Source of the DNA: Alistipes senegalensis | GTDB taxonomy: Bacteria; Bacteroidota; Bacteroidia; Bacteroidales; Rikenellaceae | Reading direction: 5' to 3' | Assembly (NCBI GenBank): GCA_023665825.1 | Contig: JAMPDE010000002.1 | Location: forward strand, 342,557-406,319 | Length of the DNA: 63,763 bases | Shown here: in pieces, positions 1-63,763 of the stretch | Position numbering within the stretch: the stretch's first letter is position 1 | How the letters are laid out: each line of letters starts with the position of its first letter | Translations under genes and position numbers: made by a program | Notes under the pieces: model-generated | What the model was told of the DNA's origin: nothing | Database searches by the model: none | The model's input: only the letters and a program-made list of their open reading frames with translations

Positions 1-2
1 TT

Positions 3-746
3 TTACTCCTTGATCTTGGTCGAGAGGAACTCGCGGTTCAGCCGCGCGATGTGCGCGATCGAGATTTGCTTGGGGCACTCGGCCTGGCAGGCACCCGTGT
101 TGGTGCAGTTACCGAAACCCAGTTCGTCCATCTTGGCGACCATGGCCTTGGCGCGGCGGGCACCCTCCACGCGGCCCTGCGGCAGCTTGGCCAGCGACGA
201 CACGCGCGCGGCGACGAACAACATCGCCGAACCGTTCTTGCACGTGGCGGCGCAGGCACCGCAGCCGATGCACGAAGCGGCGTCCATCGACTCGTCGGCG
301 TCGGCTTTCGCGATGGGCATGGCGTTGGCGTCGGGCACCGAGTTGGTGCGTACGGAGATGAAGCCGCCGGCTTGCAGAATCTGGTCGTAGGCATTGCGGT
401 TCACCACCAAGTCCTTGATGACGGGGAACGCTGCCGAACGCCAAGGCTCGATCGTAATCGTTGCGCCGTCCTCGAACTTGCGCATGTAGATCTGACACGT
501 CGTAGCGCCCTGACTGGGGCCGTGCGCCTGACCGTCGATGTGCAGCGAGCACATGCCGCAGATACCCTCGCGGCAGTCGTGGTCGAACGCGACGGGCTCC
601 TTGCCTTCGTGCACGAGGTTATTGTTCAAAATGTCGAGCATCTCCAAGAACGAGGTGTCGGCCGAGATGTTTTCGACTTTGTAGGTCTCGAACGCTCCTT
701 TGCTTTTGGCATCCTTCTGACGCCATATCTTCAATGTGAAATTCAT
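3..746 (-). CDS. sdhB: succinate dehydrogenase/fumarate reductase iron-sulfur subunit
   Basis: This 247-residue protein is the electron-transfer subunit of the membrane-bound complex II type enzyme, passing electrons between the flavin of SdhA and quinone at the cytochrome b subunit. A plant-type [2Fe-2S] loop is visible as CREGICGMC (Cys58, Cys63, Cys66) with a further Cys near 83. Two ferredoxin-like clusters follow in the C-terminal half: [11 protein letters not shown], and [11 protein letters not shown]. The length is normal for the Bacteroidota B subunit. It is the last gene of a sdhC-sdhA-sdhB operon on the minus strand, 36 bases after sdhA, and its stop codon lies three bases inside the window. 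In anaerobic gut Bacteroidota this enzyme normally works as a fumarate reductase; the direction cannot be read from sequence. Confidence 0.96.
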
Positions 747-782
747 GATTTGCTGAATGTTAGATTGTCTGACGTCTGTGTG

Positions 783-2729
<1,947 letters not shown>

Positions 2730-2756
2730 TATTGCGTATGTTTTAGTTCTATTGAA

Positions 2757-3470
2757 TCAGCAGCATCCGCTGCAGCAGGGGCAGCAGCTCTTGATGAAGT
2801 AAACGACCACGACCGCCGCGAAGCCGGCGAATACGAGCGTGGCGACCACGTTGGCGGCGCATTTCAGACGCGGATACCACGTGTCGTTGGCCCAGCCGAC
2901 GGTCTGGAACATCGACCACACGCCGTGCGTGAGGTGGAACCACAGAGCGGCGAACCACAGCAGGTAGATGACCACGTAGTACCATTTCGAGAAGGTATAG
3001 GCGATGAGCGTGGCGCCGTCCGTCGCGGTGACGGTGTATCCGCCGACGACCGAAGCGTGGCCGCCCAAGACCTCGACGAGCTGCATCTTCGCCCAGAAGT
3101 TGAACAGGTGCAGAAGCAGGCCGGCCAGCACGATGAAGCCGATGACCAGCATGTTCTTCGAAGCCCAGCTGACGCCCGGTTCGGTGACCGTCACGGCGTA
3201 GCGTTGCTTGCCGCGCGCGCGGTAGTTGTCGACGGTGAGCAGCAGCGCATAGGCGAAGTGCACCAGCACGCCGAGCGCCAATACGGCCGTACCGGCCAGC
3301 GCGTACCAGTTGGCGCCCAAGAACTCGCAGATGGCGTTGTACCCTTCGGGCGAGATGATCGCCGTGAGGTTCATCGACATATGGAAGAGGATGAACAGCA
3401 CGAGAAAAGCACCCGTGACGCTCATCACCAACTTCTTGCCGACGGAGGATTTGGTTAGGAAACAGCTCAT
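2757..3470 (-). CDS. sdhC: succinate dehydrogenase/fumarate reductase cytochrome b subunit
   Basis: This 237-residue membrane protein anchors the complex and carries haem and the quinone site. It has five hydrophobic segments, as expected for the single-anchor (type B) complex II of Bacteroidota, and histidines inside membrane helices (for example FILFHMSMNL near residue 30 and FAALWFHLTHG near residue 178) that fit haem ligation. The C terminus ends in a short cysteine-rich tail, CCPCCSGCC, which is unusual; whether it binds metal is unknown. It is the first gene of the operon, and a TATCTTTG -7 promoter element lies 65 bases upstream on the same strand. Confidence 0.94.
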   Translation of the reverse strand: MSCFLTKSSVGKKLVMSVTGAFLVLFILFHMSMNLTAIISPEGYNAICEFLGANWYALAGTAVLALGVLVHFAYALLLTVDNYRARGKQRYAVTVTEPGVSWASKNMLVIGFIVLAGLLLHLFNFWAKMQLVEVLGGHASVVGGYTVTATDGATLIAYTFSKWYYVVIYLLWFAALWFHLTHGVWSMFQTVGWANDTWYPRLKCAANVVATLVFAGFAAVVVVYFIKSCCPCCSGCC

Positions 3471-3508
3471 AATGTTTTGTGTGTTTGGTTTGTATTTCGT
3501 GAAATTCG

Positions 3509-3526
3509 TTACTTTTGTAAAAGTAA
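3509..3526. repeat. perfect inverted repeat in the sdhC-fau divergent region
   Basis: TTACTTTT and AAAAGTAA are separated by the two bases GT, giving a perfect 8-bp dyad. It overlaps the + strand -7 element at 3510-3517 and lies within 10 bases of the minus-strand -7 element. It could be an operator for either gene, or a chance AT-rich palindrome; no protein can be assigned. Confidence 0.4.
3510..3517 (+). promoter_or_regulatory. candidate -7 element for fau
   Basis: TACTTTTG matches the Bacteroidota consensus TAnnTTTG. The two TTTG motifs upstream (3484-3487 and 3489-3492) give spacers of 22 and 17 bases, neither ideal. It would give fau a leader of roughly 55-60 bases. Confidence 0.5.
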
Positions 3527-3534
3527 GAGCGCAA

Positions 3535-3565
3535 CAAAGATAGCCATTGTTTGCGGAATAACAAT
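3535..3565 (-). promoter_or_regulatory. promoter of the sdhCAB operon
   Basis: Read on the minus strand, TATCTTTG (complement of 3535-3542) is a perfect TAnnTTTG -7 element, and an ATTG at 3562-3565 sits at the right distance for a weak -33 element. Transcription would start about 60 bases before sdhC. It diverges from the fau promoter, the two cores lying within 35 bases of each other. Confidence 0.65.
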
Positions 3566-3579
3566 AGATTGTAAAAAAA

Positions 3580-4242
3580 ATGAATAAGCCCGAGTTGCGA
3601 ATCGCGATGAAACGGCGGAACCGTGCGCTGTCGCCGGACGAAAAACGGGCAGCGGCCGAACGGATTTTCGCTGCGGTGGAGGCCTTGCCGGAGTTCGCGC
3701 AGGCACGGTGCGTGGCGTGTTTCTGTGCCCTGCCCGACGAGCCGCCGACCGCCGAAGCGTTGCGTCGTTGGAGCGGCTCGAAACGGGTCGTCGTGCCGCG
3801 CGTCGAGGGTGACGCGATGCGGTTTTACGACTACCGGCCCGATGCGCTCGTGCGCGGGGCGTTCGGCATCGACGAACCGGCGGTGGGGGCGTGCGTTGGC
3901 GCGGGCAGTTCCGCCGGTTCAACCGCTTCTGTCGATCCGACAGGCAGGGGCGGCGCGGAGCTTCCGAACGGTGCGGCCGGTGCAGATGCCGCTGGCGGCT
4001 TGTCGGCGGGGATTGTTGTTCGCGAGTGCCTGCCCGAATCAATCGACCTTGTGGTCGTTCCCGGCGTGGCTTTTACGCGCGGCGGGGCCCGACTGGGGCG
4101 CGGCAGGGGCTACTACGACCGCTATCTGGCCCTGCCCGAATTGCGGGCGTTCTGCGTCGGGGTCTGTTTCGCGCATCAGCTGGTCGATGCGCTGCCGGTC
4201 GAGCCGCACGACCGCGCGATGAATGCCGTTTGTGCGGGCTGA
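3580..4242 (+). CDS. fau: 5-formyltetrahydrofolate cyclo-ligase
   Basis: This enzyme uses ATP to convert 5-formyltetrahydrofolate to 5,10-methenyltetrahydrofolate, returning a storage folate to one-carbon metabolism in the cytoplasm. The family signature appears as ARLGRGRGYYDRYL near residue 170 (usual form RLGxGxGYYDR), preceded by the LVVVPGVAF strand; the N terminus KRRNRALSPDEK is also typical. At 220 residues it is longer than usual because of a glycine/alanine/serine-rich insert at about residues 104-146, with no counterpart in the core fold. The reading frame is intact across it. The start is the ATG at 3580; the gene stands alone between the sdh operon and the polysaccharide cluster. 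Confidence 0.92.
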   Translation: MNKPELRIAMKRRNRALSPDEKRAAAERIFAAVEALPEFAQARCVACFCALPDEPPTAEALRRWSGSKRVVVPRVEGDAMRFYDYRPDALVRGAFGIDEPAVGACVGAGSSAGSTASVDPTGRGGAELPNGAAGADAAGGLSAGIVVRECLPESIDLVVVPGVAFTRGGARLGRGRGYYDRYLALPELRAFCVGVCFAHQLVDALPVEPHDRAMNAVCAG

Positions 4243-4372
4243 ACCGCCTTTTCGGTTCGCGGGGCGGTCGTCCGTTTCGTCCGCTCGATGTTTCGATACG
4301 GTTCCGCATATGTCGCCGAAAAATTTATTAAGCATGCAATATGTTGATAATGTGTGTTTTGCGTGATTTTAA

Positions 4373-4381
4373 GGGGGGGGG
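4373..4381 (+). repeat. nine-G homopolymer upstream of the polysaccharide-cluster promoter
   Basis: Nine consecutive G residues end 31 bases before the -33 element of the upxY promoter. Length change by slippage could alter promoter spacing to an upstream site, but nothing here shows that such a site exists. Confidence 0.8.
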
Positions 4382-4412
4382 TATTCCGGGCTTGGAAAAA
4401 AGCGCGTGCAAA

Positions 4413-4444
4413 TTTGGCGGTGTAGCTGATTTTGTGTATTTTTG
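4413..4444 (+). promoter_or_regulatory. promoter of the polysaccharide cluster
   Basis: TTTG at 4413-4416 and TATTTTTG at 4437-4444 are separated by 20 bases. This is a full match to the Bacteroidota sigma-70 pattern (TTTG, 19-21 bases, TAnnTTTG). The start site would be near 4450, leaving a leader of about 200 bases before upxY. Confidence 0.8.
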
Positions 4445-4651
4445 CGGTGGAATCGGTCAGAATTGTCCGATTGCGGAACCTCACCGGCGCTCATCTCGTT
4501 GTCGCGATTGATCCGAAGAACCGAAAACGTTGCGATTCGCGGCGTTGTACGGTCGAGTCCTTTTGCCGCGTGCAAGGTCGTGTACTTTGCAACGGGCGAG
4601 GGGAGGGTATGCGGGTGCGTCGGGCTTGGATAAAAACAGAAAAACGAAAAC

Positions 4652-5182
4652 ATGGCGGAAGCGGTTGAACCTTTGCGGAGTTGGTATGCCTTGCGGGTCT
4701 TTCACAACCGATCCGTCGAGGTGTCCTCGTGGGTGGAGAAATCCGGCTGGGAGTATTACGTGCCGATGAAGACCGTCGAACGGACGACGGTCGCCGGTCG
4801 TTCGACCGTCAGGCAGCCGATTATCCCGTCGTTGCTTTTCGTCCGTTCGGAAAAGGCTTACGTGGAGAACATCCGCAAGCATCCGACGGGTTCGGTGGGT
4901 GTCTACTGCATGCCCGGAACGAAAGAACCGGCGGCGATTTCCGACGAGGAGATGCGGATGTTCATCTTCGTGACGACCGTCGGCAGCCGGAATCTCGAAG
5001 CGGTCGATCCGGCTTTGGCCAAAGGCGACCGGGTGCGCATTACGGGAGGCGTGTTTCGGGGAGCCGAAGGGTATATCGCCCGCATCCGCAATGCCAAGCG
5101 GCTGATCGTCGCCATCGAGGGGGTCGCCGCCGTAGCCACGAGCTACATCCCGAAGGATTTCATGGAAAAAATAGAACCGTAA
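4652..5182 (+). CDS. UpxY-family transcription antiterminator (NusG paralogue)
   Basis: The 176-residue protein has a NusG N-terminal domain (SWYALRVFHNR near residue 10; IIPSLLFVR near residue 57) and a KOW motif near the C terminus (KGDRVRITGGVFRGAEGYIA from residue 127). In Bacteroides, such proteins are the first gene of each capsule operon and let RNA polymerase read through the long leader of their own operon. Position and size fit that role: it is the first gene after the promoter and precedes the whole polysaccharide cluster. No companion UpxZ-like gene is seen next to it. The upstream sequence is A-rich without a Shine-Dalgarno motif. Confidence 0.9.
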   Translation: MAEAVEPLRSWYALRVFHNRSVEVSSWVEKSGWEYYVPMKTVERTTVAGRSTVRQPIIPSLLFVRSEKAYVENIRKHPTGSVGVYCMPGTKEPAAISDEEMRMFIFVTTVGSRNLEAVDPALAKGDRVRITGGVFRGAEGYIARIRNAKRLIVAIEGVAAVATSYIPKDFMEKIEP

Positions 5183-5267
5183 CGATTCCGCCGGCCGGCC
5201 GGTTCAATTGAAAATCGAAACAGCGGCGGGGCGTACCCCCGCATAAAATTCCGCACGTATCATCGCT

Positions 5268-6443
5268 ATGATAAAAATACCGTCGAATTATCTGCTCTTG
5301 GCAATCTCTTTCGTTGCGTCGTTCGGGCTTGCAAGTTGGATTCATCCGCGCATTGTGAAGATCGCCCGGATGAAAAACATCGTCGATAAACCCGATGCTC
5401 GCAAACTGCAAAACGAGCCGGTTCCGGTCTTGGGCGGAGTCGCCGTTTTCTTCGGCATGGTGGTCGGCATCGGTTTCATGAGCACCTTCGTGCCGCTGCC
5501 GTCGATGCTGGTCGTCGTAACGGCGATGATGGCGATGCTCTACACCGGAACGATGGACGATGTGCTGGATCTTTCGCCCTCGCTGCGTTTCGGAATCGAA
5601 ATCGCCGTTGTGCTCGGTCTTATATTGGGCGGTGGCGGAAATTTCCAGATCGACGATTTTCACGGTTTGTGGGGAATCGGCCGTATTCCCCAATGGGTGG
5701 CCGTGCCTCTGACGATTTTCGCGGCGGTCGGCATCGTCAATGCCATCAATCTGATCGACGGCGTGAACGGCTTGTCTTCGGGTTACTGCATCGTAGCCTG
5801 CTTCATTTTCGGGACTTTCTTTTTCTGTACCCGCAACGTGCCGATGCTCTTGCTGGCGGCGGTATCCGCCGGAGCGTTGTTCCCGTTCTTCTTCCACAAC
5901 GTTTTCGGCCGCACGTCGCGCATGTTCATCGGCGACGGGGGGACGTTGGTCATGGGAATCGTCATGGCGATTTTCGTGTGCGAAGTGTTGCAGTACGAGG
6001 GCGACCCGGTATTCGGATGCGGCAATCCGATTCCCTTTACGCTGGCGGTGCTGTGCATTCCGGTGTTCGATACGTTGCGGGTGATGTCGGTGCGGCTGCT
6101 GCGCGGCGTTTCGCCGTTCCATCCCGATAAAACGCACCTGCACCACATGTTCATCGCGCTGGGCTGTTCGCATCCGATGACGACCGTCGCGATTCTGACC
6201 CTCAATTCGGGCGTCGTGTTCTGTTGGTGGGTCGCGGCGATGCTGGGGGCTTCGTGCGAGGTGCAGTTCTTCGTTGTGGTCGGGTTGAGCGCACTGTTTA
6301 CGTTCGGGCTTTACCATATTCTGGAAAACCAGCTGCGGCGCAATACGCGCTTTTTCCGCTGGTTGCGGCGTTTCGGTTACCATACGCATTTGAGCCGGAC
6401 GCGCTTTTTCCTGATGTTCCGAAATTTCGTGGACAAACATTAG
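5268..6443 (+). CDS. WecA/MraY-family undecaprenyl-phosphate sugar-1-phosphate transferase
   Basis: This 391-residue polytopic membrane protein should start the repeat unit by moving a HexNAc-1-phosphate, probably GlcNAc-1-P, from UDP-sugar to undecaprenyl phosphate. Family marks in order are DKPDARKLQNEPVPVLGG near residue 43, the DDVLDLS loop near residue 99, NAINLIDGVNGLSSG near residue 160, MFIGDGGTLVMG near residue 222, and the cytoplasmic PDKTHLHHMFI carrying the HxHH-type histidines near residue 290. About ten hydrophobic segments are visible. It lies between upxY and the export genes. The exact sugar is not determined by sequence; GlcNAc is the family default. Confidence 0.9.
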   Translation: MIKIPSNYLLLAISFVASFGLASWIHPRIVKIARMKNIVDKPDARKLQNEPVPVLGGVAVFFGMVVGIGFMSTFVPLPSMLVVVTAMMAMLYTGTMDDVLDLSPSLRFGIEIAVVLGLILGGGGNFQIDDFHGLWGIGRIPQWVAVPLTIFAAVGIVNAINLIDGVNGLSSGYCIVACFIFGTFFFCTRNVPMLLLAAVSAGALFPFFFHNVFGRTSRMFIGDGGTLVMGIVMAIFVCEVLQYEGDPVFGCGNPIPFTLAVLCIPVFDTLRVMSVRLLRGVSPFHPDKTHLHHMFIALGCSHPMTTVAILTLNSGVVFCWWVAAMLGASCEVQFFVVVGLSALFTFGLYHILENQLRRNTRFFRWLRRFGYHTHLSRTRFFLMFRNFVDKH

Positions 6444-6466
6444 ACAAATATCAAAAACGCAATACG

Positions 6467-9106
6467 ATGTTCTTAAACACCAAACGAAAAACATGGTTGC
6501 TGCTTGCCGTGTGGTTGTTGGGCATGGCGATGCCCGCTGCGGCGCAGATGACCGACGACCAGATCGTGAACTACGTCCAGTCCGCGATGCAGTCCGGCAA
6601 AAACCAGATGCAGATTGCGCGGGAACTGATGGCGAAAGGGGTCAGCATGAACCAGCTCCAACGTTTGCAGAGCAAGTACGGAGGCGGTCAGCAGAGCTCG
6701 GGCAGTTCGGGCAACTCGACCGGCAGCGTCAGCGGGATGCTGGGCGGTTCGACTGCGTACACGACCCGGAACCGCGACAACGGCTATTCGCAGACGGACA
6801 GCCGCCTGCGCAAACGCAGCGGTTCGGTCAAGGACCGCCGTTTGGATGCCGCCGACCGCGACCGGTTGCTCGGCCTTTCCGACGAACGGAGCGCGGATGC
6901 GAAGAATTCCGACGATACGAAAGATGCGAGCCGCGAAAACGAGCGGATGGTCGTCCCGATGAACGCGAATTATGCGATGGGAAGCTACCTGCTTGCGGGT
7001 GCCGATTCTTTGGGTTCCAAACGGAAGCCCCCCGTCCCCGACAGCTTGCAGCTGTTCGGACATAACATTTTCTCCGAGCGGGAGCTGACCTTCGAGCCGA
7101 ACGAAAACCTCGCTACGCCGGAGAACTACACGCTGGGGCCCGGCGACGAGGTGATTATCGACATCTGGGGCGCGAACGAGGATTTCGTGCGGCAGGAGAT
7201 TTCGCCCGAAGGCAACATCATCGTCGAACAGCTCGGCCCCATTCATCTGAACGGGCTGACCGTGCGCGAGGCCAACGACAAGATACGGCGGATATTCGCC
7301 CGGAAATACGAGAGCATCGCGGGCGAAGAACCCGTGTCGGACATCCGGCTGTCGCTGGGCGAGCTGCGCTCCATCCAAGTCAATATCATGGGCGAGGTGA
7401 ACACGCCCGGAACCTATCGGATTTCGTCGTTCGCCTCGCTGTTCCATGCGTTGTACTATGCCGGCGGCGTCACCGACATCGGTTCGCTGCGCAACATCCG
7501 CGTGGTGCGCAACGGCAAGGAGGTCGCGACGGCCGATATCTACGAATATCTCTTCGACGGGAAGTTGTCGAACGACGTCCGGCTGAAAGAGGGCGACGTC
7601 ATCATCGTGCCTCCCTATGAAGCCCAAGTAACCGTGCAGGGCAAGGTGAAACGCCCCATGTACTACGAAGTGAAGCAGGGCGAACCGGTCGGTGCGCTGC
7701 TGAAATACGCCGGAGGATTCGCGGGCGACGCCTATACGACGGAGGTCGGCGTCATCCGCAAATCGGGGCGCGAACGGCAGTTTTTCAGCGTCGAGGACGG
7801 CCGATACGACACGTTCGGGTTGCAAAACGGCGACTCGGTGCGCGTCGGCGCGACGCTGGAACGTTTCTCGAACCGCGTGGAGGTCGAAGGGGCGGTCTAT
7901 CGTCCGGGCATGTACGAGTTGAGCGACGCGATGAACTCCGTGCGGAAATTAGTGCTGCGTGCCGACGGGCTGAAAGAGAATGCGTTTCGCAATCGGGCCC
8001 AGCTGCTGCGCGAAAAGGAGGATTTGACCAAAGAGATGCTGGCTATCGACCTGCAAGGCATCATGGCGGGAACCGTGCCTGACGTCCGGTTGCGCCGCAA
8101 CGACGTGCTGATCGTTCCGAGCCTCGACGACATGCGCGAACTCGGCGATCTGACCATCGAAGGCGAGGTGGCTTGGCCCGGCGTCTATCCGTTCGCCGAG
8201 CAGATGACGGTCGAAGACCTCATCGTGCTGGCCGGCGGTCTTTTGGAGAGCGCCTCGACGGCCAAAGTCGATGTGTCGCGCCGCGTGAAGTCGCCCAAAA
8301 GCCAGACGCCGAGCAAGGAAATCGGCCGGATATACACCTTCTCCATCAAGGACGGATTCATCGTCGACCGCGATTCGGTCTTCACGCTCGAACCGTTCGA
8401 CATCGTGGAGGTGCGCCGCAGTCCGGGCTATCAATCGCAGCGCATCGTGACGATCGAGGGCGAAGTGGCTTTCGAGGGCCGTTATGCGCTGGCGCGGAAG
8501 AACGAACGGATATCCGATCTGGTCAAACGGGCCGGCGGCGTGACGGAGGATGCCTACGTGCGGGGCGGCCGATTGATTCGCCGGATGAACAACGAGGAGC
8601 TGGCCGTGCGCGAAGCGACGATCCGTGCGGCCCGTCAGAATCGCGGTAGCGATTCGGTTTCGATGGCCCGTCTGGAAATCAGCGAGGACTATACGGTCGG
8701 CATCGACTTGGACAAGGCGCTGGCCGATCCGGGTTCGGACTACGACGTGGTGCTGCGCGAGGGCGACCGGCTGGTCGTTCCCGAATACGTCAGCACGGTG
8801 ACCATCAACGGCGAGGTGATGAACCCCAATACGGTGGTCTATCACAAGGACAAGAAACTGAAACACTACATCGCGCAGGCGGGCGGCTATGCCGACCGTG
8901 CCAAACGCAAGCGCGCCTATGTGGTCTATATGAACGGGACGATCGCGCAGGCCAAGAAAGGCATGACGCTCGAACCCGGTTGCGAAATCGTCGTGCCGAG
9001 CAAACCCAGACGCAATCCGGTCACTTTGTCGGAAATCATGGGGCTGACGACTTCGGCGGCTTCGCTGGGTACGATGGCGGCGACGATCGCATCCTTATCG
9101 AAATAA
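6467..9106 (+). CDS. polysaccharide export outer-membrane protein with SLBB repeats (Wza-like)
   Basis: The 879-residue secreted protein (signal peptide ending at AAAQ near residue 26) carries a Bacteroidota-type N-terminal helical segment, then a Poly_export domain at about residues 210-290 (LGPGDEVIIDIWG), and then a series of SLBB beta-grasp domains recognisable by repeated NTPGTYRI-like and GEVxxPG segments to residue 840. Such proteins form the outer-membrane exit for capsule or exopolysaccharide. I chose the ATG at 6467 because it begins an obvious signal peptide; the same frame is open further upstream but overlaps the preceding gene. The next gene is its usual Wzz partner. Confidence 0.92.
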   Translation: MFLNTKRKTWLLLAVWLLGMAMPAAAQMTDDQIVNYVQSAMQSGKNQMQIARELMAKGVSMNQLQRLQSKYGGGQQSSGSSGNSTGSVSGMLGGSTAYTTRNRDNGYSQTDSRLRKRSGSVKDRRLDAADRDRLLGLSDERSADAKNSDDTKDASRENERMVVPMNANYAMGSYLLAGADSLGSKRKPPVPDSLQLFGHNIFSERELTFEPNENLATPENYTLGPGDEVIIDIWGANEDFVRQEISPEGNIIVEQLGPIHLNGLTVREANDKIRRIFARKYESIAGEEPVSDIRLSLGELRSIQVNIMGEVNTPGTYRISSFASLFHALYYAGGVTDIGSLRNIRVVRNGKEVATADIYEYLFDGKLSNDVRLKEGDVIIVPPYEAQVTVQGKVKRPMYYEVKQGEPVGALLKYAGGFAGDAYTTEVGVIRKSGRERQFFSVEDGRYDTFGLQNGDSVRVGATLERFSNRVEVEGAVYRPGMYELSDAMNSVRKLVLRADGLKENAFRNRAQLLREKEDLTKEMLAIDLQGIMAGTVPDVRLRRNDVLIVPSLDDMRELGDLTIEGEVAWPGVYPFAEQMTVEDLIVLAGGLLESASTAKVDVSRRVKSPKSQTPSKEIGRIYTFSIKDGFIVDRDSVFTLEPFDIVEVRRSPGYQSQRIVTIEGEVAFEGRYALARKNERISDLVKRAGGVTEDAYVRGGRLIRRMNNEELAVREATIRAARQNRGSDSVSMARLEISEDYTVGIDLDKALADPGSDYDVVLREGDRLVVPEYVSTVTINGEVMNPNTVVYHKDKKLKHYIAQAGGYADRAKRKRAYVVYMNGTIAQAKKGMTLEPGCEIVVPSKPRRNPVTLSEIMGLTTSAASLGTMAATIASLSK

Positions 9107-9116
9107 CGACGGAACG

Positions 9117-10226
9117 ATGAAAGAGGAATTCTCGGTGAATCAGACGGAACGGGAGCCGCAGGAGGAGGAAATCGATCTCTTGGAGCTGGCCCGCAAATTG
9201 TGGAACGCGCGGAAGCGCATCGCCAAGTGGGCAGCCATCGGTGCGGCGGTCGGCATCGTGGTGGCGTTCAGCATCCCGAAAGAGTACAGCGCGACGGTGA
9301 AACTCGCGCCCGAATTGTCCAGCAGCAAAAAATCGTTGGGCGGATTGAGTGATTTGGCGTCGTTGGCCGGCGTCAATGTCGGAGGCGCCATGTCCGAAGA
9401 CGCCATGAGCCCGACGCTCTATCCCGATATCGTCGAGTCGATTCCGTTCATGGTGGCGCTGTTCGACGTGCCGGTGACGGACCGAAAGGGCGACCTGCAA
9501 ACGACGGTGTACGATTACGTGCAGGAACACACGCGCCGGACTTGGTGGAGCGCAGCGATTATGGCGCCGTTCAAGTTCATCGGGTGGACGCTGTCGCTGT
9601 TCAAGGAAAAAGAGGACAAGGAAAAACGGCCCGTCGTGGATCCGTTCCGGCTGACGCGGAAGGAGCACGAAGCCGTCAAAAAACTCTCCGAGCGGGTCGT
9701 CTGCACGGTGGACAAGAAGACTTCCGTCATCTCGCTGACCGTGACGATGCAGGATCCGTTGATCGCCGCGACGCTGACCGATACGGTGATGGTCAATTTG
9801 CAGAACCACATCACCGATTACCGGACGAACAAGGCGCGCCACGACCTCGATTTCACGCAGAAACTCTATGACGAATCCCAAGCCGCCTACTATGCGGCGC
9901 AGGCGCGCTACGCCCGCTACATGGACGCGAACCAGAACGTCGTGCTGCGGTCGGTGCGCACCGAGCAGGAACGCTTGCAGAACGAAATGAACCTGAATTA
10001 CGAGGTCTACAACCAGACGGCCCAGCAGCTGCAACTGGCTAAAGCGAAAGTGCAGGAATCGACGCCTGTTTATGTCGTCCTGCAACCGGCGACGGTGCCG
10101 CTGCGTGCCGAAAAACCGGCGAAAATGTTGATTATCATCGGATTCGCTTTCCTGTTCGGCGCGGCGGTTTCGGCGTGGGTGCTGTTCGGCGAAGAGTTGG
10201 CGGCGCAATTCAAAAAAGAGCAGTGA
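9117..10226 (+). CDS. Wzz-type polysaccharide chain-length determinant
   Basis: The 369-residue inner-membrane protein has the classical two-helix layout: an N-terminal membrane segment ([13 protein letters not shown] at about residues 40-52) after a short cytoplasmic LLELARKLW stretch, a long periplasmic coiled region, and a C-terminal membrane segment ([17 protein letters not shown]). It is expected to set chain length in Wzy-dependent polymerisation. No tyrosine-kinase domain is fused, unlike Wzc. It lies 10 bases after the export gene and 1 base before rfbA, so it is in the same operon. Confidence 0.9.
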
Positions 10227-10227
10227 C

Positions 10228-11133
10228 ATGAAGGGCATCGTATTGGCCGGAGGTTCCGGTATGCGGTTGTATCCTATTACGAAGGGCGTTTCCAAACAGC
10301 TCCTGCCCGTATTCGACAAACCGATGATCTATTACCCGTTGTCGGTGCTGATGCTGGCGGGGATTCGCGAGATTCTGATTATTTCGACGCCGCAGGATTT
10401 GCCCGGATTCAAGCGTCTGTTCGGCGACGGGTCGAATTTCGGTCTGCGTTTGGAGTATGCCGAGCAGCCCTCGCCCGACGGACTGGCGCAGGCGTTCCTC
10501 ATCGGCGAAAAGTTCATCGGCGACGATTCGGCCTGTCTCGTGCTGGGCGACAACATCTTTCACGGGCCCGGATTCTCGGCCATGTTGCGCGACGCCGTCC
10601 GCACGGTCGAAGAGGAGCACAAGGCGGCCGTGTTCGGCTACTGGGTTTCCGATCCCGAACGGTACGGCGTCGCGGAGTTCGACAAGGCCGGAAATTGCCT
10701 CTCCATCGAGGAAAAACCGGCGAATCCCAAATCCAACTATGCGGTGGTCGGGCTCTACTTTTATCCCAACAAGGTGGTCGAGGTGGCCAAGTCGATCCGG
10801 CCGTCGGCGCGCGGCGAACTGGAAATCACGTCGGTCAATCAACGCTTTTTGGACGACAAGGAGCTGAAAGTGTTTACGTTGGGACGGGGGTTCGCGTGGT
10901 TGGATACCGGTACCCACGATTCGCTGTCGGAGGCTTCGACCTACATCGAAGTCATTGAGAAGCGTCAGGGGCTGAAAGTGGCCTGCTTGGAGGGCATCGC
11001 TTACCGCAAGGGCTGGATTACGGCCGACAAGATGCGTGAACTGGCGGCCCCGATGCTGAAAAATCCCTACGGACAATACCTGCTGAAAGTCGTCGACGAA
11101 ATCGAACGGACGGGGCAGGCGAATTTGGAGTAG
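10228..11133 (+). CDS. rfbA: glucose-1-phosphate thymidylyltransferase
   Basis: This 301-residue enzyme makes dTDP-glucose from glucose-1-phosphate and dTTP, the first step to dTDP-L-rhamnose. It begins with the nucleotidyltransferase signature [15 protein letters not shown]; the fourth residue of the GGSGT motif is Met instead of the common Thr. The [16 protein letters not shown] and [10 protein letters not shown] blocks are strongly RmlA-like. It is followed by rfbC after 4 bases, and together rfbA, C, D and B form the complete pathway. Confidence 0.97.
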
Positions 11134-11137
11134 TCGT

Positions 11138-11707
11138 ATGAAAGTGATTCCTACTGCCATCGAGGGCGTCGTCATTATCGAACCCGACTTGTTCGGGGAC
11201 GAACGGGGCTATTTTTTCGAGAGTTTTTCGGAACGGCGTTTCTGCGAGCAGGTTCGCTCCGTGCGTTTCGTGCAGGACAACGAATCCAAATCCTCGTACG
11301 GCGTTTTGCGCGGACTGCATTTCCAGAAACCGCCCCATGCCCAATCCAAATTGGTGCGCGTCATCGCGGGGCGGGTGCTCGATGTCGCGGTGGACATTCG
11401 TCGGGGTTCGCCGACCTTCGGACAGCACGTCGCCGTCGAACTGACGGGGGAGAACCACCGGCAGTTTTTCATTCCGCGCGGATTCGCGCACGGATTCTCG
11501 GTGCTGTCGGACGAAGCGATATTCCAATACAAGTGCGATAATTATTACGCCCCGCAGTCCGAAGGTTCCGTCGCTTGGAACGACCCCGATTTGGCGATCG
11601 ACTGGCGGATTCCGGCCGACAAGGTGCTGCTGTCAGAAAAAGACCGGCACCACCCGCGCCTGAACGAAGCCGAATGGTTGTTCGATTATAGCGAATCTCT
11701 ATATTGA
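11138..11707 (+). CDS. rfbC: dTDP-4-dehydrorhamnose 3,5-epimerase
   Basis: The 189-residue cupin-fold enzyme epimerises C3 and C5 of the 4-keto sugar in dTDP-L-rhamnose synthesis. The catalytic histidine is in RGLHFQKPP near residue 65, the DVAVDIRRGSPTFG strand follows, and the active-site tyrosine region is QYKCDNYYAP. The length matches the family. It is placed between rfbA and rfbD in one transcription unit with almost no spacing. Confidence 0.97.
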   Translation: MKVIPTAIEGVVIIEPDLFGDERGYFFESFSERRFCEQVRSVRFVQDNESKSSYGVLRGLHFQKPPHAQSKLVRVIAGRVLDVAVDIRRGSPTFGQHVAVELTGENHRQFFIPRGFAHGFSVLSDEAIFQYKCDNYYAPQSEGSVAWNDPDLAIDWRIPADKVLLSEKDRHHPRLNEAEWLFDYSESLY

Positions 11708-11709
11708 AT

Positions 11710-12582
11710 ATGAATATCTTGGTAACGGGCGCGAACGGGCAGCTCGGAAACGAAATGCGGCTCGTGGCGCGCGAAAGTTCCGACCGGTATATCTTCACCG
11801 ACGTCGTCGAACTCGATATTACCGATGCGGCGGCCGTCGAAAAGACGGTGGCGGAAAACGATATTCGCCTGATCGTCAACTGTGCCGCCTATACGAATGT
11901 CGACAAGGCCGAAGACGACCGCGAGCAGGCCGAACGGCTCAATGTCCGGGCGGTCGAAAACCTCGCTCGGGCGGTCAAGAAGCAGGACGGCTGGCTGTTC
12001 CACATCTCGACCGACTATGTGTTCGGCCGGGAACCGTACAATACGCCTTGTCGGGAAGAGCAGCAGGGAACGCCCACCGGCGTTTACGGCGAAACGAAAC
12101 TGCGCGGTGAGCAGGTGATTCGGGAAAGCGGCTGTCATCACGTCATCATCCGCACGGCATGGCTCTACTCCGAATTCGGCCGGAATTTTCTGAAAACAAT
12201 GCTCGAATTGACGGCGACCCGGCCGCAATTGCAGGTGGTTTTCGACCAGACCGGAACGCCGACCTACGCGCTCGACCTCGCCGAAACGATTTTCGATATC
12301 GTCGAACATCGCAAGTACGAAGGGCACGAGGGGATTTACCATTACTCGAACGAAGGGGTCTGCTCGTGGTACGATTTCACGAAGGCAATCGCAAAGTTCG
12401 CAGGGCACACGGAGTGCGACATCCGGCCTTGCCACTCCGACGAATTTCCCTCGAAAGTGCGGCGCCCGGCCTATTCCGTATTGGACAAGACGAAAATCAA
12501 GGAGACGTTCGGCATTCGGATTCCCTACTGGACCGATTCGCTCGAAAAGTGCCTCGAAAATCTGAAACGAAATGGATTATAA
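11710..12582 (+). CDS. rfbD: dTDP-4-dehydrorhamnose reductase
   Basis: This 290-residue extended short-chain dehydrogenase performs the last step, reducing the 4-keto group to give dTDP-L-rhamnose. The NAD(P)-binding TGANGQLGNE is at residue 7 and the catalytic YGETK (YxxxK) near residue 128, with a STDYVFG motif before it. I take the ATG at 11710, two bases after the rfbC stop; a TTG two codons earlier is also in frame. Its 3' end overlaps rfbB by 11 bases. Confidence 0.96.
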   Translation: MNILVTGANGQLGNEMRLVARESSDRYIFTDVVELDITDAAAVEKTVAENDIRLIVNCAAYTNVDKAEDDREQAERLNVRAVENLARAVKKQDGWLFHISTDYVFGREPYNTPCREEQQGTPTGVYGETKLRGEQVIRESGCHHVIIRTAWLYSEFGRNFLKTMLELTATRPQLQVVFDQTGTPTYALDLAETIFDIVEHRKYEGHEGIYHYSNEGVCSWYDFTKAIAKFAGHTECDIRPCHSDEFPSKVRRPAYSVLDKTKIKETFGIRIPYWTDSLEKCLENLKRNGL

Positions 12583-13714
12583 ACGCAATGTTTTAATCAC
12601 GGGCGGGGCCGGATTCATCGGCTCGCATGTCGTGCGGTTGTTCGTTCGTAAATATCCCGATTATCGGATCGTCAACCTCGACAAACTGACCTATGCCGGC
12701 AATCTGGCCAATCTGAAAGATGTCGAAGCGGAACCCAACTACACCTTTGTAAAAGCCGATATCTGCGATTTTCCAAAAATGCAGGAAATTCTCGCGCAGT
12801 ATCGGATTGACGGTATCATCCACCTCGCGGCCGAGAGCCATGTCGACCGCAGCATCAAAGATCCGTTCACTTTCGCGCGCACCAATGTCATGGGCACGCT
12901 GACGCTGTTGCAGGCGGCCAAACTCTACTGGGAAAGTCTGCCGGAACGCTATGAAGGCAAACGGTTCTACCATATTTCGACCGACGAAGTGTACGGTGCA
13001 TTGGAGCTGACTCACCCCGAAGGGGTCGAACCGCCGTTCACAACGACCGCTTCGTCGAGCGAGCATCATTCGGCCTACGGCAAGGAGTTTTTCTACGAAG
13101 ATACGAAGTACAATCCGCATTCGCCGTATAGTGCAAGCAAGGCGAGCAGCGACCACTTCGTGCGGGCGTTCCACGATACTTACGGTATGCCGACCATCGT
13201 CACGAATTGCTCGAACAATTACGGGCCTTATCAGTTTCCCGAGAAACTGATTCCGTTGTTCATCAACAATATCCGTCATCGCAAGCCGCTGCCCGTGTAC
13301 GGCAAAGGCGAGAACGTGCGCGACTGGCTTTACGTCGAGGACCATGCGCGGGCCATCGATCTGATTTTCCACAAGGGCAAGGTTGCCGAGACCTACAACA
13401 TCGGCGGATTCAACGAGTGGAAAAATATCGACCTCATCAAGGTGGTCATCAAGACCGTCGACCGGTTGTTGGGGAACCCGGAGGGCCATTCGCTCGACCT
13501 CATTACTTACGTCACCGACCGTGCCGGCCACGATTTGCGGTATGCTATCGATTCATCGAAATTGCAGCGGGAGCTCGGTTGGGAGCCGTCGTTGCAGTTC
13601 GAGGAGGGCATCGAAAAGACCGTAGCGTGGTATCTTGAAAATCAAGCATGGACAGACAACATCACCAGCGGCGAATACGAAAAGTATTACGAGGAGATGT
13701 ACGGAAACAGATAA
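12572..13714 (+). CDS. rfbB: dTDP-glucose 4,6-dehydratase
   Basis: This 380-residue enzyme makes dTDP-4-keto-6-deoxyglucose, the second step of the rhamnose pathway. The Rossmann motif TGGAGFIGSHV is at residues 9-19, STDEVYG near residue 133, and the catalytic YSASK near residue 187. It overlaps the end of rfbD, giving the order A-C-D-B. It is the last GC-rich gene before the AT-rich variable part of the cluster. Confidence 0.97.
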   Translation: MDYKRNVLITGGAGFIGSHVVRLFVRKYPDYRIVNLDKLTYAGNLANLKDVEAEPNYTFVKADICDFPKMQEILAQYRIDGIIHLAAESHVDRSIKDPFTFARTNVMGTLTLLQAAKLYWESLPERYEGKRFYHISTDEVYGALELTHPEGVEPPFTTTASSSEHHSAYGKEFFYEDTKYNPHSPYSASKASSDHFVRAFHDTYGMPTIVTNCSNNYGPYQFPEKLIPLFINNIRHRKPLPVYGKGENVRDWLYVEDHARAIDLIFHKGKVAETYNIGGFNEWKNIDLIKVVIKTVDRLLGNPEGHSLDLITYVTDRAGHDLRYAIDSSKLQRELGWEPSLQFEEGIEKTVAWYLENQAWTDNITSGEYEKYYEEMYGNR

Positions 13715-13724
13715 AACGTTTCGG

Positions 13725-15167
13725 ATGAGTTCGTTGAAGACCAATGTCCTGTTGAACCTGATCAATACGATTACCGGAATTATTTTTCCGGTAATCACTT
13801 TTCCTTATGCTGCCCGGATCCTTTTGCCGGATGGCATAGGTGCGGTCAATTTTCTCTCTTCGATCGTCAACTACCTTGTCTTGTTGACCGGATTGGGAAT
13901 TCCGATGTATGCGGTGCGCGAAGTGGCGAAGTATCGGGATGACGTGGTATTGAGGAATAAAATCACGGTGGAAATTACGCTGTTGAGTGTAATTCTTTGC
14001 GGTGCGGGATATGTAATGGTGTTTTTGTTGGCCCGATATGTTCCGCAAATACATGCACAGGCCGGATTGTTTTATATTCTGAGCCTGACTATCTTGTTTA
14101 CGAGCATCGGCGTGCAGTGGTTTTATCAGGCCATAGAGGATTTTCTGTTCATCACCGTCCGGGCTGTGGTCATTCGGACGCTTGCGGTTGTTTCGCTGTT
14201 TGTCTTTGTAAAGCGTAAGGAAGATTTGTTGATTTATGGGGCAGTCGTCGTCGGGTCGACGGTGGGCAATAATCTGATCAACTTCATACATCTGCGCAAA
14301 TACATCGAAGTTGCGAAAATCAAATGGCGGGAATTGCAGGTTGCACGACATCTGAAACCGGCGATACATATTTTTATTCTCAATCTGATCATCAGTATTT
14401 ATTTTCAGCTGAATGCGGTCATGTTGGGTTTCATGCAAAATGAAGAAGCGGTGGGCTTTTATACGGCAGGGTATAAGATATCCTATGTCGTGTTGTCGGT
14501 AATTACTTCGTTGGGTGTCGTGTTGCTGCCCCGATGCGCGAATTTGGTAAAAACCGGTAAAATGGCCGAATTTGCGGCTGTGGGGCAGAAGTCCTACCGG
14601 TTGGTCATTGCTACGGCGTTGCCTTGTACGATCGGCCTTTTGCTGCTGGCTGAGCCGATTACCGAGATTTTCTGTGGAACCGCTTTTCTGCCATCCGTTT
14701 CGGTGCTTTATTGGACTGCGCCGGTCATTGTTTTCAGCAGTATTACCAATGTGTTTGGCAACCAATTGCTGTATCCTCAAAATCAAGAGAACATTATTAT
14801 ATGGGGTGCGATTGGGGGTGCAATTATGAATGTCGGACTTAATTTGTTGCTTATTCCGAGATATTCCTATACGGGTGCTGCCATCGCTACGTTCTGGACG
14901 GAATTGGTGATATTGATCATGCAACTGTGGGCTGGCAGGAAATTCATACCGTTCCCGATTTTTCATCGGGATAATCTGAAATATGTTTGGGCTACCTTAA
15001 TAATGGTGATAGCGATTCTCTTAGTAACACGAAATATAGTGTCGCCCGTTTTTATGATTTTGGCGGCTGTCGGTGTCGGTATGCCGGTCTATGGATTGGC
15101 ACTGCTGTGGCAAAAGGATGATTTGCTTGATGAGATACTTATATATGTAAAATTGAAACGGAATTAA
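13725..15167 (+). CDS. wzx: Wzx-type repeat-unit flippase
   Basis: A 480-residue protein of the MOP/polysaccharide-transport family with about 12-14 hydrophobic helices. The N terminus NLINTITGIIFPVITFPYA is a family hallmark. It should flip the lipid-linked repeat unit across the inner membrane for Wzy polymerisation. I use the ATG at 13725, 10 bases after rfbB; the same frame is open further upstream into rfbB but starts inside that gene. Base composition falls from here onward compared with the rfb genes. Confidence 0.93.
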   Translation: MSSLKTNVLLNLINTITGIIFPVITFPYAARILLPDGIGAVNFLSSIVNYLVLLTGLGIPMYAVREVAKYRDDVVLRNKITVEITLLSVILCGAGYVMVFLLARYVPQIHAQAGLFYILSLTILFTSIGVQWFYQAIEDFLFITVRAVVIRTLAVVSLFVFVKRKEDLLIYGAVVVGSTVGNNLINFIHLRKYIEVAKIKWRELQVARHLKPAIHIFILNLIISIYFQLNAVMLGFMQNEEAVGFYTAGYKISYVVLSVITSLGVVLLPRCANLVKTGKMAEFAAVGQKSYRLVIATALPCTIGLLLLAEPITEIFCGTAFLPSVSVLYWTAPVIVFSSITNVFGNQLLYPQNQENIIIWGAIGGAIMNVGLNLLLIPRYSYTGAAIATFWTELVILIMQLWAGRKFIPFPIFHRDNLKYVWATLIMVIAILLVTRNIVSPVFMILAAVGVGMPVYGLALLWQKDDLLDEILIYVKLKRN

Positions 15168-15182
15168 ATTGAATAAGGATAG

Positions 15183-15419
15183 ATGTTTTTAGTTACAGTA
15201 CAAGGGATTTGACGCTTCAATTATCTTCGATTCATTTATGAAAAGACGCATAGCTCGGTATTTGAAATGATTGTGGTGGATAATACTTCTGCTGACGATT
15301 CGGTCGAATCCATCAAAAAGCAATTTTTGTATATGGATGTGTGGCAAACAATATATCCGAGTTTAACGTTGAACAATTTGTTTTATAAAAAGGTCTTCAA
15401 AATACAAAATAGATGTTGA
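15183..15419 (+). pseudogene. remnant of a family 2 glycosyltransferase
   Basis: Read from the ATG at 15183, the frame begins FLVTVQGI, meets an in-frame TGA at 15210-15212, and continues as a GT2-like N terminus: a YLRFIYEK segment, then FEMIVVDNTSADDSVESIKK, the classic strand-VDNxSxDxSV motif of GT-A transferases. It then degrades and stops at 15417-15419. About 78 codons remain of an expected 250-300, and the catalytic half is missing. The next gene overlaps its end. This is most likely a transferase lost by deletion plus a nonsense mutation. Confidence 0.75.
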
Positions 15420-16492
15420 TTTATTTTGTTATTTATACATACTTGTTATGTATGGGCTTGTTAGAGCTGTTAAGTAGAAGGAAAGGCCCTATTCATGCAT
15501 CTTTGTATGGCTTATTCGCTGTCTTTATTTTCTTTATGGCGGGCTTTCGAGGAATGGGGAATGATTATGACGGGTATCGGGAGATTTTTGAATCAATACG
15601 AAGTCTTCAAGCGTATGAATTATTTGATCCCAGCAAAGTATACGTCGAACCTATCTACGGTCTACTAAATATTGCAATGTCTGAATTGCCATATCAAGCT
15701 ATTTTAGTGGTCATGGCATTTCTGAATATTGTGATTCTATTTCCTTTTATTTATAAATATTCTCCATATCCGTTTGTTTCGCTTTTACTATTTGCTGGAA
15801 TGTTCATGTATTCAAACATGATGGGGTTGATACGGCAATCATTAGCTGTATCAATTTGTCTTTGGGCAATTGTTAATGTTGAAAAGAGGCGATTTTGGTG
15901 GTTGGTGGGTATTGCGACATTGATTCATTACTCGGCAATTATTGTCGTTGTCGTTAAATTGATAAAAAATAATTTCTTATCTTTAAAAAGATATATGTTA
16001 TTGGGTAGCGGTGCGATAGTTTCAAATTTGTTTTTTTATGGTATATTTATTACGATATCTGCATTGTTGCCAGCGGTAATTGCTTGGAAGTTGAGTATTT
16101 ATATATCAGAAGAGGCTGGTGACCATTTTGGATTGATGAATAGTGCCGTGCTATTAAGGCTTGTTACCTTTATATTAGCATACCGTTATCGGGATAAGAT
16201 TAAATCTTGTTTCCCTGAATATGGAGCATATTTTACGAATATCTATTTTATGGCTCTTCTTTTATATGTCGGATGCGGATTCCTCCCTCAAATGGCTTCT
16301 CGGGGTGCAGCATATTTTCATTTTTTTGAAATACTAGTCGTCCCCATGCTCATATATGTCGCTAATAAGGCCAATAGGTGCTGTATTTTTAGCTTCTATG
16401 CTTTATGTTCTTTTTGGCGTCATTACGAATTGGTGACAATGTACCAGGAAGCCTATGTTCCGTATAAAAATGTGTTATTAAGTTTTTTATGA
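15413..16492 (+). CDS. wzy: Wzy-like polysaccharide polymerase (EpsG/O-antigen polymerase type)
   Basis: The 359-residue protein has around ten hydrophobic helices and a large soluble loop, with the sequence GFRGMGNDYDGYREIFE near residues 44-60, typical of EpsG/Wzy-like polymerases (the GxxxDYxxY pattern). It is the only candidate polymerase in a cluster that has Wzx and Wzz, so by context it joins repeat units in the periplasm. The sequence is AT-rich like its neighbours. It overlaps the preceding GT2 remnant and the next gene by four bases. Confidence 0.82.
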   Translation: MLIYFVIYTYLLCMGLLELLSRRKGPIHASLYGLFAVFIFFMAGFRGMGNDYDGYREIFESIRSLQAYELFDPSKVYVEPIYGLLNIAMSELPYQAILVVMAFLNIVILFPFIYKYSPYPFVSLLLFAGMFMYSNMMGLIRQSLAVSICLWAIVNVEKRRFWWLVGIATLIHYSAIIVVVVKLIKNNFLSLKRYMLLGSGAIVSNLFFYGIFITISALLPAVIAWKLSIYISEEAGDHFGLMNSAVLLRLVTFILAYRYRDKIKSCFPEYGAYFTNIYFMALLLYVGCGFLPQMASRGAAYFHFFEILVVPMLIYVANKANRCCIFSFYALCSFWRHYELVTMYQEAYVPYKNVLLSFL

Positions 16493-17244
16493 TGGATATT
16501 CCTAAATTGATTCATTTTTGTTGGCTGAGCGGTGAGGCATATCCCGAAAAAATTGCTCGTTGTATCGAATCTTGGCATGAAAAGATGCCGGATTATGAAA
16601 TTATGTTATGGGATAGGGCTCGTTTCGACCGAGAGGTGAAAAATGAATTTGCCATACAAGCCGTAAATAAACGAAAATGGGCGTTTGCTGCGGATTACAT
16701 TAGACTTTTTGCCTTATATACGTATGGGGGAGTTTATTTGGATTCGGATGTTAAAGTTTACAAGCCTTTTGATGATTTTCTATCGAATGCTTTCTTTTCA
16801 GGTATAGAATATTTTAAGCCGACGAATTATGTAGCCATTGAGGCGGCTGTGATGGGAAGTATTCCTAACCATCCGTTTGTTGGCAAATGTTTGGAAGAGT
16901 ATGAATCATGTAAGTTCATAAAAGAAGACGGATCTTTGGATATGCTTCCGATAACCGTTCGCATGGCGGATATTGCTAAAATGGATTGGGGGTTCGAGTT
17001 TGTGGCCAAAGAACAACACTTGAAAGATAATATTGTTTTGTATCCGCCGGTTACTTTCACGAATCCGTCGGGCATCTTTTCTCAAAAAGAAACTTATGCA
17101 CTTCATCTTTGCAACGGAAGTTGGGTGGAAAACAAGCCTCGTAATCTTCTACGCGTCATTAATTTCGTTAAACGGTATTATAACAAACCATTTACTGCAC
17201 TTGTTAATTTACTAACTAAATTATTATCGCTGATTCGGAGATGA
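16489..17244 (+). CDS. glycosyltransferase with DXD sugar-binding motif (GT32-like)
   Basis: This 251-residue cytoplasmic transferase starts IPKLIHFCWLSGEAYPEK and contains FAADYIRLFALYTYGGVYLD followed by SDVKVYKP, which together form the Gly_transf_sug pattern with the DXD metal/sugar-nucleotide motif near residue 84. The family includes capsular transferases that add hexoses or HexNAc. The donor and acceptor cannot be deduced. The ATG at 16489 overlaps the wzy stop, implying translational coupling. No membrane segment is present. Confidence 0.88.
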   Translation: MMDIPKLIHFCWLSGEAYPEKIARCIESWHEKMPDYEIMLWDRARFDREVKNEFAIQAVNKRKWAFAADYIRLFALYTYGGVYLDSDVKVYKPFDDFLSNAFFSGIEYFKPTNYVAIEAAVMGSIPNHPFVGKCLEEYESCKFIKEDGSLDMLPITVRMADIAKMDWGFEFVAKEQHLKDNIVLYPPVTFTNPSGIFSQKETYALHLCNGSWVENKPRNLLRVINFVKRYYNKPFTALVNLLTKLLSLIRR

Positions 17245-17289
17245 CATTTCGTATTTCTGATCAATTGCCGATGTTCCGCTTTTGAGTGT

Positions 17290-18374
17290 ATGATGGAAAT
17301 GAGTCTGAATAAAGAATCATACGGTTCTCGTATGGTCGAGCTGGATCTATTGAAACTCGTTGCAATTTTTTTTGTGTTATGGGGGCATGTTTTGTTACTT
17401 CCATCCGACCATCCTTATGAAACGAATCCGATATATCTTTGGATATGCTCTTTCCACATGCCGCTTTTCATGTGTCTTTCGGGATTTTTCGCTTCAAACA
17501 TATTTGATAAATCATTTGGAAATCTGTTTAAGCAACGGTTTTCTCAATTACTTTTACCTTTTTTTGCTTGGGTCTTTTTAATTTATGGGATAAAAACAGT
17601 CTTTATTTTGATTTTGCGCGGCGAGAATTATCCGGATCTGGGTAGTGATTTGCTTTATTCCATTTGGTTCCTGAAAAGTGCATTCGTTTGTGCGATGCTC
17701 GGGTATTTAGGATTCAGCCATAAAAGAAATAAAATAGGATGGATATTGTTTTCGCTTGCTTGTAGTCAATTGGTGATTTACTGGGATGTGTTTATTATGT
17801 ATCCTTGTTTTGTGTTTGGGATTTTGATTCGCCGATATTTTTTCCGAATTTTGGAACATTGGAAGATTATTTTGTGTTTTGTTGGGACTGTTTTTCTGGT
17901 TGCATCTATCTACATTAGTGTGTGTAATCAGAGTGTATGGATGTTCAATCAGAATATAAAGAAAATGCTGATCAATGATGCGCTTGATCGCTCGAAATTT
18001 TGCAATTTGATGGGGGGGGGATTTTGAAATATTTATTATTGAGATATATGAGAATGTTTGTAGGTTTATTGGGCGCTTTAAGTTATATCCTTGTATTCTC
18101 TTCGGCCGCGGATAGAATTAAAAAAAGTACATTATGCAATATACTTGCAAAATATGGGCAACTTACTTTGGGGATTTACGTGGTTCAGACGTTATTGCTT
18201 GAAACAATGGGTCCTTATTTTTTTCGATTGTATGGTTTGGGTTATATTTTATATAATTTTGTCGTTGTACCTATTCTTGCCTTATGTTTTTTGAGTTTGA
18301 GTATATGTGTTGTAGTCTGTATCAGGCGAAATAAAATTTGTTCCTATTTGTTACTTGGCTTTAGATCGAAATAA
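17290..18374 (+). CDS. acyltransferase family 3, frame interrupted at a G9 tract (probable phase-OFF allele)
   Basis: The 5' frame (17290-18027) encodes 245 residues of an integral-membrane acyltransferase (Acyl_transf_3, OafA-like): LLKLVAIFFVLWGHVLLL with the conserved helix-1 histidine, then SFHMPLFMCLSGFFASN, then further helices. It stops just after a run of nine G (18012-18020). The 3' part continues in another frame from the tract to 18374 with the missing C-terminal helices. Adding one G, or removing two, restores a single frame of 361 residues, a normal size for this family. Such enzymes O-acetylate surface glycans. This looks like slipped-strand phase variation, but a true pseudogene or a homopolymer sequencing error cannot be excluded. 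The start is a tandem ATG ATG. Confidence 0.85.
18012..18020 (+). repeat. G9 homopolymer tract within the acyltransferase gene
   Basis: Nine G residues follow ATTTGAT. Translation in the upstream frame gives MGGGF-stop; with ten G it would read MGGGILKYLLLRYMRMF and stay open. The local sequence is otherwise AT-rich, which makes the run stand out. Confidence 0.9.
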
Positions 18375-18388
18375 GGCATTTCGTTTCC

Positions 18389-19480
18389 ATGAATATCGTT
18401 GTTTTGGCTACGGCGACTCGGGAGAGTGGAGCTTTGATGATATATAAGCAATTCCTTTCGTATCTTCCGCAATATGTATTTGTGCACCGTTGGTTTATTT
18501 TTGTTGATGCATCCATGCCTCAACCAAAAATGGATGGGGTGGAATATATTTATGACAATAATCATTCATGGAAACATCGTATTTGGTTCGATTGGATTGG
18601 GCTAAAACGATGGATAAAAAAACGAAAACTTACTATTGATTGTATTGTTTCATTGCAGAATATAGGTGCTTGTATTCCTGTACGTCAAATTATTTATTAT
18701 CATCAGGCTATTCCGTTTTTTCCAAATAAATGGAATTTCATAAAACGAAGCGAACGCCGGATGTGGCTTTATAAATATTTGTACCCGTATTTTGTGAAAC
18801 TTTCGTTATATCCGAATACTGACGTGGTTACTCAAATACCATTCATTAAACAACGATTTGTACAAAAATTCGGTGCGGATGAAACAAAGGTACATGTAAT
18901 GTTTCCTGATGTGGAAAAAATAGAAACAGCGTGTATATCGGAATATGATTTTCAAGACAAGTATATTCATTTCATATATCCGGCAACCGCATTTACCTAC
19001 AAAGAACATCGTACGATTATCGAAGCACTTGCATTGTTGCGGGAAAAGGATGCGCGGTTGTTTAGTATTATTAGGGTTCATTTTTCAATCGTAGAAGGTG
19101 AAAATGTAAAGTTGGATCAACTTGTCAAGCGACGAAAAGTAGAACGCCAAATCGTGTATGAAGGTAGAATAGAGCATAACAAATTGTTATCCATTTATAA
19201 ATCCGTTCATGGTTTGTTGTTCCCGAGCACTGTTGAAACAATGGGGCTGCCTTTGCTTGAGGCTGCAATTTTCGGATGCCCGATAGTGGCGAACAATCTT
19301 GAATATGCTCATGAAGTATTGGAGCGGTATGAAGGTGTTTGTTTTGTGCCGGCATCGGATTATATCGGTTGGAGCGAGGCAATTAGATCTCTTTGCATCA
19401 ATCGAGTTAATTATCGACCTGTCGGAACGAAAGCATCTTCCTGGCCATTGTTTTTTCAACTTATTTTGAATCAATCTTAA
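18389..19480 (+). CDS. family 4 glycosyltransferase
   Basis: The 363-residue protein has a GT-B fold. The C-terminal domain carries ETMGLPLLEAAIFGCPIVA near residues 286-304, the ExxxxGxPLxEA nucleotide-sugar signature of GT4 enzymes, preceded by YEGRIEHNKLLSIY. The N-terminal half is divergent, as is usual for acceptor-binding domains. It is expected to add one sugar of the repeat unit on the cytoplasmic side. This is among the most AT-rich parts of the window: the line 18601-18660 has 17 G or C in 60 bases. Confidence 0.87.
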   Translation: MNIVVLATATRESGALMIYKQFLSYLPQYVFVHRWFIFVDASMPQPKMDGVEYIYDNNHSWKHRIWFDWIGLKRWIKKRKLTIDCIVSLQNIGACIPVRQIIYYHQAIPFFPNKWNFIKRSERRMWLYKYLYPYFVKLSLYPNTDVVTQIPFIKQRFVQKFGADETKVHVMFPDVEKIETACISEYDFQDKYIHFIYPATAFTYKEHRTIIEALALLREKDARLFSIIRVHFSIVEGENVKLDQLVKRRKVERQIVYEGRIEHNKLLSIYKSVHGLLFPSTVETMGLPLLEAAIFGCPIVANNLEYAHEVLERYEGVCFVPASDYIGWSEAIRSLCINRVNYRPVGTKASSWPLFFQLILNQS

Positions 19481-19493
19481 CACAAATTATAAT

Positions 19494-20567
19494 ATGTCAG
19501 TTTTCAAAGACAAAGTCCTTTTAATTACCGGAGGCACGGGATCGTTCGGTAATGCTGTTTTACGCCGTTTCTTGGATAGTGATGTCAAAGAAATCCGTAT
19601 TTTTTCACGAGATGAAAAAAAACAGGATGATATGCGCCATGCTTTGCAAAATCCCAAAGTTAAATTTTATATCGGAAATGTCCGGAATCGGCAGTCGGTT
19701 GATATTGCGATGCGTGGAGTGGATTATGTGTTTTCTGCGGCAGCCCTTAAACAAGTCCCATCTTGCGAGTTTTTTCCGGTAGAGGCTGTGCAGACCAATG
19801 TTCTCGGAACGGAAAACGTATTGCTTTCGGCTATTGAGCATAAAGTCAAGAACGTTGTTGTCCTTTCGACCGACAAAGCAGCCTATCCGATCAATGCTAT
19901 GGGAATGAGTAAGGCTTTGATGGAAAAAGTGGCGATTGCTAAAGGTCGAGAATTAGGGGAATCTGCCGAAACTACTATTTGCTGTACTCGTTACGGAAAT
20001 GTTATGGCATCACGTGGATCGGTAATACCTTTATGGGTCGAACAAATACGAGACGGAAAGGCGATTACGATTACCGATCCGAATATGACGCGTTTCATGA
20101 TGACGCTTGATGATGCGGTAGATTTGGTGGTTTATGCATTCATGCATGGGAAAAATGGAGATCTTTTTGTTCAAAAAGCTCCGGCTGCAACACTCTCGAC
20201 ATTGGCACAAGCCCTGAAAGAAATTTATTCAAAGATAGATCCGAAATATGCGGAAACTGAGATAAAGCTAATCGGTACACGCCATGGTGAAAAGTTGTAT
20301 GAAACTTTGGTTACGCGGGAAGAAATGGCTCGAGCGATAGATATGGAAAAATACTATCGAATTCCTTGCGATACGCGTGATTTGAATTATGACAAATTTT
20401 TCACGAAAGGGAATGAAAAAGTCGATAAAATCGAAGATTATCATTCGCATAATACCCGGCGTTTGGATGTTGATGGAATGAAGGAGCTATTGATGAAATT
20501 GCGTTTTATTCAGGAAGATTTAGGGCTTGTTCCTCGCGCAAAGACTCGCGATATCCGTAGTGAATAA
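19494..20567 (+). CDS. UDP-N-acetylglucosamine 4,6-dehydratase/5-epimerase (CapE/WbjB type)
   Basis: This 357-residue extended SDR has TGGTGSFGNAVLRRF near residue 13, the AAALKQVPSCEFFP block, and STDKAAYPINAMGMSKALME. The usual catalytic YxxxK is replaced by MxxxK (MGMSK), a known trait of the CapE/FlaA1-like inverting dehydratases. The enzyme should turn UDP-GlcNAc into UDP-2-acetamido-2,6-dideoxy-L-arabino-4-hexulose, the branch point to L-FucNAc and L-QuiNAc. The next two genes supply a reductase and a 2-epimerase, so the three form one pathway. Confidence 0.9.
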   Translation: MSVFKDKVLLITGGTGSFGNAVLRRFLDSDVKEIRIFSRDEKKQDDMRHALQNPKVKFYIGNVRNRQSVDIAMRGVDYVFSAAALKQVPSCEFFPVEAVQTNVLGTENVLLSAIEHKVKNVVVLSTDKAAYPINAMGMSKALMEKVAIAKGRELGESAETTICCTRYGNVMASRGSVIPLWVEQIRDGKAITITDPNMTRFMMTLDDAVDLVVYAFMHGKNGDLFVQKAPAATLSTLAQALKEIYSKIDPKYAETEIKLIGTRHGEKLYETLVTREEMARAIDMEKYYRIPCDTRDLNYDKFFTKGNEKVDKIEDYHSHNTRRLDVDGMKELLMKLRFIQEDLGLVPRAKTRDIRSE

Positions 20568-20602
20568 TTTTTCTGTTTAATCGGAGACCGGTTCATTGTA
20601 TT

Positions 20603-21451
20603 ATGAAAATTTTGGTATTGGGTTCGAGCGGGATGGCAGGTCATCTTATTACTTTATATCTGCTCGAACAAGGGCATGACGTTACGGCTTATTCAAGGAC
20701 GCCCTTTCCGTATTGTCGTAATATCACGGGCGATGCGATTGACATGTCTGGGTTTAGAAGAATGCTGCTTGGAGAAGAGTGGGATGCCGTAATCAATTGC
20801 ATTGGCCTTTTGAATCGCGTTGCGGATGACAATCCGGGAATGGCTGTTTATTTGAATAGTTATTTACCTCATTTTGTCGCAGATACGCTGAAGGAGCGCA
20901 AGGCGAAGTTTGTACAGATGAGTACGGATTGTGTGTTTGCCGGTAATACCGGTCCGTATTTTGAAAACTCCTTGCGTGATGGGAATACGTTTTATGACAG
21001 AACGAAAGCTCTCGGTGAGATTGAAGACGATAAGAATATAACTTTCCGCAACTCGATTGTAGGCCCGGATATAAATGAAAATGGTATCGGTTTGTTCAAT
21101 TGGTTTATGAAACAACATGGAACCATTCAAGGATTCACGGGGGCTATTTGGACAGGAGTTACGACATTGACCTTGGCGAAGGCCATGGAATATGCTTTGA
21201 AGTCCGGTTTTTCAGGATTATATAATTTGGTGAATAATGAAAGTATCTCGAAATACGATCTATTATGTTTATTCAATAAATATTTCCGAAACAATACGTT
21301 GAGGATTGAAAAATCGGATGCTTTGCAACTGGATAAGTCTTTACGACATCAACGCTCGGATTTTTCATTTATAGTACCTTCTTACGAACAGATGGTTGTG
21401 GAAATGAAAGAGTGGGTTGAGCAACATAAGAAACTTTATCCGTTTTATTGA
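20603..21451 (+). CDS. RmlD-like sugar-nucleotide reductase (SDR)
   Basis: The 282-residue protein starts KILVLGSSGMAGHLITLYL, a Rossmann motif of the RmlD_sub_bind class, with STDCVFAG near residue 113 and the catalytic YDRTK near residue 133. From its place between the CapE-like dehydratase and the WecB-like epimerase it should reduce the 4-keto sugar nucleotide. It is shorter than CapF/WbjC, which carries an additional C-terminal cupin domain, so it fits the WbvR-like reductase class better. That would suggest an L-RhaNAc/L-QuiNAc route rather than L-FucNAc. The assignment rests on length and fold class only. Confidence 0.82.
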   Translation: MKILVLGSSGMAGHLITLYLLEQGHDVTAYSRTPFPYCRNITGDAIDMSGFRRMLLGEEWDAVINCIGLLNRVADDNPGMAVYLNSYLPHFVADTLKERKAKFVQMSTDCVFAGNTGPYFENSLRDGNTFYDRTKALGEIEDDKNITFRNSIVGPDINENGIGLFNWFMKQHGTIQGFTGAIWTGVTTLTLAKAMEYALKSGFSGLYNLVNNESISKYDLLCLFNKYFRNNTLRIEKSDALQLDKSLRHQRSDFSFIVPSYEQMVVEMKEWVEQHKKLYPFY

Positions 21452-21453
21452 TT

Positions 21454-22578
21454 ATGGCAAAATTGAAATTGATGACGATTGTCGGGACTCGTCCTGAAAT
21501 CATTAAAATGTCCGCGATTATAAAAAAATGCGATGCCTACTTCGACCAAATCATCGTACATACGGGACAAAATTACGATTATACGCTTAATGAGATTTTT
21601 TTCAAGGATTTAGGTTTGCGAAAACCGGATCACTATCTTGGGGTTGTCGGTAAAAATATCGGCGAAACGATGGGGAACGTGATTTCCAAATCCTATGATT
21701 TGATGGCGGAAATCAAACCGGATGCAATCATTGTTTTGGGCGATACGAATAGTTGTTTGTCGGTTATTGCTGCGAAACGGTTGAAGATCCCTATTTTCCA
21801 CATGGAGGCGGGAAATCGTTGCAAAGATGAGAACTTGCCGGAAGAGGTTATTCGTCGGATTGTCGATGTAACGAGCGATGTCAATTTATGTTATTCCGAG
21901 CATGCCCGTCAATACATACTTAATACGGGGGTTAAGGCGGAATATACGTATGTCGTCGGATCGCCGATGGCGGAAGTGCTGAACGAGAACAAGAAAAAAA
22001 TAGACACAAGTACGATCCTCGATGAACTTGGACTGAAGAAAAACGGATATATTCTGTTGAGTGCGCATCGTGAAGAAAATATCGATATAGAACCGAATTT
22101 TTTCAGTCTGATGAATGCGGTGAATCAGATGGCTCAAAAATATGATATGCCCATTTTGTATAGTTGCCATCCTCGAAGCAAAAAATTTATCGAGCAACGC
22201 GGGTTCCGCTTCGATGAGCGTGTGATGCAACATCAGCCACTGGGATTTCACGATTATAATTGTTTGCAGCGAAATGCGTTTTGCGTAGTTTCCGATTCGG
22301 GAACGATTCCCGAAGAAGCGGCGTATTTTGGATTCCCCGCTGTTTCGATTCGTACGAGTACCGAACGCCCTGAGGCAATGGATAAGGGCGTGTTTGTAAT
22401 TGGCGGAATCTCTACGGAGCAAGTATTGCAAGCGGTTGATTTGGCGGTTGCAATGTATCGGAACGGAGATCAGAGCCAGTCTGTTCCAGCTTATTCGGAT
22501 GAGAATGTTTCGACGAAAGTTGTCAAATTGATTCAGTCTTATACGGGCATTGTCAATAAAATGATTTGGCGAAAATAA
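21454..22578 (+). CDS. UDP-N-acetylglucosamine 2-epimerase family enzyme (WecB/CapG/WbvD type)
   Basis: This 374-residue non-hydrolysing epimerase begins LKLMTIVGTRPEIIKMS, the family signature, followed by HTGQNYDYTLNEIFF, DTNSCLSV, HMEAGNRC and the C-terminal SDSGTIPEEAAYFGFP and RTSTERPEA blocks. In a CapE-reductase context such an enzyme inverts C2 to give the final N-acetylated 6-deoxy-L-sugar nucleotide rather than ManNAc. The ATG at 21454 is preferred; a TTG six bases earlier overlaps the previous stop. Confidence 0.9.
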   Translation: MAKLKLMTIVGTRPEIIKMSAIIKKCDAYFDQIIVHTGQNYDYTLNEIFFKDLGLRKPDHYLGVVGKNIGETMGNVISKSYDLMAEIKPDAIIVLGDTNSCLSVIAAKRLKIPIFHMEAGNRCKDENLPEEVIRRIVDVTSDVNLCYSEHARQYILNTGVKAEYTYVVGSPMAEVLNENKKKIDTSTILDELGLKKNGYILLSAHREENIDIEPNFFSLMNAVNQMAQKYDMPILYSCHPRSKKFIEQRGFRFDERVMQHQPLGFHDYNCLQRNAFCVVSDSGTIPEEAAYFGFPAVSIRTSTERPEAMDKGVFVIGGISTEQVLQAVDLAVAMYRNGDQSQSVPAYSDENVSTKVVKLIQSYTGIVNKMIWRK

Positions 22579-22592
22579 AATAGACTATCCAA

Positions 22593-23801
22593 GTGAAAAT
22601 TGTGATTGTTAGCCAGTATTTCTATCCGGAAGATTTCAAAATAAATGATCTGGCTGAAGAGTTTGTTAAACGCGGACACGAAGTTACGGTATTGACCGGA
22701 AAGCCTAATTATCCGTTCGGCAAGTTTTTTCAGGGGTATCGTTTTTGGGGTACGGTCAAAGAGGTATATAGGGGGGCGACCATCATAAGAGTTCCTCTCT
22801 TCCCTCGTGGCAAAGGGGGAAGTATTAGGTTGATTCTGAATTATCTGTCGTATATCATTTTTGGTTGTTGGTATGTCGCGACTCATCGGATAACGGCGGA
22901 TGCGGCGATTTGTTTTGGCACATCACCGATAACTCAGATATATCCTGCTTTATTGTTGAAGAAAAAAACGGGGTGTAGCGTATCTTTGTGGGTGCAAGAT
23001 TTGTGGCCGGAAAGTGTGAGTGCTACTACCGGAATAAAAAGGGGATTTTTGTATCGTTGTCTTCATGGGATGGTTTCTCGCATCTATCGGAAATGCGATA
23101 AATTGTTGGTACAGTCCCGAGATTTTGCTCAATCGATTCTGGAAAAGGGTGCTTTCGGTTCAAAAATAGTCTATGCTCCTAATTGGGCCGAAGATTTCTA
23201 TTTAAATCAATCTCAAGTCGACACGGCAAAATACGCTGATTTGATTGCCGATGGTTTTATTATCATGTTTGCCGGAAATATTGGAGTTGCGCAAGATCTC
23301 GAACGGGTCATAGATGCGGCTGAATTAACTGCGCATGTACCGGAGATTAAATGGATGATAGTGGGGGATGGTCGTAAACGGCAAGATGTCGAAACAAAAG
23401 TCAAGTCCAAAGGATTGGAAAAGAGTGTGATATTTTTAGGTAGATATTCGGCTATTGAGATGCCTGCTTTTTTTATTCATGCCGATGTCATGCTTGTGTC
23501 TTTGAAGGATAATCCAATCTTTACACTCACGATACCTTCTAAAATTCAGACTTATATGGCATCGGGGAAACCTATTTTATCTATGGTCGGCGGTATCACC
23601 GGTAAAATTATAAAGGAGGCTGCATGTGGTTTGGATGCCGACGCTTCTGATGTCCATACTCTTGCTGATAATGCAATTGCATTGAGTCGTATGCCGAAAG
23701 TCGAATTGGAGAAAATGGGACAACGAGCAAAATCGTATTATCAACGATATTTTGCCAAACATAAAGTTATTGACGTCATTATCGATTCTCTCTGTAAATA
23801 A
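22593..23801 (+). CDS. WbuB-like glycosyltransferase (GT4)
   Basis: The 402-residue GT-B transferase starts at a GTG with KIVIVSQYFYPEDFKINDLA, then LTGKPNYPFGKFF and LWVQDLWPES, sequence blocks typical of the WbuB family, whose characterised members transfer L-FucNAc. It has a normal C-terminal nucleotide-sugar domain with SKIQTYMASGKPIL. Its position right after the FucNAc/QuiNAc-type pathway genes supports transfer of that sugar. It is the last gene of the cluster, and base composition returns to GC-rich immediately after. Confidence 0.88.
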   Translation: MKIVIVSQYFYPEDFKINDLAEEFVKRGHEVTVLTGKPNYPFGKFFQGYRFWGTVKEVYRGATIIRVPLFPRGKGGSIRLILNYLSYIIFGCWYVATHRITADAAICFGTSPITQIYPALLLKKKTGCSVSLWVQDLWPESVSATTGIKRGFLYRCLHGMVSRIYRKCDKLLVQSRDFAQSILEKGAFGSKIVYAPNWAEDFYLNQSQVDTAKYADLIADGFIIMFAGNIGVAQDLERVIDAAELTAHVPEIKWMIVGDGRKRQDVETKVKSKGLEKSVIFLGRYSAIEMPAFFIHADVMLVSLKDNPIFTLTIPSKIQTYMASGKPILSMVGGITGKIIKEAACGLDADASDVHTLADNAIALSRMPKVELEKMGQRAKSYYQRYFAKHKVIDVIIDSLCK

Positions 23802-23931
23802 GTAAAATTGTAAACCGGTTTTAATGTGGGTTAATTGTCTATTTTCTGATGTTAGTTCCTTGTTTTGGTCTGTGCGGTGGAGTATAATGTTACATGGAAC
23901 TCTTGAACAATAACCTCGGAACCCTCGAATC

Positions 23932-25071
23932 ATGATGCCCATCCGGTATATTTTTTTGACGGCAGTTGCAGTATTGCTGTTGGCGGCATGCGGCCGGTGG
24001 TCGGAGGGCGTACAAGGCTTTACCGAACGGGTATACGAACCCCGCTATGCTTCGGGATTCGAGCTGTCGGGAGCGCAGGGCTCCGACAACCGGCTGTTGC
24101 GTGTTACGACCTCGTGGCAGGGGAGCGCGGGCTCCGAAACGAAGCTCCTGATTCTTCGCGACGGGGACGAAGCACCGGCCGGATTCGACGGACAAGTGCT
24201 GGAGGGCGAAGCTCGCCGGATCGTCTGCATGTCCTCTTCGCATGTGGCTTTGCTCGATGCGCTGGGCGAAGCAGCCCGCGTGGTCGGGGTGTCGGGCATC
24301 GACTACATCTCCAATCCGTATGTCGTCGAGCATCGGGACAAGGTGTTCGACGTCGGTTACGACGGGAATGTGAATTACGAACGGCTCGTTGCGCTTGCTC
24401 CCGACCTCGTGTTGTTGTACGGTGTCAACGGGGCCAGCGGCATGGAGCCGAAGTTGCGTGAATTGGGCATTCCGTTCGTCTATGTCGGCGAGTATCTCGA
24501 AGAATCGCCGCTCGGCAAGGCGGAGTGGCTGGTGGTTATCGGCGAGCTGGTCGGCAAACGGTCGGAGGCCGAAGCGGTTTTCCGCGCGATTCCCGAACGT
24601 TACGATGCCTTGAAAGGCAGGGTCGCCCGAGCGACGGCTGCGCGGCCGCGCGTGATGCTCAACACACCCTACAACGACGTGTGGTTCATGGCCCCGCCCG
24701 ACAGTTACATGGCCCGCTTGATTGCCGACGCCGGCGGGGAGTACGTTTATCGGGCGAAATCGTCGAACCGTTCGTTGCCCGTCGACCTCGAACAGGCACG
24801 TCTTTTGGCCGATGCTGCCGATGTGTGGCTCAATACCGGAGCCTGCTCGACATTGGCGGAGCTGCTGCGTGCGGTGCCGAAATTCGCCGATGTCGCGTGC
24901 CTGCGCAACGGGGCGGTCTGGAACTGCGACCGGCGGCTGAATCCGGCGGGCGGAAACGATTTTTGGGAATCGGGCGTCGTCCATCCCGACCTCGTGTTGC
25001 GCGATTTGGTGAAGATATTCCACCCTGAACTGGTTCCCGAACCTTTCGTCTATTATCGGCAGCTCGAATAA
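23932..25071 (+). CDS. periplasmic substrate-binding lipoprotein of a BtuFCD/FecBCD-type ABC importer
   Basis: The 379-residue protein carries a lipoprotein signal (VLLLAAC, Cys at about residue 21), then about 75 residues typical of Bacteroidota versions, and a two-lobed helical-backbone binding domain (PF01497 type) from ARRIVCMSSSHVALLDALG onward. It should capture a metal chelate such as siderophore-iron, haem or a cobalamin and hand it to the permease encoded 4 bases downstream. No cobalamin riboswitch box was seen in the 130 bases upstream, so the substrate stays open. Confidence 0.88.
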   Translation: MMPIRYIFLTAVAVLLLAACGRWSEGVQGFTERVYEPRYASGFELSGAQGSDNRLLRVTTSWQGSAGSETKLLILRDGDEAPAGFDGQVLEGEARRIVCMSSSHVALLDALGEAARVVGVSGIDYISNPYVVEHRDKVFDVGYDGNVNYERLVALAPDLVLLYGVNGASGMEPKLRELGIPFVYVGEYLEESPLGKAEWLVVIGELVGKRSEAEAVFRAIPERYDALKGRVARATAARPRVMLNTPYNDVWFMAPPDSYMARLIADAGGEYVYRAKSSNRSLPVDLEQARLLADAADVWLNTGACSTLAELLRAVPKFADVACLRNGAVWNCDRRLNPAGGNDFWESGVVHPDLVLRDLVKIFHPELVPEPFVYYRQLE

Positions 25072-25075
25072 TATC

Positions 25076-26080
25076 ATGAATTTGCGTGCCTGTTGGCTTT
25101 TTGTGCTGCTTGCGTTGCTGACCGTCGGACTTTTTCTGTTCGACCTGACGGTCGGCTCGGTCGGCATCTCCGTCCGTGATATCGGAGCGGCGCTTACCGG
25201 CGGCGATTGCGACCCGACGACGGCCCGAATCATCCTCGATATCCGGCTGTTGAAGGCCGTCGTCGCGCTGTTGGCCGGTGCTGCGCTCGCAGTGAGCGGG
25301 TTGCAGATGCAAACCCTGTTCCGCAATCCGCTGGCCGGGCCCTACGTGTTGGGCGTCAGCTCCGGCGCCAGTTTGGGCGTCGCGCTTTTTCTGCTCGGCC
25401 TGCCGTTGCTCGGCGCATCGGGACAGGTTGCTTTTTCCGCATTGGGCATGGCGGGCGCGGCATGGGTCGGAGCGGCCGCGATTCTGCTGCTGATTGCGGC
25501 TTTGTCGAACCGGATCAAAGACATCATGGTCATTCTGATTCTGGGCATGATGTTCTCGTCGGGTGTCGGGGCTGTCGTGCAGATTCTGCAATATCTTTCC
25601 GACGAAACGGCGTTGAAATCGTTCGTCATTTGGACTATGGGATCGTTGGGCGATGTGACGGCCGAACAGTTGTCGCTGCTTGCTCCGGCGGTCGCCGTCG
25701 GGCTCGTGTTGGCTGTTGCGACGACCAAACCGCTCAATCTGTTGCTATTGGGCGAGAATTACGCCCGCACGATGGGTCTTTCCGTGCGGCATGTGCGTTT
25801 TTGGATATTTCTCTCGACGGTCTTGCTGGCCGGAACCGTTACGGCGTTCTGCGGCCCGATCGGGTTCGTCGGTCTGGCTGTGCCACATGTCGCGCGCAGT
25901 GTTTTCGCGACGGCCGATCACCGCGTGCTGCTGCCTGCTTCGGCATTGACGGGCAGTGTGGCGATGCTCGTGTGCGACATCGTGTCGAAAACGCTGACCC
26001 TGCCCGTCAATACGGTTACGGCACTGCTGGGCATCCCGATTGTGGTGTGGGTCGTCGTGCGAAACAAGAACATGACATGA
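25076..26080 (+). CDS. FecCD/BtuC-family ABC transporter permease
   Basis: The 334-residue integral-membrane protein has about ten helices and family marks such as ALAVSGLQMQTLFRNPLAGP near residue 64, VLGVSSGASLG, and the coupling region GFVGLAVPHVAR near residue 262. It forms the homodimeric channel of the importer. Its start follows the binding-protein gene by four bases, and its TGA stop overlaps the ATG of the ATPase gene. Confidence 0.95.
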   Translation: MNLRACWLFVLLALLTVGLFLFDLTVGSVGISVRDIGAALTGGDCDPTTARIILDIRLLKAVVALLAGAALAVSGLQMQTLFRNPLAGPYVLGVSSGASLGVALFLLGLPLLGASGQVAFSALGMAGAAWVGAAAILLLIAALSNRIKDIMVILILGMMFSSGVGAVVQILQYLSDETALKSFVIWTMGSLGDVTAEQLSLLAPAVAVGLVLAVATTKPLNLLLLGENYARTMGLSVRHVRFWIFLSTVLLAGTVTAFCGPIGFVGLAVPHVARSVFATADHRVLLPASALTGSVAMLVCDIVSKTLTLPVNTVTALLGIPIVVWVVVRNKNMT

Positions 26081-26805
26081 TCGAACTGGTGGATTTGTCG
26101 GTGGGGTATCGCCGGCGGAAATTGCTCGACGGGGTTACCGCGACGCTGGCGGCCGGTGAACTGACGGCCCTCATCGGCCGTAACGGGACGGGTAAAAGTA
26201 CGTTGCTGCGTACCGTGTGCGGGTTGGAACGCCCGTTGGGCGGTGCGGTGCGGTTGGACGGTCGCGATTTGGCGTCGATGGCTCCGGCCCGGTTGGCGCG
26301 GACGGTGGCGTTCGTTGCGACGGAGCGGGTGCGGGTCGCCAACCTGCGTTGCGAAGATGTCGTCGCGCTGGGGCGCGCTCCGTACACCAACTGGTTCGGC
26401 CGCATGCAGGACGAAGACCGGCACATGGTCGCACGTGCGTTGGATGCGGTCGGAATGGGGGCGTTCGCCCGGCGTGCGATGAACCGGATTTCGGACGGCG
26501 AGTGCCAGCGGGTGATGATTGCCCGCGCATTGGCGCAGGATACGCCCGTCATCGTGCTCGACGAGCCTACCTCGTTTCTCGACCTGCCCGGCCGCCGCGA
26601 ATTGGTGTCGCTGCTTCGGCGGTTGGCGCACGAGGAGGGGAAATGTATTCTTTTCTCGACGCACGAATTGGATTTGGTGCTTTCGTTCGCCGATCGGGCG
26701 ATGTTGATCGATCCGCCGCAATTGTGCACCTTGCCTGCGGACGAATTGGCCGGCAGCGAACGGTTGGAACGACTGTTCGGGTGCGGCATTCCGACCGCCC
26801 GATAA
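26077..26805 (+). CDS. FecE/BtuD-family ABC transporter ATP-binding protein
   Basis: This 242-residue cytoplasmic ATPase drives the importer. Walker A is GRNGTGKST near residue 36, the signature is ISDGECQRVMIARAL (a Bacteroidota-typical variant of LSGGQ) near residue 137, and Walker B is VIVLDEPTSFLD. The start is the ATG at 26077, which overlaps the permease stop as ATGA; the open frame extends upstream only through the permease gene. A strong terminator follows 20 bases after the stop. Confidence 0.95.
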   Translation: MIELVDLSVGYRRRKLLDGVTATLAAGELTALIGRNGTGKSTLLRTVCGLERPLGGAVRLDGRDLASMAPARLARTVAFVATERVRVANLRCEDVVALGRAPYTNWFGRMQDEDRHMVARALDAVGMGAFARRAMNRISDGECQRVMIARALAQDTPVIVLDEPTSFLDLPGRRELVSLLRRLAHEEGKCILFSTHELDLVLSFADRAMLIDPPQLCTLPADELAGSERLERLFGCGIPTAR

Positions 26806-26825
26806 TAATCCGTCTGCTACGAACG

Positions 26826-26863
26826 GAAACATCCCGCAAAACTTCGGTTTTGCGGGATGTTTC
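26826..26863. terminator. bidirectional-looking terminator hairpin after the ABC importer
   Basis: A perfect 17-bp stem (26826-26842 with 26847-26863) closes on a TTCG tetraloop. No long T run follows, but the outer stem has A and T ends. It lies between the importer operon and the convergent tRNA gene, so it can serve both. Confidence 0.85.
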
Positions 26864-26903
26864 GTAATTGTTCGGCGCTGCACGGCCGGTTTGAATAAAA
26901 CAG

Positions 26904-26992
26904 CGGAGAGGACGAGATTCGAACTCGTGGTACGGATTGACCCGTACGTCGGTTTAGCAAACCGGTGGTTTCAGCCACTCACCCACCTCTCC
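26904..26992 (-). tRNA. tRNA-Ser (anticodon GCT)
   Basis: On the minus strand the 89-base sequence has a GGAGAGG acceptor stem pairing with CCTCTCC, discriminator G, a T-arm with GTTCGAATC, a long variable arm (TACGGGTCAATCCGTA) typical of class II serine tRNAs, and an anticodon loop TTTGCTAAA with GCT at 26956-26958. It reads AGC/AGU. CCA is not encoded. Confidence 0.95.
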
Positions 26993-27034
26993 GTGCAACG
27001 TTTGCGAACGGCGCGGACGCCGCGAAACGGTGTG

Positions 27035-27065
27035 CAAATATAGAATCTTTTTGCCGAACTGCAAA
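27035..27065 (-). promoter_or_regulatory. promoter of tRNA-Ser
   Basis: Read on the minus strand: TTTG (complement of 27062-27065), 19 bases, then TATATTTG (complement of 27035-27042). This is a full match to the Bacteroidota promoter pattern, with a predicted leader of about 35-40 bases before the mature tRNA. Confidence 0.8.
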
Positions 27066-27083
27066 GAATAACCCGCAAAAATT

Positions 27084-27120
27084 GTATCTTTGGCTTCGCC
27101 GAAGATACTCCGTCTCGGCA
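27084..27120 (+). repeat. intergenic hairpin repeat, copy A
   Basis: An 11-bp stem (27084-27094 with 27098-27108, one T-G wobble) closes on a TTC loop and begins with a TATCTTTG promoter-like motif. It is followed by a conserved CTCGGCA tail. Copy B at 51912-51948 has the same layout with a compensating base-pair change. Confidence 0.65.
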
Positions 27121-27158
27121 GAACCGAGCTAACGCTTGCTTCTGCGCTCGACTTTTCG

Positions 27159-27166
27159 TATCTTTG
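27159..27166 (+). promoter_or_regulatory. -7 element before the STN-esterase gene
   Basis: TATCTTTG is a perfect TAnnTTTG. A CTTG at 27135-27138 gives a 20-base spacer as a weak -33 element. Transcription would start at about 27171-27174, so the ATG at 27172 would be leaderless or the ATG at 27190 would be used. Confidence 0.65.
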
Positions 27167-27171
27167 TATTC

Positions 27172-28689
27172 ATGAATCGACCTCGACGCATGTTGCAACG
27201 CATCCTATTGTCTGTCGCTTGTCTGCTGCTCTCGGGCGGCCGTGCCGCCGCGCAGGACGGCGATTCGTGCATGGTGCAGGAAGGCGCGCCGTCGCCCGAA
27301 TTGATGGGTGCGGTGCCTTTCGTCCGTCCGTTGGCGGAGGTGCTGGACGAGGTGGGCGGCCGCTTCGGGGCGCGTATCGTCTGCAAACGGTTCGATGCCG
27401 ATACGGTGTCGGTCGAATGGGCTTCGTTCCGGGTGCGTCCCTATTCGCTGTCCGAAACGCTCGACAATGTGACCCGTCCGCTCGGACTGGTCTGGAAAGA
27501 CGAGGGACGGCGAATCGTCGTCCAACCCTATGAATACTACCGCCGCACGGTGGCCGACGGCGAAAAACTGCTTGCGTGGCTTTCGGCGCAGTACGACGGC
27601 CGCGAGGCGTGGGAACGTCGCCGCGAACGGGTACTCGCCGACGTGCGGACGGCGTTGGCGCTCGAACCTTTTTTGCAGGCCGTGCCTGCGCAGCCGACGG
27701 CCGTGTGCGGCGCAGTGCGGCGGCACGACGGCTATACTACACAGAATTTCGCACTCGAAACCCTGCCGGGACTTTACGTGTGCGGGACGATCTATGCGCC
27801 AGTAGACACGGACTGTTGTGCTCCGGCGGGCTGTGCGTCTGTGAACGCGGAGGGCGGCTGTGAGCCTGCTCCTGCGGGTGCCGCCGCGCCGAAACGGCCG
27901 TTGATTGTCGCGCCGTCCGGCCATTGGCCCGACGGGCGGTATCGGCCCGACCACCAGCTGCTGATGGCATCGCTGGCGCGCATGGGGGCGGTGGCGGTCG
28001 ATATGGATATTTTCGGCTGGGGCGAATCCGAACGGCAGGTCGGACGCGATGCCCATACGGCTCCTTACGCCATGCAGGTGCAGGTGCTTTGGTCGAAAAC
28101 GGTTACGGATTGGCTGCTGGCGACCCGTGAGGATGTCGACCCCGCGTGCATGGCCGCTACGGGCGGTTCCGGCGGAGCGACGCACGCCTTGTTGCTGGCG
28201 GCGGTCGACGGCCGGTTCGCGGCATTGGCTCCGGTGGTGCATCTGGTGTCGCACTTCGACGGCGGTTGTCCGTGCGAAAGCGGACGCCCCGTGACGCTGG
28301 CGGCCGGCGGCAGCTGCATGCCCGAAATTCTGGCAGCGGCGATGGCTCCGCGACCCGTGCTCACGGTGAGCGACGGCGGCGATTGGACGGCTTCGTATCC
28401 CGCGCTGGAATACCCCTACCTGCGGCGTATTTGGGATTTTTACGGGGCGGCCGACCGTGTGCGCAACGTCCATTTGGCCGACGAAAAACACGATTTCGGT
28501 TCCTCCAAACGGCAGGCGGTCTATGTGTTTTTCGCCGAGACGCTGGGGCTTCGGCTCGACCGCGCGGACGAAAGTGCGGTGGAACTGCTCCCGCAGGCCG
28601 ATTTACAGACCTTCGGCGACGATTGGCCGGAAAATTCCATACGCTCGAAAGCCGCACTGGATGATTTAATAAATGACTTAAATAGGTGA
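27172..28689 (+). CDS. secreted STN-domain plus alpha/beta-hydrolase esterase
   Basis: The protein (505 residues from 27172) has a signal peptide ending at RAAAQ, an STN-like domain at about residues 48-120 (VRPYSLSETLDNVTRPLGLVW, an arrangement known from secretin and TonB-receptor N termini), a linker, and an alpha/beta-hydrolase domain of the acetyl-xylan-esterase type. The nucleophile is Ser333 in GGSGGATHA, the acid is near residue 402 (SDGGDWT) and the histidine is His440 in EKHDFGSSKR. A cysteine-rich low-complexity insert lies at about residues 205-240. In a pectin locus it probably removes acetyl groups. ATG 27190 is an alternative start that still gives a full signal peptide and suits the promoter better. 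Confidence 0.8.
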   Translation: MNRPRRMLQRILLSVACLLLSGGRAAAQDGDSCMVQEGAPSPELMGAVPFVRPLAEVLDEVGGRFGARIVCKRFDADTVSVEWASFRVRPYSLSETLDNVTRPLGLVWKDEGRRIVVQPYEYYRRTVADGEKLLAWLSAQYDGREAWERRRERVLADVRTALALEPFLQAVPAQPTAVCGAVRRHDGYTTQNFALETLPGLYVCGTIYAPVDTDCCAPAGCASVNAEGGCEPAPAGAAAPKRPLIVAPSGHWPDGRYRPDHQLLMASLARMGAVAVDMDIFGWGESERQVGRDAHTAPYAMQVQVLWSKTVTDWLLATREDVDPACMAATGGSGGATHALLLAAVDGRFAALAPVVHLVSHFDGGCPCESGRPVTLAAGGSCMPEILAAAMAPRPVLTVSDGGDWTASYPALEYPYLRRIWDFYGAADRVRNVHLADEKHDFGSSKRQAVYVFFAETLGLRLDRADESAVELLPQADLQTFGDDWPENSIRSKAALDDLINDLNR

Positions 28690-28696
28690 AAAACAA

Positions 28697-29899
28697 ATGA
28701 ATAAAATCATGAAACGAATCTGCTTGTTGCTGGCGGTGCTCGGCATCGTCGCGGGCGGCGGCCGCTCGGAGGCCCGCACGCCCAAAAAACGGACGCATGT
28801 CTATCGTGTGACGGTCGACGGTTGGCGCCGCGATTGTCCGGTCGTGATTACCGACGTGCCCGCGTGGGCGCAAAGTGCTGTCGTGACGAGTTCCGACGGC
28901 GAAATCCCGTCGCAGCTCGACCGCGCATTGGACGAACTGGTCTTCGTCTCCGATTTCTACGGCCGGCGCGATTTCCGCGTCGTCTTCTCGGCCAAGCCCG
29001 CCAAACGCACCTATCCGGCGCGCGTACATGCGCAGATGTGGCTCAAAAATGCCGACAAAACCTTGCAAGCGGCCGATACGCTCGCTTCAGACAAAGACGA
29101 CATGTACCATCGCCTGCATCATCACGGTCCTGCTTTCGAGTCGGAGTACGCCGCCTATCGGGTCTATTTCGACAAGAAGCAGACCATCGACACCTACGGC
29201 AAAAAGCGGCCGCAGCTGGAATTGGCGCAGTCTATGTGGTATTCGACCCCCGAACAGCTGGCCGACGATTTCGGATACGACAATTTGCGCGTCTTCGGGT
29301 CGGTGGGCGTCGGGACGCTCAAAGGCTGGGATGCCGAGAAGGGCCGCATGACCCATATCACCGACTTCAAACGCCGCGAAGCCCGCATCTTGGCCAAAGG
29401 CCCGGTGCGGACGGTGGTCGAGATGCGCGTCGAGGGGTGGAACTATTGCGGCCGCGAAATCGCCATGACGTCGCGTTACATCCTCTACGCCGGCCATAGC
29501 GACGTGCACGTCGAAAACCGCTTCGAGGGCAACTACACGGGGCTGGTCTTCACGACGGGCGCCATGAAGATGGTCGAGCACCGCGTGCTGCGCGGGGCAG
29601 GCAAAATCGGCGTCTTCGGGTGCGATTTTCCCGAGAACGACACGACCAAGTGGCAGCGTGAGAGCGTCGCGCTGGCTATCGCCGTGCCGCAGGCGCAGAT
29701 CGTCGGCGAACAGGACGACAAGACCAGCTACCTGTTCCAGCTGCAGCCCGACGGGCGCGGCCGCATCGACTACGATTTCGAGATGCTGTGGCGCCGCAGC
29801 CGCTGGCTCGACGGCAAGAGCGACGACGAGTGCCTGTTGCTCGGACTCGAAACGGTCGCCGGTGCCTCGAAACCTATTCGCGTGGAGCGGGTGCGATAA
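28697..29899 (+). CDS. DUF4861-like secreted protein of the pectin locus
   Basis: A 400-residue secreted protein with a signal peptide (ICLLLAVLGIVAGGG). The body is rich in beta strands, with segments such as MYHRLHHHGPAFESEYAAYR and GFYG-like FVSDFYGRRDF. It resembles DUF4861 proteins, which occur in rhamnogalacturonan and pectin loci of Bacteroidota; I recognise it by general pattern and could not verify the family. The tight histidine-rich HRLHHHGPAFE motif near residues 137-147 may be functional. It follows the esterase gene by 7 bases, so it is in the same operon. The catalytic role is unknown. Confidence 0.65.
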   Translation: MNKIMKRICLLLAVLGIVAGGGRSEARTPKKRTHVYRVTVDGWRRDCPVVITDVPAWAQSAVVTSSDGEIPSQLDRALDELVFVSDFYGRRDFRVVFSAKPAKRTYPARVHAQMWLKNADKTLQAADTLASDKDDMYHRLHHHGPAFESEYAAYRVYFDKKQTIDTYGKKRPQLELAQSMWYSTPEQLADDFGYDNLRVFGSVGVGTLKGWDAEKGRMTHITDFKRREARILAKGPVRTVVEMRVEGWNYCGREIAMTSRYILYAGHSDVHVENRFEGNYTGLVFTTGAMKMVEHRVLRGAGKIGVFGCDFPENDTTKWQRESVALAIAVPQAQIVGEQDDKTSYLFQLQPDGRGRIDYDFEMLWRRSRWLDGKSDDECLLLGLETVAGASKPIRVERVR

Positions 29900-29944
29900 C
29901 CGAAACCTCGACCTGAAAAACAAACCTAAATATAAACCGACCGA

Positions 29945-31573
29945 ATGAAACGAATTTTATTCTTCATCTTGTTTTGCGGCTTGTGGACGGCCGCTGCTGT
30001 TGCTGCCGAGCCGACGCACGTCTATCTGATCGGCGACTCGACCTGCGCGACGAAAAAACTCGACAAAGAGAATCCCGAACGCGGGTGGGGCCAGATGTTC
30101 CAGCCGCTGTTCGACGAATCGGTCATCGTCGAAAATCACGCTTACAACGGCCGTTCGTCCCGCTCGTTCCGCGAGGAAAAGCGTTGGGCGCCGATTTACG
30201 AAAAATTGCAGCCCGGCGACTACGTGTTCATCGAATTCGGACACAACGACCAGAAAATCAAGACCGAACGCTATGCCGGCCCCGACGTTTACGGCGAAAA
30301 TCTGCGTCGTTACATCCGCGAAACGCGCGAAAAAGAGGCGATCCCCGTGTTGTTGACCCCCATCGTGCGCCGTCATTTCGTCGACGGGGTGCTGATCGAT
30401 ACGCACGGCGAGTACCTCACGGCATGCCGCCGCATAGCCGCCGAAGAGAACGTGGCCTTCATCGACGCCGAGAAACTGACGCGCGAATGGGTTTCCGGGC
30501 TGGGCGATGAGGCTTCGCGCGAGTATTTCATGTGGGTTGCGCCCGGCACGTGCCCGCTCTATCCCAACGGGCGGGAGGACAACACCCACCTCAATGTGCT
30601 CGGCGCCCGCACGCTGGCGCGGATGCTGATTGCCGAAATGCGGAACGTCGTGCCCGAATTGGCCAAGTATGCTTCGCCTGTAATGATTCCCGATTTGGTC
30701 GTCGCGAAGGACGGTTCGGGCGATTTCTTCACCGTCGCCGAAGCCGTTGCCGCGATTCCCGATTTCTGTCGCGCTCAAACCCGCTTGCGCATCATGCCGG
30801 GCACCTACCGCGAAAAAATCTCCGTTCCCTATACCAAACGCAATGTCCTTATGGAGGGGCGCGGCGACGTAACGATTACGTGGAACGACTACGCCTCGAA
30901 AATCGGCCCGACCGGCCACGAACTGGGTACTTCGGGTTCCGCGACCGTCTATTTCGGCGGCGACAATTGGACGCTCTACAACATTACGTTCGCCAATACG
31001 GCCGGACGTGTCGGGCAGGCCGTCGCCGTGCAGTGTCTCGGCGACAACCTGCGGTTTTTCACTTGCCGCTTTCTCGGCAATCAGGATACCCTATATTTAT
31101 ACGGACACGGCAACCGCGACCTTGAAACTGGGTATTTGAATTGTTGGTACCGGTTTGAGGATTGTTACATCGAGGGAACGACCGACTTTATCTTCGGATC
31201 GGCTTCGGCCCGGTTTACCGCTTGCGAGATTCACTCGCTCGCCGATTCCTACATCACGGCCGCTTCGACCTGCAAGGGGGCGCAGACAGGCCTGACTTTC
31301 TACATGTGCCGCCTGACTGCGGCCGACGGCGTAACGAAGTGCTATCTGGGCCGGCCTTGGCGCGAGTACGCCCAGACCGTCTTCATCGATTGCGAATTGG
31401 GTGCGCACATCCGCCCCGAAGGGTGGCACGACTGGAACAAGCCGGAGGCGCGCAAACATGCTTTCTATGGCGAATACGGTTCGACCGGTCCCGGTGCCGC
31501 CGGCCCGCGCGTGAAATGGGCGCACCGGCTTTCCCGAAAACAGGCCGATGACTTGACCCGGCCGTTGTATTGA
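29945..31573 (+). CDS. CE12 rhamnogalacturonan acetylesterase fused to CE8 pectin methylesterase
   Basis: The 542-residue secreted protein joins two pectin esterases. Residues about 23-245 are an SGNH hydrolase of CE12 type: GDST with Ser32, GHND near residue 98, and the C-terminal D-x-x-H in DNTHLNVLGA. Residues about 250-542 are a CE8 pectin methylesterase: KDGSGDFFTVAEA, GQAVAVQ, GNQDTLY, TTDFIFGSA and YLGRPWREYAQT, which contain the Gln, two Asp and Arg of the active site. It would remove acetyl and methyl esters so that lyases and GH28 can act. A signal peptide ends near AAAVAAE. The reading frame is intact through the junction. Confidence 0.93.
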   Translation: MKRILFFILFCGLWTAAAVAAEPTHVYLIGDSTCATKKLDKENPERGWGQMFQPLFDESVIVENHAYNGRSSRSFREEKRWAPIYEKLQPGDYVFIEFGHNDQKIKTERYAGPDVYGENLRRYIRETREKEAIPVLLTPIVRRHFVDGVLIDTHGEYLTACRRIAAEENVAFIDAEKLTREWVSGLGDEASREYFMWVAPGTCPLYPNGREDNTHLNVLGARTLARMLIAEMRNVVPELAKYASPVMIPDLVVAKDGSGDFFTVAEAVAAIPDFCRAQTRLRIMPGTYREKISVPYTKRNVLMEGRGDVTITWNDYASKIGPTGHELGTSGSATVYFGGDNWTLYNITFANTAGRVGQAVAVQCLGDNLRFFTCRFLGNQDTLYLYGHGNRDLETGYLNCWYRFEDCYIEGTTDFIFGSASARFTACEIHSLADSYITAASTCKGAQTGLTFYMCRLTAADGVTKCYLGRPWREYAQTVFIDCELGAHIRPEGWHDWNKPEARKHAFYGEYGSTGPGAAGPRVKWAHRLSRKQADDLTRPLY

Positions 31574-31597
31574 AAGTAGGCTGACTGCTCCCTTGTC

Positions 31598-34500
31598 ATG
31601 AAGCGACTGATTTTCTGTCTGGTGTGGGCTGTCATAGTGGGTGCGTTGCGCGGGTTCTGCGCAACCGACCCTCCGCTGTGCCTGTTCAGCAACTACACGA
31701 CGCTGGACGGGATGGTGCACGACCGCATCGCCGATATCTACACCGATTCGCGCGGTTTCGTGTGGCTCTGCACGTGGTACGGCGTGAGTTGTTTCGACGG
31801 ATATACCTTTCGGAATTTCAGTACGATGCCCGCCGATTCGTCGCCCTTGTCGCATCACCGGTTCATCTCCGTGAGCGAAGACACGAACGGCCATCTGTGG
31901 TTCATGACCTACAACCTGCACATCTACCGCTTCAATCGTTTCACCGAGCAGTTCGAGGATGTCGTGCAGCTCGTCGGCGGCATCGACCCGAAGCATTACC
32001 GCACGACCGGCCGTCTGCACGACCGGAGCGGCGGAACGTGGGTCTCCATCGCCGGCATGGGAGCCGTTCGCTTCGTCGACACGCCCGATGCCGCTCCCGT
32101 GCAGGTCGATGCAGTATTCGACGAGCCCGTATTGGGCGGTTCCGTGCGTACCATGTACGTCGACGACCGGGACAATGCGTGGATCGCCGCGTCCGACGGA
32201 CAGTTGAATTTCGTCGCTTCGAGTGCGCTGTGGCAGCGGGCCCGTACGGTGTGCAGGACGGACGAACCGATTTTCGGATTCGTTGCCGACGACACCGGCG
32301 TTTACGGTGTCGCTCCTCACGCGGTCGTGCGGGCGGCCCTGCATGGCGGCGAAGCGGTCGTGATTCCCGCTTCCGGTGCTCCTTTGACGGCTGTTACGAC
32401 CGACAGCATCGGTCGAGGCGTCTATACGGGCAATGCGGCGGGCGAATTGTTCCGCGTCGAGGGCGACCGGCTCGTCCGGCTTGCGCCTGCCGGACGTCGG
32501 CCGAAGCGCATTCGGGCACTGAACAGCGATTCGCACGGCATCGTGTGGGTGACTACCCCCGATGCGGGCATCACTCGCTACGATCCGGCATCGAATGATT
32601 ACAAACATTTCGAGCAGCGGCCCTATACCGTCTCGTACAATACCGATACGCTGACGCGTTTCGTCGAAAAGCAGGGTCGGCTGTGGATCAAGATGAACAA
32701 ATACGGATTCGGGTATTACGACCGTGAATCCGACGAGGTGCGGCCGTTTTACAACGACCCCGCGCGTCCCGACTGCCGGATGACCAATGCCGTAGTGCGT
32801 TTCGACGTGCAGGACAACGTGCTGTGGCTCTCGACCTACCACGAGCGGGGGTTGCGGAAAGCGGTGTTGCTCGACCAGCCTGCCGATATTTTCACGCTCG
32901 ATTCCGAAAAACAATCCGGGCTGGCGGGCGAAGTGCGTGCGTTGATGAACGACCGGCAGGGCCGTCTGTGGGTCGGTACGCGGGACGGAGAATTGTATTG
33001 TTACGATGCTTCGATGCGCTTGGTCTACCGTCATCCGACGACGCAGCGCGGCGGGCTCGGCATGATTTACGCGCTGAAAGAGGATGCGCACGGCAATATC
33101 TGGGTCGGAACCAAAGGGCGGGGGCTCTACCGGTTGAAACCCGACGGGAACGGGTACGCCGTGACCGCTTTCCGCCATGCGGCGTCCGACATCTACTCGA
33201 TCAGCAGCAATGACATCTATTGCATCGAAGAGGATCGTCGCGGCCGTATCTGGATCGCTACCTACGGCGGCGGCATCGACTTGCTGGAATCGGCCGGTTC
33301 GGACCGTTTCCTGCATGCGGGCAACCGCATGCGCCACTATCCGCTCGACGAAGCCGGACGGGTGCGCTGGCTGCTGTGCGACCGGGAGAACCGGATGCTC
33401 GCCGCGACGGTGGACGGATTGCTGGTCTTCGACCCCGAAGACGAAGTACAGAAGATGCGTTTCCGGCTGGTGCAGAACATTCCCGGCAATGCGGCTTCGC
33501 TGGGGAACAACGACATCATACATCTTTATAAGGACGCTTCCGGGCGTATTTGGCTGGCGACCTATGGCGGCGGCGTTCATCTGATTACCGGCTACGATGC
33601 GCAGGGCATCCCGCAATTCCGCAATTTCGACCGCGAAAACGGACTTTCCAACAACATCTGCATGGCCTTGACCTCCGACCGGCAGGGCGATTTGTGGGTT
33701 TCGACCCTCCACTGCGTTTCGCGTTTCGACCCCGCGTCCGAACGTTTCACCAATTATCCGCTCTACGACGATACGCATGCGGCGATTTTCAGCGAGGCGA
33801 CCGCCGTGTCGCTGCCGGACGGCAAGGTGCTTTTCGGTAGCGGACGCAACATTTACCGCTTCGACCCGGACAAGATGCGAGCCCTGCGGGTCGATTACAA
33901 CCTGCATTTCACCGGTTTGGACGTCCGTAACCGGGCGATCGTACCCGGTGACCGTTCGCCGCTCGCGAAAAGCATCTCCGAAGCGTCGGAAATCGTCCTG
34001 CCGCATGATTTCTCGAACATGCGAATCGGTTTCGCCGCCTTGAATCAGGCGGTGCAGCATACGGTGGGTTACCTCTACAAATTGGAGGGCTATGACCGCG
34101 ACTGGGCTTTCGCCGGAACCTCCAACAGTGCTTTCTATTCGAGTTTGCCTGTCGGCGATTACCGTTTCCGGGTGAAAGCCTCGACCGACAGCTCGGACGC
34201 CGGAGGCGAGGAGATCGGCATCGACGTGCGAGTTCTCCCCCCCCCTTGGTTTACATGGTGGGCTAAATCGTTGTATGTCATCGCTTTCTTCGGTATCTGC
34301 TTCGTTGTTTATCGGGTGGCGAGTACGATGATCCGTATCCGCAGGGAGGTGAGCGTCGAGCAGAATATGACCGATTTGAAGTTGCGCTTCTTTACGAATA
34401 TCTCCCACGAACTCCGCACGCCTCTGACGCTTATTCTGGGCGGTATCGAGGATGTCATCAAGCATGACCGGCTCTCCTCGCGGGGCAATATCAGTCTGGC

Positions 34501-35965
34501 GCTGGCCCATCGCAATGCCAAACGCATGCTGTCGCTGGTCAATCAGCTACTGGACTTCCGCAAAATCGTGAAGAACAAGATGGAGCTCAAAATTTCGCGC
34601 GTCAATCTGGTGCCGCTGGTCGAGGATGCGCTCGACGACTTCCGCGAAATGGCTTCCGAACGGAAAATCGACCTCCTGTTTACGGTTTCGAGCCGTTCGA
34701 TTCTGGTATGGGTGGATGTCGAGCGGATCGAGAGCGTGGTGTACAACTTGTTGTCCAACGCTTTGAAATTCACGCCCGAGAGGGGGCGAATCGAGGTGAT
34801 TCTCTCGCTCCACGAGGAGGAGGGATGCGCTCGAATCGTCGTCCGCGATACGGGTATCGGCATTCCGAAAGAGAAACAGGAACAGATTTTCGAGCGTTTC
34901 GCCCAAGCGTTCCATGCCGTCGACCCCGATATGAAGGGGTCGGGCATCGGTCTTTCGCTCTGCCGCGACATCGTGGAGCTGCATCACGGCGAAATTTCGG
35001 TGGAGAGCCGTCCCGGACACGGAGCCGCCTTTACCGTGAAACTCAAATTGGGGAATGCCCATTTCGGCATGGAGCAGATCGACTTCACGGCGGCGAACGG
35101 GACGGCGGATTACATGGTCAGCGATTACACCTCGACGGGCAGCCAGCACCGTACGGACGTACAGCCGCCGTCGGATGCGCAGAAAATCCTGCTGGTCGAG
35201 GATAACCGCGAACTGCGGATTTTCATCTACAACAGCCTGATCGAGACCTATCGGGTGATCGAGGCCGACGACGGCGTCGATGCGCTGGCGAAGATTCACG
35301 CCGAGATGCCCGACATCGTGGTGACCGACCTGATGATGCCCCGCATGGATGGTATCGAGCTGATCGACAAGGTGCGTCATGATTTCACGATCAGCCATAT
35401 CCCGATCATCATGCTGACGGCGCGCCATTCGCCCGATGACCGCGTGAAGGCGATGGAGTACGGCGCCGACGGGTATATCACCAAACCGTTCAGCATCGAA
35501 CTGTTGCTGGCCCGCATCGACAACCTGCTGAACCAGCGGCGGATGCTGTTCGAGAAGTATTCGACGCAGTCGGCCCGCAACAAGGTCGTGGAGCTTTCGG
35601 CGGACGATATGGTCGTGACCGACCGCGACGAAGAGTTCATGAAGGAGGTGATGGCGTGGTTGGGCGAGCACATCGAAAATTCCGACCTGACGATCGACCA
35701 GCTGGCCGGACATCTCGGACTGGGCCGCACGACAATGTATAACAAACTCAAAAGCCTGACCGGCAAGTCGCCCATCGAACTGATCAAGGAGTTCCGCATC
35801 ACCAAAGCGCAGTTGCTTCTGCGCACCGGCCAGTTCTCCGTGTCGGAGGTGGCTTACAAGGTGGGATTCTCCGATCCCGGCTATTTCAGCCGGTGCTTCC
35901 GCGAAATCTGCCACATGTCTCCGGCGGAATACCTCAAAACGCATGACCTGAAACAAAAACAATAA
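31598..35965 (+). CDS. hybrid two-component system sensor/regulator (HTCS) of the pectin locus
   Basis: This 1455-residue protein combines sensor and regulator. Order: signal peptide (residues 1-22); two-component propeller repeats up to about residue 790; a Y_Y_Y domain at about 818-884; one membrane helix at about 889-909; HisKA with His937 in ISHELRTP; HATPase with NALKFTPERG, DTGIGIP and GSGIGLSLC; a receiver domain with Asp1244 in VVTDLMMPRMDG; and a C-terminal AraC-type DNA-binding domain (LAGHLGLGRTTMYNKLKSL). Such proteins sense oligosaccharide in the periplasm and activate the neighbouring susC operon. It sits between the esterase genes and GH105-susCD. A nine-C run occurs in the Y_Y_Y end (34237-34245), in frame here. 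Confidence 0.96.
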   Translation: MKRLIFCLVWAVIVGALRGFCATDPPLCLFSNYTTLDGMVHDRIADIYTDSRGFVWLCTWYGVSCFDGYTFRNFSTMPADSSPLSHHRFISVSEDTNGHLWFMTYNLHIYRFNRFTEQFEDVVQLVGGIDPKHYRTTGRLHDRSGGTWVSIAGMGAVRFVDTPDAAPVQVDAVFDEPVLGGSVRTMYVDDRDNAWIAASDGQLNFVASSALWQRARTVCRTDEPIFGFVADDTGVYGVAPHAVVRAALHGGEAVVIPASGAPLTAVTTDSIGRGVYTGNAAGELFRVEGDRLVRLAPAGRRPKRIRALNSDSHGIVWVTTPDAGITRYDPASNDYKHFEQRPYTVSYNTDTLTRFVEKQGRLWIKMNKYGFGYYDRESDEVRPFYNDPARPDCRMTNAVVRFDVQDNVLWLSTYHERGLRKAVLLDQPADIFTLDSEKQSGLAGEVRALMNDRQGRLWVGTRDGELYCYDASMRLVYRHPTTQRGGLGMIYALKEDAHGNIWVGTKGRGLYRLKPDGNGYAVTAFRHAASDIYSISSNDIYCIEEDRRGRIWIATYGGGIDLLESAGSDRFLHAGNRMRHYPLDEAGRVRWLLCDRENRMLAATVDGLLVFDPEDEVQKMRFRLVQNIPGNAASLGNNDIIHLYKDASGRIWLATYGGGVHLITGYDAQGIPQFRNFDRENGLSNNICMALTSDRQGDLWVSTLHCVSRFDPASERFTNYPLYDDTHAAIFSEATAVSLPDGKVLFGSGRNIYRFDPDKMRALRVDYNLHFTGLDVRNRAIVPGDRSPLAKSISEASEIVLPHDFSNMRIGFAALNQAVQHTVGYLYKLEGYDRDWAFAGTSNSAFYSSLPVGDYRFRVKASTDSSDAGGEEIGIDVRVLPPPWFTWWAKSLYVIAFFGICFVVYRVASTMIRIRREVSVEQNMTDLKLRFFTNISHELRTPLTLILGGIEDVIKHDRLSSRGNISLALAHRNAKRMLSLVNQLLDFRKIVKNKMELKISRVNLVPLVEDALDDFREMASERKIDLLFTVSSRSILVWVDVERIESVVYNLLSNALKFTPERGRIEVILSLHEEEGCARIVVRDTGIGIPKEKQEQIFERFAQAFHAVDPDMKGSGIGLSLCRDIVELHHGEISVESRPGHGAAFTVKLKLGNAHFGMEQIDFTAANGTADYMVSDYTSTGSQHRTDVQPPSDAQKILLVEDNRELRIFIYNSLIETYRVIEADDGVDALAKIHAEMPDIVVTDLMMPRMDGIELIDKVRHDFTISHIPIIMLTARHSPDDRVKAMEYGADGYITKPFSIELLLARIDNLLNQRRMLFEKYSTQSARNKVVELSADDMVVTDRDEEFMKEVMAWLGEHIENSDLTIDQLAGHLGLGRTTMYNKLKSLTGKSPIELIKEFRITKAQLLLRTGQFSVSEVAYKVGFSDPGYFSRCFREICHMSPAEYLKTHDLKQKQ
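34237..34245 (+). repeat. C9 homopolymer tract in the HTCS gene
   Basis: Nine C residues encode the end of Leu880 and Pro881-Pro883, just before Trp884 at the boundary between the sensor domain and the membrane helix. In the present length the gene is in frame. Loss or gain of one C would truncate the protein before its membrane helix and kinase. Confidence 0.85.
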
Positions 35966-35971
35966 AAAATT

Positions 35972-37195
35972 ATGAAACGAACCTTGTTCTTCGCATTGTC
36001 GTGCGCCGCGTTCTTCGGCGTATCGTGCGCCGACCGCCCGCTTTACGATGCGGGCCGACCGCTCGCCGTCCGCATGGTCGAGAGCGAAATCGCCCGCAAC
36101 CCCTCGCCGACGACGCTCGACGGCATTCCGGCGGGAAAAGTGAAGTGGAACTACACGACGGGCCTCGAACTGCTGGCCATGATGGATGCCGCCGAAGCCT
36201 ACGACCGTCCCGAATTCTACGACTACGCGCTGCGCTACTACGACACGATCGTGCGGCCCGACAACTCGGTCCTCACCTACAAGATGAGCAATTACAACCT
36301 CGACCACATTTGTCCGGGACGTCCGCTCTTCGCGATTGCCGAACGTACGGGCGAGCCGCGTTACCATGCCGTACTCGACACCTTGTTCCGTCAGTTGGAG
36401 GGGCATCCGCGCAACGGCGACGGCGGTTTCTGGCACAAAAAGGCCTACCCGCATCAGATGTGGCTCGACGGTCTCTACATGGCCGAGCCGTTCTATGCCG
36501 AGTATGCCGTGCGCATGATGGGCAAAAGCGGATTGTTCGGAAATCTGAAAGCCGACATCGTGCGACAGTTCATCCTCGTGGCGAAACATACGTTGGATCC
36601 CGCGACGGGACTTTTCCGCCATGCTTACGACGATTCGCGCGCCATGTTCTGGTGCGACAAGACCACCGGACAGTCCGAACATGCGTGGGGCCGTGCGCTG
36701 GGGTGGTACACGATGGCGATCGTCGAGACGCTGCAATACATAGGCGTCGACGAAACCACGCAGCCGATGGTCGACATCCTGCACCATATTTACAAAGTGC
36801 TGCCCCGCTTCGCCGACCCTGCGACGGGCATGTGGTATCAGGTGCTCGACCAGCCGGGCCGCGAGGGCAATTATTTGGAGGCGACCGGTTCGATCATGTT
36901 CATCTATGCCATGCAGAAGGGCGTGCGGCTGGGCTACCTGCCTGCCGAACTGGGCGACGAGGCGCAGCGGCTTTATGAACGTTTTGTCGAGCGTTTCGTG
37001 AAGGAGAACCCCGACGGCACGATTTCGATTACGGATTGTTGTGCGGTGGCCGGTCTGGGCGGCAAGGACATGCGCAGCGGCAATTTCGACTATTATATTT
37101 CGGAACCTGTCATCGAGAACGACTGCAAAGGTGTCGGACCGTTCGTTTGGGCCTCGATGGAATACGACCGTGCGAAAGGACGGTTGAGCGAATAG
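35972..37195 (+). CDS. GH105 unsaturated galacturonyl/rhamnogalacturonyl hydrolase
   Basis: The 407-residue protein has a lipoprotein-like signal (FFGVSC, Cys19) and a GH105 (alpha/alpha)6-barrel with characteristic SNYNLDHICPGRPL near residue 110, HQMWLDGLYMAEPFYAEYA near residue 165, and SEHAWGRALGWYTMA near residue 236. GH105 enzymes remove the unsaturated uronic acid left at the non-reducing end by pectate or rhamnogalacturonan lyases. It follows the regulator gene by 6 bases and ends before a strong terminator, so it may be expressed with the regulator rather than with susCD. Confidence 0.92.
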   Translation: MKRTLFFALSCAAFFGVSCADRPLYDAGRPLAVRMVESEIARNPSPTTLDGIPAGKVKWNYTTGLELLAMMDAAEAYDRPEFYDYALRYYDTIVRPDNSVLTYKMSNYNLDHICPGRPLFAIAERTGEPRYHAVLDTLFRQLEGHPRNGDGGFWHKKAYPHQMWLDGLYMAEPFYAEYAVRMMGKSGLFGNLKADIVRQFILVAKHTLDPATGLFRHAYDDSRAMFWCDKTTGQSEHAWGRALGWYTMAIVETLQYIGVDETTQPMVDILHHIYKVLPRFADPATGMWYQVLDQPGREGNYLEATGSIMFIYAMQKGVRLGYLPAELGDEAQRLYERFVERFVKENPDGTISITDCCAVAGLGGKDMRSGNFDYYISEPVIENDCKGVGPFVWASMEYDRAKGRLSE

Positions 37196-37218
37196 CCCCG
37201 ACGACGGATTCGGATATG

Positions 37219-37258
37219 GCGGGCGGTACGGATTTTCGGTCGTGCCGCCCGCTTGTTT
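37219..37258 (+). terminator. terminator after the GH105 gene
   Basis: A 12-bp GC-rich stem (37219-37230 with 37241-37252, one wobble) with a 10-base loop is followed by TTGTTTTC. It separates the HTCS-GH105 unit from the susC promoter. Confidence 0.8.
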
Positions 37259-37361
37259 TCCGGTTCCGGTGCGAAGCGGGTTTTCGGCCCTCTTCGCTGC
37301 AATTTGTCAAAAAATCCATGATAAATGATAAAAATTACCAGCCGGAATGACGCCGGACGGC

Positions 37362-37369
37362 TAATTTTG
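37362..37369 (+). promoter_or_regulatory. -7 element of the susC operon
   Basis: TAATTTTG fits TAnnTTTG, 44 bases before the susC start. No clear -33 TTTG is present at the right spacing, as expected for a promoter that depends on an activator such as the HTCS. Confidence 0.6.
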
Positions 37370-37413
37370 TTTTGCTTAAAACGCAAATTAACCTAATTAT
37401 AAAACCTTAAACT

Positions 37414-40400
37414 ATGACAGAGAACATTTACTCGTTCACCAGAACCGTGTTGCGTCGTGCGATGCTCGTTCTGGCAGTTGTCGCTTTGACGCAGGGAGGT
37501 TTCGCGCAAACCTCTTCCCGGCAGATCTCGGGTGTCGTCAAGGATTCGATGGGGCCGGTGCTCGCCGCCACGGTGGTGGTCGACGGTACCTCCATCGGCG
37601 TGTCGACAGGCCTTGACGGCGATTTCACGATCAACGTTCCTGCGAATGCCAAACGACTCGTCGTTTCGTATGTCGGCTACGAGGATGCGTTCGTCGACCT
37701 CGTTCCGTCGAAGACGTCCTACGAGATCGTGTTGAGCGAATCCTCGACCCTCGTGGACGATGTGGTCGTCGTGGGCTACGGCGTGCAGAAACGTTCGGAT
37801 TTGACCGGTTCGGTTTCGTCCGTCAACTCCAAAGTCCTCGAAGCGATGCCCGTTTCGTCGGCTGCGGAAGCGATTACGGGCCGGATGGCCGGTGTGCAGG
37901 TGACCACCTCCGAAGGCGGTCCCGATGCCGAAATCAAAATCCGCGTGCGCGGCGGCGGTTCCATTACGCAGGACAACTCGCCGCTCTTCATCGTCGACGG
38001 ATTTCCCGTCAGCTCGATCAACGACATCGCTCCGGGCGACATCCAGTCAATCGACGTCTTGAAGGATGCTTCGGCGACGGCCATCTACGGTGCGCGCGGT
38101 GCGAACGGCGTCGTGATCGTTACCACCAAGTCGGGTAAGGAGGGCAAAACCACCGTTTCGCTGAACGCCTATTTCGGCTGGAAGTATCTGGCCGAAGAAC
38201 AGGACGTGCTCAATTCGTACGAATATGTCACCTCGCAGTACGAGCTGGCCAACCGGACGGCTACGACGTGGGACAACGACTCCGCTTTCTTGAAGTATTA
38301 CGGTGCGTACGGCGACTTGGAGCTCTACAAGAATCTGTCGACGACCAACTGGCAGCAGGAGATTTTCGGCCGCACCGCTTTCACGCAGAACTACAACGCT
38401 TCGATTACGGGCGGTACCGAGAAGATCAAGTACAACGTCGGTTTGACCCACATGGACGACGAGAGCATCATGATCGGTTCGTCGTTCATGCGTAACAACA
38501 TCAACGCCAAGCTGAACGCCGAAATCTGCAAGGGGCTGACCTTCGATTTCACGGCTCGTTACTCCTATACTACGGTGTTGGGTGCCGGTTCGTCGACCGA
38601 AGGCGGTTCGTCGGTTCCCCGTCTGAAGCACGCCATCCGTTACATGCCTACCAACGGTTTGGCCGAGATGCTGCCCGAAGGAGACGAATACATCGAAGAG
38701 TTGCTGGCTACCAACTCCGCCGAGTTCTTGAATCCGGTGGATATCACCAACGACGAGTATAAGAAAAGCACCCGTCAGCGCCAGACCTACAACGGTGCGT
38801 TGAACTGGAAAATCATCGAGGGGCTGACCTTCCGTTCGGAGTGGGGCGCTGACCTCTACGACGAGCGGAACGACACGTTCTACGGTCTTTCGACCTCTAC
38901 GGCCCGCAAGAACAATCTGGCGCCCGTAGCCATGAAACAGAAGAAAGATTCCTACACGTGGCGCATCGCCAATACGATGACCTATCAGAAGACGTTCGAC
39001 CAACGGCACGACTTGACGGTGATGGTCGGTCAGGAGGTCAATTCGAGCGTTTCCAACTCGTTGAAAGTCGAGGCTCGCTACTTCCCCAAAACCGTGACGC
39101 GCAAAATCGCGCTCGCCAACATGGATCTCGGTACGGCCCGTCCGATCAGTTCGAGTGTGGGCATGCCCAACAATCTGGCGTCGGTCTTCGGCCGTGTGAA
39201 TTACTCGTTCGACAGCCGGTACATGCTGACGGCTTCGATTCGTGCCGACGGTTCGTCGAAATTCGCTCCGGGTCACCAGTGGGGTTACTTCCCGTCGGCC
39301 GCTGTGGGTTGGCGAATCTCCGAAGAACGCTTCATGAAGGGGGCCGAGAACTGGCTCTCGAACCTGAAACTGCGTTTCTCCTACGGTGCGTCGGGTAACA
39401 ACCGCATTGACAACGACTTGTATCGCTATGTATACGAAGTTTCGTCGCCCTCGAAGATGTACGGCATCAACGGCGTCGAGCAGAGCATCATGACGACCAA
39501 AGGTTCGCTGCCCAATCCCGATCTGACATGGGAAACCACCATCACCCGCAACTTGGGTATCGACTTCGGCTTCTTCAACAACCGACTGACCGGTTCGGTC
39601 GAACTCTATTGGAATACGACCAAAGACCTGTTGATCGCCGCTTCGATTCCTTCTTCGTCGGGTTTCACCTCGCAGTATCAGAACATCGGTAAGACCGCGA
39701 ACAAGGGTGTCGAGGTCTTGGTCGATGCCGTGCTGGTGGACAAAGAGAACTTCCGCTTGAACTTCAATGCCAACCTCTCCTATAATAAGAATAAGGTCGA
39801 GGAGCTGGGTTACGCCCAGTCGATGCTCGTAGGTTCGGGATGGGAAAGCACCATCAGCGGTTTGGGCGACTATCTGGTCGAAGTGGGCAAACCGATCGGT
39901 CAGGTATACGGTTTCCGTTGCGACGGGTTCTATACGGTCGACGATTTCAACTACACCTACGACCCCGATTCCAAAACGGCTACGTGGACGTCGAAAGACG
40001 GCATCGAATCGTTGCCCTACGGCGGTTCGCCCATGCCGGGTGCCATGAAAATCAAGGACTTGAACGGCGACGGCAAAATCGATTCGTCCGACCGCGAGGT
40101 GTTGGGTTGCGTGCAGCCGACCATTACGGGCGGTTTCAACCTGTCGGCCCAGTTCTATGGCTTCGACGTCGCCGCCTATTTCAATTACAGCGTCGGCAAC
40201 AAGGTCTACAATGCCAACAAGATCGAGTTCACGTCGACGTTCAATACCCGTAAGTACGGTAACTTGTTGGGCATCATGCGCAACCGTTTCACGTACATCG
40301 ACCCGGAGACCGGTACGACGCTGATGAACGACATCGACGCTCTGCGTGCCGCCAACGAGAACGCCACGATCTGGACGCCGACCAACATCACGCGCGGCGT

Positions 40401-40671
40401 ATTGACCGATTGGGCGTTGGAGGACGCTTCGTTCCTCCGTCTGTCGAACCTGACGGTGGGTTATACGCTCCCGCAGAAGTGGACGAAGAAAATCGGCATG
40501 TCCCGTCTGCGCGTTTACTGCACGGGTACGAACCTCTTCTGTTGGACGGGTTACAGCGGCTACGATCCCGAAGTGGATACGCGCCGTTCGACTCCGCTGA
40601 CTCCCAACGTCGATTATTCGGCATTCCCGCGTGCCCGTCAGTGGGTGGTAGGTGCCAACATCACATTCTAA
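37414..40671 (+). CDS. SusC-like TonB-dependent outer-membrane oligosaccharide transporter
   Basis: The 1085-residue protein begins with a signal peptide, then a carboxypeptidase-regulatory-like domain (QISGVVKDSMGPVLAATVVV, about residues 34-110), a plug domain (residues about 115-235 with VVVVGYGVQKRSDLTGSV), and a beta-barrel ending in the C-terminal aromatic NITF. With the SusD partner it takes up pectin oligosaccharides across the outer membrane using TonB energy. The size is normal for SusC. It is the first gene of the operon with susD 13 bases downstream. Confidence 0.97.
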   Translation: MTENIYSFTRTVLRRAMLVLAVVALTQGGFAQTSSRQISGVVKDSMGPVLAATVVVDGTSIGVSTGLDGDFTINVPANAKRLVVSYVGYEDAFVDLVPSKTSYEIVLSESSTLVDDVVVVGYGVQKRSDLTGSVSSVNSKVLEAMPVSSAAEAITGRMAGVQVTTSEGGPDAEIKIRVRGGGSITQDNSPLFIVDGFPVSSINDIAPGDIQSIDVLKDASATAIYGARGANGVVIVTTKSGKEGKTTVSLNAYFGWKYLAEEQDVLNSYEYVTSQYELANRTATTWDNDSAFLKYYGAYGDLELYKNLSTTNWQQEIFGRTAFTQNYNASITGGTEKIKYNVGLTHMDDESIMIGSSFMRNNINAKLNAEICKGLTFDFTARYSYTTVLGAGSSTEGGSSVPRLKHAIRYMPTNGLAEMLPEGDEYIEELLATNSAEFLNPVDITNDEYKKSTRQRQTYNGALNWKIIEGLTFRSEWGADLYDERNDTFYGLSTSTARKNNLAPVAMKQKKDSYTWRIANTMTYQKTFDQRHDLTVMVGQEVNSSVSNSLKVEARYFPKTVTRKIALANMDLGTARPISSSVGMPNNLASVFGRVNYSFDSRYMLTASIRADGSSKFAPGHQWGYFPSAAVGWRISEERFMKGAENWLSNLKLRFSYGASGNNRIDNDLYRYVYEVSSPSKMYGINGVEQSIMTTKGSLPNPDLTWETTITRNLGIDFGFFNNRLTGSVELYWNTTKDLLIAASIPSSSGFTSQYQNIGKTANKGVEVLVDAVLVDKENFRLNFNANLSYNKNKVEELGYAQSMLVGSGWESTISGLGDYLVEVGKPIGQVYGFRCDGFYTVDDFNYTYDPDSKTATWTSKDGIESLPYGGSPMPGAMKIKDLNGDGKIDSSDREVLGCVQPTITGGFNLSAQFYGFDVAAYFNYSVGNKVYNANKIEFTSTFNTRKYGNLLGIMRNRFTYIDPETGTTLMNDIDALRAANENATIWTPTNITRGVLTDWALEDASFLRLSNLTVGYTLPQKWTKKIGMSRLRVYCTGTNLFCWTGYSGYDPEVDTRRSTPLTPNVDYSAFPRARQWVVGANITF

Positions 40672-40684
40672 ATCTATTAGCCGT

Positions 40685-42694
40685 ATGAAAATGAAAAAGT
40701 TATATGCGTATGTGCTGATGTTCGCGGCGACCGGATTCGGGGTTACCTCCTGCTCGGATTTTCTGCAGCCGGAGTCGCCCTCGGCGTTCACGCCCGAACT
40801 CGTCTACGAGAACTACGATTTTACCTACAAGGGACTGATGGGCGTCTACTCCAAATTCAACGAAGACGCTACTTACTCGCAGTATCTCGGCATCATTCTC
40901 AACTGCCAGAGCGATACGGAGATCCGTTCGTTCACCGTCACCAAGCCCGCCAGCGACGACGGTCGCGGTACCACCAATTACATGGAGGCTACCGACGGTT
41001 CGGGTGCGATGGTTACCAAAGCTGTCGAGGCATTGTACATCGCTATCGAGCGTGCCAACCTGCTGATCGAAGGCATCGAGGGTTCCGCTTCCTACAAATC
41101 GGGCGAGACGGATTTCGTGCAGATGCACGGCGAGGCCATTGCCCTGCGTGCGCAGTGCTACCGCGATTTGATTCGGATGCTGGGCAACGTGCCGTTCAAG
41201 ATGGAGGCCACTAAGACCGACCTCTCGAACGTCTATCTGCCCAAAACCGACCGTTTCCAGATTATGGAGACGCTGATCGCCCAGTTGCAGCAGTATGAAG
41301 CCGAGCTTCCTTGGAAACAGGAGACGCCCGAACGCATCACGCGCGGATACGCACACGGCCTTTGCGCCCAGTTGGCGTTGATGCGTGCCGGCTGGAACTT
41401 CACGCCGGAAGGCGAATGGGTCGAGCCCGCCGCCGATGCGAAGGATTACTACAAAATCGCGATGGAGCAGACCAAGACCGTGATGGACGAGGGCGGTTAC
41501 AGCTTGACGCAGGCTTCGGCCGACTATTCGGGCTATGAGACCTTCTGGCGGACCATCAACCAGCGGCAATATGCCGACAACGAGGTGCTCTATCAGATCG
41601 GATTCATCCTGTCGCGTTCGTCCGAGTTCGGTTATACCATCGGCCCGCGTATCCGTAATACTACTACCAAGTACGGTTACAATACGCAGGGACAGATTTT
41701 CGTGCCGATCGAATTCTTCTATTCGTATCATCCCGAAGACACGCGCCGTCCCGTTTCGGTATACTTCTCCGACTTCCGCGACATGTCGAGCACGTCGGAT
41801 TACGCCAATGCCGTGACTTCGACGACGGGTATCAGCGAGTACCTCATCAGCAACCCGCAGGAGTTCCGTGTGGGCAAGTGGAACACGATGTGGATGCCGA
41901 GCGACTTCGCCGCCGCTTCCTACGCCGCCAATACCAAGACCGGTACGGGCGTCGCTTTCCCGATGATGCGCTATTCGGATATTCTGCTGATGTATGCCGA
42001 AGCCGCCTATAATTACAACGGTTCGGTTACGGCCGATGCCAAAGCGGCTCTGAAAGAGGTTCGCCAGCGCGCTATTCCGACGATGTCGGATGCCGATTTC
42101 GAGACCTATCTCGCCGGCAAGTCGGCCGACCGTCGGGGCGACAAGTTCATGAAGGCTATCAAGGACGAGCGCCGCTGGGAGTTCGTCGGCGAGGGCATCC
42201 GCAAATGGGACCTCATCCGTTGGGGCGAATTGGCCGAAGCCATCGACGACATGAAAGCGGCCTGCAAAACGATCGTTGCCGAAGAGCCGAATTACAAATT
42301 CGAGTTCCCGACTCGCAAGGTCAATGGCGAAACGATTACCCGCACGATTCCGAAAGTCGTCTATTACAAGTACGATGCGAACAACGAGATGATCGCCGAC
42401 ATCAACCTCGACTACGAACTCGGCAAGGCTCCGTCGGCCGAATACTATTCGTCGTTGGCTTCGGGCGGTACGTCGAGCTGGTTTTACAGTCAGGACGAGG
42501 CTTCGGGCGAAATCAAGCTCAACAGCGGCATCACCAAAAAGAACAGCAGTTATAACGAGTATCTGGACGACATCGCCAAAGGTTTGGCCGATCCGAATTA
42601 CGGTGCCGTGAACTGCCCCTTCTATCCGATTCCGGCGAACATGATTCGCGACTACAACGGAGTGCTGCAGCAGGACTACGGTTTCTCCAACTGA
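40685..42694 (+). CDS. SusD-like (RagB) surface glycan-binding lipoprotein
   Basis: The 669-residue lipoprotein has a signal ending GVTSC (Cys at about residue 20) and a TPR-rich SusD fold; landmarks are the conserved N-terminal SDFLQPESPSAF, the ERANLLIEGI helix, GEAIALRAQCYRDLIRMLG, and the C-terminal RRWEFVGEGIRKWDLIRWGE typical of SusD. It should lie as a lid over the SusC barrel and bind pectin oligomers. I use the ATG at 40685; the frame is open a little upstream into susC. It is larger than most SusD proteins. Confidence 0.96.
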   Translation: MKMKKLYAYVLMFAATGFGVTSCSDFLQPESPSAFTPELVYENYDFTYKGLMGVYSKFNEDATYSQYLGIILNCQSDTEIRSFTVTKPASDDGRGTTNYMEATDGSGAMVTKAVEALYIAIERANLLIEGIEGSASYKSGETDFVQMHGEAIALRAQCYRDLIRMLGNVPFKMEATKTDLSNVYLPKTDRFQIMETLIAQLQQYEAELPWKQETPERITRGYAHGLCAQLALMRAGWNFTPEGEWVEPAADAKDYYKIAMEQTKTVMDEGGYSLTQASADYSGYETFWRTINQRQYADNEVLYQIGFILSRSSEFGYTIGPRIRNTTTKYGYNTQGQIFVPIEFFYSYHPEDTRRPVSVYFSDFRDMSSTSDYANAVTSTTGISEYLISNPQEFRVGKWNTMWMPSDFAAASYAANTKTGTGVAFPMMRYSDILLMYAEAAYNYNGSVTADAKAALKEVRQRAIPTMSDADFETYLAGKSADRRGDKFMKAIKDERRWEFVGEGIRKWDLIRWGELAEAIDDMKAACKTIVAEEPNYKFEFPTRKVNGETITRTIPKVVYYKYDANNEMIADINLDYELGKAPSAEYYSSLASGGTSSWFYSQDEASGEIKLNSGITKKNSSYNEYLDDIAKGLADPNYGAVNCPFYPIPANMIRDYNGVLQQDYGFSN

Positions 42695-42725
42695 TGAATG
42701 TGTCACAAAAAAGTAAGATCGAATT

Positions 42726-44606
42726 ATGAAATACATGAAAAAATTTGCGATGCTGTTGGCGGCGTTCTGCGCCGTACTGGCCGTATCGTGCTCGGATGAC
42801 GAAACCGATTCGGGTGTTGCCGATCGGCTGTTCCGTCCGGTTACGGTGACGCTCGTGCCGCGTGGTACGACGTTGACAGCCAGTTGGACAGGCATCAAGG
42901 GTGCGGTCGGTTACTGGGTCGAGCTCTACTCGCGCGAGTCGGTGCAGAATGCGACCGGAACTTCGCACAACGAATACCAGCTGGTAGCCAGCAACGAGCA
43001 GCTGTCCGAACCGAAATGGACGGTTTCGGGGTTGGACTACAACACGATTTACTATTTCCGCGTGAAAGCCATTCACAACGACGCTGCGCAGAACTCCTAC
43101 TTCTCGGACTTCTATTCGATTCGCGTGCCGGGTAAGACGGAGGTGCTTTCGTGCGTCGTCGTCGATCAGGTGAAAGCCATCGTCGACTTCACGTGGATGG
43201 ATGGGTACGGCGTCGAGTTCGTGACTATCACGGCTCCCGACGGCGGTGTGCAGACGGTCTACGTGGACGATGCTGCAGGCGGGTTCACCCAGAGCGGATT
43301 CGCTTCGGGTACCTACACCGCTACGGCCGGCAATTCGAAAGAGACGTTCAACACCGTGCAGTTTGTCATTCCGGTGCTCTATGCGATGGATTTGTCGAAA
43401 GTTACGTTCGACGACATCACGTTCCAGTGGCGTGCCGATGCCGATATCCGGCAGTTGGTGTTGACCAACGCGACGGATGCTTCCGACGTGGTCGAAATCG
43501 AGCTTTCGTCCGAAGCGAAGGAGAATGGTGAATACGTTTACCCGATGTCCGACGGGCTTTTGAAACCCAATACGACCTACAACGCCGTGTTGCGGTATGC
43601 CGACGACCTCGAAGAGCCGAAAGAGGACTCCAACATGGTATCGTTCACTACCATGCAGACCAAACCTGCCGGTGTCGTGGTGGTTTCCACAGTCGATGAA
43701 TTCAAGGCGGCTTACACCATCGACGGTGCTGTCGTTGCGCTTCAGCCGGGCGAATATATCTTCGAGGAAAACGTCGTGATTACTGGTGCAGTGACTATCA
43801 TGGCCGCTACGAAGCAGATGCCGAAACTGATCGTCAACCAGTTCACCGTGAGCCCGACGAAGTATCTCGACGGTACGATCCGCTTCGAGAACCTCGAATG
43901 CGAGTGCAAGAACTTGAACAACACGACTTCGTGCTTCATCGACCATACGGGGCAGGCGGCGAATATCAAGCGCATCGAGGTCGAGGGATGCTACATCCAC
44001 GATTACGGTTCCTCGTTCATGCGTTTCAACCGCGTTGATTTTACGGTCGAGGAAGTTTACGTCAACGATTGCCGTCTGTTGCGCATGTACGGTCAGAATA
44101 GTTACATGAACCTGACGAAGGGTGTGAACGAAGTAACCTACACGAACAACACGACGACGGGTCTGAATACCCAGAACACCGGTGTCCGTTTCCTGACCTA
44201 CAATGCGAACGATGCGACGCGTGTGGTGGTCAACAACAACACCTTCGCCGATTACCACAACAAGGGTCGTCTGTTCTTCCATATCAACGGTTTGATATCG
44301 GGTTCCGATACGGCCGGTTCGGTTGAAATCAGAAACAACATCTTCTGTACCGAAGAAGAGGTGCTTTGCAACGTCGACAACTTTGCGTCCCGCACCGTCA
44401 TGACCAACATCGAAAACAACGTCGTGACCAAAGGCTGGGGTAATGGCAACGATAGCGGTACGGATCCGACCGAGAAACTCGCTTCGTGGGGTAACAAGTA
44501 CGTCGAATTCGATCCGCAGTTCAAGAACTACGCCGGATGCGACTTCACCGTCGGCAACGACGAGGTGCGCAAACTGGGCGTGGGTGACCCGCGTTGGCTC
44601 AAATAA
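42726..44606 (+). CDS. surface lipoprotein with FnIII domains and a right-handed beta-helix (DUF4957/DUF5123-like)
   Basis: The 626-residue lipoprotein has Cys22 in AVLAVSC followed by SDDETD, the acidic tag that targets Bacteroidota lipoproteins to the cell surface. Two fibronectin-type domains occupy roughly residues 35-310 (DYNTIYYFRVKAIHND). From about residue 320 the protein is a beta-helix similar to DUF4957 and DUF5123 modules, with short Asn- and Val-rich turns such as RVVVNNNTFADYHNKG. It ends in GDPRWLK, as does the next protein. By position (third gene after susCD) it is a candidate surface glycan-binding protein; the beta-helix resembles pectinase folds, but I see no clear catalytic motif. 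Confidence 0.8.
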   Translation: MKYMKKFAMLLAAFCAVLAVSCSDDETDSGVADRLFRPVTVTLVPRGTTLTASWTGIKGAVGYWVELYSRESVQNATGTSHNEYQLVASNEQLSEPKWTVSGLDYNTIYYFRVKAIHNDAAQNSYFSDFYSIRVPGKTEVLSCVVVDQVKAIVDFTWMDGYGVEFVTITAPDGGVQTVYVDDAAGGFTQSGFASGTYTATAGNSKETFNTVQFVIPVLYAMDLSKVTFDDITFQWRADADIRQLVLTNATDASDVVEIELSSEAKENGEYVYPMSDGLLKPNTTYNAVLRYADDLEEPKEDSNMVSFTTMQTKPAGVVVVSTVDEFKAAYTIDGAVVALQPGEYIFEENVVITGAVTIMAATKQMPKLIVNQFTVSPTKYLDGTIRFENLECECKNLNNTTSCFIDHTGQAANIKRIEVEGCYIHDYGSSFMRFNRVDFTVEEVYVNDCRLLRMYGQNSYMNLTKGVNEVTYTNNTTTGLNTQNTGVRFLTYNANDATRVVVNNNTFADYHNKGRLFFHINGLISGSDTAGSVEIRNNIFCTEEEVLCNVDNFASRTVMTNIENNVVTKGWGNGNDSGTDPTEKLASWGNKYVEFDPQFKNYAGCDFTVGNDEVRKLGVGDPRWLK

Positions 44607-44624
44607 CACAACGAATGTTGCTCG

Positions 44625-44653
44625 GGGCGGGGGAGCCCGACGCTCTCCCGCCC
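44625..44653 (+). repeat. strong hairpin between the two beta-helix lipoprotein genes
   Basis: An 11-bp stem (44625-44635 with 44643-44653, one wobble) closes on a 7-base loop. It is followed by purine-rich sequence, not by a T run. It may protect or process the operon mRNA rather than end it. Confidence 0.6.
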
Positions 44654-44700
44654 GCCAGAGCGAAAAGGATTAACCGAAAAAATAAAAAACAACAATAGTT

Positions 44701-47067
44701 ATGAAAAAAAATCCGTTCATTTCGCGCCTTGCAACTTCCGTTGCAGCGGTCGCTTTGACAATCGGCATGGCGTTCACTTTTTCGGCTTGCTCGGATGACG
44801 ACGAAGTCGTCGATCCCGCTACGGAGTCTTCGCGCCTGTCCGTTCCCGTCGTGAATGAAGTCGCTGAAGCCGACATTACGACGTCGAGCCTCAAATTTTC
44901 GTGGGAAGCCGTCGAGGGCGCTTCGTCCTATTCGGCCCAGATTCGTCTCTCCGAAGCAGGCGACATCTACCGCGAACGCATGATCGAAAACGCTAACGAA
45001 GTGACGTTCGAGAACCTCGATGACAACACCGAGTACTATTTCCGCGTGCGCGCCAACCACAAGCTGAACGAAAGCCGCAATTCGGCCTACTCCGTCTATA
45101 CGATGGTCAAGACCGTTGCGGCCGACCCGACCGTTCCGCAGCTGGCGGTTCCGGCCAACGTGATGTGCGACAAGTCCAAGACGTCCAAAACGGAGCTCAC
45201 GTTCATGTGGGATTCGGTCGAGGGTGCTACGGCCGGTTACGCCGTTACGCTGACCTCCATCGGCGTGGATGATTTCACCGCCACGACGACCGACAATAGC
45301 TACACGTTCACCGGTTTGGTTTCGGGTAATCATTATTTCTTCACCGTGCGCGCCTGCGAGGTGAAAGAGGGCGACAACGTACTCTACGCCGCTTCTAAAA
45401 ACTCGGGTGCGGTCAAGGCTACGACGGTCGGACAGCTGCCGGTGCCGAAGAACCTGAAATTCCAAGACAAAATGGCACATGCCGTTAAGTTCGTGTGGGA
45501 TGCTGTGCCCAATGCCAAGGATTATGCCTATGAATTGCAGACGCTTACCGTTAGCGGTGACCCGAAGACGGTGAAAGAGGGTCTCATGTCTGAACTTACG
45601 GGCAATATCACGCCGGGCGAAACCGTTTATGCGACGGCGACTACTCTGACGTCGATGACTTTCTTCGGTTTGGACAACGATACCTACTATTCGTTCTGTG
45701 TCAAGGCTGTTCCCGCCAGCGATGCTTACCTCGAATCGGAGTTTACCGACTATTGCGTTATCAAGACGCTCGAATACGACCCTACGCCGCTGTCTACTCC
45801 GAAACTCACGGTTAAGAATGCGATGTCGGTGAAAGTGTTCCTTGCATGGAAAGAGGTTGAAAAAGCCGCAGGATACGATATCCAGTTCGCACCCGCAGGC
45901 ACCGATGTCGCCGATGACGACGAGTATTATCTGATTAAGCTCGAACCCAACGAAACTACGGGCGAGTTGGCTCTCGAAAAAGGCATTGATGGATACGGCC
46001 CCGAGGGAAATAAGACGGCTCTCGAACCCGAAAAGATTTACAAGGTCCGCATGCGGACCTATGCCGACGAGTCTGATCCTACCGTTTCCAACTCGTTGTG
46101 GACGGACTGGAAAGAGGTGAAAACTCCGGCGTTGGCCAAAGCGTTGACGATTGAGAGTGCCGAAGAGATGGAAGTCGCTATCGATTGTATGGCCGAAGGC
46201 GGTGTGCTGACGTTGAAAGCCGGCGACTACAACACCTCGAAAACATACAATCTTACGCAATCTATCACGATTACTGGCGAATCCGCTACGAATCGTCCGA
46301 AAGTGAACATTGGGCAATTCGTAGTTTGTCCGACCGAGCCTTGCGAGAAGATTCGTATCGCCAATATCGAATTCACCAATTTCAAGCTTAAAGCCGACGG
46401 TACGTTGAATACAGACTCGAATGCAGAGAAGTATTTCCTCGATAACTCCGGGCAAAAAGCCCATGTAGAAACGATGGAAGTCGAAAACTGCGTGGTTTGG
46501 GGCGGTTTCAAGAGCGCATTTTTCCGTATGAACCGAACTGATTTCGGTGTCAATAACCTGACGATTAAGGACAATATCGTCTGTGTCGGCGGTTCTGACG
46601 GCGGGTTCGTAGCAGCTAATAGTAAGGCTTTCGGTAAAAAGTGGGTAATTACCGGCAATACGATCGATGGAATGGGTTCGGTTTACGGGAATACTAAAAC
46701 CGGTCAGCTTATTCGATTCCCGAATGGGGCTGCTGATGTTGCGTTCGAAGCGGAAGTTACGAACAATACCATGTACAACATTAAGTACATTAGCAATAAT
46801 AAAGATCTTTTCGAAGCTCCCAAGGGCTCTGTTACGGTGAAGAAGAACATTATTACGATCGATTCGAGTATTACTTGGGCGAAGGACATCGGTATTAAAG
46901 CAACGTATACGTCGGAAGATAACTTCATCTACAATACGGTGAGCACGATTACGGGCTTCACGGTGGCAGACCCGCAGATTTCGAGCTACGAGTTCTTGAA
47001 GAACTACAAACCGGCGAATGCGGATGTTATTGCTGCCGGTGCCGGTGACCCGCGTTGGTTGAAATAA
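44701..47067 (+). CDS. second surface lipoprotein with FnIII domains and a beta-helix (DUF4957/DUF5123-like)
   Basis: The 788-residue paralogue of the preceding protein has Cys30 in FTFSAC followed by SDDDE. Three or four FnIII-like repeats fill roughly residues 45-475 (NTEYYFRVRANHKLNESRN, a near copy of the segment in its neighbour), then a beta-helix with VECNCxxW-like turns to the C-terminal GDPRWLK. It should also be displayed at the surface and bind pectin. The last 900 bases are less GC-rich than the first part (43% in the line 46861-46920 against 55% in 45001-45060). No catalytic residues can be assigned. Confidence 0.8.
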   Translation: MKKNPFISRLATSVAAVALTIGMAFTFSACSDDDEVVDPATESSRLSVPVVNEVAEADITTSSLKFSWEAVEGASSYSAQIRLSEAGDIYRERMIENANEVTFENLDDNTEYYFRVRANHKLNESRNSAYSVYTMVKTVAADPTVPQLAVPANVMCDKSKTSKTELTFMWDSVEGATAGYAVTLTSIGVDDFTATTTDNSYTFTGLVSGNHYFFTVRACEVKEGDNVLYAASKNSGAVKATTVGQLPVPKNLKFQDKMAHAVKFVWDAVPNAKDYAYELQTLTVSGDPKTVKEGLMSELTGNITPGETVYATATTLTSMTFFGLDNDTYYSFCVKAVPASDAYLESEFTDYCVIKTLEYDPTPLSTPKLTVKNAMSVKVFLAWKEVEKAAGYDIQFAPAGTDVADDDEYYLIKLEPNETTGELALEKGIDGYGPEGNKTALEPEKIYKVRMRTYADESDPTVSNSLWTDWKEVKTPALAKALTIESAEEMEVAIDCMAEGGVLTLKAGDYNTSKTYNLTQSITITGESATNRPKVNIGQFVVCPTEPCEKIRIANIEFTNFKLKADGTLNTDSNAEKYFLDNSGQKAHVETMEVENCVVWGGFKSAFFRMNRTDFGVNNLTIKDNIVCVGGSDGGFVAANSKAFGKKWVITGNTIDGMGSVYGNTKTGQLIRFPNGAADVAFEAEVTNNTMYNIKYISNNKDLFEAPKGSVTVKKNIITIDSSITWAKDIGIKATYTSEDNFIYNTVSTITGFTVADPQISSYEFLKNYKPANADVIAAGAGDPRWLK

Positions 47068-47117
47068 TGAACGAAATCCGCAGGATGCTTTATCGGGACG
47101 ACCGATAAATCCGGTAA

Positions 47118-47151
47118 GGGGGTGTCTACTACTTGTTAGACCCCCCTTTTT
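47118..47151 (+). terminator. rho-independent terminator ending the susC operon
   Basis: A stem of GGGGG-T-GTCTA (47118-47128, one mismatch) pairs with TAGACCCCCC (47137-47146) and is followed by five T. It ends the operon 51 bases after the second beta-helix gene. Confidence 0.85.
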
Positions 47152-47178
47152 GTCGAATGAAAAAAAATACTAACTTTG
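47149..47178 (+). promoter_or_regulatory. promoter of the small membrane-protein cassette
   Basis: TTTG at 47149-47152 and TAACTTTG at 47171-47178 are 18 bases apart. The start codon at 47183 lies only four bases past the -7 element, so the transcript would be leaderless or nearly so. Confidence 0.7.
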
Positions 47179-47182
47179 CAAT

Positions 47183-47383
47183 ATGAAAGCAGTCGAAGAA
47201 ATCGGAAAGTGGTTTTTAGATATTGCCAAATATGTTGCCACCGCATGTATTTTGTCCTCTTTTTTGGGGGAGATAGGCAATGGGTGGATTATGTATCTCG
47301 TTAGTTTCGTGACTGTATTTTGTTGCATGGCAATCGGGGTATACTTATTGAATAAGAAAAAGAAAAAAGGAAAGGAGGAATAG
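47183..47383 (+). CDS. small two-helix membrane protein (DUF6722-like)
   Basis: The 66-residue protein has an amphipathic start (KAVEEIGKWFLDIAKYVATA), two hydrophobic helices, and a basic tail NKKKKKGKEE. It resembles DUF6722 proteins of Bacteroides by pattern; the function is unknown. It has its own promoter and is flanked by terminators, so it is not part of the pectin operon around it. Its base composition is lower in GC than its neighbours. It ends two bases before the next small gene. Confidence 0.7.
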   Translation: MKAVEEIGKWFLDIAKYVATACILSSFLGEIGNGWIMYLVSFVTVFCCMAIGVYLLNKKKKKGKEE

Positions 47384-47385
47384 TT

Positions 47386-47487
47386 ATGGGCGGTATCATT
47401 ATGATGTTATCTATTTGTGTATTTGCCGGAGGGGTATACGTTTATACCAAAACACCGAAAGGCAAAAAATGGATGAGTGAACATTGA
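47386..47487 (+). CDS. 33-residue single-helix membrane peptide
   Basis: This short frame was not listed among long open frames but has a strong Shine-Dalgarno (AAGGAGGAA) 6 bases before the ATG, which is rare in this window. It encodes a peptide with one hydrophobic helix (GGIIMMLSICVFAGGVYVY) and a basic tail TPKGKKWMSEH. It follows the 66-residue gene by two bases and precedes a perfect terminator. Co-expression with the upstream gene is likely. The function is unknown. Confidence 0.6.
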   Translation: MGGIIMMLSICVFAGGVYVYTKTPKGKKWMSEH

Positions 47488-47513
47488 CCCCCTCCCTCAC
47501 GGGTTCGGTATTG

Positions 47514-47544
47514 CGCAGCCCGCGACTTTCTGTCGCGGGCTGCG
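47514..47544 (+). terminator. terminator after the small membrane-protein cassette
   Basis: A perfect 13-bp GC-rich stem (47514-47526 with 47532-47544) closes on TTTCT and is followed by TTCGTTTTG. It isolates the cassette from the GH28 gene. Confidence 0.85.
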
Positions 47545-47677
47545 TTCGTTTTGTGTTTGGACTTTCGAGGGGGAGCATAGACACTCTTTTTTCCGTCCGC
47601 CGTGCTTTGCGGCCGATTTTTGACGAAAATTACATCGTTTGTGATAAAAAATCCGATTCCGATTCTTGCGATTTCGT

Positions 47678-47685
47678 TATTTTTG
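47678..47685 (+). promoter_or_regulatory. -7 element before GH28
   Basis: TATTTTTG matches TAnnTTTG, 43 bases before the GH28 start. No good -33 motif is seen, similar to the susC promoter, which suggests activator dependence. Confidence 0.55.
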
Positions 47686-47728
47686 TATTCGGAAAATCGA
47701 AAATAACCTAATTCGACCGTATAATTTT

Positions 47729-49423
47729 ATGAATTTGAAACTGCATTCCGTTGCGTCGGCTGCTGTCGCCGCCTGCGCTGCGTTCGCGCTCTCCGTTTGT
47801 TGCGGCGGGTGTTGCTCCGATGCCGTAGCGTCGGAAAATCTGCCTTTCGACATGCCTTCCGTGCCGCGTCCGGCGATTCCGAACCGCACGGTCAATATCT
47901 TGGACTACGGTGCCGTACCCGACGGTGCGACGCTGTGCACCGATGCTTTCGCCGCTGCGATCGACGCGCTGACGAAGCAGGGCGGCGGCCGGGTCATCGT
48001 GCCGGCCGGCGTGTGGTATACGGGGCCTATTGTGCTGAAAGACAACATTGATCTGCACTTGGAACAAAGCGCGTTGATTTTTTTCAGCGACGATAAATCC
48101 CTCTACCCGCTGACGCAGATCACCTTCGAGGGGCTCAATACGTGGCGTTGCCAGTCGCCGGTTTCGGCTGTCGGCGCCAAAAACGTCGCTATCACCGGTC
48201 AGGGCGTCATCGACGGCAACGGTGCCGCATGGCGCGCACTGAAAAAGGACAAGGTGACCGCCCGCAAATGGGCCAACCAGCTCAAACTCGGCGGCATCGT
48301 GTCGGATGACGGTCGCACGTGGTATCCCTCCGAGAGCTTCAAGCGGGGCGCGACGGGCGGTGCCGACCAGAACGTCTCGACGTGGGCCAAGACCCGCGAG
48401 GATTTCGAGACGATGCGCGATTTCCTGCGTCCTGTGATGATCGCCATCCACCACTGCGAAAACGTGCTGTTGGAGGGCGTCACGTTCCAGAACTCGCCTT
48501 GCTGGAACATCCACCCCGCCATGTGCACCAATCTGATTGTCAAAGATATTACGGTGCGCTGTCCCGATTATGCCCAGAACGGCGACGGCATCGATATCGA
48601 ATCGTGCAAAAATGTCGTCGTGACTGGTTCGAGCTTCGACGTGGGCGATGACGGTATCTGCATCAAGAGCGGTAAGGACAAGGCCGGGCGCGAGCGCGGC
48701 ATCCCGTGCGAAAATATCATCGTCGACAACTGCATCGTCTTTCACGGACACGGCGGTTTCGTCGTCGGCAGCGAGATGTCGGGCGGCGTGAAGAACGTCA
48801 ACGTGACGAACTGCATCTTCTCCGGCACCGACGTCGGCTTGCGCTTCAAGTCGACGCGCGGACGCGGCGGCGTGGTGGAGAACATCTATATCGACAACAT
48901 TTCGATGTGCAACATCGCGCAGGAAGCCTTGCTGTTCGACCTGTTCTACGGCGGCAAGTCCGCTTCCGAAGCCTTCGCCGCCGGCGAGAATGCCGAGCCG
49001 ACCGACTTGGCGCTGAAACCGGTCGACGAAACGACGCCCGCTTTCCGCGATATTCACATCAGCAACGTATGGTGCCGCGGTGCCCGTCGCGCGATGTACT
49101 TCAACGGCCTGCCCGAGATGAATGTTGAGCGCGTTACGGTCGAAAATGCCCGCATCTACGCCCAGACCGGCGCACAAATCAACGAATCGACGGCGGTGCT
49201 TCTGCGCGACGTGCAGGTGATTCCCGAACAGGGCCCCGCACTGATCGTCAACAACGTGAAAGAGCTCACGGTGGAGAATTTCACCTGCCCCGACGGGTTG
49301 GAGTGCGCGATGACCGTAACCGGTAGCCGCAACCGCGACGTGCGGGTGCAGTCGCCGCAGATTTCCGCCGCAAATTCGCAGCTCTCGAAAGGAGCGGCAT
49401 CGGCGGTAACGATCGAAAAATAA
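47729..49423 (+). CDS. GH28 polygalacturonase
   Basis: The 564-residue secreted enzyme hydrolyses homogalacturonan. A signal peptide with a cysteine-rich end (CCGGCC) could make it a lipoprotein. The GH28 landmarks are NILDYGAVPDG near residue 56, NGDGIDIESCKN near residue 285, SFDVGDDGICIKSG with the paired Asp near residue 305, GHGGFVVGSEMSGG near residue 345, and RFKSTRGRGG (usually RIK). I start at ATG 47729 because it opens the signal peptide. The PL1 gene follows after 33 bases with no promoter in between, so they share a transcript. Confidence 0.94.
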   Translation: MNLKLHSVASAAVAACAAFALSVCCGGCCSDAVASENLPFDMPSVPRPAIPNRTVNILDYGAVPDGATLCTDAFAAAIDALTKQGGGRVIVPAGVWYTGPIVLKDNIDLHLEQSALIFFSDDKSLYPLTQITFEGLNTWRCQSPVSAVGAKNVAITGQGVIDGNGAAWRALKKDKVTARKWANQLKLGGIVSDDGRTWYPSESFKRGATGGADQNVSTWAKTREDFETMRDFLRPVMIAIHHCENVLLEGVTFQNSPCWNIHPAMCTNLIVKDITVRCPDYAQNGDGIDIESCKNVVVTGSSFDVGDDGICIKSGKDKAGRERGIPCENIIVDNCIVFHGHGGFVVGSEMSGGVKNVNVTNCIFSGTDVGLRFKSTRGRGGVVENIYIDNISMCNIAQEALLFDLFYGGKSASEAFAAGENAEPTDLALKPVDETTPAFRDIHISNVWCRGARRAMYFNGLPEMNVERVTVENARIYAQTGAQINESTAVLLRDVQVIPEQGPALIVNNVKELTVENFTCPDGLECAMTVTGSRNRDVRVQSPQISAANSQLSKGAASAVTIEK

Positions 49424-49456
49424 CCGAAACAACCAACATCAACCTAATACTCGACT

Positions 49457-51751
49457 ATGAAAAAAATTCTGTTTTACTCTTTCGTATCGTTGTGTTCGCT
49501 GCTCGGCGGTATCGCCTGCTCGGACGACGATACGGATGCCCGTGCCGCACTGCCCGCACCGACCGACGTGCGTTTGCTCAATCGCACGGAAAGTTCGCTG
49601 ATTTATGCTTGGGCCGATGTGGACGGCGCTACGGCGTACACCTGCCGTTTGCAGGACAACAAGGGGACGATTCTGCGTATTCAGGAAGTCACCGAACCGA
49701 CCATCGAATTCACCGGCCTGACCAACGGAGCAGTTTATGCTTTTTCGGTCTGCACTTCGTACAAGGGTGCAGGGCCGATTTCGGCCTATACCGAGCCGGT
49801 CGAGGGCGTGCCGGGCGAAGCGATGCCTGCGCTGCCCGCTCCCGTGCCGAGCTTGAAAAACAGCATGCCCACGACGCTGGAATTGGAATGGGAGCCGGTG
49901 GAATACGCCGACGCTTACGAATACCAGTTGCTTCACGGGACGGAAGTGGTCGCGCGTGACCGAATCGAGGCCCCGAGCGTCCTCGTCAGCGATTTGATCA
50001 GCAACACGGAGTATACGTTCCGCGTGAAGGCGATCGTCAACGACGGCGAGCATTCCGATTCGGACTATTCGGCCGACTTGGTTGTGAAAACTCCTATGCG
50101 CGAGATTACCGATACGGGCATGTTCAAGTTTCCCAACAACGAAAAGGAGGACGGCATCGTGCGTGCGTTCCCGGGTGCCGAAGGAGCCGGTATGTACACG
50201 ACGGGCGGTCGCGGCGGCAAGGTGTTGCACGTTACCCGTCTGGACGATGACGAGAAAGAGGGTTCGCTGCGCTGGGCTATCAAGCAGTCGGGGGCCCGCA
50301 CGATCGTCTTCGACGTGGCCGGCTCGATCGAACTGAAGTCGACGCTGAAGATCGCTAACGGCAACGTCACGATCGCAGGTCAGACGGCTCCGGGCGACGG
50401 TATCTGCCTGAAAGGCTACGGCATGGAGGTCAACTCCGACAACGTGATTATCCGCTACCTGCGTGTTCGTCCGGGCGATGAGAACGGCGAAGACGGCACG
50501 GATGCCCTCGGCGGCCGCTACATGCAGAACATCATCGTCGACCACTGTTCGCTGTCGTGGTCTACGGACGAATGCGTCTCGTTCTACGTCAACCGCAACA
50601 TGACCTTGCAGTGGTGCCTCATCTACGAGTCGCTGCGCAACGGCGGTCACGGTAAGGGTTCGCACGGCTACGGCGGCATTTGGGGCGGTGCTCCGGCCTC
50701 GTTCCACCACAACATCTTGGCCCACCACGATTCGCGCAACCCGCGTCTGGACAGCCCCGAGCAGTATGCCGACGGCCCGACGCCCGGAGCTACGGCCAAG
50801 GCCAAGGGAATCAAGATTGCCGACCGCCTTCTGGATTTCCGCAACAACGTGGTTTACAACTTCTGCAACTTCCCCGCTTACGGCGGCGTCGGCATCTCGA
50901 TGAACTTCGTGGGCAACTGCTACAAGTGGGGCCCCGCCTCGGTCAAGGGTTGCGGCCCGAGCTACAAGGACGGCAAAGAGTCGGACAACAAGATTTGCAA
51001 ACGCCTCTATTTCTGCTCGCTGGATACCTACTACGACGGCAATAAAGTGAGCGAGACGCCTCAGAAGTTCGTATCGGGCAATCCGACCATCTATCACGGC
51101 AACACCAACAAGCTCGACACGTCGGTGGAGAACCCCCAGACGGGTGTCGATGTTTCGTCGGACAACGTGAAGGGCTTTGTGAAAGGTACGGAAAGTGGTG
51201 CGAACGGCAGTTGCCCCTTCGCTCCGGTTTGGAAATCGGCGCCGCTTCCGGTGCGCACCTCCGACGGTGAAGTTTGCGACGTGACGACCCATACGGCCGA
51301 GGCTGCCATGAACGCCATGGTACAGTATTGCGGTGTGGTGCGCTATGTCGGCAATAAATATTGCCACGACACGGCCGACACGCGCGTGCTGGAAGACGTC
51401 AAGAACGGTACGGGCACTTCGGGTGAGAACTCCACAGACCAGATCACGACGGCCAGCGGTGCCCTCTACAAGCGCAGCTGGTACGGCATCATCGATTCGC
51501 AGAAGGACAAGGGCGGCTATCCGAAGCTCGAGGCTACCAAAGATGAGCTTTCCCGCGTGAAGGACTCGGACGGCGACGGCATGCCCGACTGGTTCGAGGA
51601 CAAGGCCGGATTGGACAAAAACAACCCCAAAGATGCCAACGAATACAATTTCGATACGCGCTATACCAACTTGGAGATGTATCTTCACTATCTGGTGCAG
51701 GACATCACGGTGGCACAGGTCGATGGCGGTACGTACACTTCGCTGAATTGA
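49457..51751 (+). CDS. surface pectate lyase (PL1) with FnIII domains
   Basis: The 764-residue lipoprotein has Cys21 in GGIAC followed by SDDDTD, a surface-export tag. Two FnIII domains cover roughly residues 30-215. A PL1-type parallel beta-helix starts at AFPGAEGAGMYTTGGRGGKV near residue 237 and continues through GSLRWAIKQSGARTIVFDVA, TIAGQTAPGDGI, and NIIVDHCSLSWSTDECVSFY. The tail has a calcium-type DSDGDGMPDWFED near residue 700. It should cut demethylated pectin at the surface and feed SusCD. It is the last gene of the locus; a terminator follows. Confidence 0.93.
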   Translation: MKKILFYSFVSLCSLLGGIACSDDDTDARAALPAPTDVRLLNRTESSLIYAWADVDGATAYTCRLQDNKGTILRIQEVTEPTIEFTGLTNGAVYAFSVCTSYKGAGPISAYTEPVEGVPGEAMPALPAPVPSLKNSMPTTLELEWEPVEYADAYEYQLLHGTEVVARDRIEAPSVLVSDLISNTEYTFRVKAIVNDGEHSDSDYSADLVVKTPMREITDTGMFKFPNNEKEDGIVRAFPGAEGAGMYTTGGRGGKVLHVTRLDDDEKEGSLRWAIKQSGARTIVFDVAGSIELKSTLKIANGNVTIAGQTAPGDGICLKGYGMEVNSDNVIIRYLRVRPGDENGEDGTDALGGRYMQNIIVDHCSLSWSTDECVSFYVNRNMTLQWCLIYESLRNGGHGKGSHGYGGIWGGAPASFHHNILAHHDSRNPRLDSPEQYADGPTPGATAKAKGIKIADRLLDFRNNVVYNFCNFPAYGGVGISMNFVGNCYKWGPASVKGCGPSYKDGKESDNKICKRLYFCSLDTYYDGNKVSETPQKFVSGNPTIYHGNTNKLDTSVENPQTGVDVSSDNVKGFVKGTESGANGSCPFAPVWKSAPLPVRTSDGEVCDVTTHTAEAAMNAMVQYCGVVRYVGNKYCHDTADTRVLEDVKNGTGTSGENSTDQITTASGALYKRSWYGIIDSQKDKGGYPKLEATKDELSRVKDSDGDGMPDWFEDKAGLDKNNPKDANEYNFDTRYTNLEMYLHYLVQDITVAQVDGGTYTSLN

Positions 51752-51822
51752 TTTCGGATTTCGGTTGCGGCGGATTTCGGCGGAAGCCGTAAATCGGCTG
51801 CGACGGCTGAAAATCGTTTTGT

Positions 51823-51857
51823 CGGCGGCGGGCCTTTGCGGGCCTGCCGCCGGTTTT
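51823..51857 (+). terminator. terminator of the pectin locus
   Basis: A 12-bp stem (51823-51834 with 51841-51852, one wobble) with a TTTGCG loop is followed by GGTTTTATT. Confidence 0.8.
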
Positions 51858-51911
51858 ATTTCCGGTTACGGTGCGGATTCGCCTGTTTTTTGTATATCAT
51901 TGTTCGATTTA

Positions 51912-51948
51912 CTATCTTTGACTTGGTCGAAGATACTTCCGCTCGGCA
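51912..51948 (+). repeat. intergenic hairpin repeat, copy B
   Basis: A 10-bp stem (51913-51922 with 51926-51935, one T-G wobble) starts with TATCTTTG and is followed by TTCCGCTCGGCA. It matches copy A at 27084-27120 in sequence and fold; the pair G93-C99 of copy A is replaced by A-T here, conserving the stem. Confidence 0.65.
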
Positions 51949-52025
51949 AACTGCAAGCGAACGGTCGGAAGCGAAGATGACGCTCTGAACCGTAAAACGG
52001 TCTGCCGCGCTAATAAAAAAATTCG

Positions 52026-52033
52026 TATCTTTG
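52026..52033 (+). promoter_or_regulatory. -7 element of the suf operon
   Basis: TATCTTTG is a perfect TAnnTTTG, 20 bases before the sufB ATG. The only -33 candidate is TCTG at 52001-52004 (21-base spacer). The leader would be about 12-15 bases. Confidence 0.65.
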
Positions 52034-52052
52034 TACGATTATTTCGCTGGAA

Positions 52053-53498
52053 ATGGCCGAAAACCAAAATGAACTGCTCGAAACCTTACGGGAGCAGGAG
52101 TATAAATACGGATTCACGACCGACATCGAGACCGAAACCATCGGCAAAGGGCTTTCGGAAGAGGTCGTGCGTCTGATTTCCGCCAAAAAAGGAGAGCCGG
52201 ACTGGATGACCGAACGGCGTTTGGCGGCCTATCGCCATTGGCTGACGCTGACGCCGCCGACGTGGGCCCACTTGCAGATTCCGCCGATCGACTTTCAGGA
52301 TATTATCTATTATGCCGCGCCCAAGCAGCCGAAAACCGGTGGGACGGTCGACGACATCGACCCTGAACTGAAACGGACGTTCGACAAGCTGGGTATTCCG
52401 TTGGAGGAGCAGCTCGCGCTGTCGGGCGTCGCGGTCGATGCCGTGATGGACTCGGTTTCCGTCAAAACCACCTTCAAGCAGACCCTCGCCGAAAAGGGCA
52501 TCGTCTTCTGCTCGATTTCCGAAGCCCTGCGCGATTATCCCGAGCTGGTGAAAAAATATCTCGGCAGCGTCGTGCCGCATACCGATAATTTCTATGCGGC
52601 GCTCAATGCGGCTGTCTTTTCCGACGGGTCGTTCTGCTACATCCCCAAAGGCGTCAGGTGCCCGATGGAGTTGTCGACCTATTTCCGCATCAACGCCGCC
52701 GGCACGGGCCAGTTCGAACGGACGCTCATCGTCGCCGATGAGGGAGCCTATGTCAGCTATTTGGAGGGTTGCACCGCACCGCGACGCGACGAAAACCAGT
52801 TGCATGCGGCCGTCGTCGAAATCGTCGTCGAACGCGACGCCGAAGTGAAATACTCCACCGTGCAGAACTGGTATCCGGGCGACAAGGAGGGCAAGGGCGG
52901 CATCTACAATTTCGTGACGAAACGCGGCATCTGCCGTGAGAACGCCCGGCTGTCGTGGACGCAGGTCGAGACCGGTTCGGCCATTACGTGGAAATATCCG
53001 AGCTGCATCCTCGCCGGAGACAATTCGGTCGGGGAGTTCTACTCGGTGGCGATGACCAACAATTTCCAGCAGGCCGATACGGGTACGAAGATGATCCACA
53101 TCGGCCGCAACACGCGCAGCCGCATCGTGTCGAAAGGAATTTCGGCGGGCCGCAGCCAGAACGCCTATCGCGGGCTAGTGCGCGTGGGCAAGGGGGCCGA
53201 GAACGCCCGCAATTTCTCGCAGTGCGATTCGCTGCTCATCGGCGACAAGTGCGGAGCCCATACGTTCCCCGAATTGGACGTGCGCAACCGTTCGGCGGTG
53301 GTCGAGCACGAAGCCACGACTTCCAAAATTTCGGACGACCAGCTGTTCTACTGCAACCAGCGCGGCCTTTCGACCGAAGATGCCGTCGGGCTCATCGTCA
53401 ACGGTTATGCCCGCGAGGTGCTGGCCAAGCTGCCGATGGAATTCGCCGTCGAGGCGCAGAAACTGCTGGCCTTGCAGTTGGAGGGGAGCGTCGGATAG
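52053..53498 (+). CDS. sufB: Fe-S cluster assembly protein SufB
   Basis: The 481-residue scaffold component of the SUF system assembles iron-sulfur clusters on the SufBC2D complex. The sequence shows the SufB-specific segments [56 protein letters not shown] and the C-terminal [20 protein letters not shown] (conserved cysteine-containing region at [17 protein letters not shown]). The length is standard. It heads a sufBCDS operon with a promoter just upstream. Confidence 0.98.
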
Positions 53499-53524
53499 GA
53501 ATTAGAATAATAGGATTGGATGAT

Positions 53525-54277
53525 ATGTTGAGCGTTAAAAATCTGCATGCGTCGGTCGACGGCAAGGAGATTCTGCGGGGCATCGACCTCGAAGTCCGCG
53601 CCGGCGAGGTGCATGCCATCATGGGTCCCAACGGTTCGGGCAAATCGACGTTGGCTTCGGTGCTGGCCGGTAACGAGAAATTCACCGTCACCGAAGGTTC
53701 GGCGACCTTTCTCGGGCACGATCTGCTGGCCATGTCCATCGAAGACCGTGCGCGGCTCGGGTTGTTTCTCGGGTTCCAGTATCCGGTCGAGATTCCGGGC
53801 GTCACGATGGCCAACTTCATGAAACTGGCCGTCAACGAACAGCGCAAATATCGCGGCGAGGAGCCGCTTTCGGCGGCCGAATTCCTGCGCTTGATGCGCG
53901 AGAAGAGCGCGGTCGTCGAATTGTCGTCGAAACTCACTTCGCGGGCCGTCAACGAGGGGTTCTCGGGCGGCGAGAAGAAGAAGAACGAGATATTCCAGAT
54001 GGCGATGCTCGACCCGAAACTGGCCATTTTGGATGAAACCGATTCGGGACTGGACATCGACGCCCTGCGCATCGTCGCTACCGGCGTCACGAAGCTCCAC
54101 ACGCCGCAGAATGCGACCGTCGTCATCACGCACTACCAGCGGCTGCTGGATTACATCGTGCCCGACGTGGTGCATGTGCTCTACAAGGGCCGCATCATCT
54201 ACACGGGCGACAAGACGCTGGCCCTGCGGCTCGAAAAGGAAGGTTACGACTGGCTCATAAACGATTACGCCGAATGA
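53525..54277 (+). CDS. sufC: Fe-S cluster assembly ATPase SufC
   Basis: The 250-residue ABC-type ATPase powers the SUF scaffold. Walker A is GPNGSGKST near residue 34, the signature is FSGGEKKKNEIFQM near residue 143, and Walker B is LAILDETDSGLDID near residue 165; the EKKKNE extension of the signature is characteristic of SufC. I start at ATG 53525, 26 bases after sufB. The stop overlaps the sufD ATG by four bases. Confidence 0.97.
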   Translation: MLSVKNLHASVDGKEILRGIDLEVRAGEVHAIMGPNGSGKSTLASVLAGNEKFTVTEGSATFLGHDLLAMSIEDRARLGLFLGFQYPVEIPGVTMANFMKLAVNEQRKYRGEEPLSAAEFLRLMREKSAVVELSSKLTSRAVNEGFSGGEKKKNEIFQMAMLDPKLAILDETDSGLDIDALRIVATGVTKLHTPQNATVVITHYQRLLDYIVPDVVHVLYKGRIIYTGDKTLALRLEKEGYDWLINDYAE

Positions 54278-55107
54278 CGACCCGTTTGGACGACATATTG
54301 GCCGGGTTCCGCCCTTGCGAGGGCGCGCGCATGACGGTCGACCGCGAGGAGCCGACGCCGTTCGTGGCGGTCGACCCTGCGGCGGCGTTGGAAGTCGACG
54401 TGGCGGCCGGTGCGTCGGCGCAGCTGGTCGTCGTGCATCGCGAACCAGCCGACGTGCCCGTGAACCTGCGGATCCGGTTGCAGGAGGCGGCGCGGTTGAC
54501 CTTGACGGAGGTGTTTTTCGCTCCGGCGAAGGTCGAAGTGAATCTGACGCAGGCCGCAGGCAGCGCGAGCCGCATCACGGCTTTGCAGTTCGCCGGTGCC
54601 GATGCGGCTTACCGGACGTCGCTCGACGGCGCGCACGCCGAAAGCGTGTTGCACGGGCTGTTCATCGTCGGCGGCGAGGAGCATTGCTCCGTGTCGCTGC
54701 ATACGGCGCACAACGTGGCCGACTGCCGGAGCGAATCGTGCGTGAAAGGGGTTGCCGGCGGCCGTGCGACAGGTCGTTTCGGGGGGCTGGTCTATGTCGC
54801 GCCCGACGCCCAGCGCACCGATGCCGTGCAGCAGAGCCGCAACGTGCTGTTGAGCGACGCGGCGCGTATCGACGCGCTGCCCCAATTGGAAATTTACGCC
54901 GACGACGTGAAGTGTTCGCACGGCGCGACAGTGGGGCGGATGGACGACGAGGCCGTGCTCTACATGCGTCAGCGCGGATTGAGCGAAGCGGCGGCTCGCC
55001 GTTTGCAGATCGAGGGATTCGCGGCCGACGTCGTGCGGCATTGCGGCATCGAGCCGCTGTGCGACCGGCTGATGACGGCCGTCGCCGAAAAAATGGAGCG
55101 GTTGTAA
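54274..55107 (+). CDS. sufD: Fe-S cluster assembly protein SufD, short form
   Basis: The 277-residue protein is the SufB paralogue of the SufBC2D scaffold. The C-terminal core is recognisable by LEIYADDVKCSHGATVGRMD, a SufD hallmark with the conserved histidine and cysteine, followed by YMRQRGLSEAAARRL. It is much shorter than the roughly 430-residue enterobacterial SufD and lacks most of the N-terminal helical domain; the beta-helix part is also compact. The start overlaps sufC and the stop abuts sufS, so the frame is intact rather than truncated. Confidence 0.93.
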   Translation: MTTRLDDILAGFRPCEGARMTVDREEPTPFVAVDPAAALEVDVAAGASAQLVVVHREPADVPVNLRIRLQEAARLTLTEVFFAPAKVEVNLTQAAGSASRITALQFAGADAAYRTSLDGAHAESVLHGLFIVGGEEHCSVSLHTAHNVADCRSESCVKGVAGGRATGRFGGLVYVAPDAQRTDAVQQSRNVLLSDAARIDALPQLEIYADDVKCSHGATVGRMDDEAVLYMRQRGLSEAAARRLQIEGFAADVVRHCGIEPLCDRLMTAVAEKMERL

Positions 55108-56325
55108 ATGTTTGACATCGAAAAAATACGAGCGGAGTTTCCGATTCTTGCGCGCAAGGTCTACGGACGGCCATTGGTCTACTTGGACAGCGGCGCGACG
55201 GCGCAGAAACCGGCGGCGGTCATCGAAACGGTCGACCGTCTGCACCGCGAACTGAACGGAAACATCCATCGCGGCGTGCACTTCCTCGCGGAGGAGGCTA
55301 CGACGCTTTACGAGGAAGCCCGCGCGCGCATCGCCGGCTTCATCGGGGCGGCCGAAAAGGAGGAAATCGTCTTCACGTCGGGGGCTACGGCGTCGCTCAA
55401 CGCGGTGGCCTATGCGTGGGGCGGGCGGTTCGTCCGGCCGGGCGACAATATCGTCGTCAGCGAGATGGAGCACCATTCGAACCTCGTGCCTTGGCAGATG
55501 CTGGCCGAACGGCAGGGCGCCGAATTGCGGATGCTGCCGTTCGACGATGCGGGGGCTCTATGTACCGACCTGCTGCCGTCGTTGTTGGACGACCGTACGC
55601 GTATCGTGGCCGTTACGCAGGCATCGAATACGCTCGGAACCCGTCCCGACCTGCGGCCGATCGTCGATGCGGCGCACGCCGTCGGGGCGGTGGTCGTGGT
55701 CGACGGTTGTCAGGGCGTGGTGCACGGCGGCGCGGATGTCCGCGCGCTGGACTGCGATTTCTATGCCTTTTCGGGACACAAACTCTACGGCCCGACCGGC
55801 ATCGGCGTGCTTTACGGCAAACGGGCTTTGTTGGAGGAGATGCCGCCGTTTCTCGGCGGCGGCGACATGGTCGACCGCGTTTCGTTCGCCCGCACGACCT
55901 ATGCGCCCGTGCCGCTGAAATTCGAGGCGGGTACGGCCAACTTTATCGGGGCGATCGGATTGGGCGAGGCCGTGCGGTTCGTGCGGCAGTTCGACCCGGC
56001 GGAGGTCGAGGGGCACGAGCAGGCATTGTTGCGGCATGCTACGGAGCGGCTTTCGGCGGTCGACGGCCTGCGTATCTACGGCTCGACGGCCGACAAGTGC
56101 GCGATCGTGTCGTTCAACGTCGAGGGGGTGCACGCCTATGACATAGGCATGATTCTCGACAAGCTCGGCATCGCCGTGCGCACCGGCCAGCATTGCGCCG
56201 AGCCGGTGATGACCCACTACGGCGTCACGGGCATGTGCCGTGCGTCGTTCGCGCTTTACAACACGCTCGCCGAAGCCGATGCTTTGGCCGACGGCGTCGC
56301 CCGCGCCGTGCGGATGCTGAAATAA
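55108..56325 (+). CDS. sufS: SufS-type cysteine desulfurase
   Basis: The 405-residue PLP enzyme takes sulfur from cysteine for cluster assembly. The PLP lysine is Lys225 in FSGHKLYGPTG, and the sulfur-accepting cysteine lies in VRTGQHCAEPVM near residue 360 (R-x-G-x-H-C, group II desulfurase). NIHRGVHFLAEEAT near residue 52 and MEHHSNLVPW near residue 120 are also typical. It begins directly after the sufD stop. No sufE or sufU gene adjoins it. Confidence 0.97.
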   Translation: MFDIEKIRAEFPILARKVYGRPLVYLDSGATAQKPAAVIETVDRLHRELNGNIHRGVHFLAEEATTLYEEARARIAGFIGAAEKEEIVFTSGATASLNAVAYAWGGRFVRPGDNIVVSEMEHHSNLVPWQMLAERQGAELRMLPFDDAGALCTDLLPSLLDDRTRIVAVTQASNTLGTRPDLRPIVDAAHAVGAVVVVDGCQGVVHGGADVRALDCDFYAFSGHKLYGPTGIGVLYGKRALLEEMPPFLGGGDMVDRVSFARTTYAPVPLKFEAGTANFIGAIGLGEAVRFVRQFDPAEVEGHEQALLRHATERLSAVDGLRIYGSTADKCAIVSFNVEGVHAYDIGMILDKLGIAVRTGQHCAEPVMTHYGVTGMCRASFALYNTLAEADALADGVARAVRMLK

Positions 56326-56343
56326 AATGAAGAAATACCTGCT

Positions 56344-57030
56344 ATGCTAATTGTACTCGAAGGATTGGACGGTGCCGGGAAATCGACGCAGATTCGGTTG
56401 CTGCGGCAGTGGCTCGCCGGACGGGGTGTGGAGAGCGAATACCTCCACTTCCCACGATTCGATGCGCCGGTCTACGGCGAACTGATCGCGCGCTTCCTGC
56501 GCGGCGAGTTCGGCGGCGTGGATACGGTCGATCCCTATCTCGTGGCGTTGATTTATGCCGGCGACCGCGCCGATGCCGCTTCGCTGCTGCGCGGCTGGCT
56601 CGATGCCGGAAAGGCCGTCGTGCTCGACCGGTACGTCTATTCCAACGTCGGCTACCAGTGCGCGAAACTGCCTGCGGGCGAGGCGCGCGACCGGCTGGCC
56701 CGCTGGATTCTCGACTTGGAGTTCGGTTACAACCGCCTGCCGCGTCCCGACGTTTCGCTGTTCCTCGACGTGCCGTTCGCGTTCACCGAGCGCAAGCTGG
56801 CCGAACAGCGCGAGGGCGACGACCGCGACTATCTGCACGGGGCCCGCGACATTCACGAGGATTCGCTGTCGCTTCAGCAGCGGGTGCGCGAGGTCTATCT
56901 TTCGGCCGCGCGGCAGGATGCGATGCTGCGCGTGGTCGATTGCGGCACGGCCGAAGGCGCGATGGCGGCTCCCGAAACGATTTTCGGAAAAATCGCCGCC
57001 GAAGTCGAACGAACTTTGCAACGACGATGA
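56344..57030 (+). CDS. tmk: thymidylate kinase
   Basis: The 228-residue enzyme phosphorylates dTMP to dTDP. The P-loop is GLDGAGKST at residues 7-15; DRYVYSNVGYQCAK near residue 97 and the lid REGDDRDYLHG follow. It is 18 bases after sufS. A seven-codon frame (ATG at 56327 to TAA at 56350) overlaps the tmk start and might couple its translation, but this could be chance. The stop overlaps the next gene as ATGA. Confidence 0.93.
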   Translation: MLIVLEGLDGAGKSTQIRLLRQWLAGRGVESEYLHFPRFDAPVYGELIARFLRGEFGGVDTVDPYLVALIYAGDRADAASLLRGWLDAGKAVVLDRYVYSNVGYQCAKLPAGEARDRLARWILDLEFGYNRLPRPDVSLFLDVPFAFTERKLAEQREGDDRDYLHGARDIHEDSLSLQQRVREVYLSAARQDAMLRVVDCGTAEGAMAAPETIFGKIAAEVERTLQRR

Positions 57031-58130
57031 GAAACAAACGGGCATTCAAAATCGCGGCGCATGTGTGCCGCATCGTGTTGGCCTGCACCTTCGTGCTGTC
57101 GGGCTTCACGAAGGCGATCGACCCTTGGGGCACGGCCCTCAAAGTGGACGAATACCTGACGATTTACGGGCTCGAAGCCTTGCTTCCGGCCAGCATGCTC
57201 TTTTCCATCTGGCTCTGCGGCGCGGAACTGATGATGGGTTGCATGCTGCTTTTCAAGGTGCGGATCCGGTTGATTTCCATTTTCGCGCTCGTGTCGATGA
57301 TTTTCTTCACGGGCCTGACCTTTTTGAGTGCGACGGTCATACCGGTCGAGGATTGCGGCTGTTTCGGCGACGCGCTGAAACTCACCTCGTGGCAGACCTT
57401 TTTCAAGGATTTGGCGCTGTTGCCGATGGCCGTCGTGGTGTGGTGGCGGTACCGGCCCGACAAGGTGTTCGCTTTCAAGCCGTTGGAGGTTACGCTCACC
57501 TGCATTTTCTTCTTCTTTTCGATGTTTTTGGGGTATTATTGCTATCGTCATTTGCCGCTCATCGATTTCCTGCCCTACAAGGTGGGGGTGAACATCCGCG
57601 AGGCGATGCAGGAACCGGCCGAAACGGTCGGCGAAACGGAGACGATACTCGTTTACCGCGACCGCCGGACGGGCCGCAAACGCGAATTCACGCTCGAAGA
57701 TACCGCATGGCAGGACACCGTGCGGTGGGAGTGGGTCGACACGCGCACGACGACCGAAACGCCTTCGATTCGTCCGTTGGTGAGCGAGTTTTCGTTGCGC
57801 GACGACGGGGCCGACGTCACCGACGAGGTGCTGGCGACGCCCGGACGGTTGTATCTGCTGTGCATCACGTCGTTCGACCGCCTGCCGAAGCGTTGCGCCC
57901 GCCGCATGGCGGCGTTGGTGGCCCGTGCGGCCGTCGAGGGGGCGGAGGTCGTCTGCCTGACGCCCTATCCGCTCGACGGCGAAACGTGGTACGACTTCGG
58001 CACGGGTGAGGTGCGCTGTTACAACATCGACGCCTCGACCATGAAAACCATGCTCCGCGCCCGCAACGGCGTGGTCGTGCTCGACGACGGGACGATCGCG
58101 GACAAGCGGAACTGCCGCGACATCGAATAA
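57027..58130 (+). CDS. DoxX/MauE-like membrane protein (BT_3928 family type)
   Basis: The 367-residue protein has four to five membrane helices in the first 180 residues, with VLSGFTKAIDPWGTALKVDE at the start and the conserved ETxDCGCFGD-like VEDCGCFGDALKLT near residue 110, which marks the MauE/DoxX group. The remaining 190 residues are soluble, with a strand pattern reminiscent of a thioredoxin-like fold (RLYLLCITSFDRLPKRCARR). Such proteins are linked to periplasmic redox chemistry. A TlpA-like thioredoxin lies next, which supports that. The start is ATG 57027, overlapping tmk. Confidence 0.8.
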   Translation: MRNKRAFKIAAHVCRIVLACTFVLSGFTKAIDPWGTALKVDEYLTIYGLEALLPASMLFSIWLCGAELMMGCMLLFKVRIRLISIFALVSMIFFTGLTFLSATVIPVEDCGCFGDALKLTSWQTFFKDLALLPMAVVVWWRYRPDKVFAFKPLEVTLTCIFFFFSMFLGYYCYRHLPLIDFLPYKVGVNIREAMQEPAETVGETETILVYRDRRTGRKREFTLEDTAWQDTVRWEWVDTRTTTETPSIRPLVSEFSLRDDGADVTDEVLATPGRLYLLCITSFDRLPKRCARRMAALVARAAVEGAEVVCLTPYPLDGETWYDFGTGEVRCYNIDASTMKTMLRARNGVVVLDDGTIADKRNCRDIE

Positions 58131-58160
58131 AACGCACGCTTCAAAATCCATCATTACGCT

Positions 58161-58913
58161 ATGAAACTCCGATTTCTGTTCGCTTTTATCGTGGGCCTCG
58201 CCGCTCCGGCCGCGCTTTGCGCCCAAACTCCTGCCGACGAACCGGTCAGTGCCAAAATGGTTGTCGAGGGGCATTTTTTCGTGGAAAAGCCCGCAATACC
58301 CGGCGGCAGCAGCATGGCTTTCCTCCAAGACCCCGAAGGCGGGCGGTTGCTGGCAGTTTACTATCCCGAAAATTTCACCCTTTCGGAGTCCGATATGCGA
58401 AAAGCGGTTCCGGCGGAAAAGGTGAAGTTCGCCGACCGGTTGCTCGAAGACTACGAAGCGCACCGGCCCGCGCGCGTACCGAAGTCGCAAGACATCGCGG
58501 TGAAGCCGGGCGATGCGTTTCCGGCGTTCCGTTACTTCGATACCGACGGCAAAAGTTGGTCAACGGAGACGCTGAAAGGCCGAGTCTGGGTGCTCAACGT
58601 CTGGCAGCAGGAGTGCGGCCCGTGCCGTCGGGAGATGCCGGTGCTTTCGGCTTGGAAAGCCAAGTTTCCCGAAGTGGTTTTCCTCTCCGCTTCGCGCCAC
58701 AAGGCCGATGTGATTCTGCCGATCGCCGAAAAACACGGCTTCACGTGGACGCACTTGCAGGAAGCTGCGGAGTTGGTCAAGTTGGTCGGTGCGCAGGGAT
58801 TTCCGCTGACCGTAGTGGTCGATGCCGACGGGATCGTCCGTCATGCGCGGGTAGGGGCGTCGGAAGAGGCGCAGGCCGAAGCGCTCGCGGCCATCGAACG
58901 GCTGGCGAAGTGA
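58161..58913 (+). CDS. TlpA-like thioredoxin-fold protein
   Basis: The 250-residue secreted protein has a signal peptide (AAPAALCAQ), an N-terminal region of about 85 residues without a recognised fold, and a thioredoxin domain from residue 114 with the active site CGPC at residues 152-155 (NVWQQECGPCRREMP) and cis-proline loop GFPLTVVVD near residue 216. It probably reduces periplasmic disulfides. It follows the MauE/DoxX-like gene by 30 bases and ends before a strong terminator. Confidence 0.9.
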   Translation: MKLRFLFAFIVGLAAPAALCAQTPADEPVSAKMVVEGHFFVEKPAIPGGSSMAFLQDPEGGRLLAVYYPENFTLSESDMRKAVPAEKVKFADRLLEDYEAHRPARVPKSQDIAVKPGDAFPAFRYFDTDGKSWSTETLKGRVWVLNVWQQECGPCRREMPVLSAWKAKFPEVVFLSASRHKADVILPIAEKHGFTWTHLQEAAELVKLVGAQGFPLTVVVDADGIVRHARVGASEEAQAEALAAIERLAK

Positions 58914-58935
58914 TTCGGTTGCAGCGCTTGGTATG

Positions 58936-58969
58936 AAAGTTGACTTCGGTACACGAAGTCAACTTTTTT
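58936..58969 (+). terminator. rho-independent terminator between the TlpA-like gene and the RND operon
   Basis: A perfect 13-bp stem (58936-58948 with 58954-58966) closes on a five-base loop and ends in a run of six T (58964-58969). It lies just before the efflux operon, so that operon may start inside or right after it. Confidence 0.9.
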
Positions 58970-58972
58970 CGT

Positions 58973-60001
58973 ATGCGCTTTTTCCTTTTGTTTTTGCTGC
59001 TGGCGTCGGCCGGCTGCCGGTCGCATCGGACGGCACCGCAGGCGGTGCGGCCCGTGAAGGTGACGACCGCTTCGCACAGCGCGTTCATCGTGCGGGATTT
59101 TGCAGGCATGGCCACGCCCGACGATGCCGTGACGCTCGCTTTCAAGGTGGCGGGGCAGGTGCTCGACCTGCCGGTGCCGACGGGCGAGTACGTCGCGAAA
59201 GGAACCTTGCTCGCCGAGCTCAATCCGCGCGACATCGAGTTGCAGGTGGCTTCCGACCGTTCGGCGTTCGAGCAGGCGCGGTCGCAGTACGCCCGCATGC
59301 AGCGGCTGCTGGAGCATCAGGCCGTTTCGCAGCAGGAGTTCGAGGCGGCCCGCACGCGCTACACGCAGGCGCAGTCCGCTTACGAAAATTCGCTCGACGG
59401 GCTGAAAGACACCAAGTTGCGGGCTCCGTTCGCCAGTGTCGTCGAGCGCAAATTCGTCGATGCCTACGAACGGGTGCAGGCCGGGCAGGCGGTCATCCGC
59501 GTTGTCGACCCGAGTTCCACGACCGTGCAGTTCACCTTGCCGGAGCAGGGGTTGGAGCTGCTCACGGCCGATTCTACCCGTTTCTCCGTTGTGTTCGACA
59601 ACTACCGCAACACGACTTTCCGCGCCGTATTGAAAGAGTACGTGAAAACGTCGTCCGACGCTTCGGGCTTTCCTGTTTCGCTGCGCCTGACCGACGTCGA
59701 CACGACCCGTTACCGCATCGTGCCCGGCATGTCGTGCATCGTGTCGATGCGGGTTGCCGACCGGATGCCCGACGTCGTATCGTTGCCCGTTACGGCCGTC
59801 TACGCTCCGGCCGAAGGGGGCGATTACGTGTGGGTGGTCGGCCGCGACGACCGCGTGTCGTTGCGGGCCGTCGAGCTCGGCGAATTGTTCGGCCGCGACC
59901 GCGTGACGGTCTTGCGCGGCGTCGAGCCGGGCGACCGCGTCGTGACGGCGGGCGTCTACCGCCTGCACGAGGGGGAGGAAGTGCGGATTCTCAACGATTG
60001 A
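58973..60001 (+). CDS. RND efflux membrane-fusion lipoprotein
   Basis: The 342-residue adaptor protein has a lipoprotein signal LLASAGC (Cys at residue 14), a lipoyl-type hairpin half (FKVAGQVLDLPVPTGEYVAKG near residue 57), a coiled-coil stretch (EQARSQYARMQRLLEHQAVS) and the second lipoyl half plus beta-barrel (LRAPFASVVERKFVD). It bridges the pump and the outer-membrane channel. I use ATG 58973; an in-frame ATG at 58940 lies inside the terminator stem and is unlikely. Confidence 0.92.
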   Translation: MRFFLLFLLLASAGCRSHRTAPQAVRPVKVTTASHSAFIVRDFAGMATPDDAVTLAFKVAGQVLDLPVPTGEYVAKGTLLAELNPRDIELQVASDRSAFEQARSQYARMQRLLEHQAVSQQEFEAARTRYTQAQSAYENSLDGLKDTKLRAPFASVVERKFVDAYERVQAGQAVIRVVDPSSTTVQFTLPEQGLELLTADSTRFSVVFDNYRNTTFRAVLKEYVKTSSDASGFPVSLRLTDVDTTRYRIVPGMSCIVSMRVADRMPDVVSLPVTAVYAPAEGGDYVWVVGRDDRVSLRAVELGELFGRDRVTVLRGVEPGDRVVTAGVYRLHEGEEVRILND

Positions 60002-60008
60002 CGCGGCC

Positions 60009-63000
60009 ATGCTGAATCTGTCCCGATATGCGTTGCGCAACAGCCGCGTGGTGTGGTTCTTTCTGGCGGTGCTGCTTGTCGGCGGCATCGCGGGCTTCTT
60101 CACGCTGGGCAAAAAGGAGGACGCGGTGTTCGTCATCAAAAGCGCGGCGTTGAGTTGCTCCTATCCGGGAGCCTCGCCCGAGCAAGTCGAGCAGCTGATT
60201 ACGGAACCTATCGAGCGCGAGGTGCAGTCGATGCGCCGCATCCGCAAAATCACTTCGGAATCCTATTACGGCCTCTCGCGGATTCTGGTCGAACTCGACC
60301 CTGCGACCCGCGCCGCCGAGATTCCGCAGCTTTGGGACGAACTGCGCCGCAAGGTCTCCGACGTCCAGCCGCGCCTGCCCGCCGGTGCATCGGCCGTTGC
60401 GGTGGCCGATGATTTCGGCGACGTGTACGGCATCTACTACGGGCTTTCGGCCGACGAGGGTTTCTCGTGGTCGGAGTTGCGCGATTGGGCGCAGCGGTTC
60501 AAAAAACGGCTCGTGACGGTGCCCGGCGTACAGAAAGTCGTGTTGTTCGGCGAGCAGACCTCCGTCGTCGACGTGTCGATCAGTCTGGCGACGCTGGCCA
60601 ATTTCGCGATTCGGCCCGAAGCGCTCGTCGCGACGATCCAGCAGCAGAACGTACTGGTGGACAGCGGCGAGGAGCAGGCCGGCGCGATGCGGATACGCAT
60701 CCTCGAAGACGGCACCTACGAGACGCTGGACGACCTGCGCAACCAGCTGTTGATGTCCTCGTCGGGCAAGCAATACCGCTTGGGCGACGTGGCACGCGTC
60801 GAGCGGCGTTACGCCGAGCCACCGCAAACCCTGATGCGCATAGACGGACGGCGTGCCGTCGGCATCGGCATTTCGACCGAAGCGGAGGCCGACGTTGCGG
60901 CGGTCGGCCGCGAGGTCGGGCGCGTCGTGTCGGAACTTACCTCCCGCATGCCCGTAGGGCTGGAATCGACAGTGCTCTATCCCGAAGACCGCATCGCCCG
61001 CGAGGCGACGGCGACTTTTCTGCTCAATCTGGCCGAGTCGGTGGCCATCGTGGTCTTGCTCATCATGGCCGTCATGGGGTTGCGGGCCGGGACGCTGATC
61101 GGCAGTTCGCTGCTCTTTTCGATCGGCGGCACGCTCTTCGCCATGCAGTTCTTGGGCGAGGGGCTCAACCGCACGTCGCTCGCCGGTTTCATCATCGCGA
61201 TGGGTATGTTGGTGGACAACGCCATCGTCGTCACGGACAATGCGCGGCAGGCGATGCTGCGCGGTGTGGCGCGCGACCGTGCGCTGGTCGACGGGGCGAC
61301 CGCTCCGGCGCGCAGCCTGCTGGGGGCTACGCTGATCGGCATTTGTTCGTTCCTGCCGCTCTATTTGGCTCCGTCGTCCGTCGCCGAAATCGTCAAACCG
61401 CTGTTCGTCGTGCTGGCCGTGTCGCTGTTGTTGAGCTGGATACTGGCCCTGACGCAGACGCCGCTTTTCGGCGATTTTTTATTAAGACGGTCGGATGTGC
61501 GCCGACCGAATCGGGAAAATCCGTACGATTCGCGTTTTTACCGCGCTTTCGACCGGATGCTGGCCGCGCTGTTGCGCCGCCGGTGGTGGGTCGTCGCGGG
61601 CGTGGTCGTACTGTTCGTGCTCTCGGTGTTCGTCATGGGGCGGATGCCGCAGAACTTCTTTCCGTCGCTCGACAAACCCTATTTCCGTGCCGACGTGCTG
61701 CTGCCCGAAGGCTACGACATCCGGGCGACCGAACGCAACCTGCTCCGCATGGAGGAGTGGCTGTGCGCACGGCCCGAAGTGAAACGGGTCTCCGTGACGA
61801 TGGGGGCCACGCCGCCGCGCTATTACTTGGCGTCGGCCAGCGTCGCGCAGCGTCCCAATTTCGGTAACCTGCTCGTCGAGCTCTATGACCGGCGCCGGAC
61901 AGAGGAGGTCGAGGCGGCTTTCTCGGAGTTCGTCGAACGGAATTTTCCCGACGTCTGGCTGCGGTCGTCGCTTTTCAAGTTGTCGCCCGTGCCCGATGCC
62001 GCCATCGAGTTCGGGTTCATCGGCGAGAACATCGACACGCTGCTGCGGCTGACGACGCAGGCCGAACGCATCATGGCCCGCACGCCCGGCACCGCCAACA
62101 TCCGCAACAACTGGGGCAACCGCATTCCGACGTGGCAGCCCGTCTATTCGCAGATGAAGGGGCAGCGGGTCGGTATTTCGCGCCGGCTGATGGCGCAGGG
62201 CATCACCGTCGCCACGCAGGGTTATCCGCTGGGCGAGTACCGCGAGGGCGACCAGTTCATGCCCATTCTGTTGAAAGACGACCGGATGGGCCGGTACGAC
62301 CTTTCGGATTTGCAGGCGCTGCCGCTCTTCACGCCGTCGGGCAAGATGCGTTCCGTCGGGCAGGCGGCCGACGGGTTCCGGTTCGAGTTTCGGCGTGGGG
62401 TGGTCAAGCGCTACAACCGCCAGCGGGCCATGCGGGCGCAGTGCGACCCGGCGCGCGGCGTCAATACCGTCGCTCTCTATGCGGCTTTGCGCGACAGCAT
62501 CGGGCGGTCGGTGGTGTTGCCTGCGGGGTATTCGATGCGGAGTTTCGGCGAGCAGGAGAGCCAGCAGGAGTCCAACGAGGCATTGGCCGCCAACATGCCG
62601 CTGACACTGGCGCTGATTTTCATGATTTTGCTGTTGCTCTTCCGCAATTACCGCGAACCGGCGGTCATTCTGCTCATGACGCCGCTGATTTTCATCGGCG
62701 TGGTGCTGGGATTGGCCGCGACCGGCAAAATTTTCAACTTTTTCTCGTTGCTCGGCCTGCTCGGGCTCGTCGGCATGAACATCAAAAATGCGGTGGTGCT
62801 CGTCGAGCAGATCGGCACGTTGCGAGCGGAGGGGCTGTCGCCCTACGATGCCTTGATTTCGGCCACGCGCAGCCGCATCGTCCCCGTAACGGTTGCTTCG
62901 GGCACCACGATTTTGGGCATGGTGCCGTTGCTGGGCGATTCGCTGTTCGGGGCGATGGCCGCTGCCATCATGGGCGGGCTGTTGGTGGCGACGCTGCTTA

Positions 63001-63056
63001 CCGTCTTCGTCCTGCCTGTCTTTTACGCACTTTTTTACCGTATCCGCCAGTCATGA
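60009..63056 (+). CDS. RND-family efflux pump (AcrB/HAE1-like)
   Basis: The 1015-residue inner-membrane pump has two halves of six helices each with large periplasmic loops. Landmarks are YPGASPEQVEQLITEPIE near residue 50, the proton-relay helix IAMGMLVDNAIVVTDNARQA near residue 400 with an Asp-Asn pair, and the second-half GLLGLVGMNIKNAVVLVEQI near residue 920. The substrate (drug or bile-type compound) is not predictable. It is 7 bases after the adaptor gene, and its stop overlaps the TolC-like start. Confidence 0.95.
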   Translation: MLNLSRYALRNSRVVWFFLAVLLVGGIAGFFTLGKKEDAVFVIKSAALSCSYPGASPEQVEQLITEPIEREVQSMRRIRKITSESYYGLSRILVELDPATRAAEIPQLWDELRRKVSDVQPRLPAGASAVAVADDFGDVYGIYYGLSADEGFSWSELRDWAQRFKKRLVTVPGVQKVVLFGEQTSVVDVSISLATLANFAIRPEALVATIQQQNVLVDSGEEQAGAMRIRILEDGTYETLDDLRNQLLMSSSGKQYRLGDVARVERRYAEPPQTLMRIDGRRAVGIGISTEAEADVAAVGREVGRVVSELTSRMPVGLESTVLYPEDRIAREATATFLLNLAESVAIVVLLIMAVMGLRAGTLIGSSLLFSIGGTLFAMQFLGEGLNRTSLAGFIIAMGMLVDNAIVVTDNARQAMLRGVARDRALVDGATAPARSLLGATLIGICSFLPLYLAPSSVAEIVKPLFVVLAVSLLLSWILALTQTPLFGDFLLRRSDVRRPNRENPYDSRFYRAFDRMLAALLRRRWWVVAGVVVLFVLSVFVMGRMPQNFFPSLDKPYFRADVLLPEGYDIRATERNLLRMEEWLCARPEVKRVSVTMGATPPRYYLASASVAQRPNFGNLLVELYDRRRTEEVEAAFSEFVERNFPDVWLRSSLFKLSPVPDAAIEFGFIGENIDTLLRLTTQAERIMARTPGTANIRNNWGNRIPTWQPVYSQMKGQRVGISRRLMAQGITVATQGYPLGEYREGDQFMPILLKDDRMGRYDLSDLQALPLFTPSGKMRSVGQAADGFRFEFRRGVVKRYNRQRAMRAQCDPARGVNTVALYAALRDSIGRSVVLPAGYSMRSFGEQESQQESNEALAANMPLTLALIFMILLLLFRNYREPAVILLMTPLIFIGVVLGLAATGKIFNFFSLLGLLGLVGMNIKNAVVLVEQIGTLRAEGLSPYDALISATRSRIVPVTVASGTTILGMVPLLGDSLFGAMAAAIMGGLLVATLLTVFVLPVFYALFYRIRQS

Positions 63057-63763
63057 AACGCGTCGTTTTGTTGTTCTTCCTCTTTTGCGGCGTTCGGGGC
63101 GTCGCACAGATGCCGTTGTCCGAGCCGCAGCATGCCGATACGGTGCGGATTTCCGTTGAGGAATACCGCGAAGCCGTGTTGACGTACAGCCGTCGGCTGA
63201 AATCCGCAGCGGCGCAAAGCCTCGAAGCGGTCGAGCACATGCGCCGTGCCCGCACGGGCTTCCTGCCCCGTCTGTCGGCGGCCGGAAGTTTCGCGGTGGC
63301 CGCCCGACGCTTCGACGGGGCCGAACGGTGGACGTTCGGCGTCGAACCGCAAATCGTGCAGACCGTCTACGGCGGCGGAGCGACGCGGGCGGCCTATCGG
63401 CAGGCTGAACTCGGCTATGGCATCGCGCTGTGCGACGAGGAGTTCACCCGCTCGGAGGTGCGCTATGCGGCGGAGTATGCCTATTGGAATCTCTCGGCGA
63501 TGCGGCTTTTCGCCGAAGCCGTGCAGCGTTACGTGGCGATCATCCGTTCGTTGAAGGAGGTGGTCGACCGGCGTTTCGACGAGGGATACATCGCCAAAAG
63601 CGACGTGCTGATGATCGACACGCGGTTGAGCGAGGCGGAATACGATGCGCTCACGGCCGAACGCAATTACATCGTCGCGCTGCACAATTTCAACATTCTG
63701 CGGGGTGCGCCGCCCGAAACGGCGGTTTCGCTGCGGGCGAGCATCCGCGATTCGCTGCCGATG
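63053..63763 (+). CDS. TolC-like outer-membrane efflux channel (partial, runs off the window)
   Basis: The 237 codons visible are open to the window end. They show a signal peptide (VVLLFFLFCGVRGVAQ) and helical repeats of the outer-membrane efflux family (YREAVLTYSRRLKSAAAQSL; RRARTGFLPRLSAAGS; FDEGYIAKSDVLMIDTRLSE). It completes the tripartite efflux system with the two upstream genes. The C-terminal half is missing because the window stops. Confidence 0.88.
   Translation, partial: MKRVVLLFFLFCGVRGVAQMPLSEPQHADTVRISVEEYREAVLTYSRRLKSAAAQSLEAVEHMRRARTGFLPRLSAAGSFAVAARRFDGAERWTFGVEPQIVQTVYGGGATRAAYRQAELGYGIALCDEEFTRSEVRYAAEYAYWNLSAMRLFAEAVQRYVAIIRSLKEVVDRRFDEGYIAKSDVLMIDTRLSEAEYDALTAERNYIVALHNFNILRGAPPETAVSLRASIRDSLPM

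What the first reader, a model, noticed from the sequence alone, without database searches (positions are those of the whole stretch)
17290..18374. Probable phase-variable O-acyltransferase switched by a G9 tract
A membrane acyltransferase gene in the polysaccharide cluster is split into two frames exactly at a run of nine G. The upstream frame stops seven bases past the run; the downstream frame holds the missing C-terminal helices. G10 (or G7) would restore a normal 361-residue protein. Both halves are otherwise intact, which argues against old decay. Slipped-strand switching of glycan O-acetylation is known in Campylobacter, Neisseria and Haemophilus; in Bacteroidota the usual capsule switch is promoter inversion, so a homopolymer switch inside a modifying enzyme would be an additional mechanism.
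Basis: partly seen in the sequence, partly recalled or inferred. Interest (0 to 1): 0.85.

Follow-up and report, generated by a model that had tools for sequence, protein, structure and literature searches.

The report
Genus-wide nine-G gene switches
A sugar-coat modifying gene of a gut bacterium is cut in two at a run of nine Gs, and similar runs recur in signal peptides, promoters and regulators across its genus, which suggests a large, little-noticed set of on/off gene switches in this group.

Summary
A G9 run (window 18012-18020) lies where an acyltransferase-3 gene changes frame; both pieces match one Pfam domain in order and align collinearly to one intact homologue in a related species. 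That homologue has its own in-frame G9 elsewhere.

The run is not isolated. This genome has 33 G9 runs, 2 G8 and none longer; 180 genomes of the genus total G8 1729, G9 4732, G10 352. By a simple gene caller 20 of the 33 lie in frame at exactly nine, which argues against a sequencing cap.

Comparison across species supports phase variation. A secreted-protein gene has a G8-G10 tract near its 5' end in 17 of 24 homologous loci: in the signal peptide, at the -33 position or in the -33/-7 spacer. Its frame is split in six species and intact in others, yet its mature part is under purifying selection. Between two close species 2 of 3 shared tracts differ by one base, and one splits a response regulator. 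A second G9 lies upstream of this polysaccharide cluster's promoter.

Switching within one population could not be tested, and this gene has no close orthologue. Known mechanism; an apparently undescribed, large instance in Bacteroidales.

The parts
17290..18027 (+). Upstream piece of the acyltransferase-3 gene (245 codons, ends in a stop just after the run)
   Evidence: PF01757 positions 3-240, 82.8 bits over cut-off 31; nearest NCBIfam model NolL 64.5 bits, far below its cut-off 425
18012..18020 (+). G9 tract at the frame change
18018..18374 (+). Downstream piece of the same gene in another frame
   Evidence: PF01757 positions 245-324, 23.0 bits, below cut-off 31; collinear with the intact homologue in G174
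4373..4381 (+). Second G9 tract, intergenic, upstream of the promoter of the polysaccharide cluster; nine long in the 5 species in which the site aligned
4413..4444 (+). Bacteroidales-type promoter-like site: TTTG (-33) at 4413-4416 and TAnnTTTG (-7) at 4437-4444
   Evidence: consensus from a passage of PMC7366714
4652..5182 (+). UpxY-family transcription antiterminator, first gene of the cluster
   Evidence: NF033644, 135.5 bits over cut-off 100; Pfam NusG
5268..17244 (+). Polysaccharide cluster up to the acyltransferase: Glycos_transf_4, export protein (Poly_export/SLBB), Wzz, nucleotidyltransferase, dTDP-sugar epimerase, RmlD-type reductase, dehydratase, flippase, EpsG-type protein, glycosyltransferase
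34237..34245 (-). Third G9 tract of the window (C9 on the + strand), in frame inside a hybrid two-component regulator at 31598-35965

Best explanation
The gene encodes a membrane acyltransferase-3 enzyme of a UpxY-led surface-polysaccharide cluster. Its G9 tract is a slipped-strand contingency locus: tract-length changes at replication move the downstream part in and out of frame, so cells of one population make or do not make the enzyme. The assembly shows the split state. The tract belongs to a genus-wide class of poly-G tracts that act in two ways. In coding sequence they change the frame, in several genes inside or just after a signal peptide. Near promoters they sit in the -33/-7 spacer, at the -33 position, or about 50-57 bases upstream of the -7 box. 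Long runs slip much faster than short ones, and gain and loss balance near nine, which would explain the sharp length class. SHOWN: the split, one domain across it, the length class, length and frame differences between species, purifying selection on other genes with split frames, the spacing of tracts to promoter-like boxes. INFERRED: slippage as the cause, reversibility, the balance at nine, sugar O-acylation, and any effect on the glycan.
For: Split and single domain. Homologue in G174 has an in-frame G9 at another place and a further G9 about 80 bases upstream of its start. Length class: own genome 2/33/0 for G8/G9/longer; genus 1729/4732/352 for G8/G9/G10, G9 above G8 in 148 of 180 genomes (sums). 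Secreted-protein gene: tract in 17 of 24 homologous loci against 53 of 6100 random windows; split frames in G000, G171, G013, G132, G015 and G167, intact with a tract in G018 and G139; dN/dS 0.09-0.21 in 6 split-split pairs (pairs share species). Close species G013/G015: 2 of 3 shared tracts differ, 9 to 8, against 1 of 68 G5-6 runs (Fisher 0.0036) and 8 of 101 A/T runs of 5-8 (0.024). A LytTR response regulator is whole in one and split in the other, its downstream part 97% identical with dN 0.015 and dS 0.24. Signal peptides cut off from a long frame at 6 of 96 runs of 7 or more against 22 of 1867 G5-6 runs (Fisher 0.0018; the six are three gene families). Promoter spacing: of 27 TAnnTTTG boxes within 160 bases downstream of 114 tracts, 22 lie at 0-9, 20-29 or 50-59 bases. 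Tract-bearing ORFs include five with TonB plug domains, three hybrid two-component systems, a DNA methylase and a fimbrillin-like protein.
Against: No reads or strains: reversible switching is not shown at any locus. The acyltransferase has no close orthologue, so selection on it cannot be tested. Most coding tracts keep their frame. Slippage with smoothly changing rates does not obviously give so sharp a class; G8 exceeds G9 in 23 of 180 genomes and equals it in 9, and G005 shows a ladder, not a peak. Having any TAnnTTTG within 120 bases is about as common for random intergenic points as for intergenic tracts (40% against 11 of 25). The spacing bins were chosen after seeing the data; most of the 0-9 and 20-29 cases come from one gene family fetched for that gene, and five of the ten 50-59 cases are one orthologous site. 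One lipoprotein split in both species has dN 0.42 and dS 0.79, which fits weak constraint. In the G013/G015 comparison two further tracts are present in only one of the two species.
Confidence: 0.7

Rival explanations
1. The split is a sequencing or assembly error in the homopolymer; the gene is intact in the organism.
For: The genome is a draft of 29 contigs, 88% complete. Long homopolymers are error-prone on some platforms (PMC5320596, passage). A sharp peak at one length is what a cap would also give.
Against: 20 of 33 own tracts lie in frame at exactly nine (my count). The LytTR gene is in frame at nine in one species and split at eight in another. Runs of ten and eleven are assembled in the genus. 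Site 4373 is nine long in five species. Only 15 of 392 other genomes of the order have ten or more G9, but their base composition and G8 counts were not controlled. A single error at this one tract is not excluded.
Confidence: 0.14
2. A recent, fixed loss-of-function frameshift: the gene is a young pseudogene in a hypermutable run.
For: One genome only; no close orthologue to test selection; tracts differ between close species.
Against: No other stop in either piece. Another gene of the same class stays under purifying selection while split in several species.
Confidence: 0.1
3. Programmed slippage of RNA polymerase or ribosome on the G run makes some full-length product from the split gene without any DNA change.
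For: The secreted-protein gene is found split in six species with a conserved mature part.
Against: Tract length differs between close species, and other orthologues carry the tract in the promoter instead, which frame slippage does not explain.
Confidence: 0.06

Closest known systems
Poly-G/C contingency loci of Campylobacter jejuni
   Same: Poly-G in reading frames of surface-modifying enzymes, with a few intergenic; strain NCTC11168 has 29 loci with tracts of seven or more (PMC4965091: abstract in the listing, passages).
   Different: There in AT-rich genomes; here in a 57% GC Bacteroidales genome with a very sharp length class and, in the richest genome of the genus, 173 exact G9 runs, several in TonB-dependent receptors and hybrid two-component systems.
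Neisseria poly-G/C phase variation, including the fetA and porA promoter spacers
   Same: Frame switching, and tracts between promoter boxes that change their spacing (PMC5320596, passages). Modal poly-G length is 9 in gonococcus and meningococcus and 10 in N. lactamica (PMC5953494, passages).
   Different: Different promoter type (TAnnTTTG here); averages of 15-19 poly-G tracts per genome in those three species, against 30 or more exact G9 in 46 of 180 genomes here.
Invertible promoters of Bacteroides capsule loci
   Same: Phase variation of UpxY-regulated polysaccharide loci in Bacteroidales (PMC12632263, passages).
   Different: There DNA inversion by a recombinase; here homopolymers upstream of the promoter and inside a modifying enzyme. 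One 10-base inverted repeat (4249-4258 and 4518-4527) does flank this promoter; by eye it is not perfect in the G167 and G171 alignments.

Membership tests
Simple-sequence-repeat phase variation (contingency locus) | Homopolymer long enough to be hypermutable, in a reading frame or promoter | tested here: met
   G9 at 18012-18020; a cut-off of seven or more G/C is used for Campylobacter (PMC6321876, passages)
Simple-sequence-repeat phase variation (contingency locus) | Gene otherwise intact on both sides of the tract | tested here: met
Simple-sequence-repeat phase variation (contingency locus) | Tract length differs between related genomes and changes frame or promoter spacing | tested here: inconclusive
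   Met for the LytTR regulator and the secreted-protein gene and for a promoter tract, G162 against G141; not testable for the acyltransferase itself
Simple-sequence-repeat phase variation (contingency locus) | Gene kept by selection although split in the sampled state | tested here: inconclusive
   Met for the secreted-protein gene and the regulator; one split lipoprotein shows weak constraint; no orthologue to test the acyltransferase
Simple-sequence-repeat phase variation (contingency locus) | Reversible high-frequency switching within one population | not testable with these tools
   no reads or strains at hand
Acyltransferase-3 (PF01757) | Domain match over the curated cut-off along the protein | tested here: met
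   Upstream piece 82.8 bits over 31; downstream piece 23.0 bits, under 31 alone but continuing the profile; intact homologue 86.9 bits
Acyltransferase-3 (PF01757) | Transfers an acyl group to a glycan | not testable with these tools
   inferred from the domain and the polysaccharide cluster
UpxY-type capsule locus | First gene a UpxY antiterminator | tested here: met
UpxY-type capsule locus | Invertible promoter | tested here: inconclusive
   one 10-base inverted pair, 259 bases apart, flanks the promoter; not seen as a perfect pair in the G167 and G171 alignments; inversion itself not testable

The most novel reading that the evidence does not exclude
A genus of gut Bacteroidales (probably Alistipes) runs one of the largest poly-G phase-variation sets known, 30 to 170 tracts in its richer species, with tract length held very tightly at nine. 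Each gene's frame relative to nine would then fix whether it is on or off by default, and the same gene can move its switch between promoter and signal peptide over evolution. The tightness at nine would point to a length-setting process beyond ordinary slippage.
Probability: 0.35. Interest if true: 0.85.

Novelty: new variant of a known kind. Interest (0 to 1): 0.74.

Why it matters
In the papers I saw, phase variation in gut Bacteroidales is DNA inversion; the main text of a 2025 review of two model Bacteroides species does not contain the word 'slipped' (PMC12632263, passages). If this reading is right, a common gut genus switches receptors, regulators, perhaps a DNA methylase, and polysaccharide genes by homopolymer slippage. 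Consensus assemblies would then report some of its genes in an arbitrary state and may have them annotated as broken. The exact-nine class also gives a natural test of what sets homopolymer length. A tract census in existing deep metagenomes would test it directly.

Tried and rejected
Considered and set aside: a sequencing cap at nine (most own tracts are in frame at nine; longer runs are assembled). The order-level comparison points the same way but does not control for base composition. A G9 insertion element: among the 30 best OPT-transporter orthologues fetched (171 of 180 genomes had one), 3 have G9 in a variable linker, in two codon phases, and the rest have ordinary codons; by eye no shared flank beyond an A/T-rich 3' side among the 35 own-genome tracts of eight or more. 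That intergenic tracts in general lie near promoters: not so (11 of 25 against 40% of random points); only the spacing is special. I also corrected the box count from 26 to 27, weakened the order-level control, and moved the odds of the main reading from 0.72 to 0.70 and of the error rival from 0.12 to 0.14 for that reason. Rfam at gathering threshold found only a tRNA in the window. No PDB chain matched the upstream piece by sequence at E 0.1.

Methods with limits: a first codon-based frame caller was too weak and was replaced. The second calls no gene at the AT-rich acyltransferase and picked the other strand at L083; I re-classed L069, L071 and L083 by hand. Final count of the 33 own G9 tracts: 20 in one open frame (15 with G on the coding strand, 5 with C), 3 at splits (acyltransferase, L071, and L069 as probable), 8 intergenic, 2 unclear (L065, L079). 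One search was given 25 of the 28 loci; one (G004) gave no match at 1e-4, and two of the seven rows without a tract (L230, L233) are the same gene. The signal-peptide criterion was set after I had seen the first cases; its six hits are three gene families. Random windows and G4-6 runs served as controls.

Literature: searches that required all of Alistipes + homopolymer + phase variation, Alistipes + homopolymeric tract + phase variation, poly-G + Alistipes + frameshift, and Alistipes + slipped-strand returned no paper. Alistipes + phase variation listed 17 papers, of which I read passages of one. Nothing outside that library was searched.

Full report
THE OBSERVATION. The window has a run of nine G at 18012-18020. 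An ORF from 17290 runs into it and stops at 18025-18027; another frame is open from the run to 18374. Pfam Acyl_transf_3 matches the first piece at profile positions 3-240 and the second at 245-324, the second below the family cut-off on its own. A related genome, G174, has a single 338-aa ORF to which both pieces align in order at about 35% identity (its residues 8-193 and 221-331). So this is one gene split at the run. The G174 homologue itself contains a G9, in frame and at a different place, and another G9 lies about 80 bases upstream of its start. No close DNA match to the gene was found in the other 179 genomes of the genus (one 30-base match apart); 12 of 180, own included, have a protein match to the first piece.

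THE RUN BELONGS TO A CLASS. The own genome (2.27 Mb, 29 contigs) holds 33 runs of exactly nine G or C, two of eight and none longer. In 464 kb of it, G/C runs number 266, 28, 1, 0, 6, 0 for lengths 5 to 10; A/T runs fall smoothly. Two other genomes of the genus, sampled at 400 kb each, show the same gap and peak (G013: G6 13, G7 0, G8 0, G9 13, G10 1, G11 1; G152: G6 26, G7 2, G8 2, G9 10, G10 1). A third, G005, shows a ladder without a peak (G6 66, G7 8, G8 5, G9 5). Over all 180 genomes exact counts are G8 1729, G9 4732, G10 352 (summed from the tables). G9 exceeds G8 in 148, equals it in 9 and is below it in 23. 46 genomes have 30 or more G9. In 392 other genomes of the order 15 have ten or more exact G9 and the highest count is 28; four from other genera of the same family have 5, 5, 0 and 1 (my reading of the table). 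G8 was not counted there and base composition was not controlled.

WHERE THE TRACTS SIT. Of the 33 own tracts I count 20 in ORFs in one frame (15 with G on the coding strand, 5 with C), 3 at frame splits (this gene, L071, and L069 as probable), 8 intergenic and 2 unclear. The caller is simple, and starts near a tract depend on its choice. Tract-bearing ORFs include five with TonB plug domains (L061, L063, L074, L075, L083), three hybrid two-component systems (L070, L082, window 31598-35965), a DNA methylase, a fimbrillin-like protein, a sulfatase and an S41 peptidase. Of 8 intergenic among 33, against about 11% non-coding, the binomial chance is 0.024. The OPT transporter has a G9 in a variable linker in 3 of the 30 best orthologues, in two codon phases, so tracts arise repeatedly at permissive sites.

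EVIDENCE FOR SWITCHING. A secreted-protein gene (L071; no Pfam or NCBIfam match) has its G9 inside the signal peptide. In G000, G171, G013 and G132 (G9) and G015 (G8) the signal-peptide frame and the mature frame differ. In G018 and G139 they agree with G9. G167 has an interrupted run and is split; G140, G142, G144 and G019 are intact without a long run there. The mature part is under purifying selection: dN/dS 0.09-0.21 for six split-split pairs, 0.10-0.15 for two split-intact pairs and 0.09-0.12 for three intact pairs. Upstream, 17 of 24 homologous loci have a G8-G10 tract between -320 and +30 of the mature start, against 53 of 6100 random 350-base windows. The seven without are G167, for which only 80 bases upstream were at hand, and six rows of more distant or paralogous loci, two of which are the same gene. 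Where the signal peptide lacks a tract, the promoter often has one: 20-22 bases before the -7 box, that is at the -33 position (G142, G140, G144, G019, G168), or 5-8 bases before it, in the spacer (G141 G9, G162 G8, G163, G166, G175). G015 and G139 have both. G162 and G141 differ in tract length and in distance to the box.

Between the close species G013 and G015, three tracts could be aligned in both: one is 9/9 and two are 9/8. One further G013 tract and one G015 tract have no tract at the aligned place in the other species, one pair of G9 tracts aligns on one side only, and the rest found no aligned partner. Over 75,739 aligned columns 43 single-base gaps occur; 1 of 68 G5-6 runs and 8 of 101 A/T runs of 5-8 changed. 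One of the changed tracts lies between the receiver and LytTR domains of a response regulator that is whole in G013 and split in G015; its downstream part is 97% identical, with dN 0.015 and dS 0.24. A scan for a signal peptide cut off from a long downstream frame found 6 of 96 runs of seven or more, against 22 of 1867 G5-6 runs, 83 of 9121 G4 runs and 18 of 1245 A/T runs (Fisher 0.0018). Its criterion was set after the first cases were seen, and the six are three gene families, one of them a hybrid two-component gene next to a G10 in G013. Against the reading: the lipoprotein split in both species is only 49% identical with dN 0.42 and dS 0.79, which fits weak constraint or diversification.

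THE CLUSTER. The acyltransferase lies in a polysaccharide cluster that begins with a UpxY antiterminator at 4652-5182, followed by Glycos_transf_4, export, Wzz and nucleotidyltransferase genes, dTDP-sugar genes, a flippase, an EpsG-type protein and glycosyltransferases. A second G9 at 4373-4381 stands 55 bases upstream of the -7 box (4437-4444; TTTG at 4413) before this first gene. It is nine long in the five species where the site aligned (G000, G167, G171, G018, G172), with flanks about 74-83% identical; in G172 only 47 bases aligned, and G174 and G022 gave no alignment there. One 10-base inverted repeat flanks this promoter; by eye it is imperfect in G167 and G171. Over 114 distinct tracts in all fetched loci, 27 TAnnTTTG boxes fall within 160 bases downstream on the G strand, 22 of them at 0-9, 20-29 or 50-59 bases. 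Counting each gene family or orthologous site once, these classes have about two, two and six independent members. The mere presence of a box within 120 bases is not enriched.

HOW IT LIKELY WORKS. Slipped-strand mispairing changes tract length; in coding tracts this moves the frame, in promoter tracts it changes spacing or the upstream element. Nine would be where gains and losses balance; a modal poly-G length of nine is also reported for gonococcus and meningococcus (PMC5953494, passages). The sharpness here, and its variation among species, remain unexplained. The comparison is strong for the class and circumstantial for this gene, because it rests on one assembly. O-acetylation is the ordinary reading of an AT3 enzyme in such a cluster (recalled); the nearest NCBIfam model (NolL) is far under its cut-off.

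WHAT IS KNOWN. Poly-G contingency loci in Campylobacter and Neisseria, and promoter-spacer tracts such as fetA and porA, are the closest cases (passages of PMC4965091, PMC6321876, PMC5953494 and PMC5320596). A survey of 99 prokaryotic genomes found poly-C and poly-G runs of more than two bases generally under-represented (PMC2831843, passages). For Bacteroidales the passages I saw speak of inversions (PMC12632263 and PMC11868660). The four searches joining Alistipes with homopolymer or slippage terms returned nothing. I therefore file this as a new variant of a known kind.

Noticed in passing
L071:2504-3163 and homologues L207-L226: Secreted-protein family without a Pfam match whose poly-G tract sits in the signal peptide, at the -33 position or in the -33/-7 spacer, depending on species.
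   Followed up: yes
L121:7869-8618 (G013) and L246 near 12021 (G015): LytTR response regulator with G9 between its two domains, whole in one species and split by G8 in a close relative.
   Followed up: yes
L064:2762-3550: DNA N6/N4-methylase with an in-frame G9; a possible switch of methylation and so of many genes.
   Followed up: no
L069 near 3065: WG-repeat protein gene probably split at a G9 in the own genome, with a kinase-like stretch after the tract (by eye); its upstream frame is uncertain.
   Followed up: partly
genomes G005, G031, G056, G146: Genomes in which G8 is as common as or commoner than G9; the preferred length may differ between species.
   Followed up: partly
order-level genomes G214, G271, G394, G414, G559: A few genomes of other families with 19-28 exact G9 runs; possible independent cases.
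   Followed up: no
L062 linker near 3020, with L152 and L164: G9 in the same variable linker of an OPT transporter in three species, in two codon phases.
   Followed up: partly
L208 (G167), upstream of the mature start: An interrupted G run in a degraded-looking signal peptide, perhaps a locked state.
   Followed up: no
window 4249-4258 and 4518-4527: A perfect 10-base inverted repeat, 259 bases apart, on either side of the cluster's promoter and G9; could be chance or part of the upstream terminator.
   Followed up: partly
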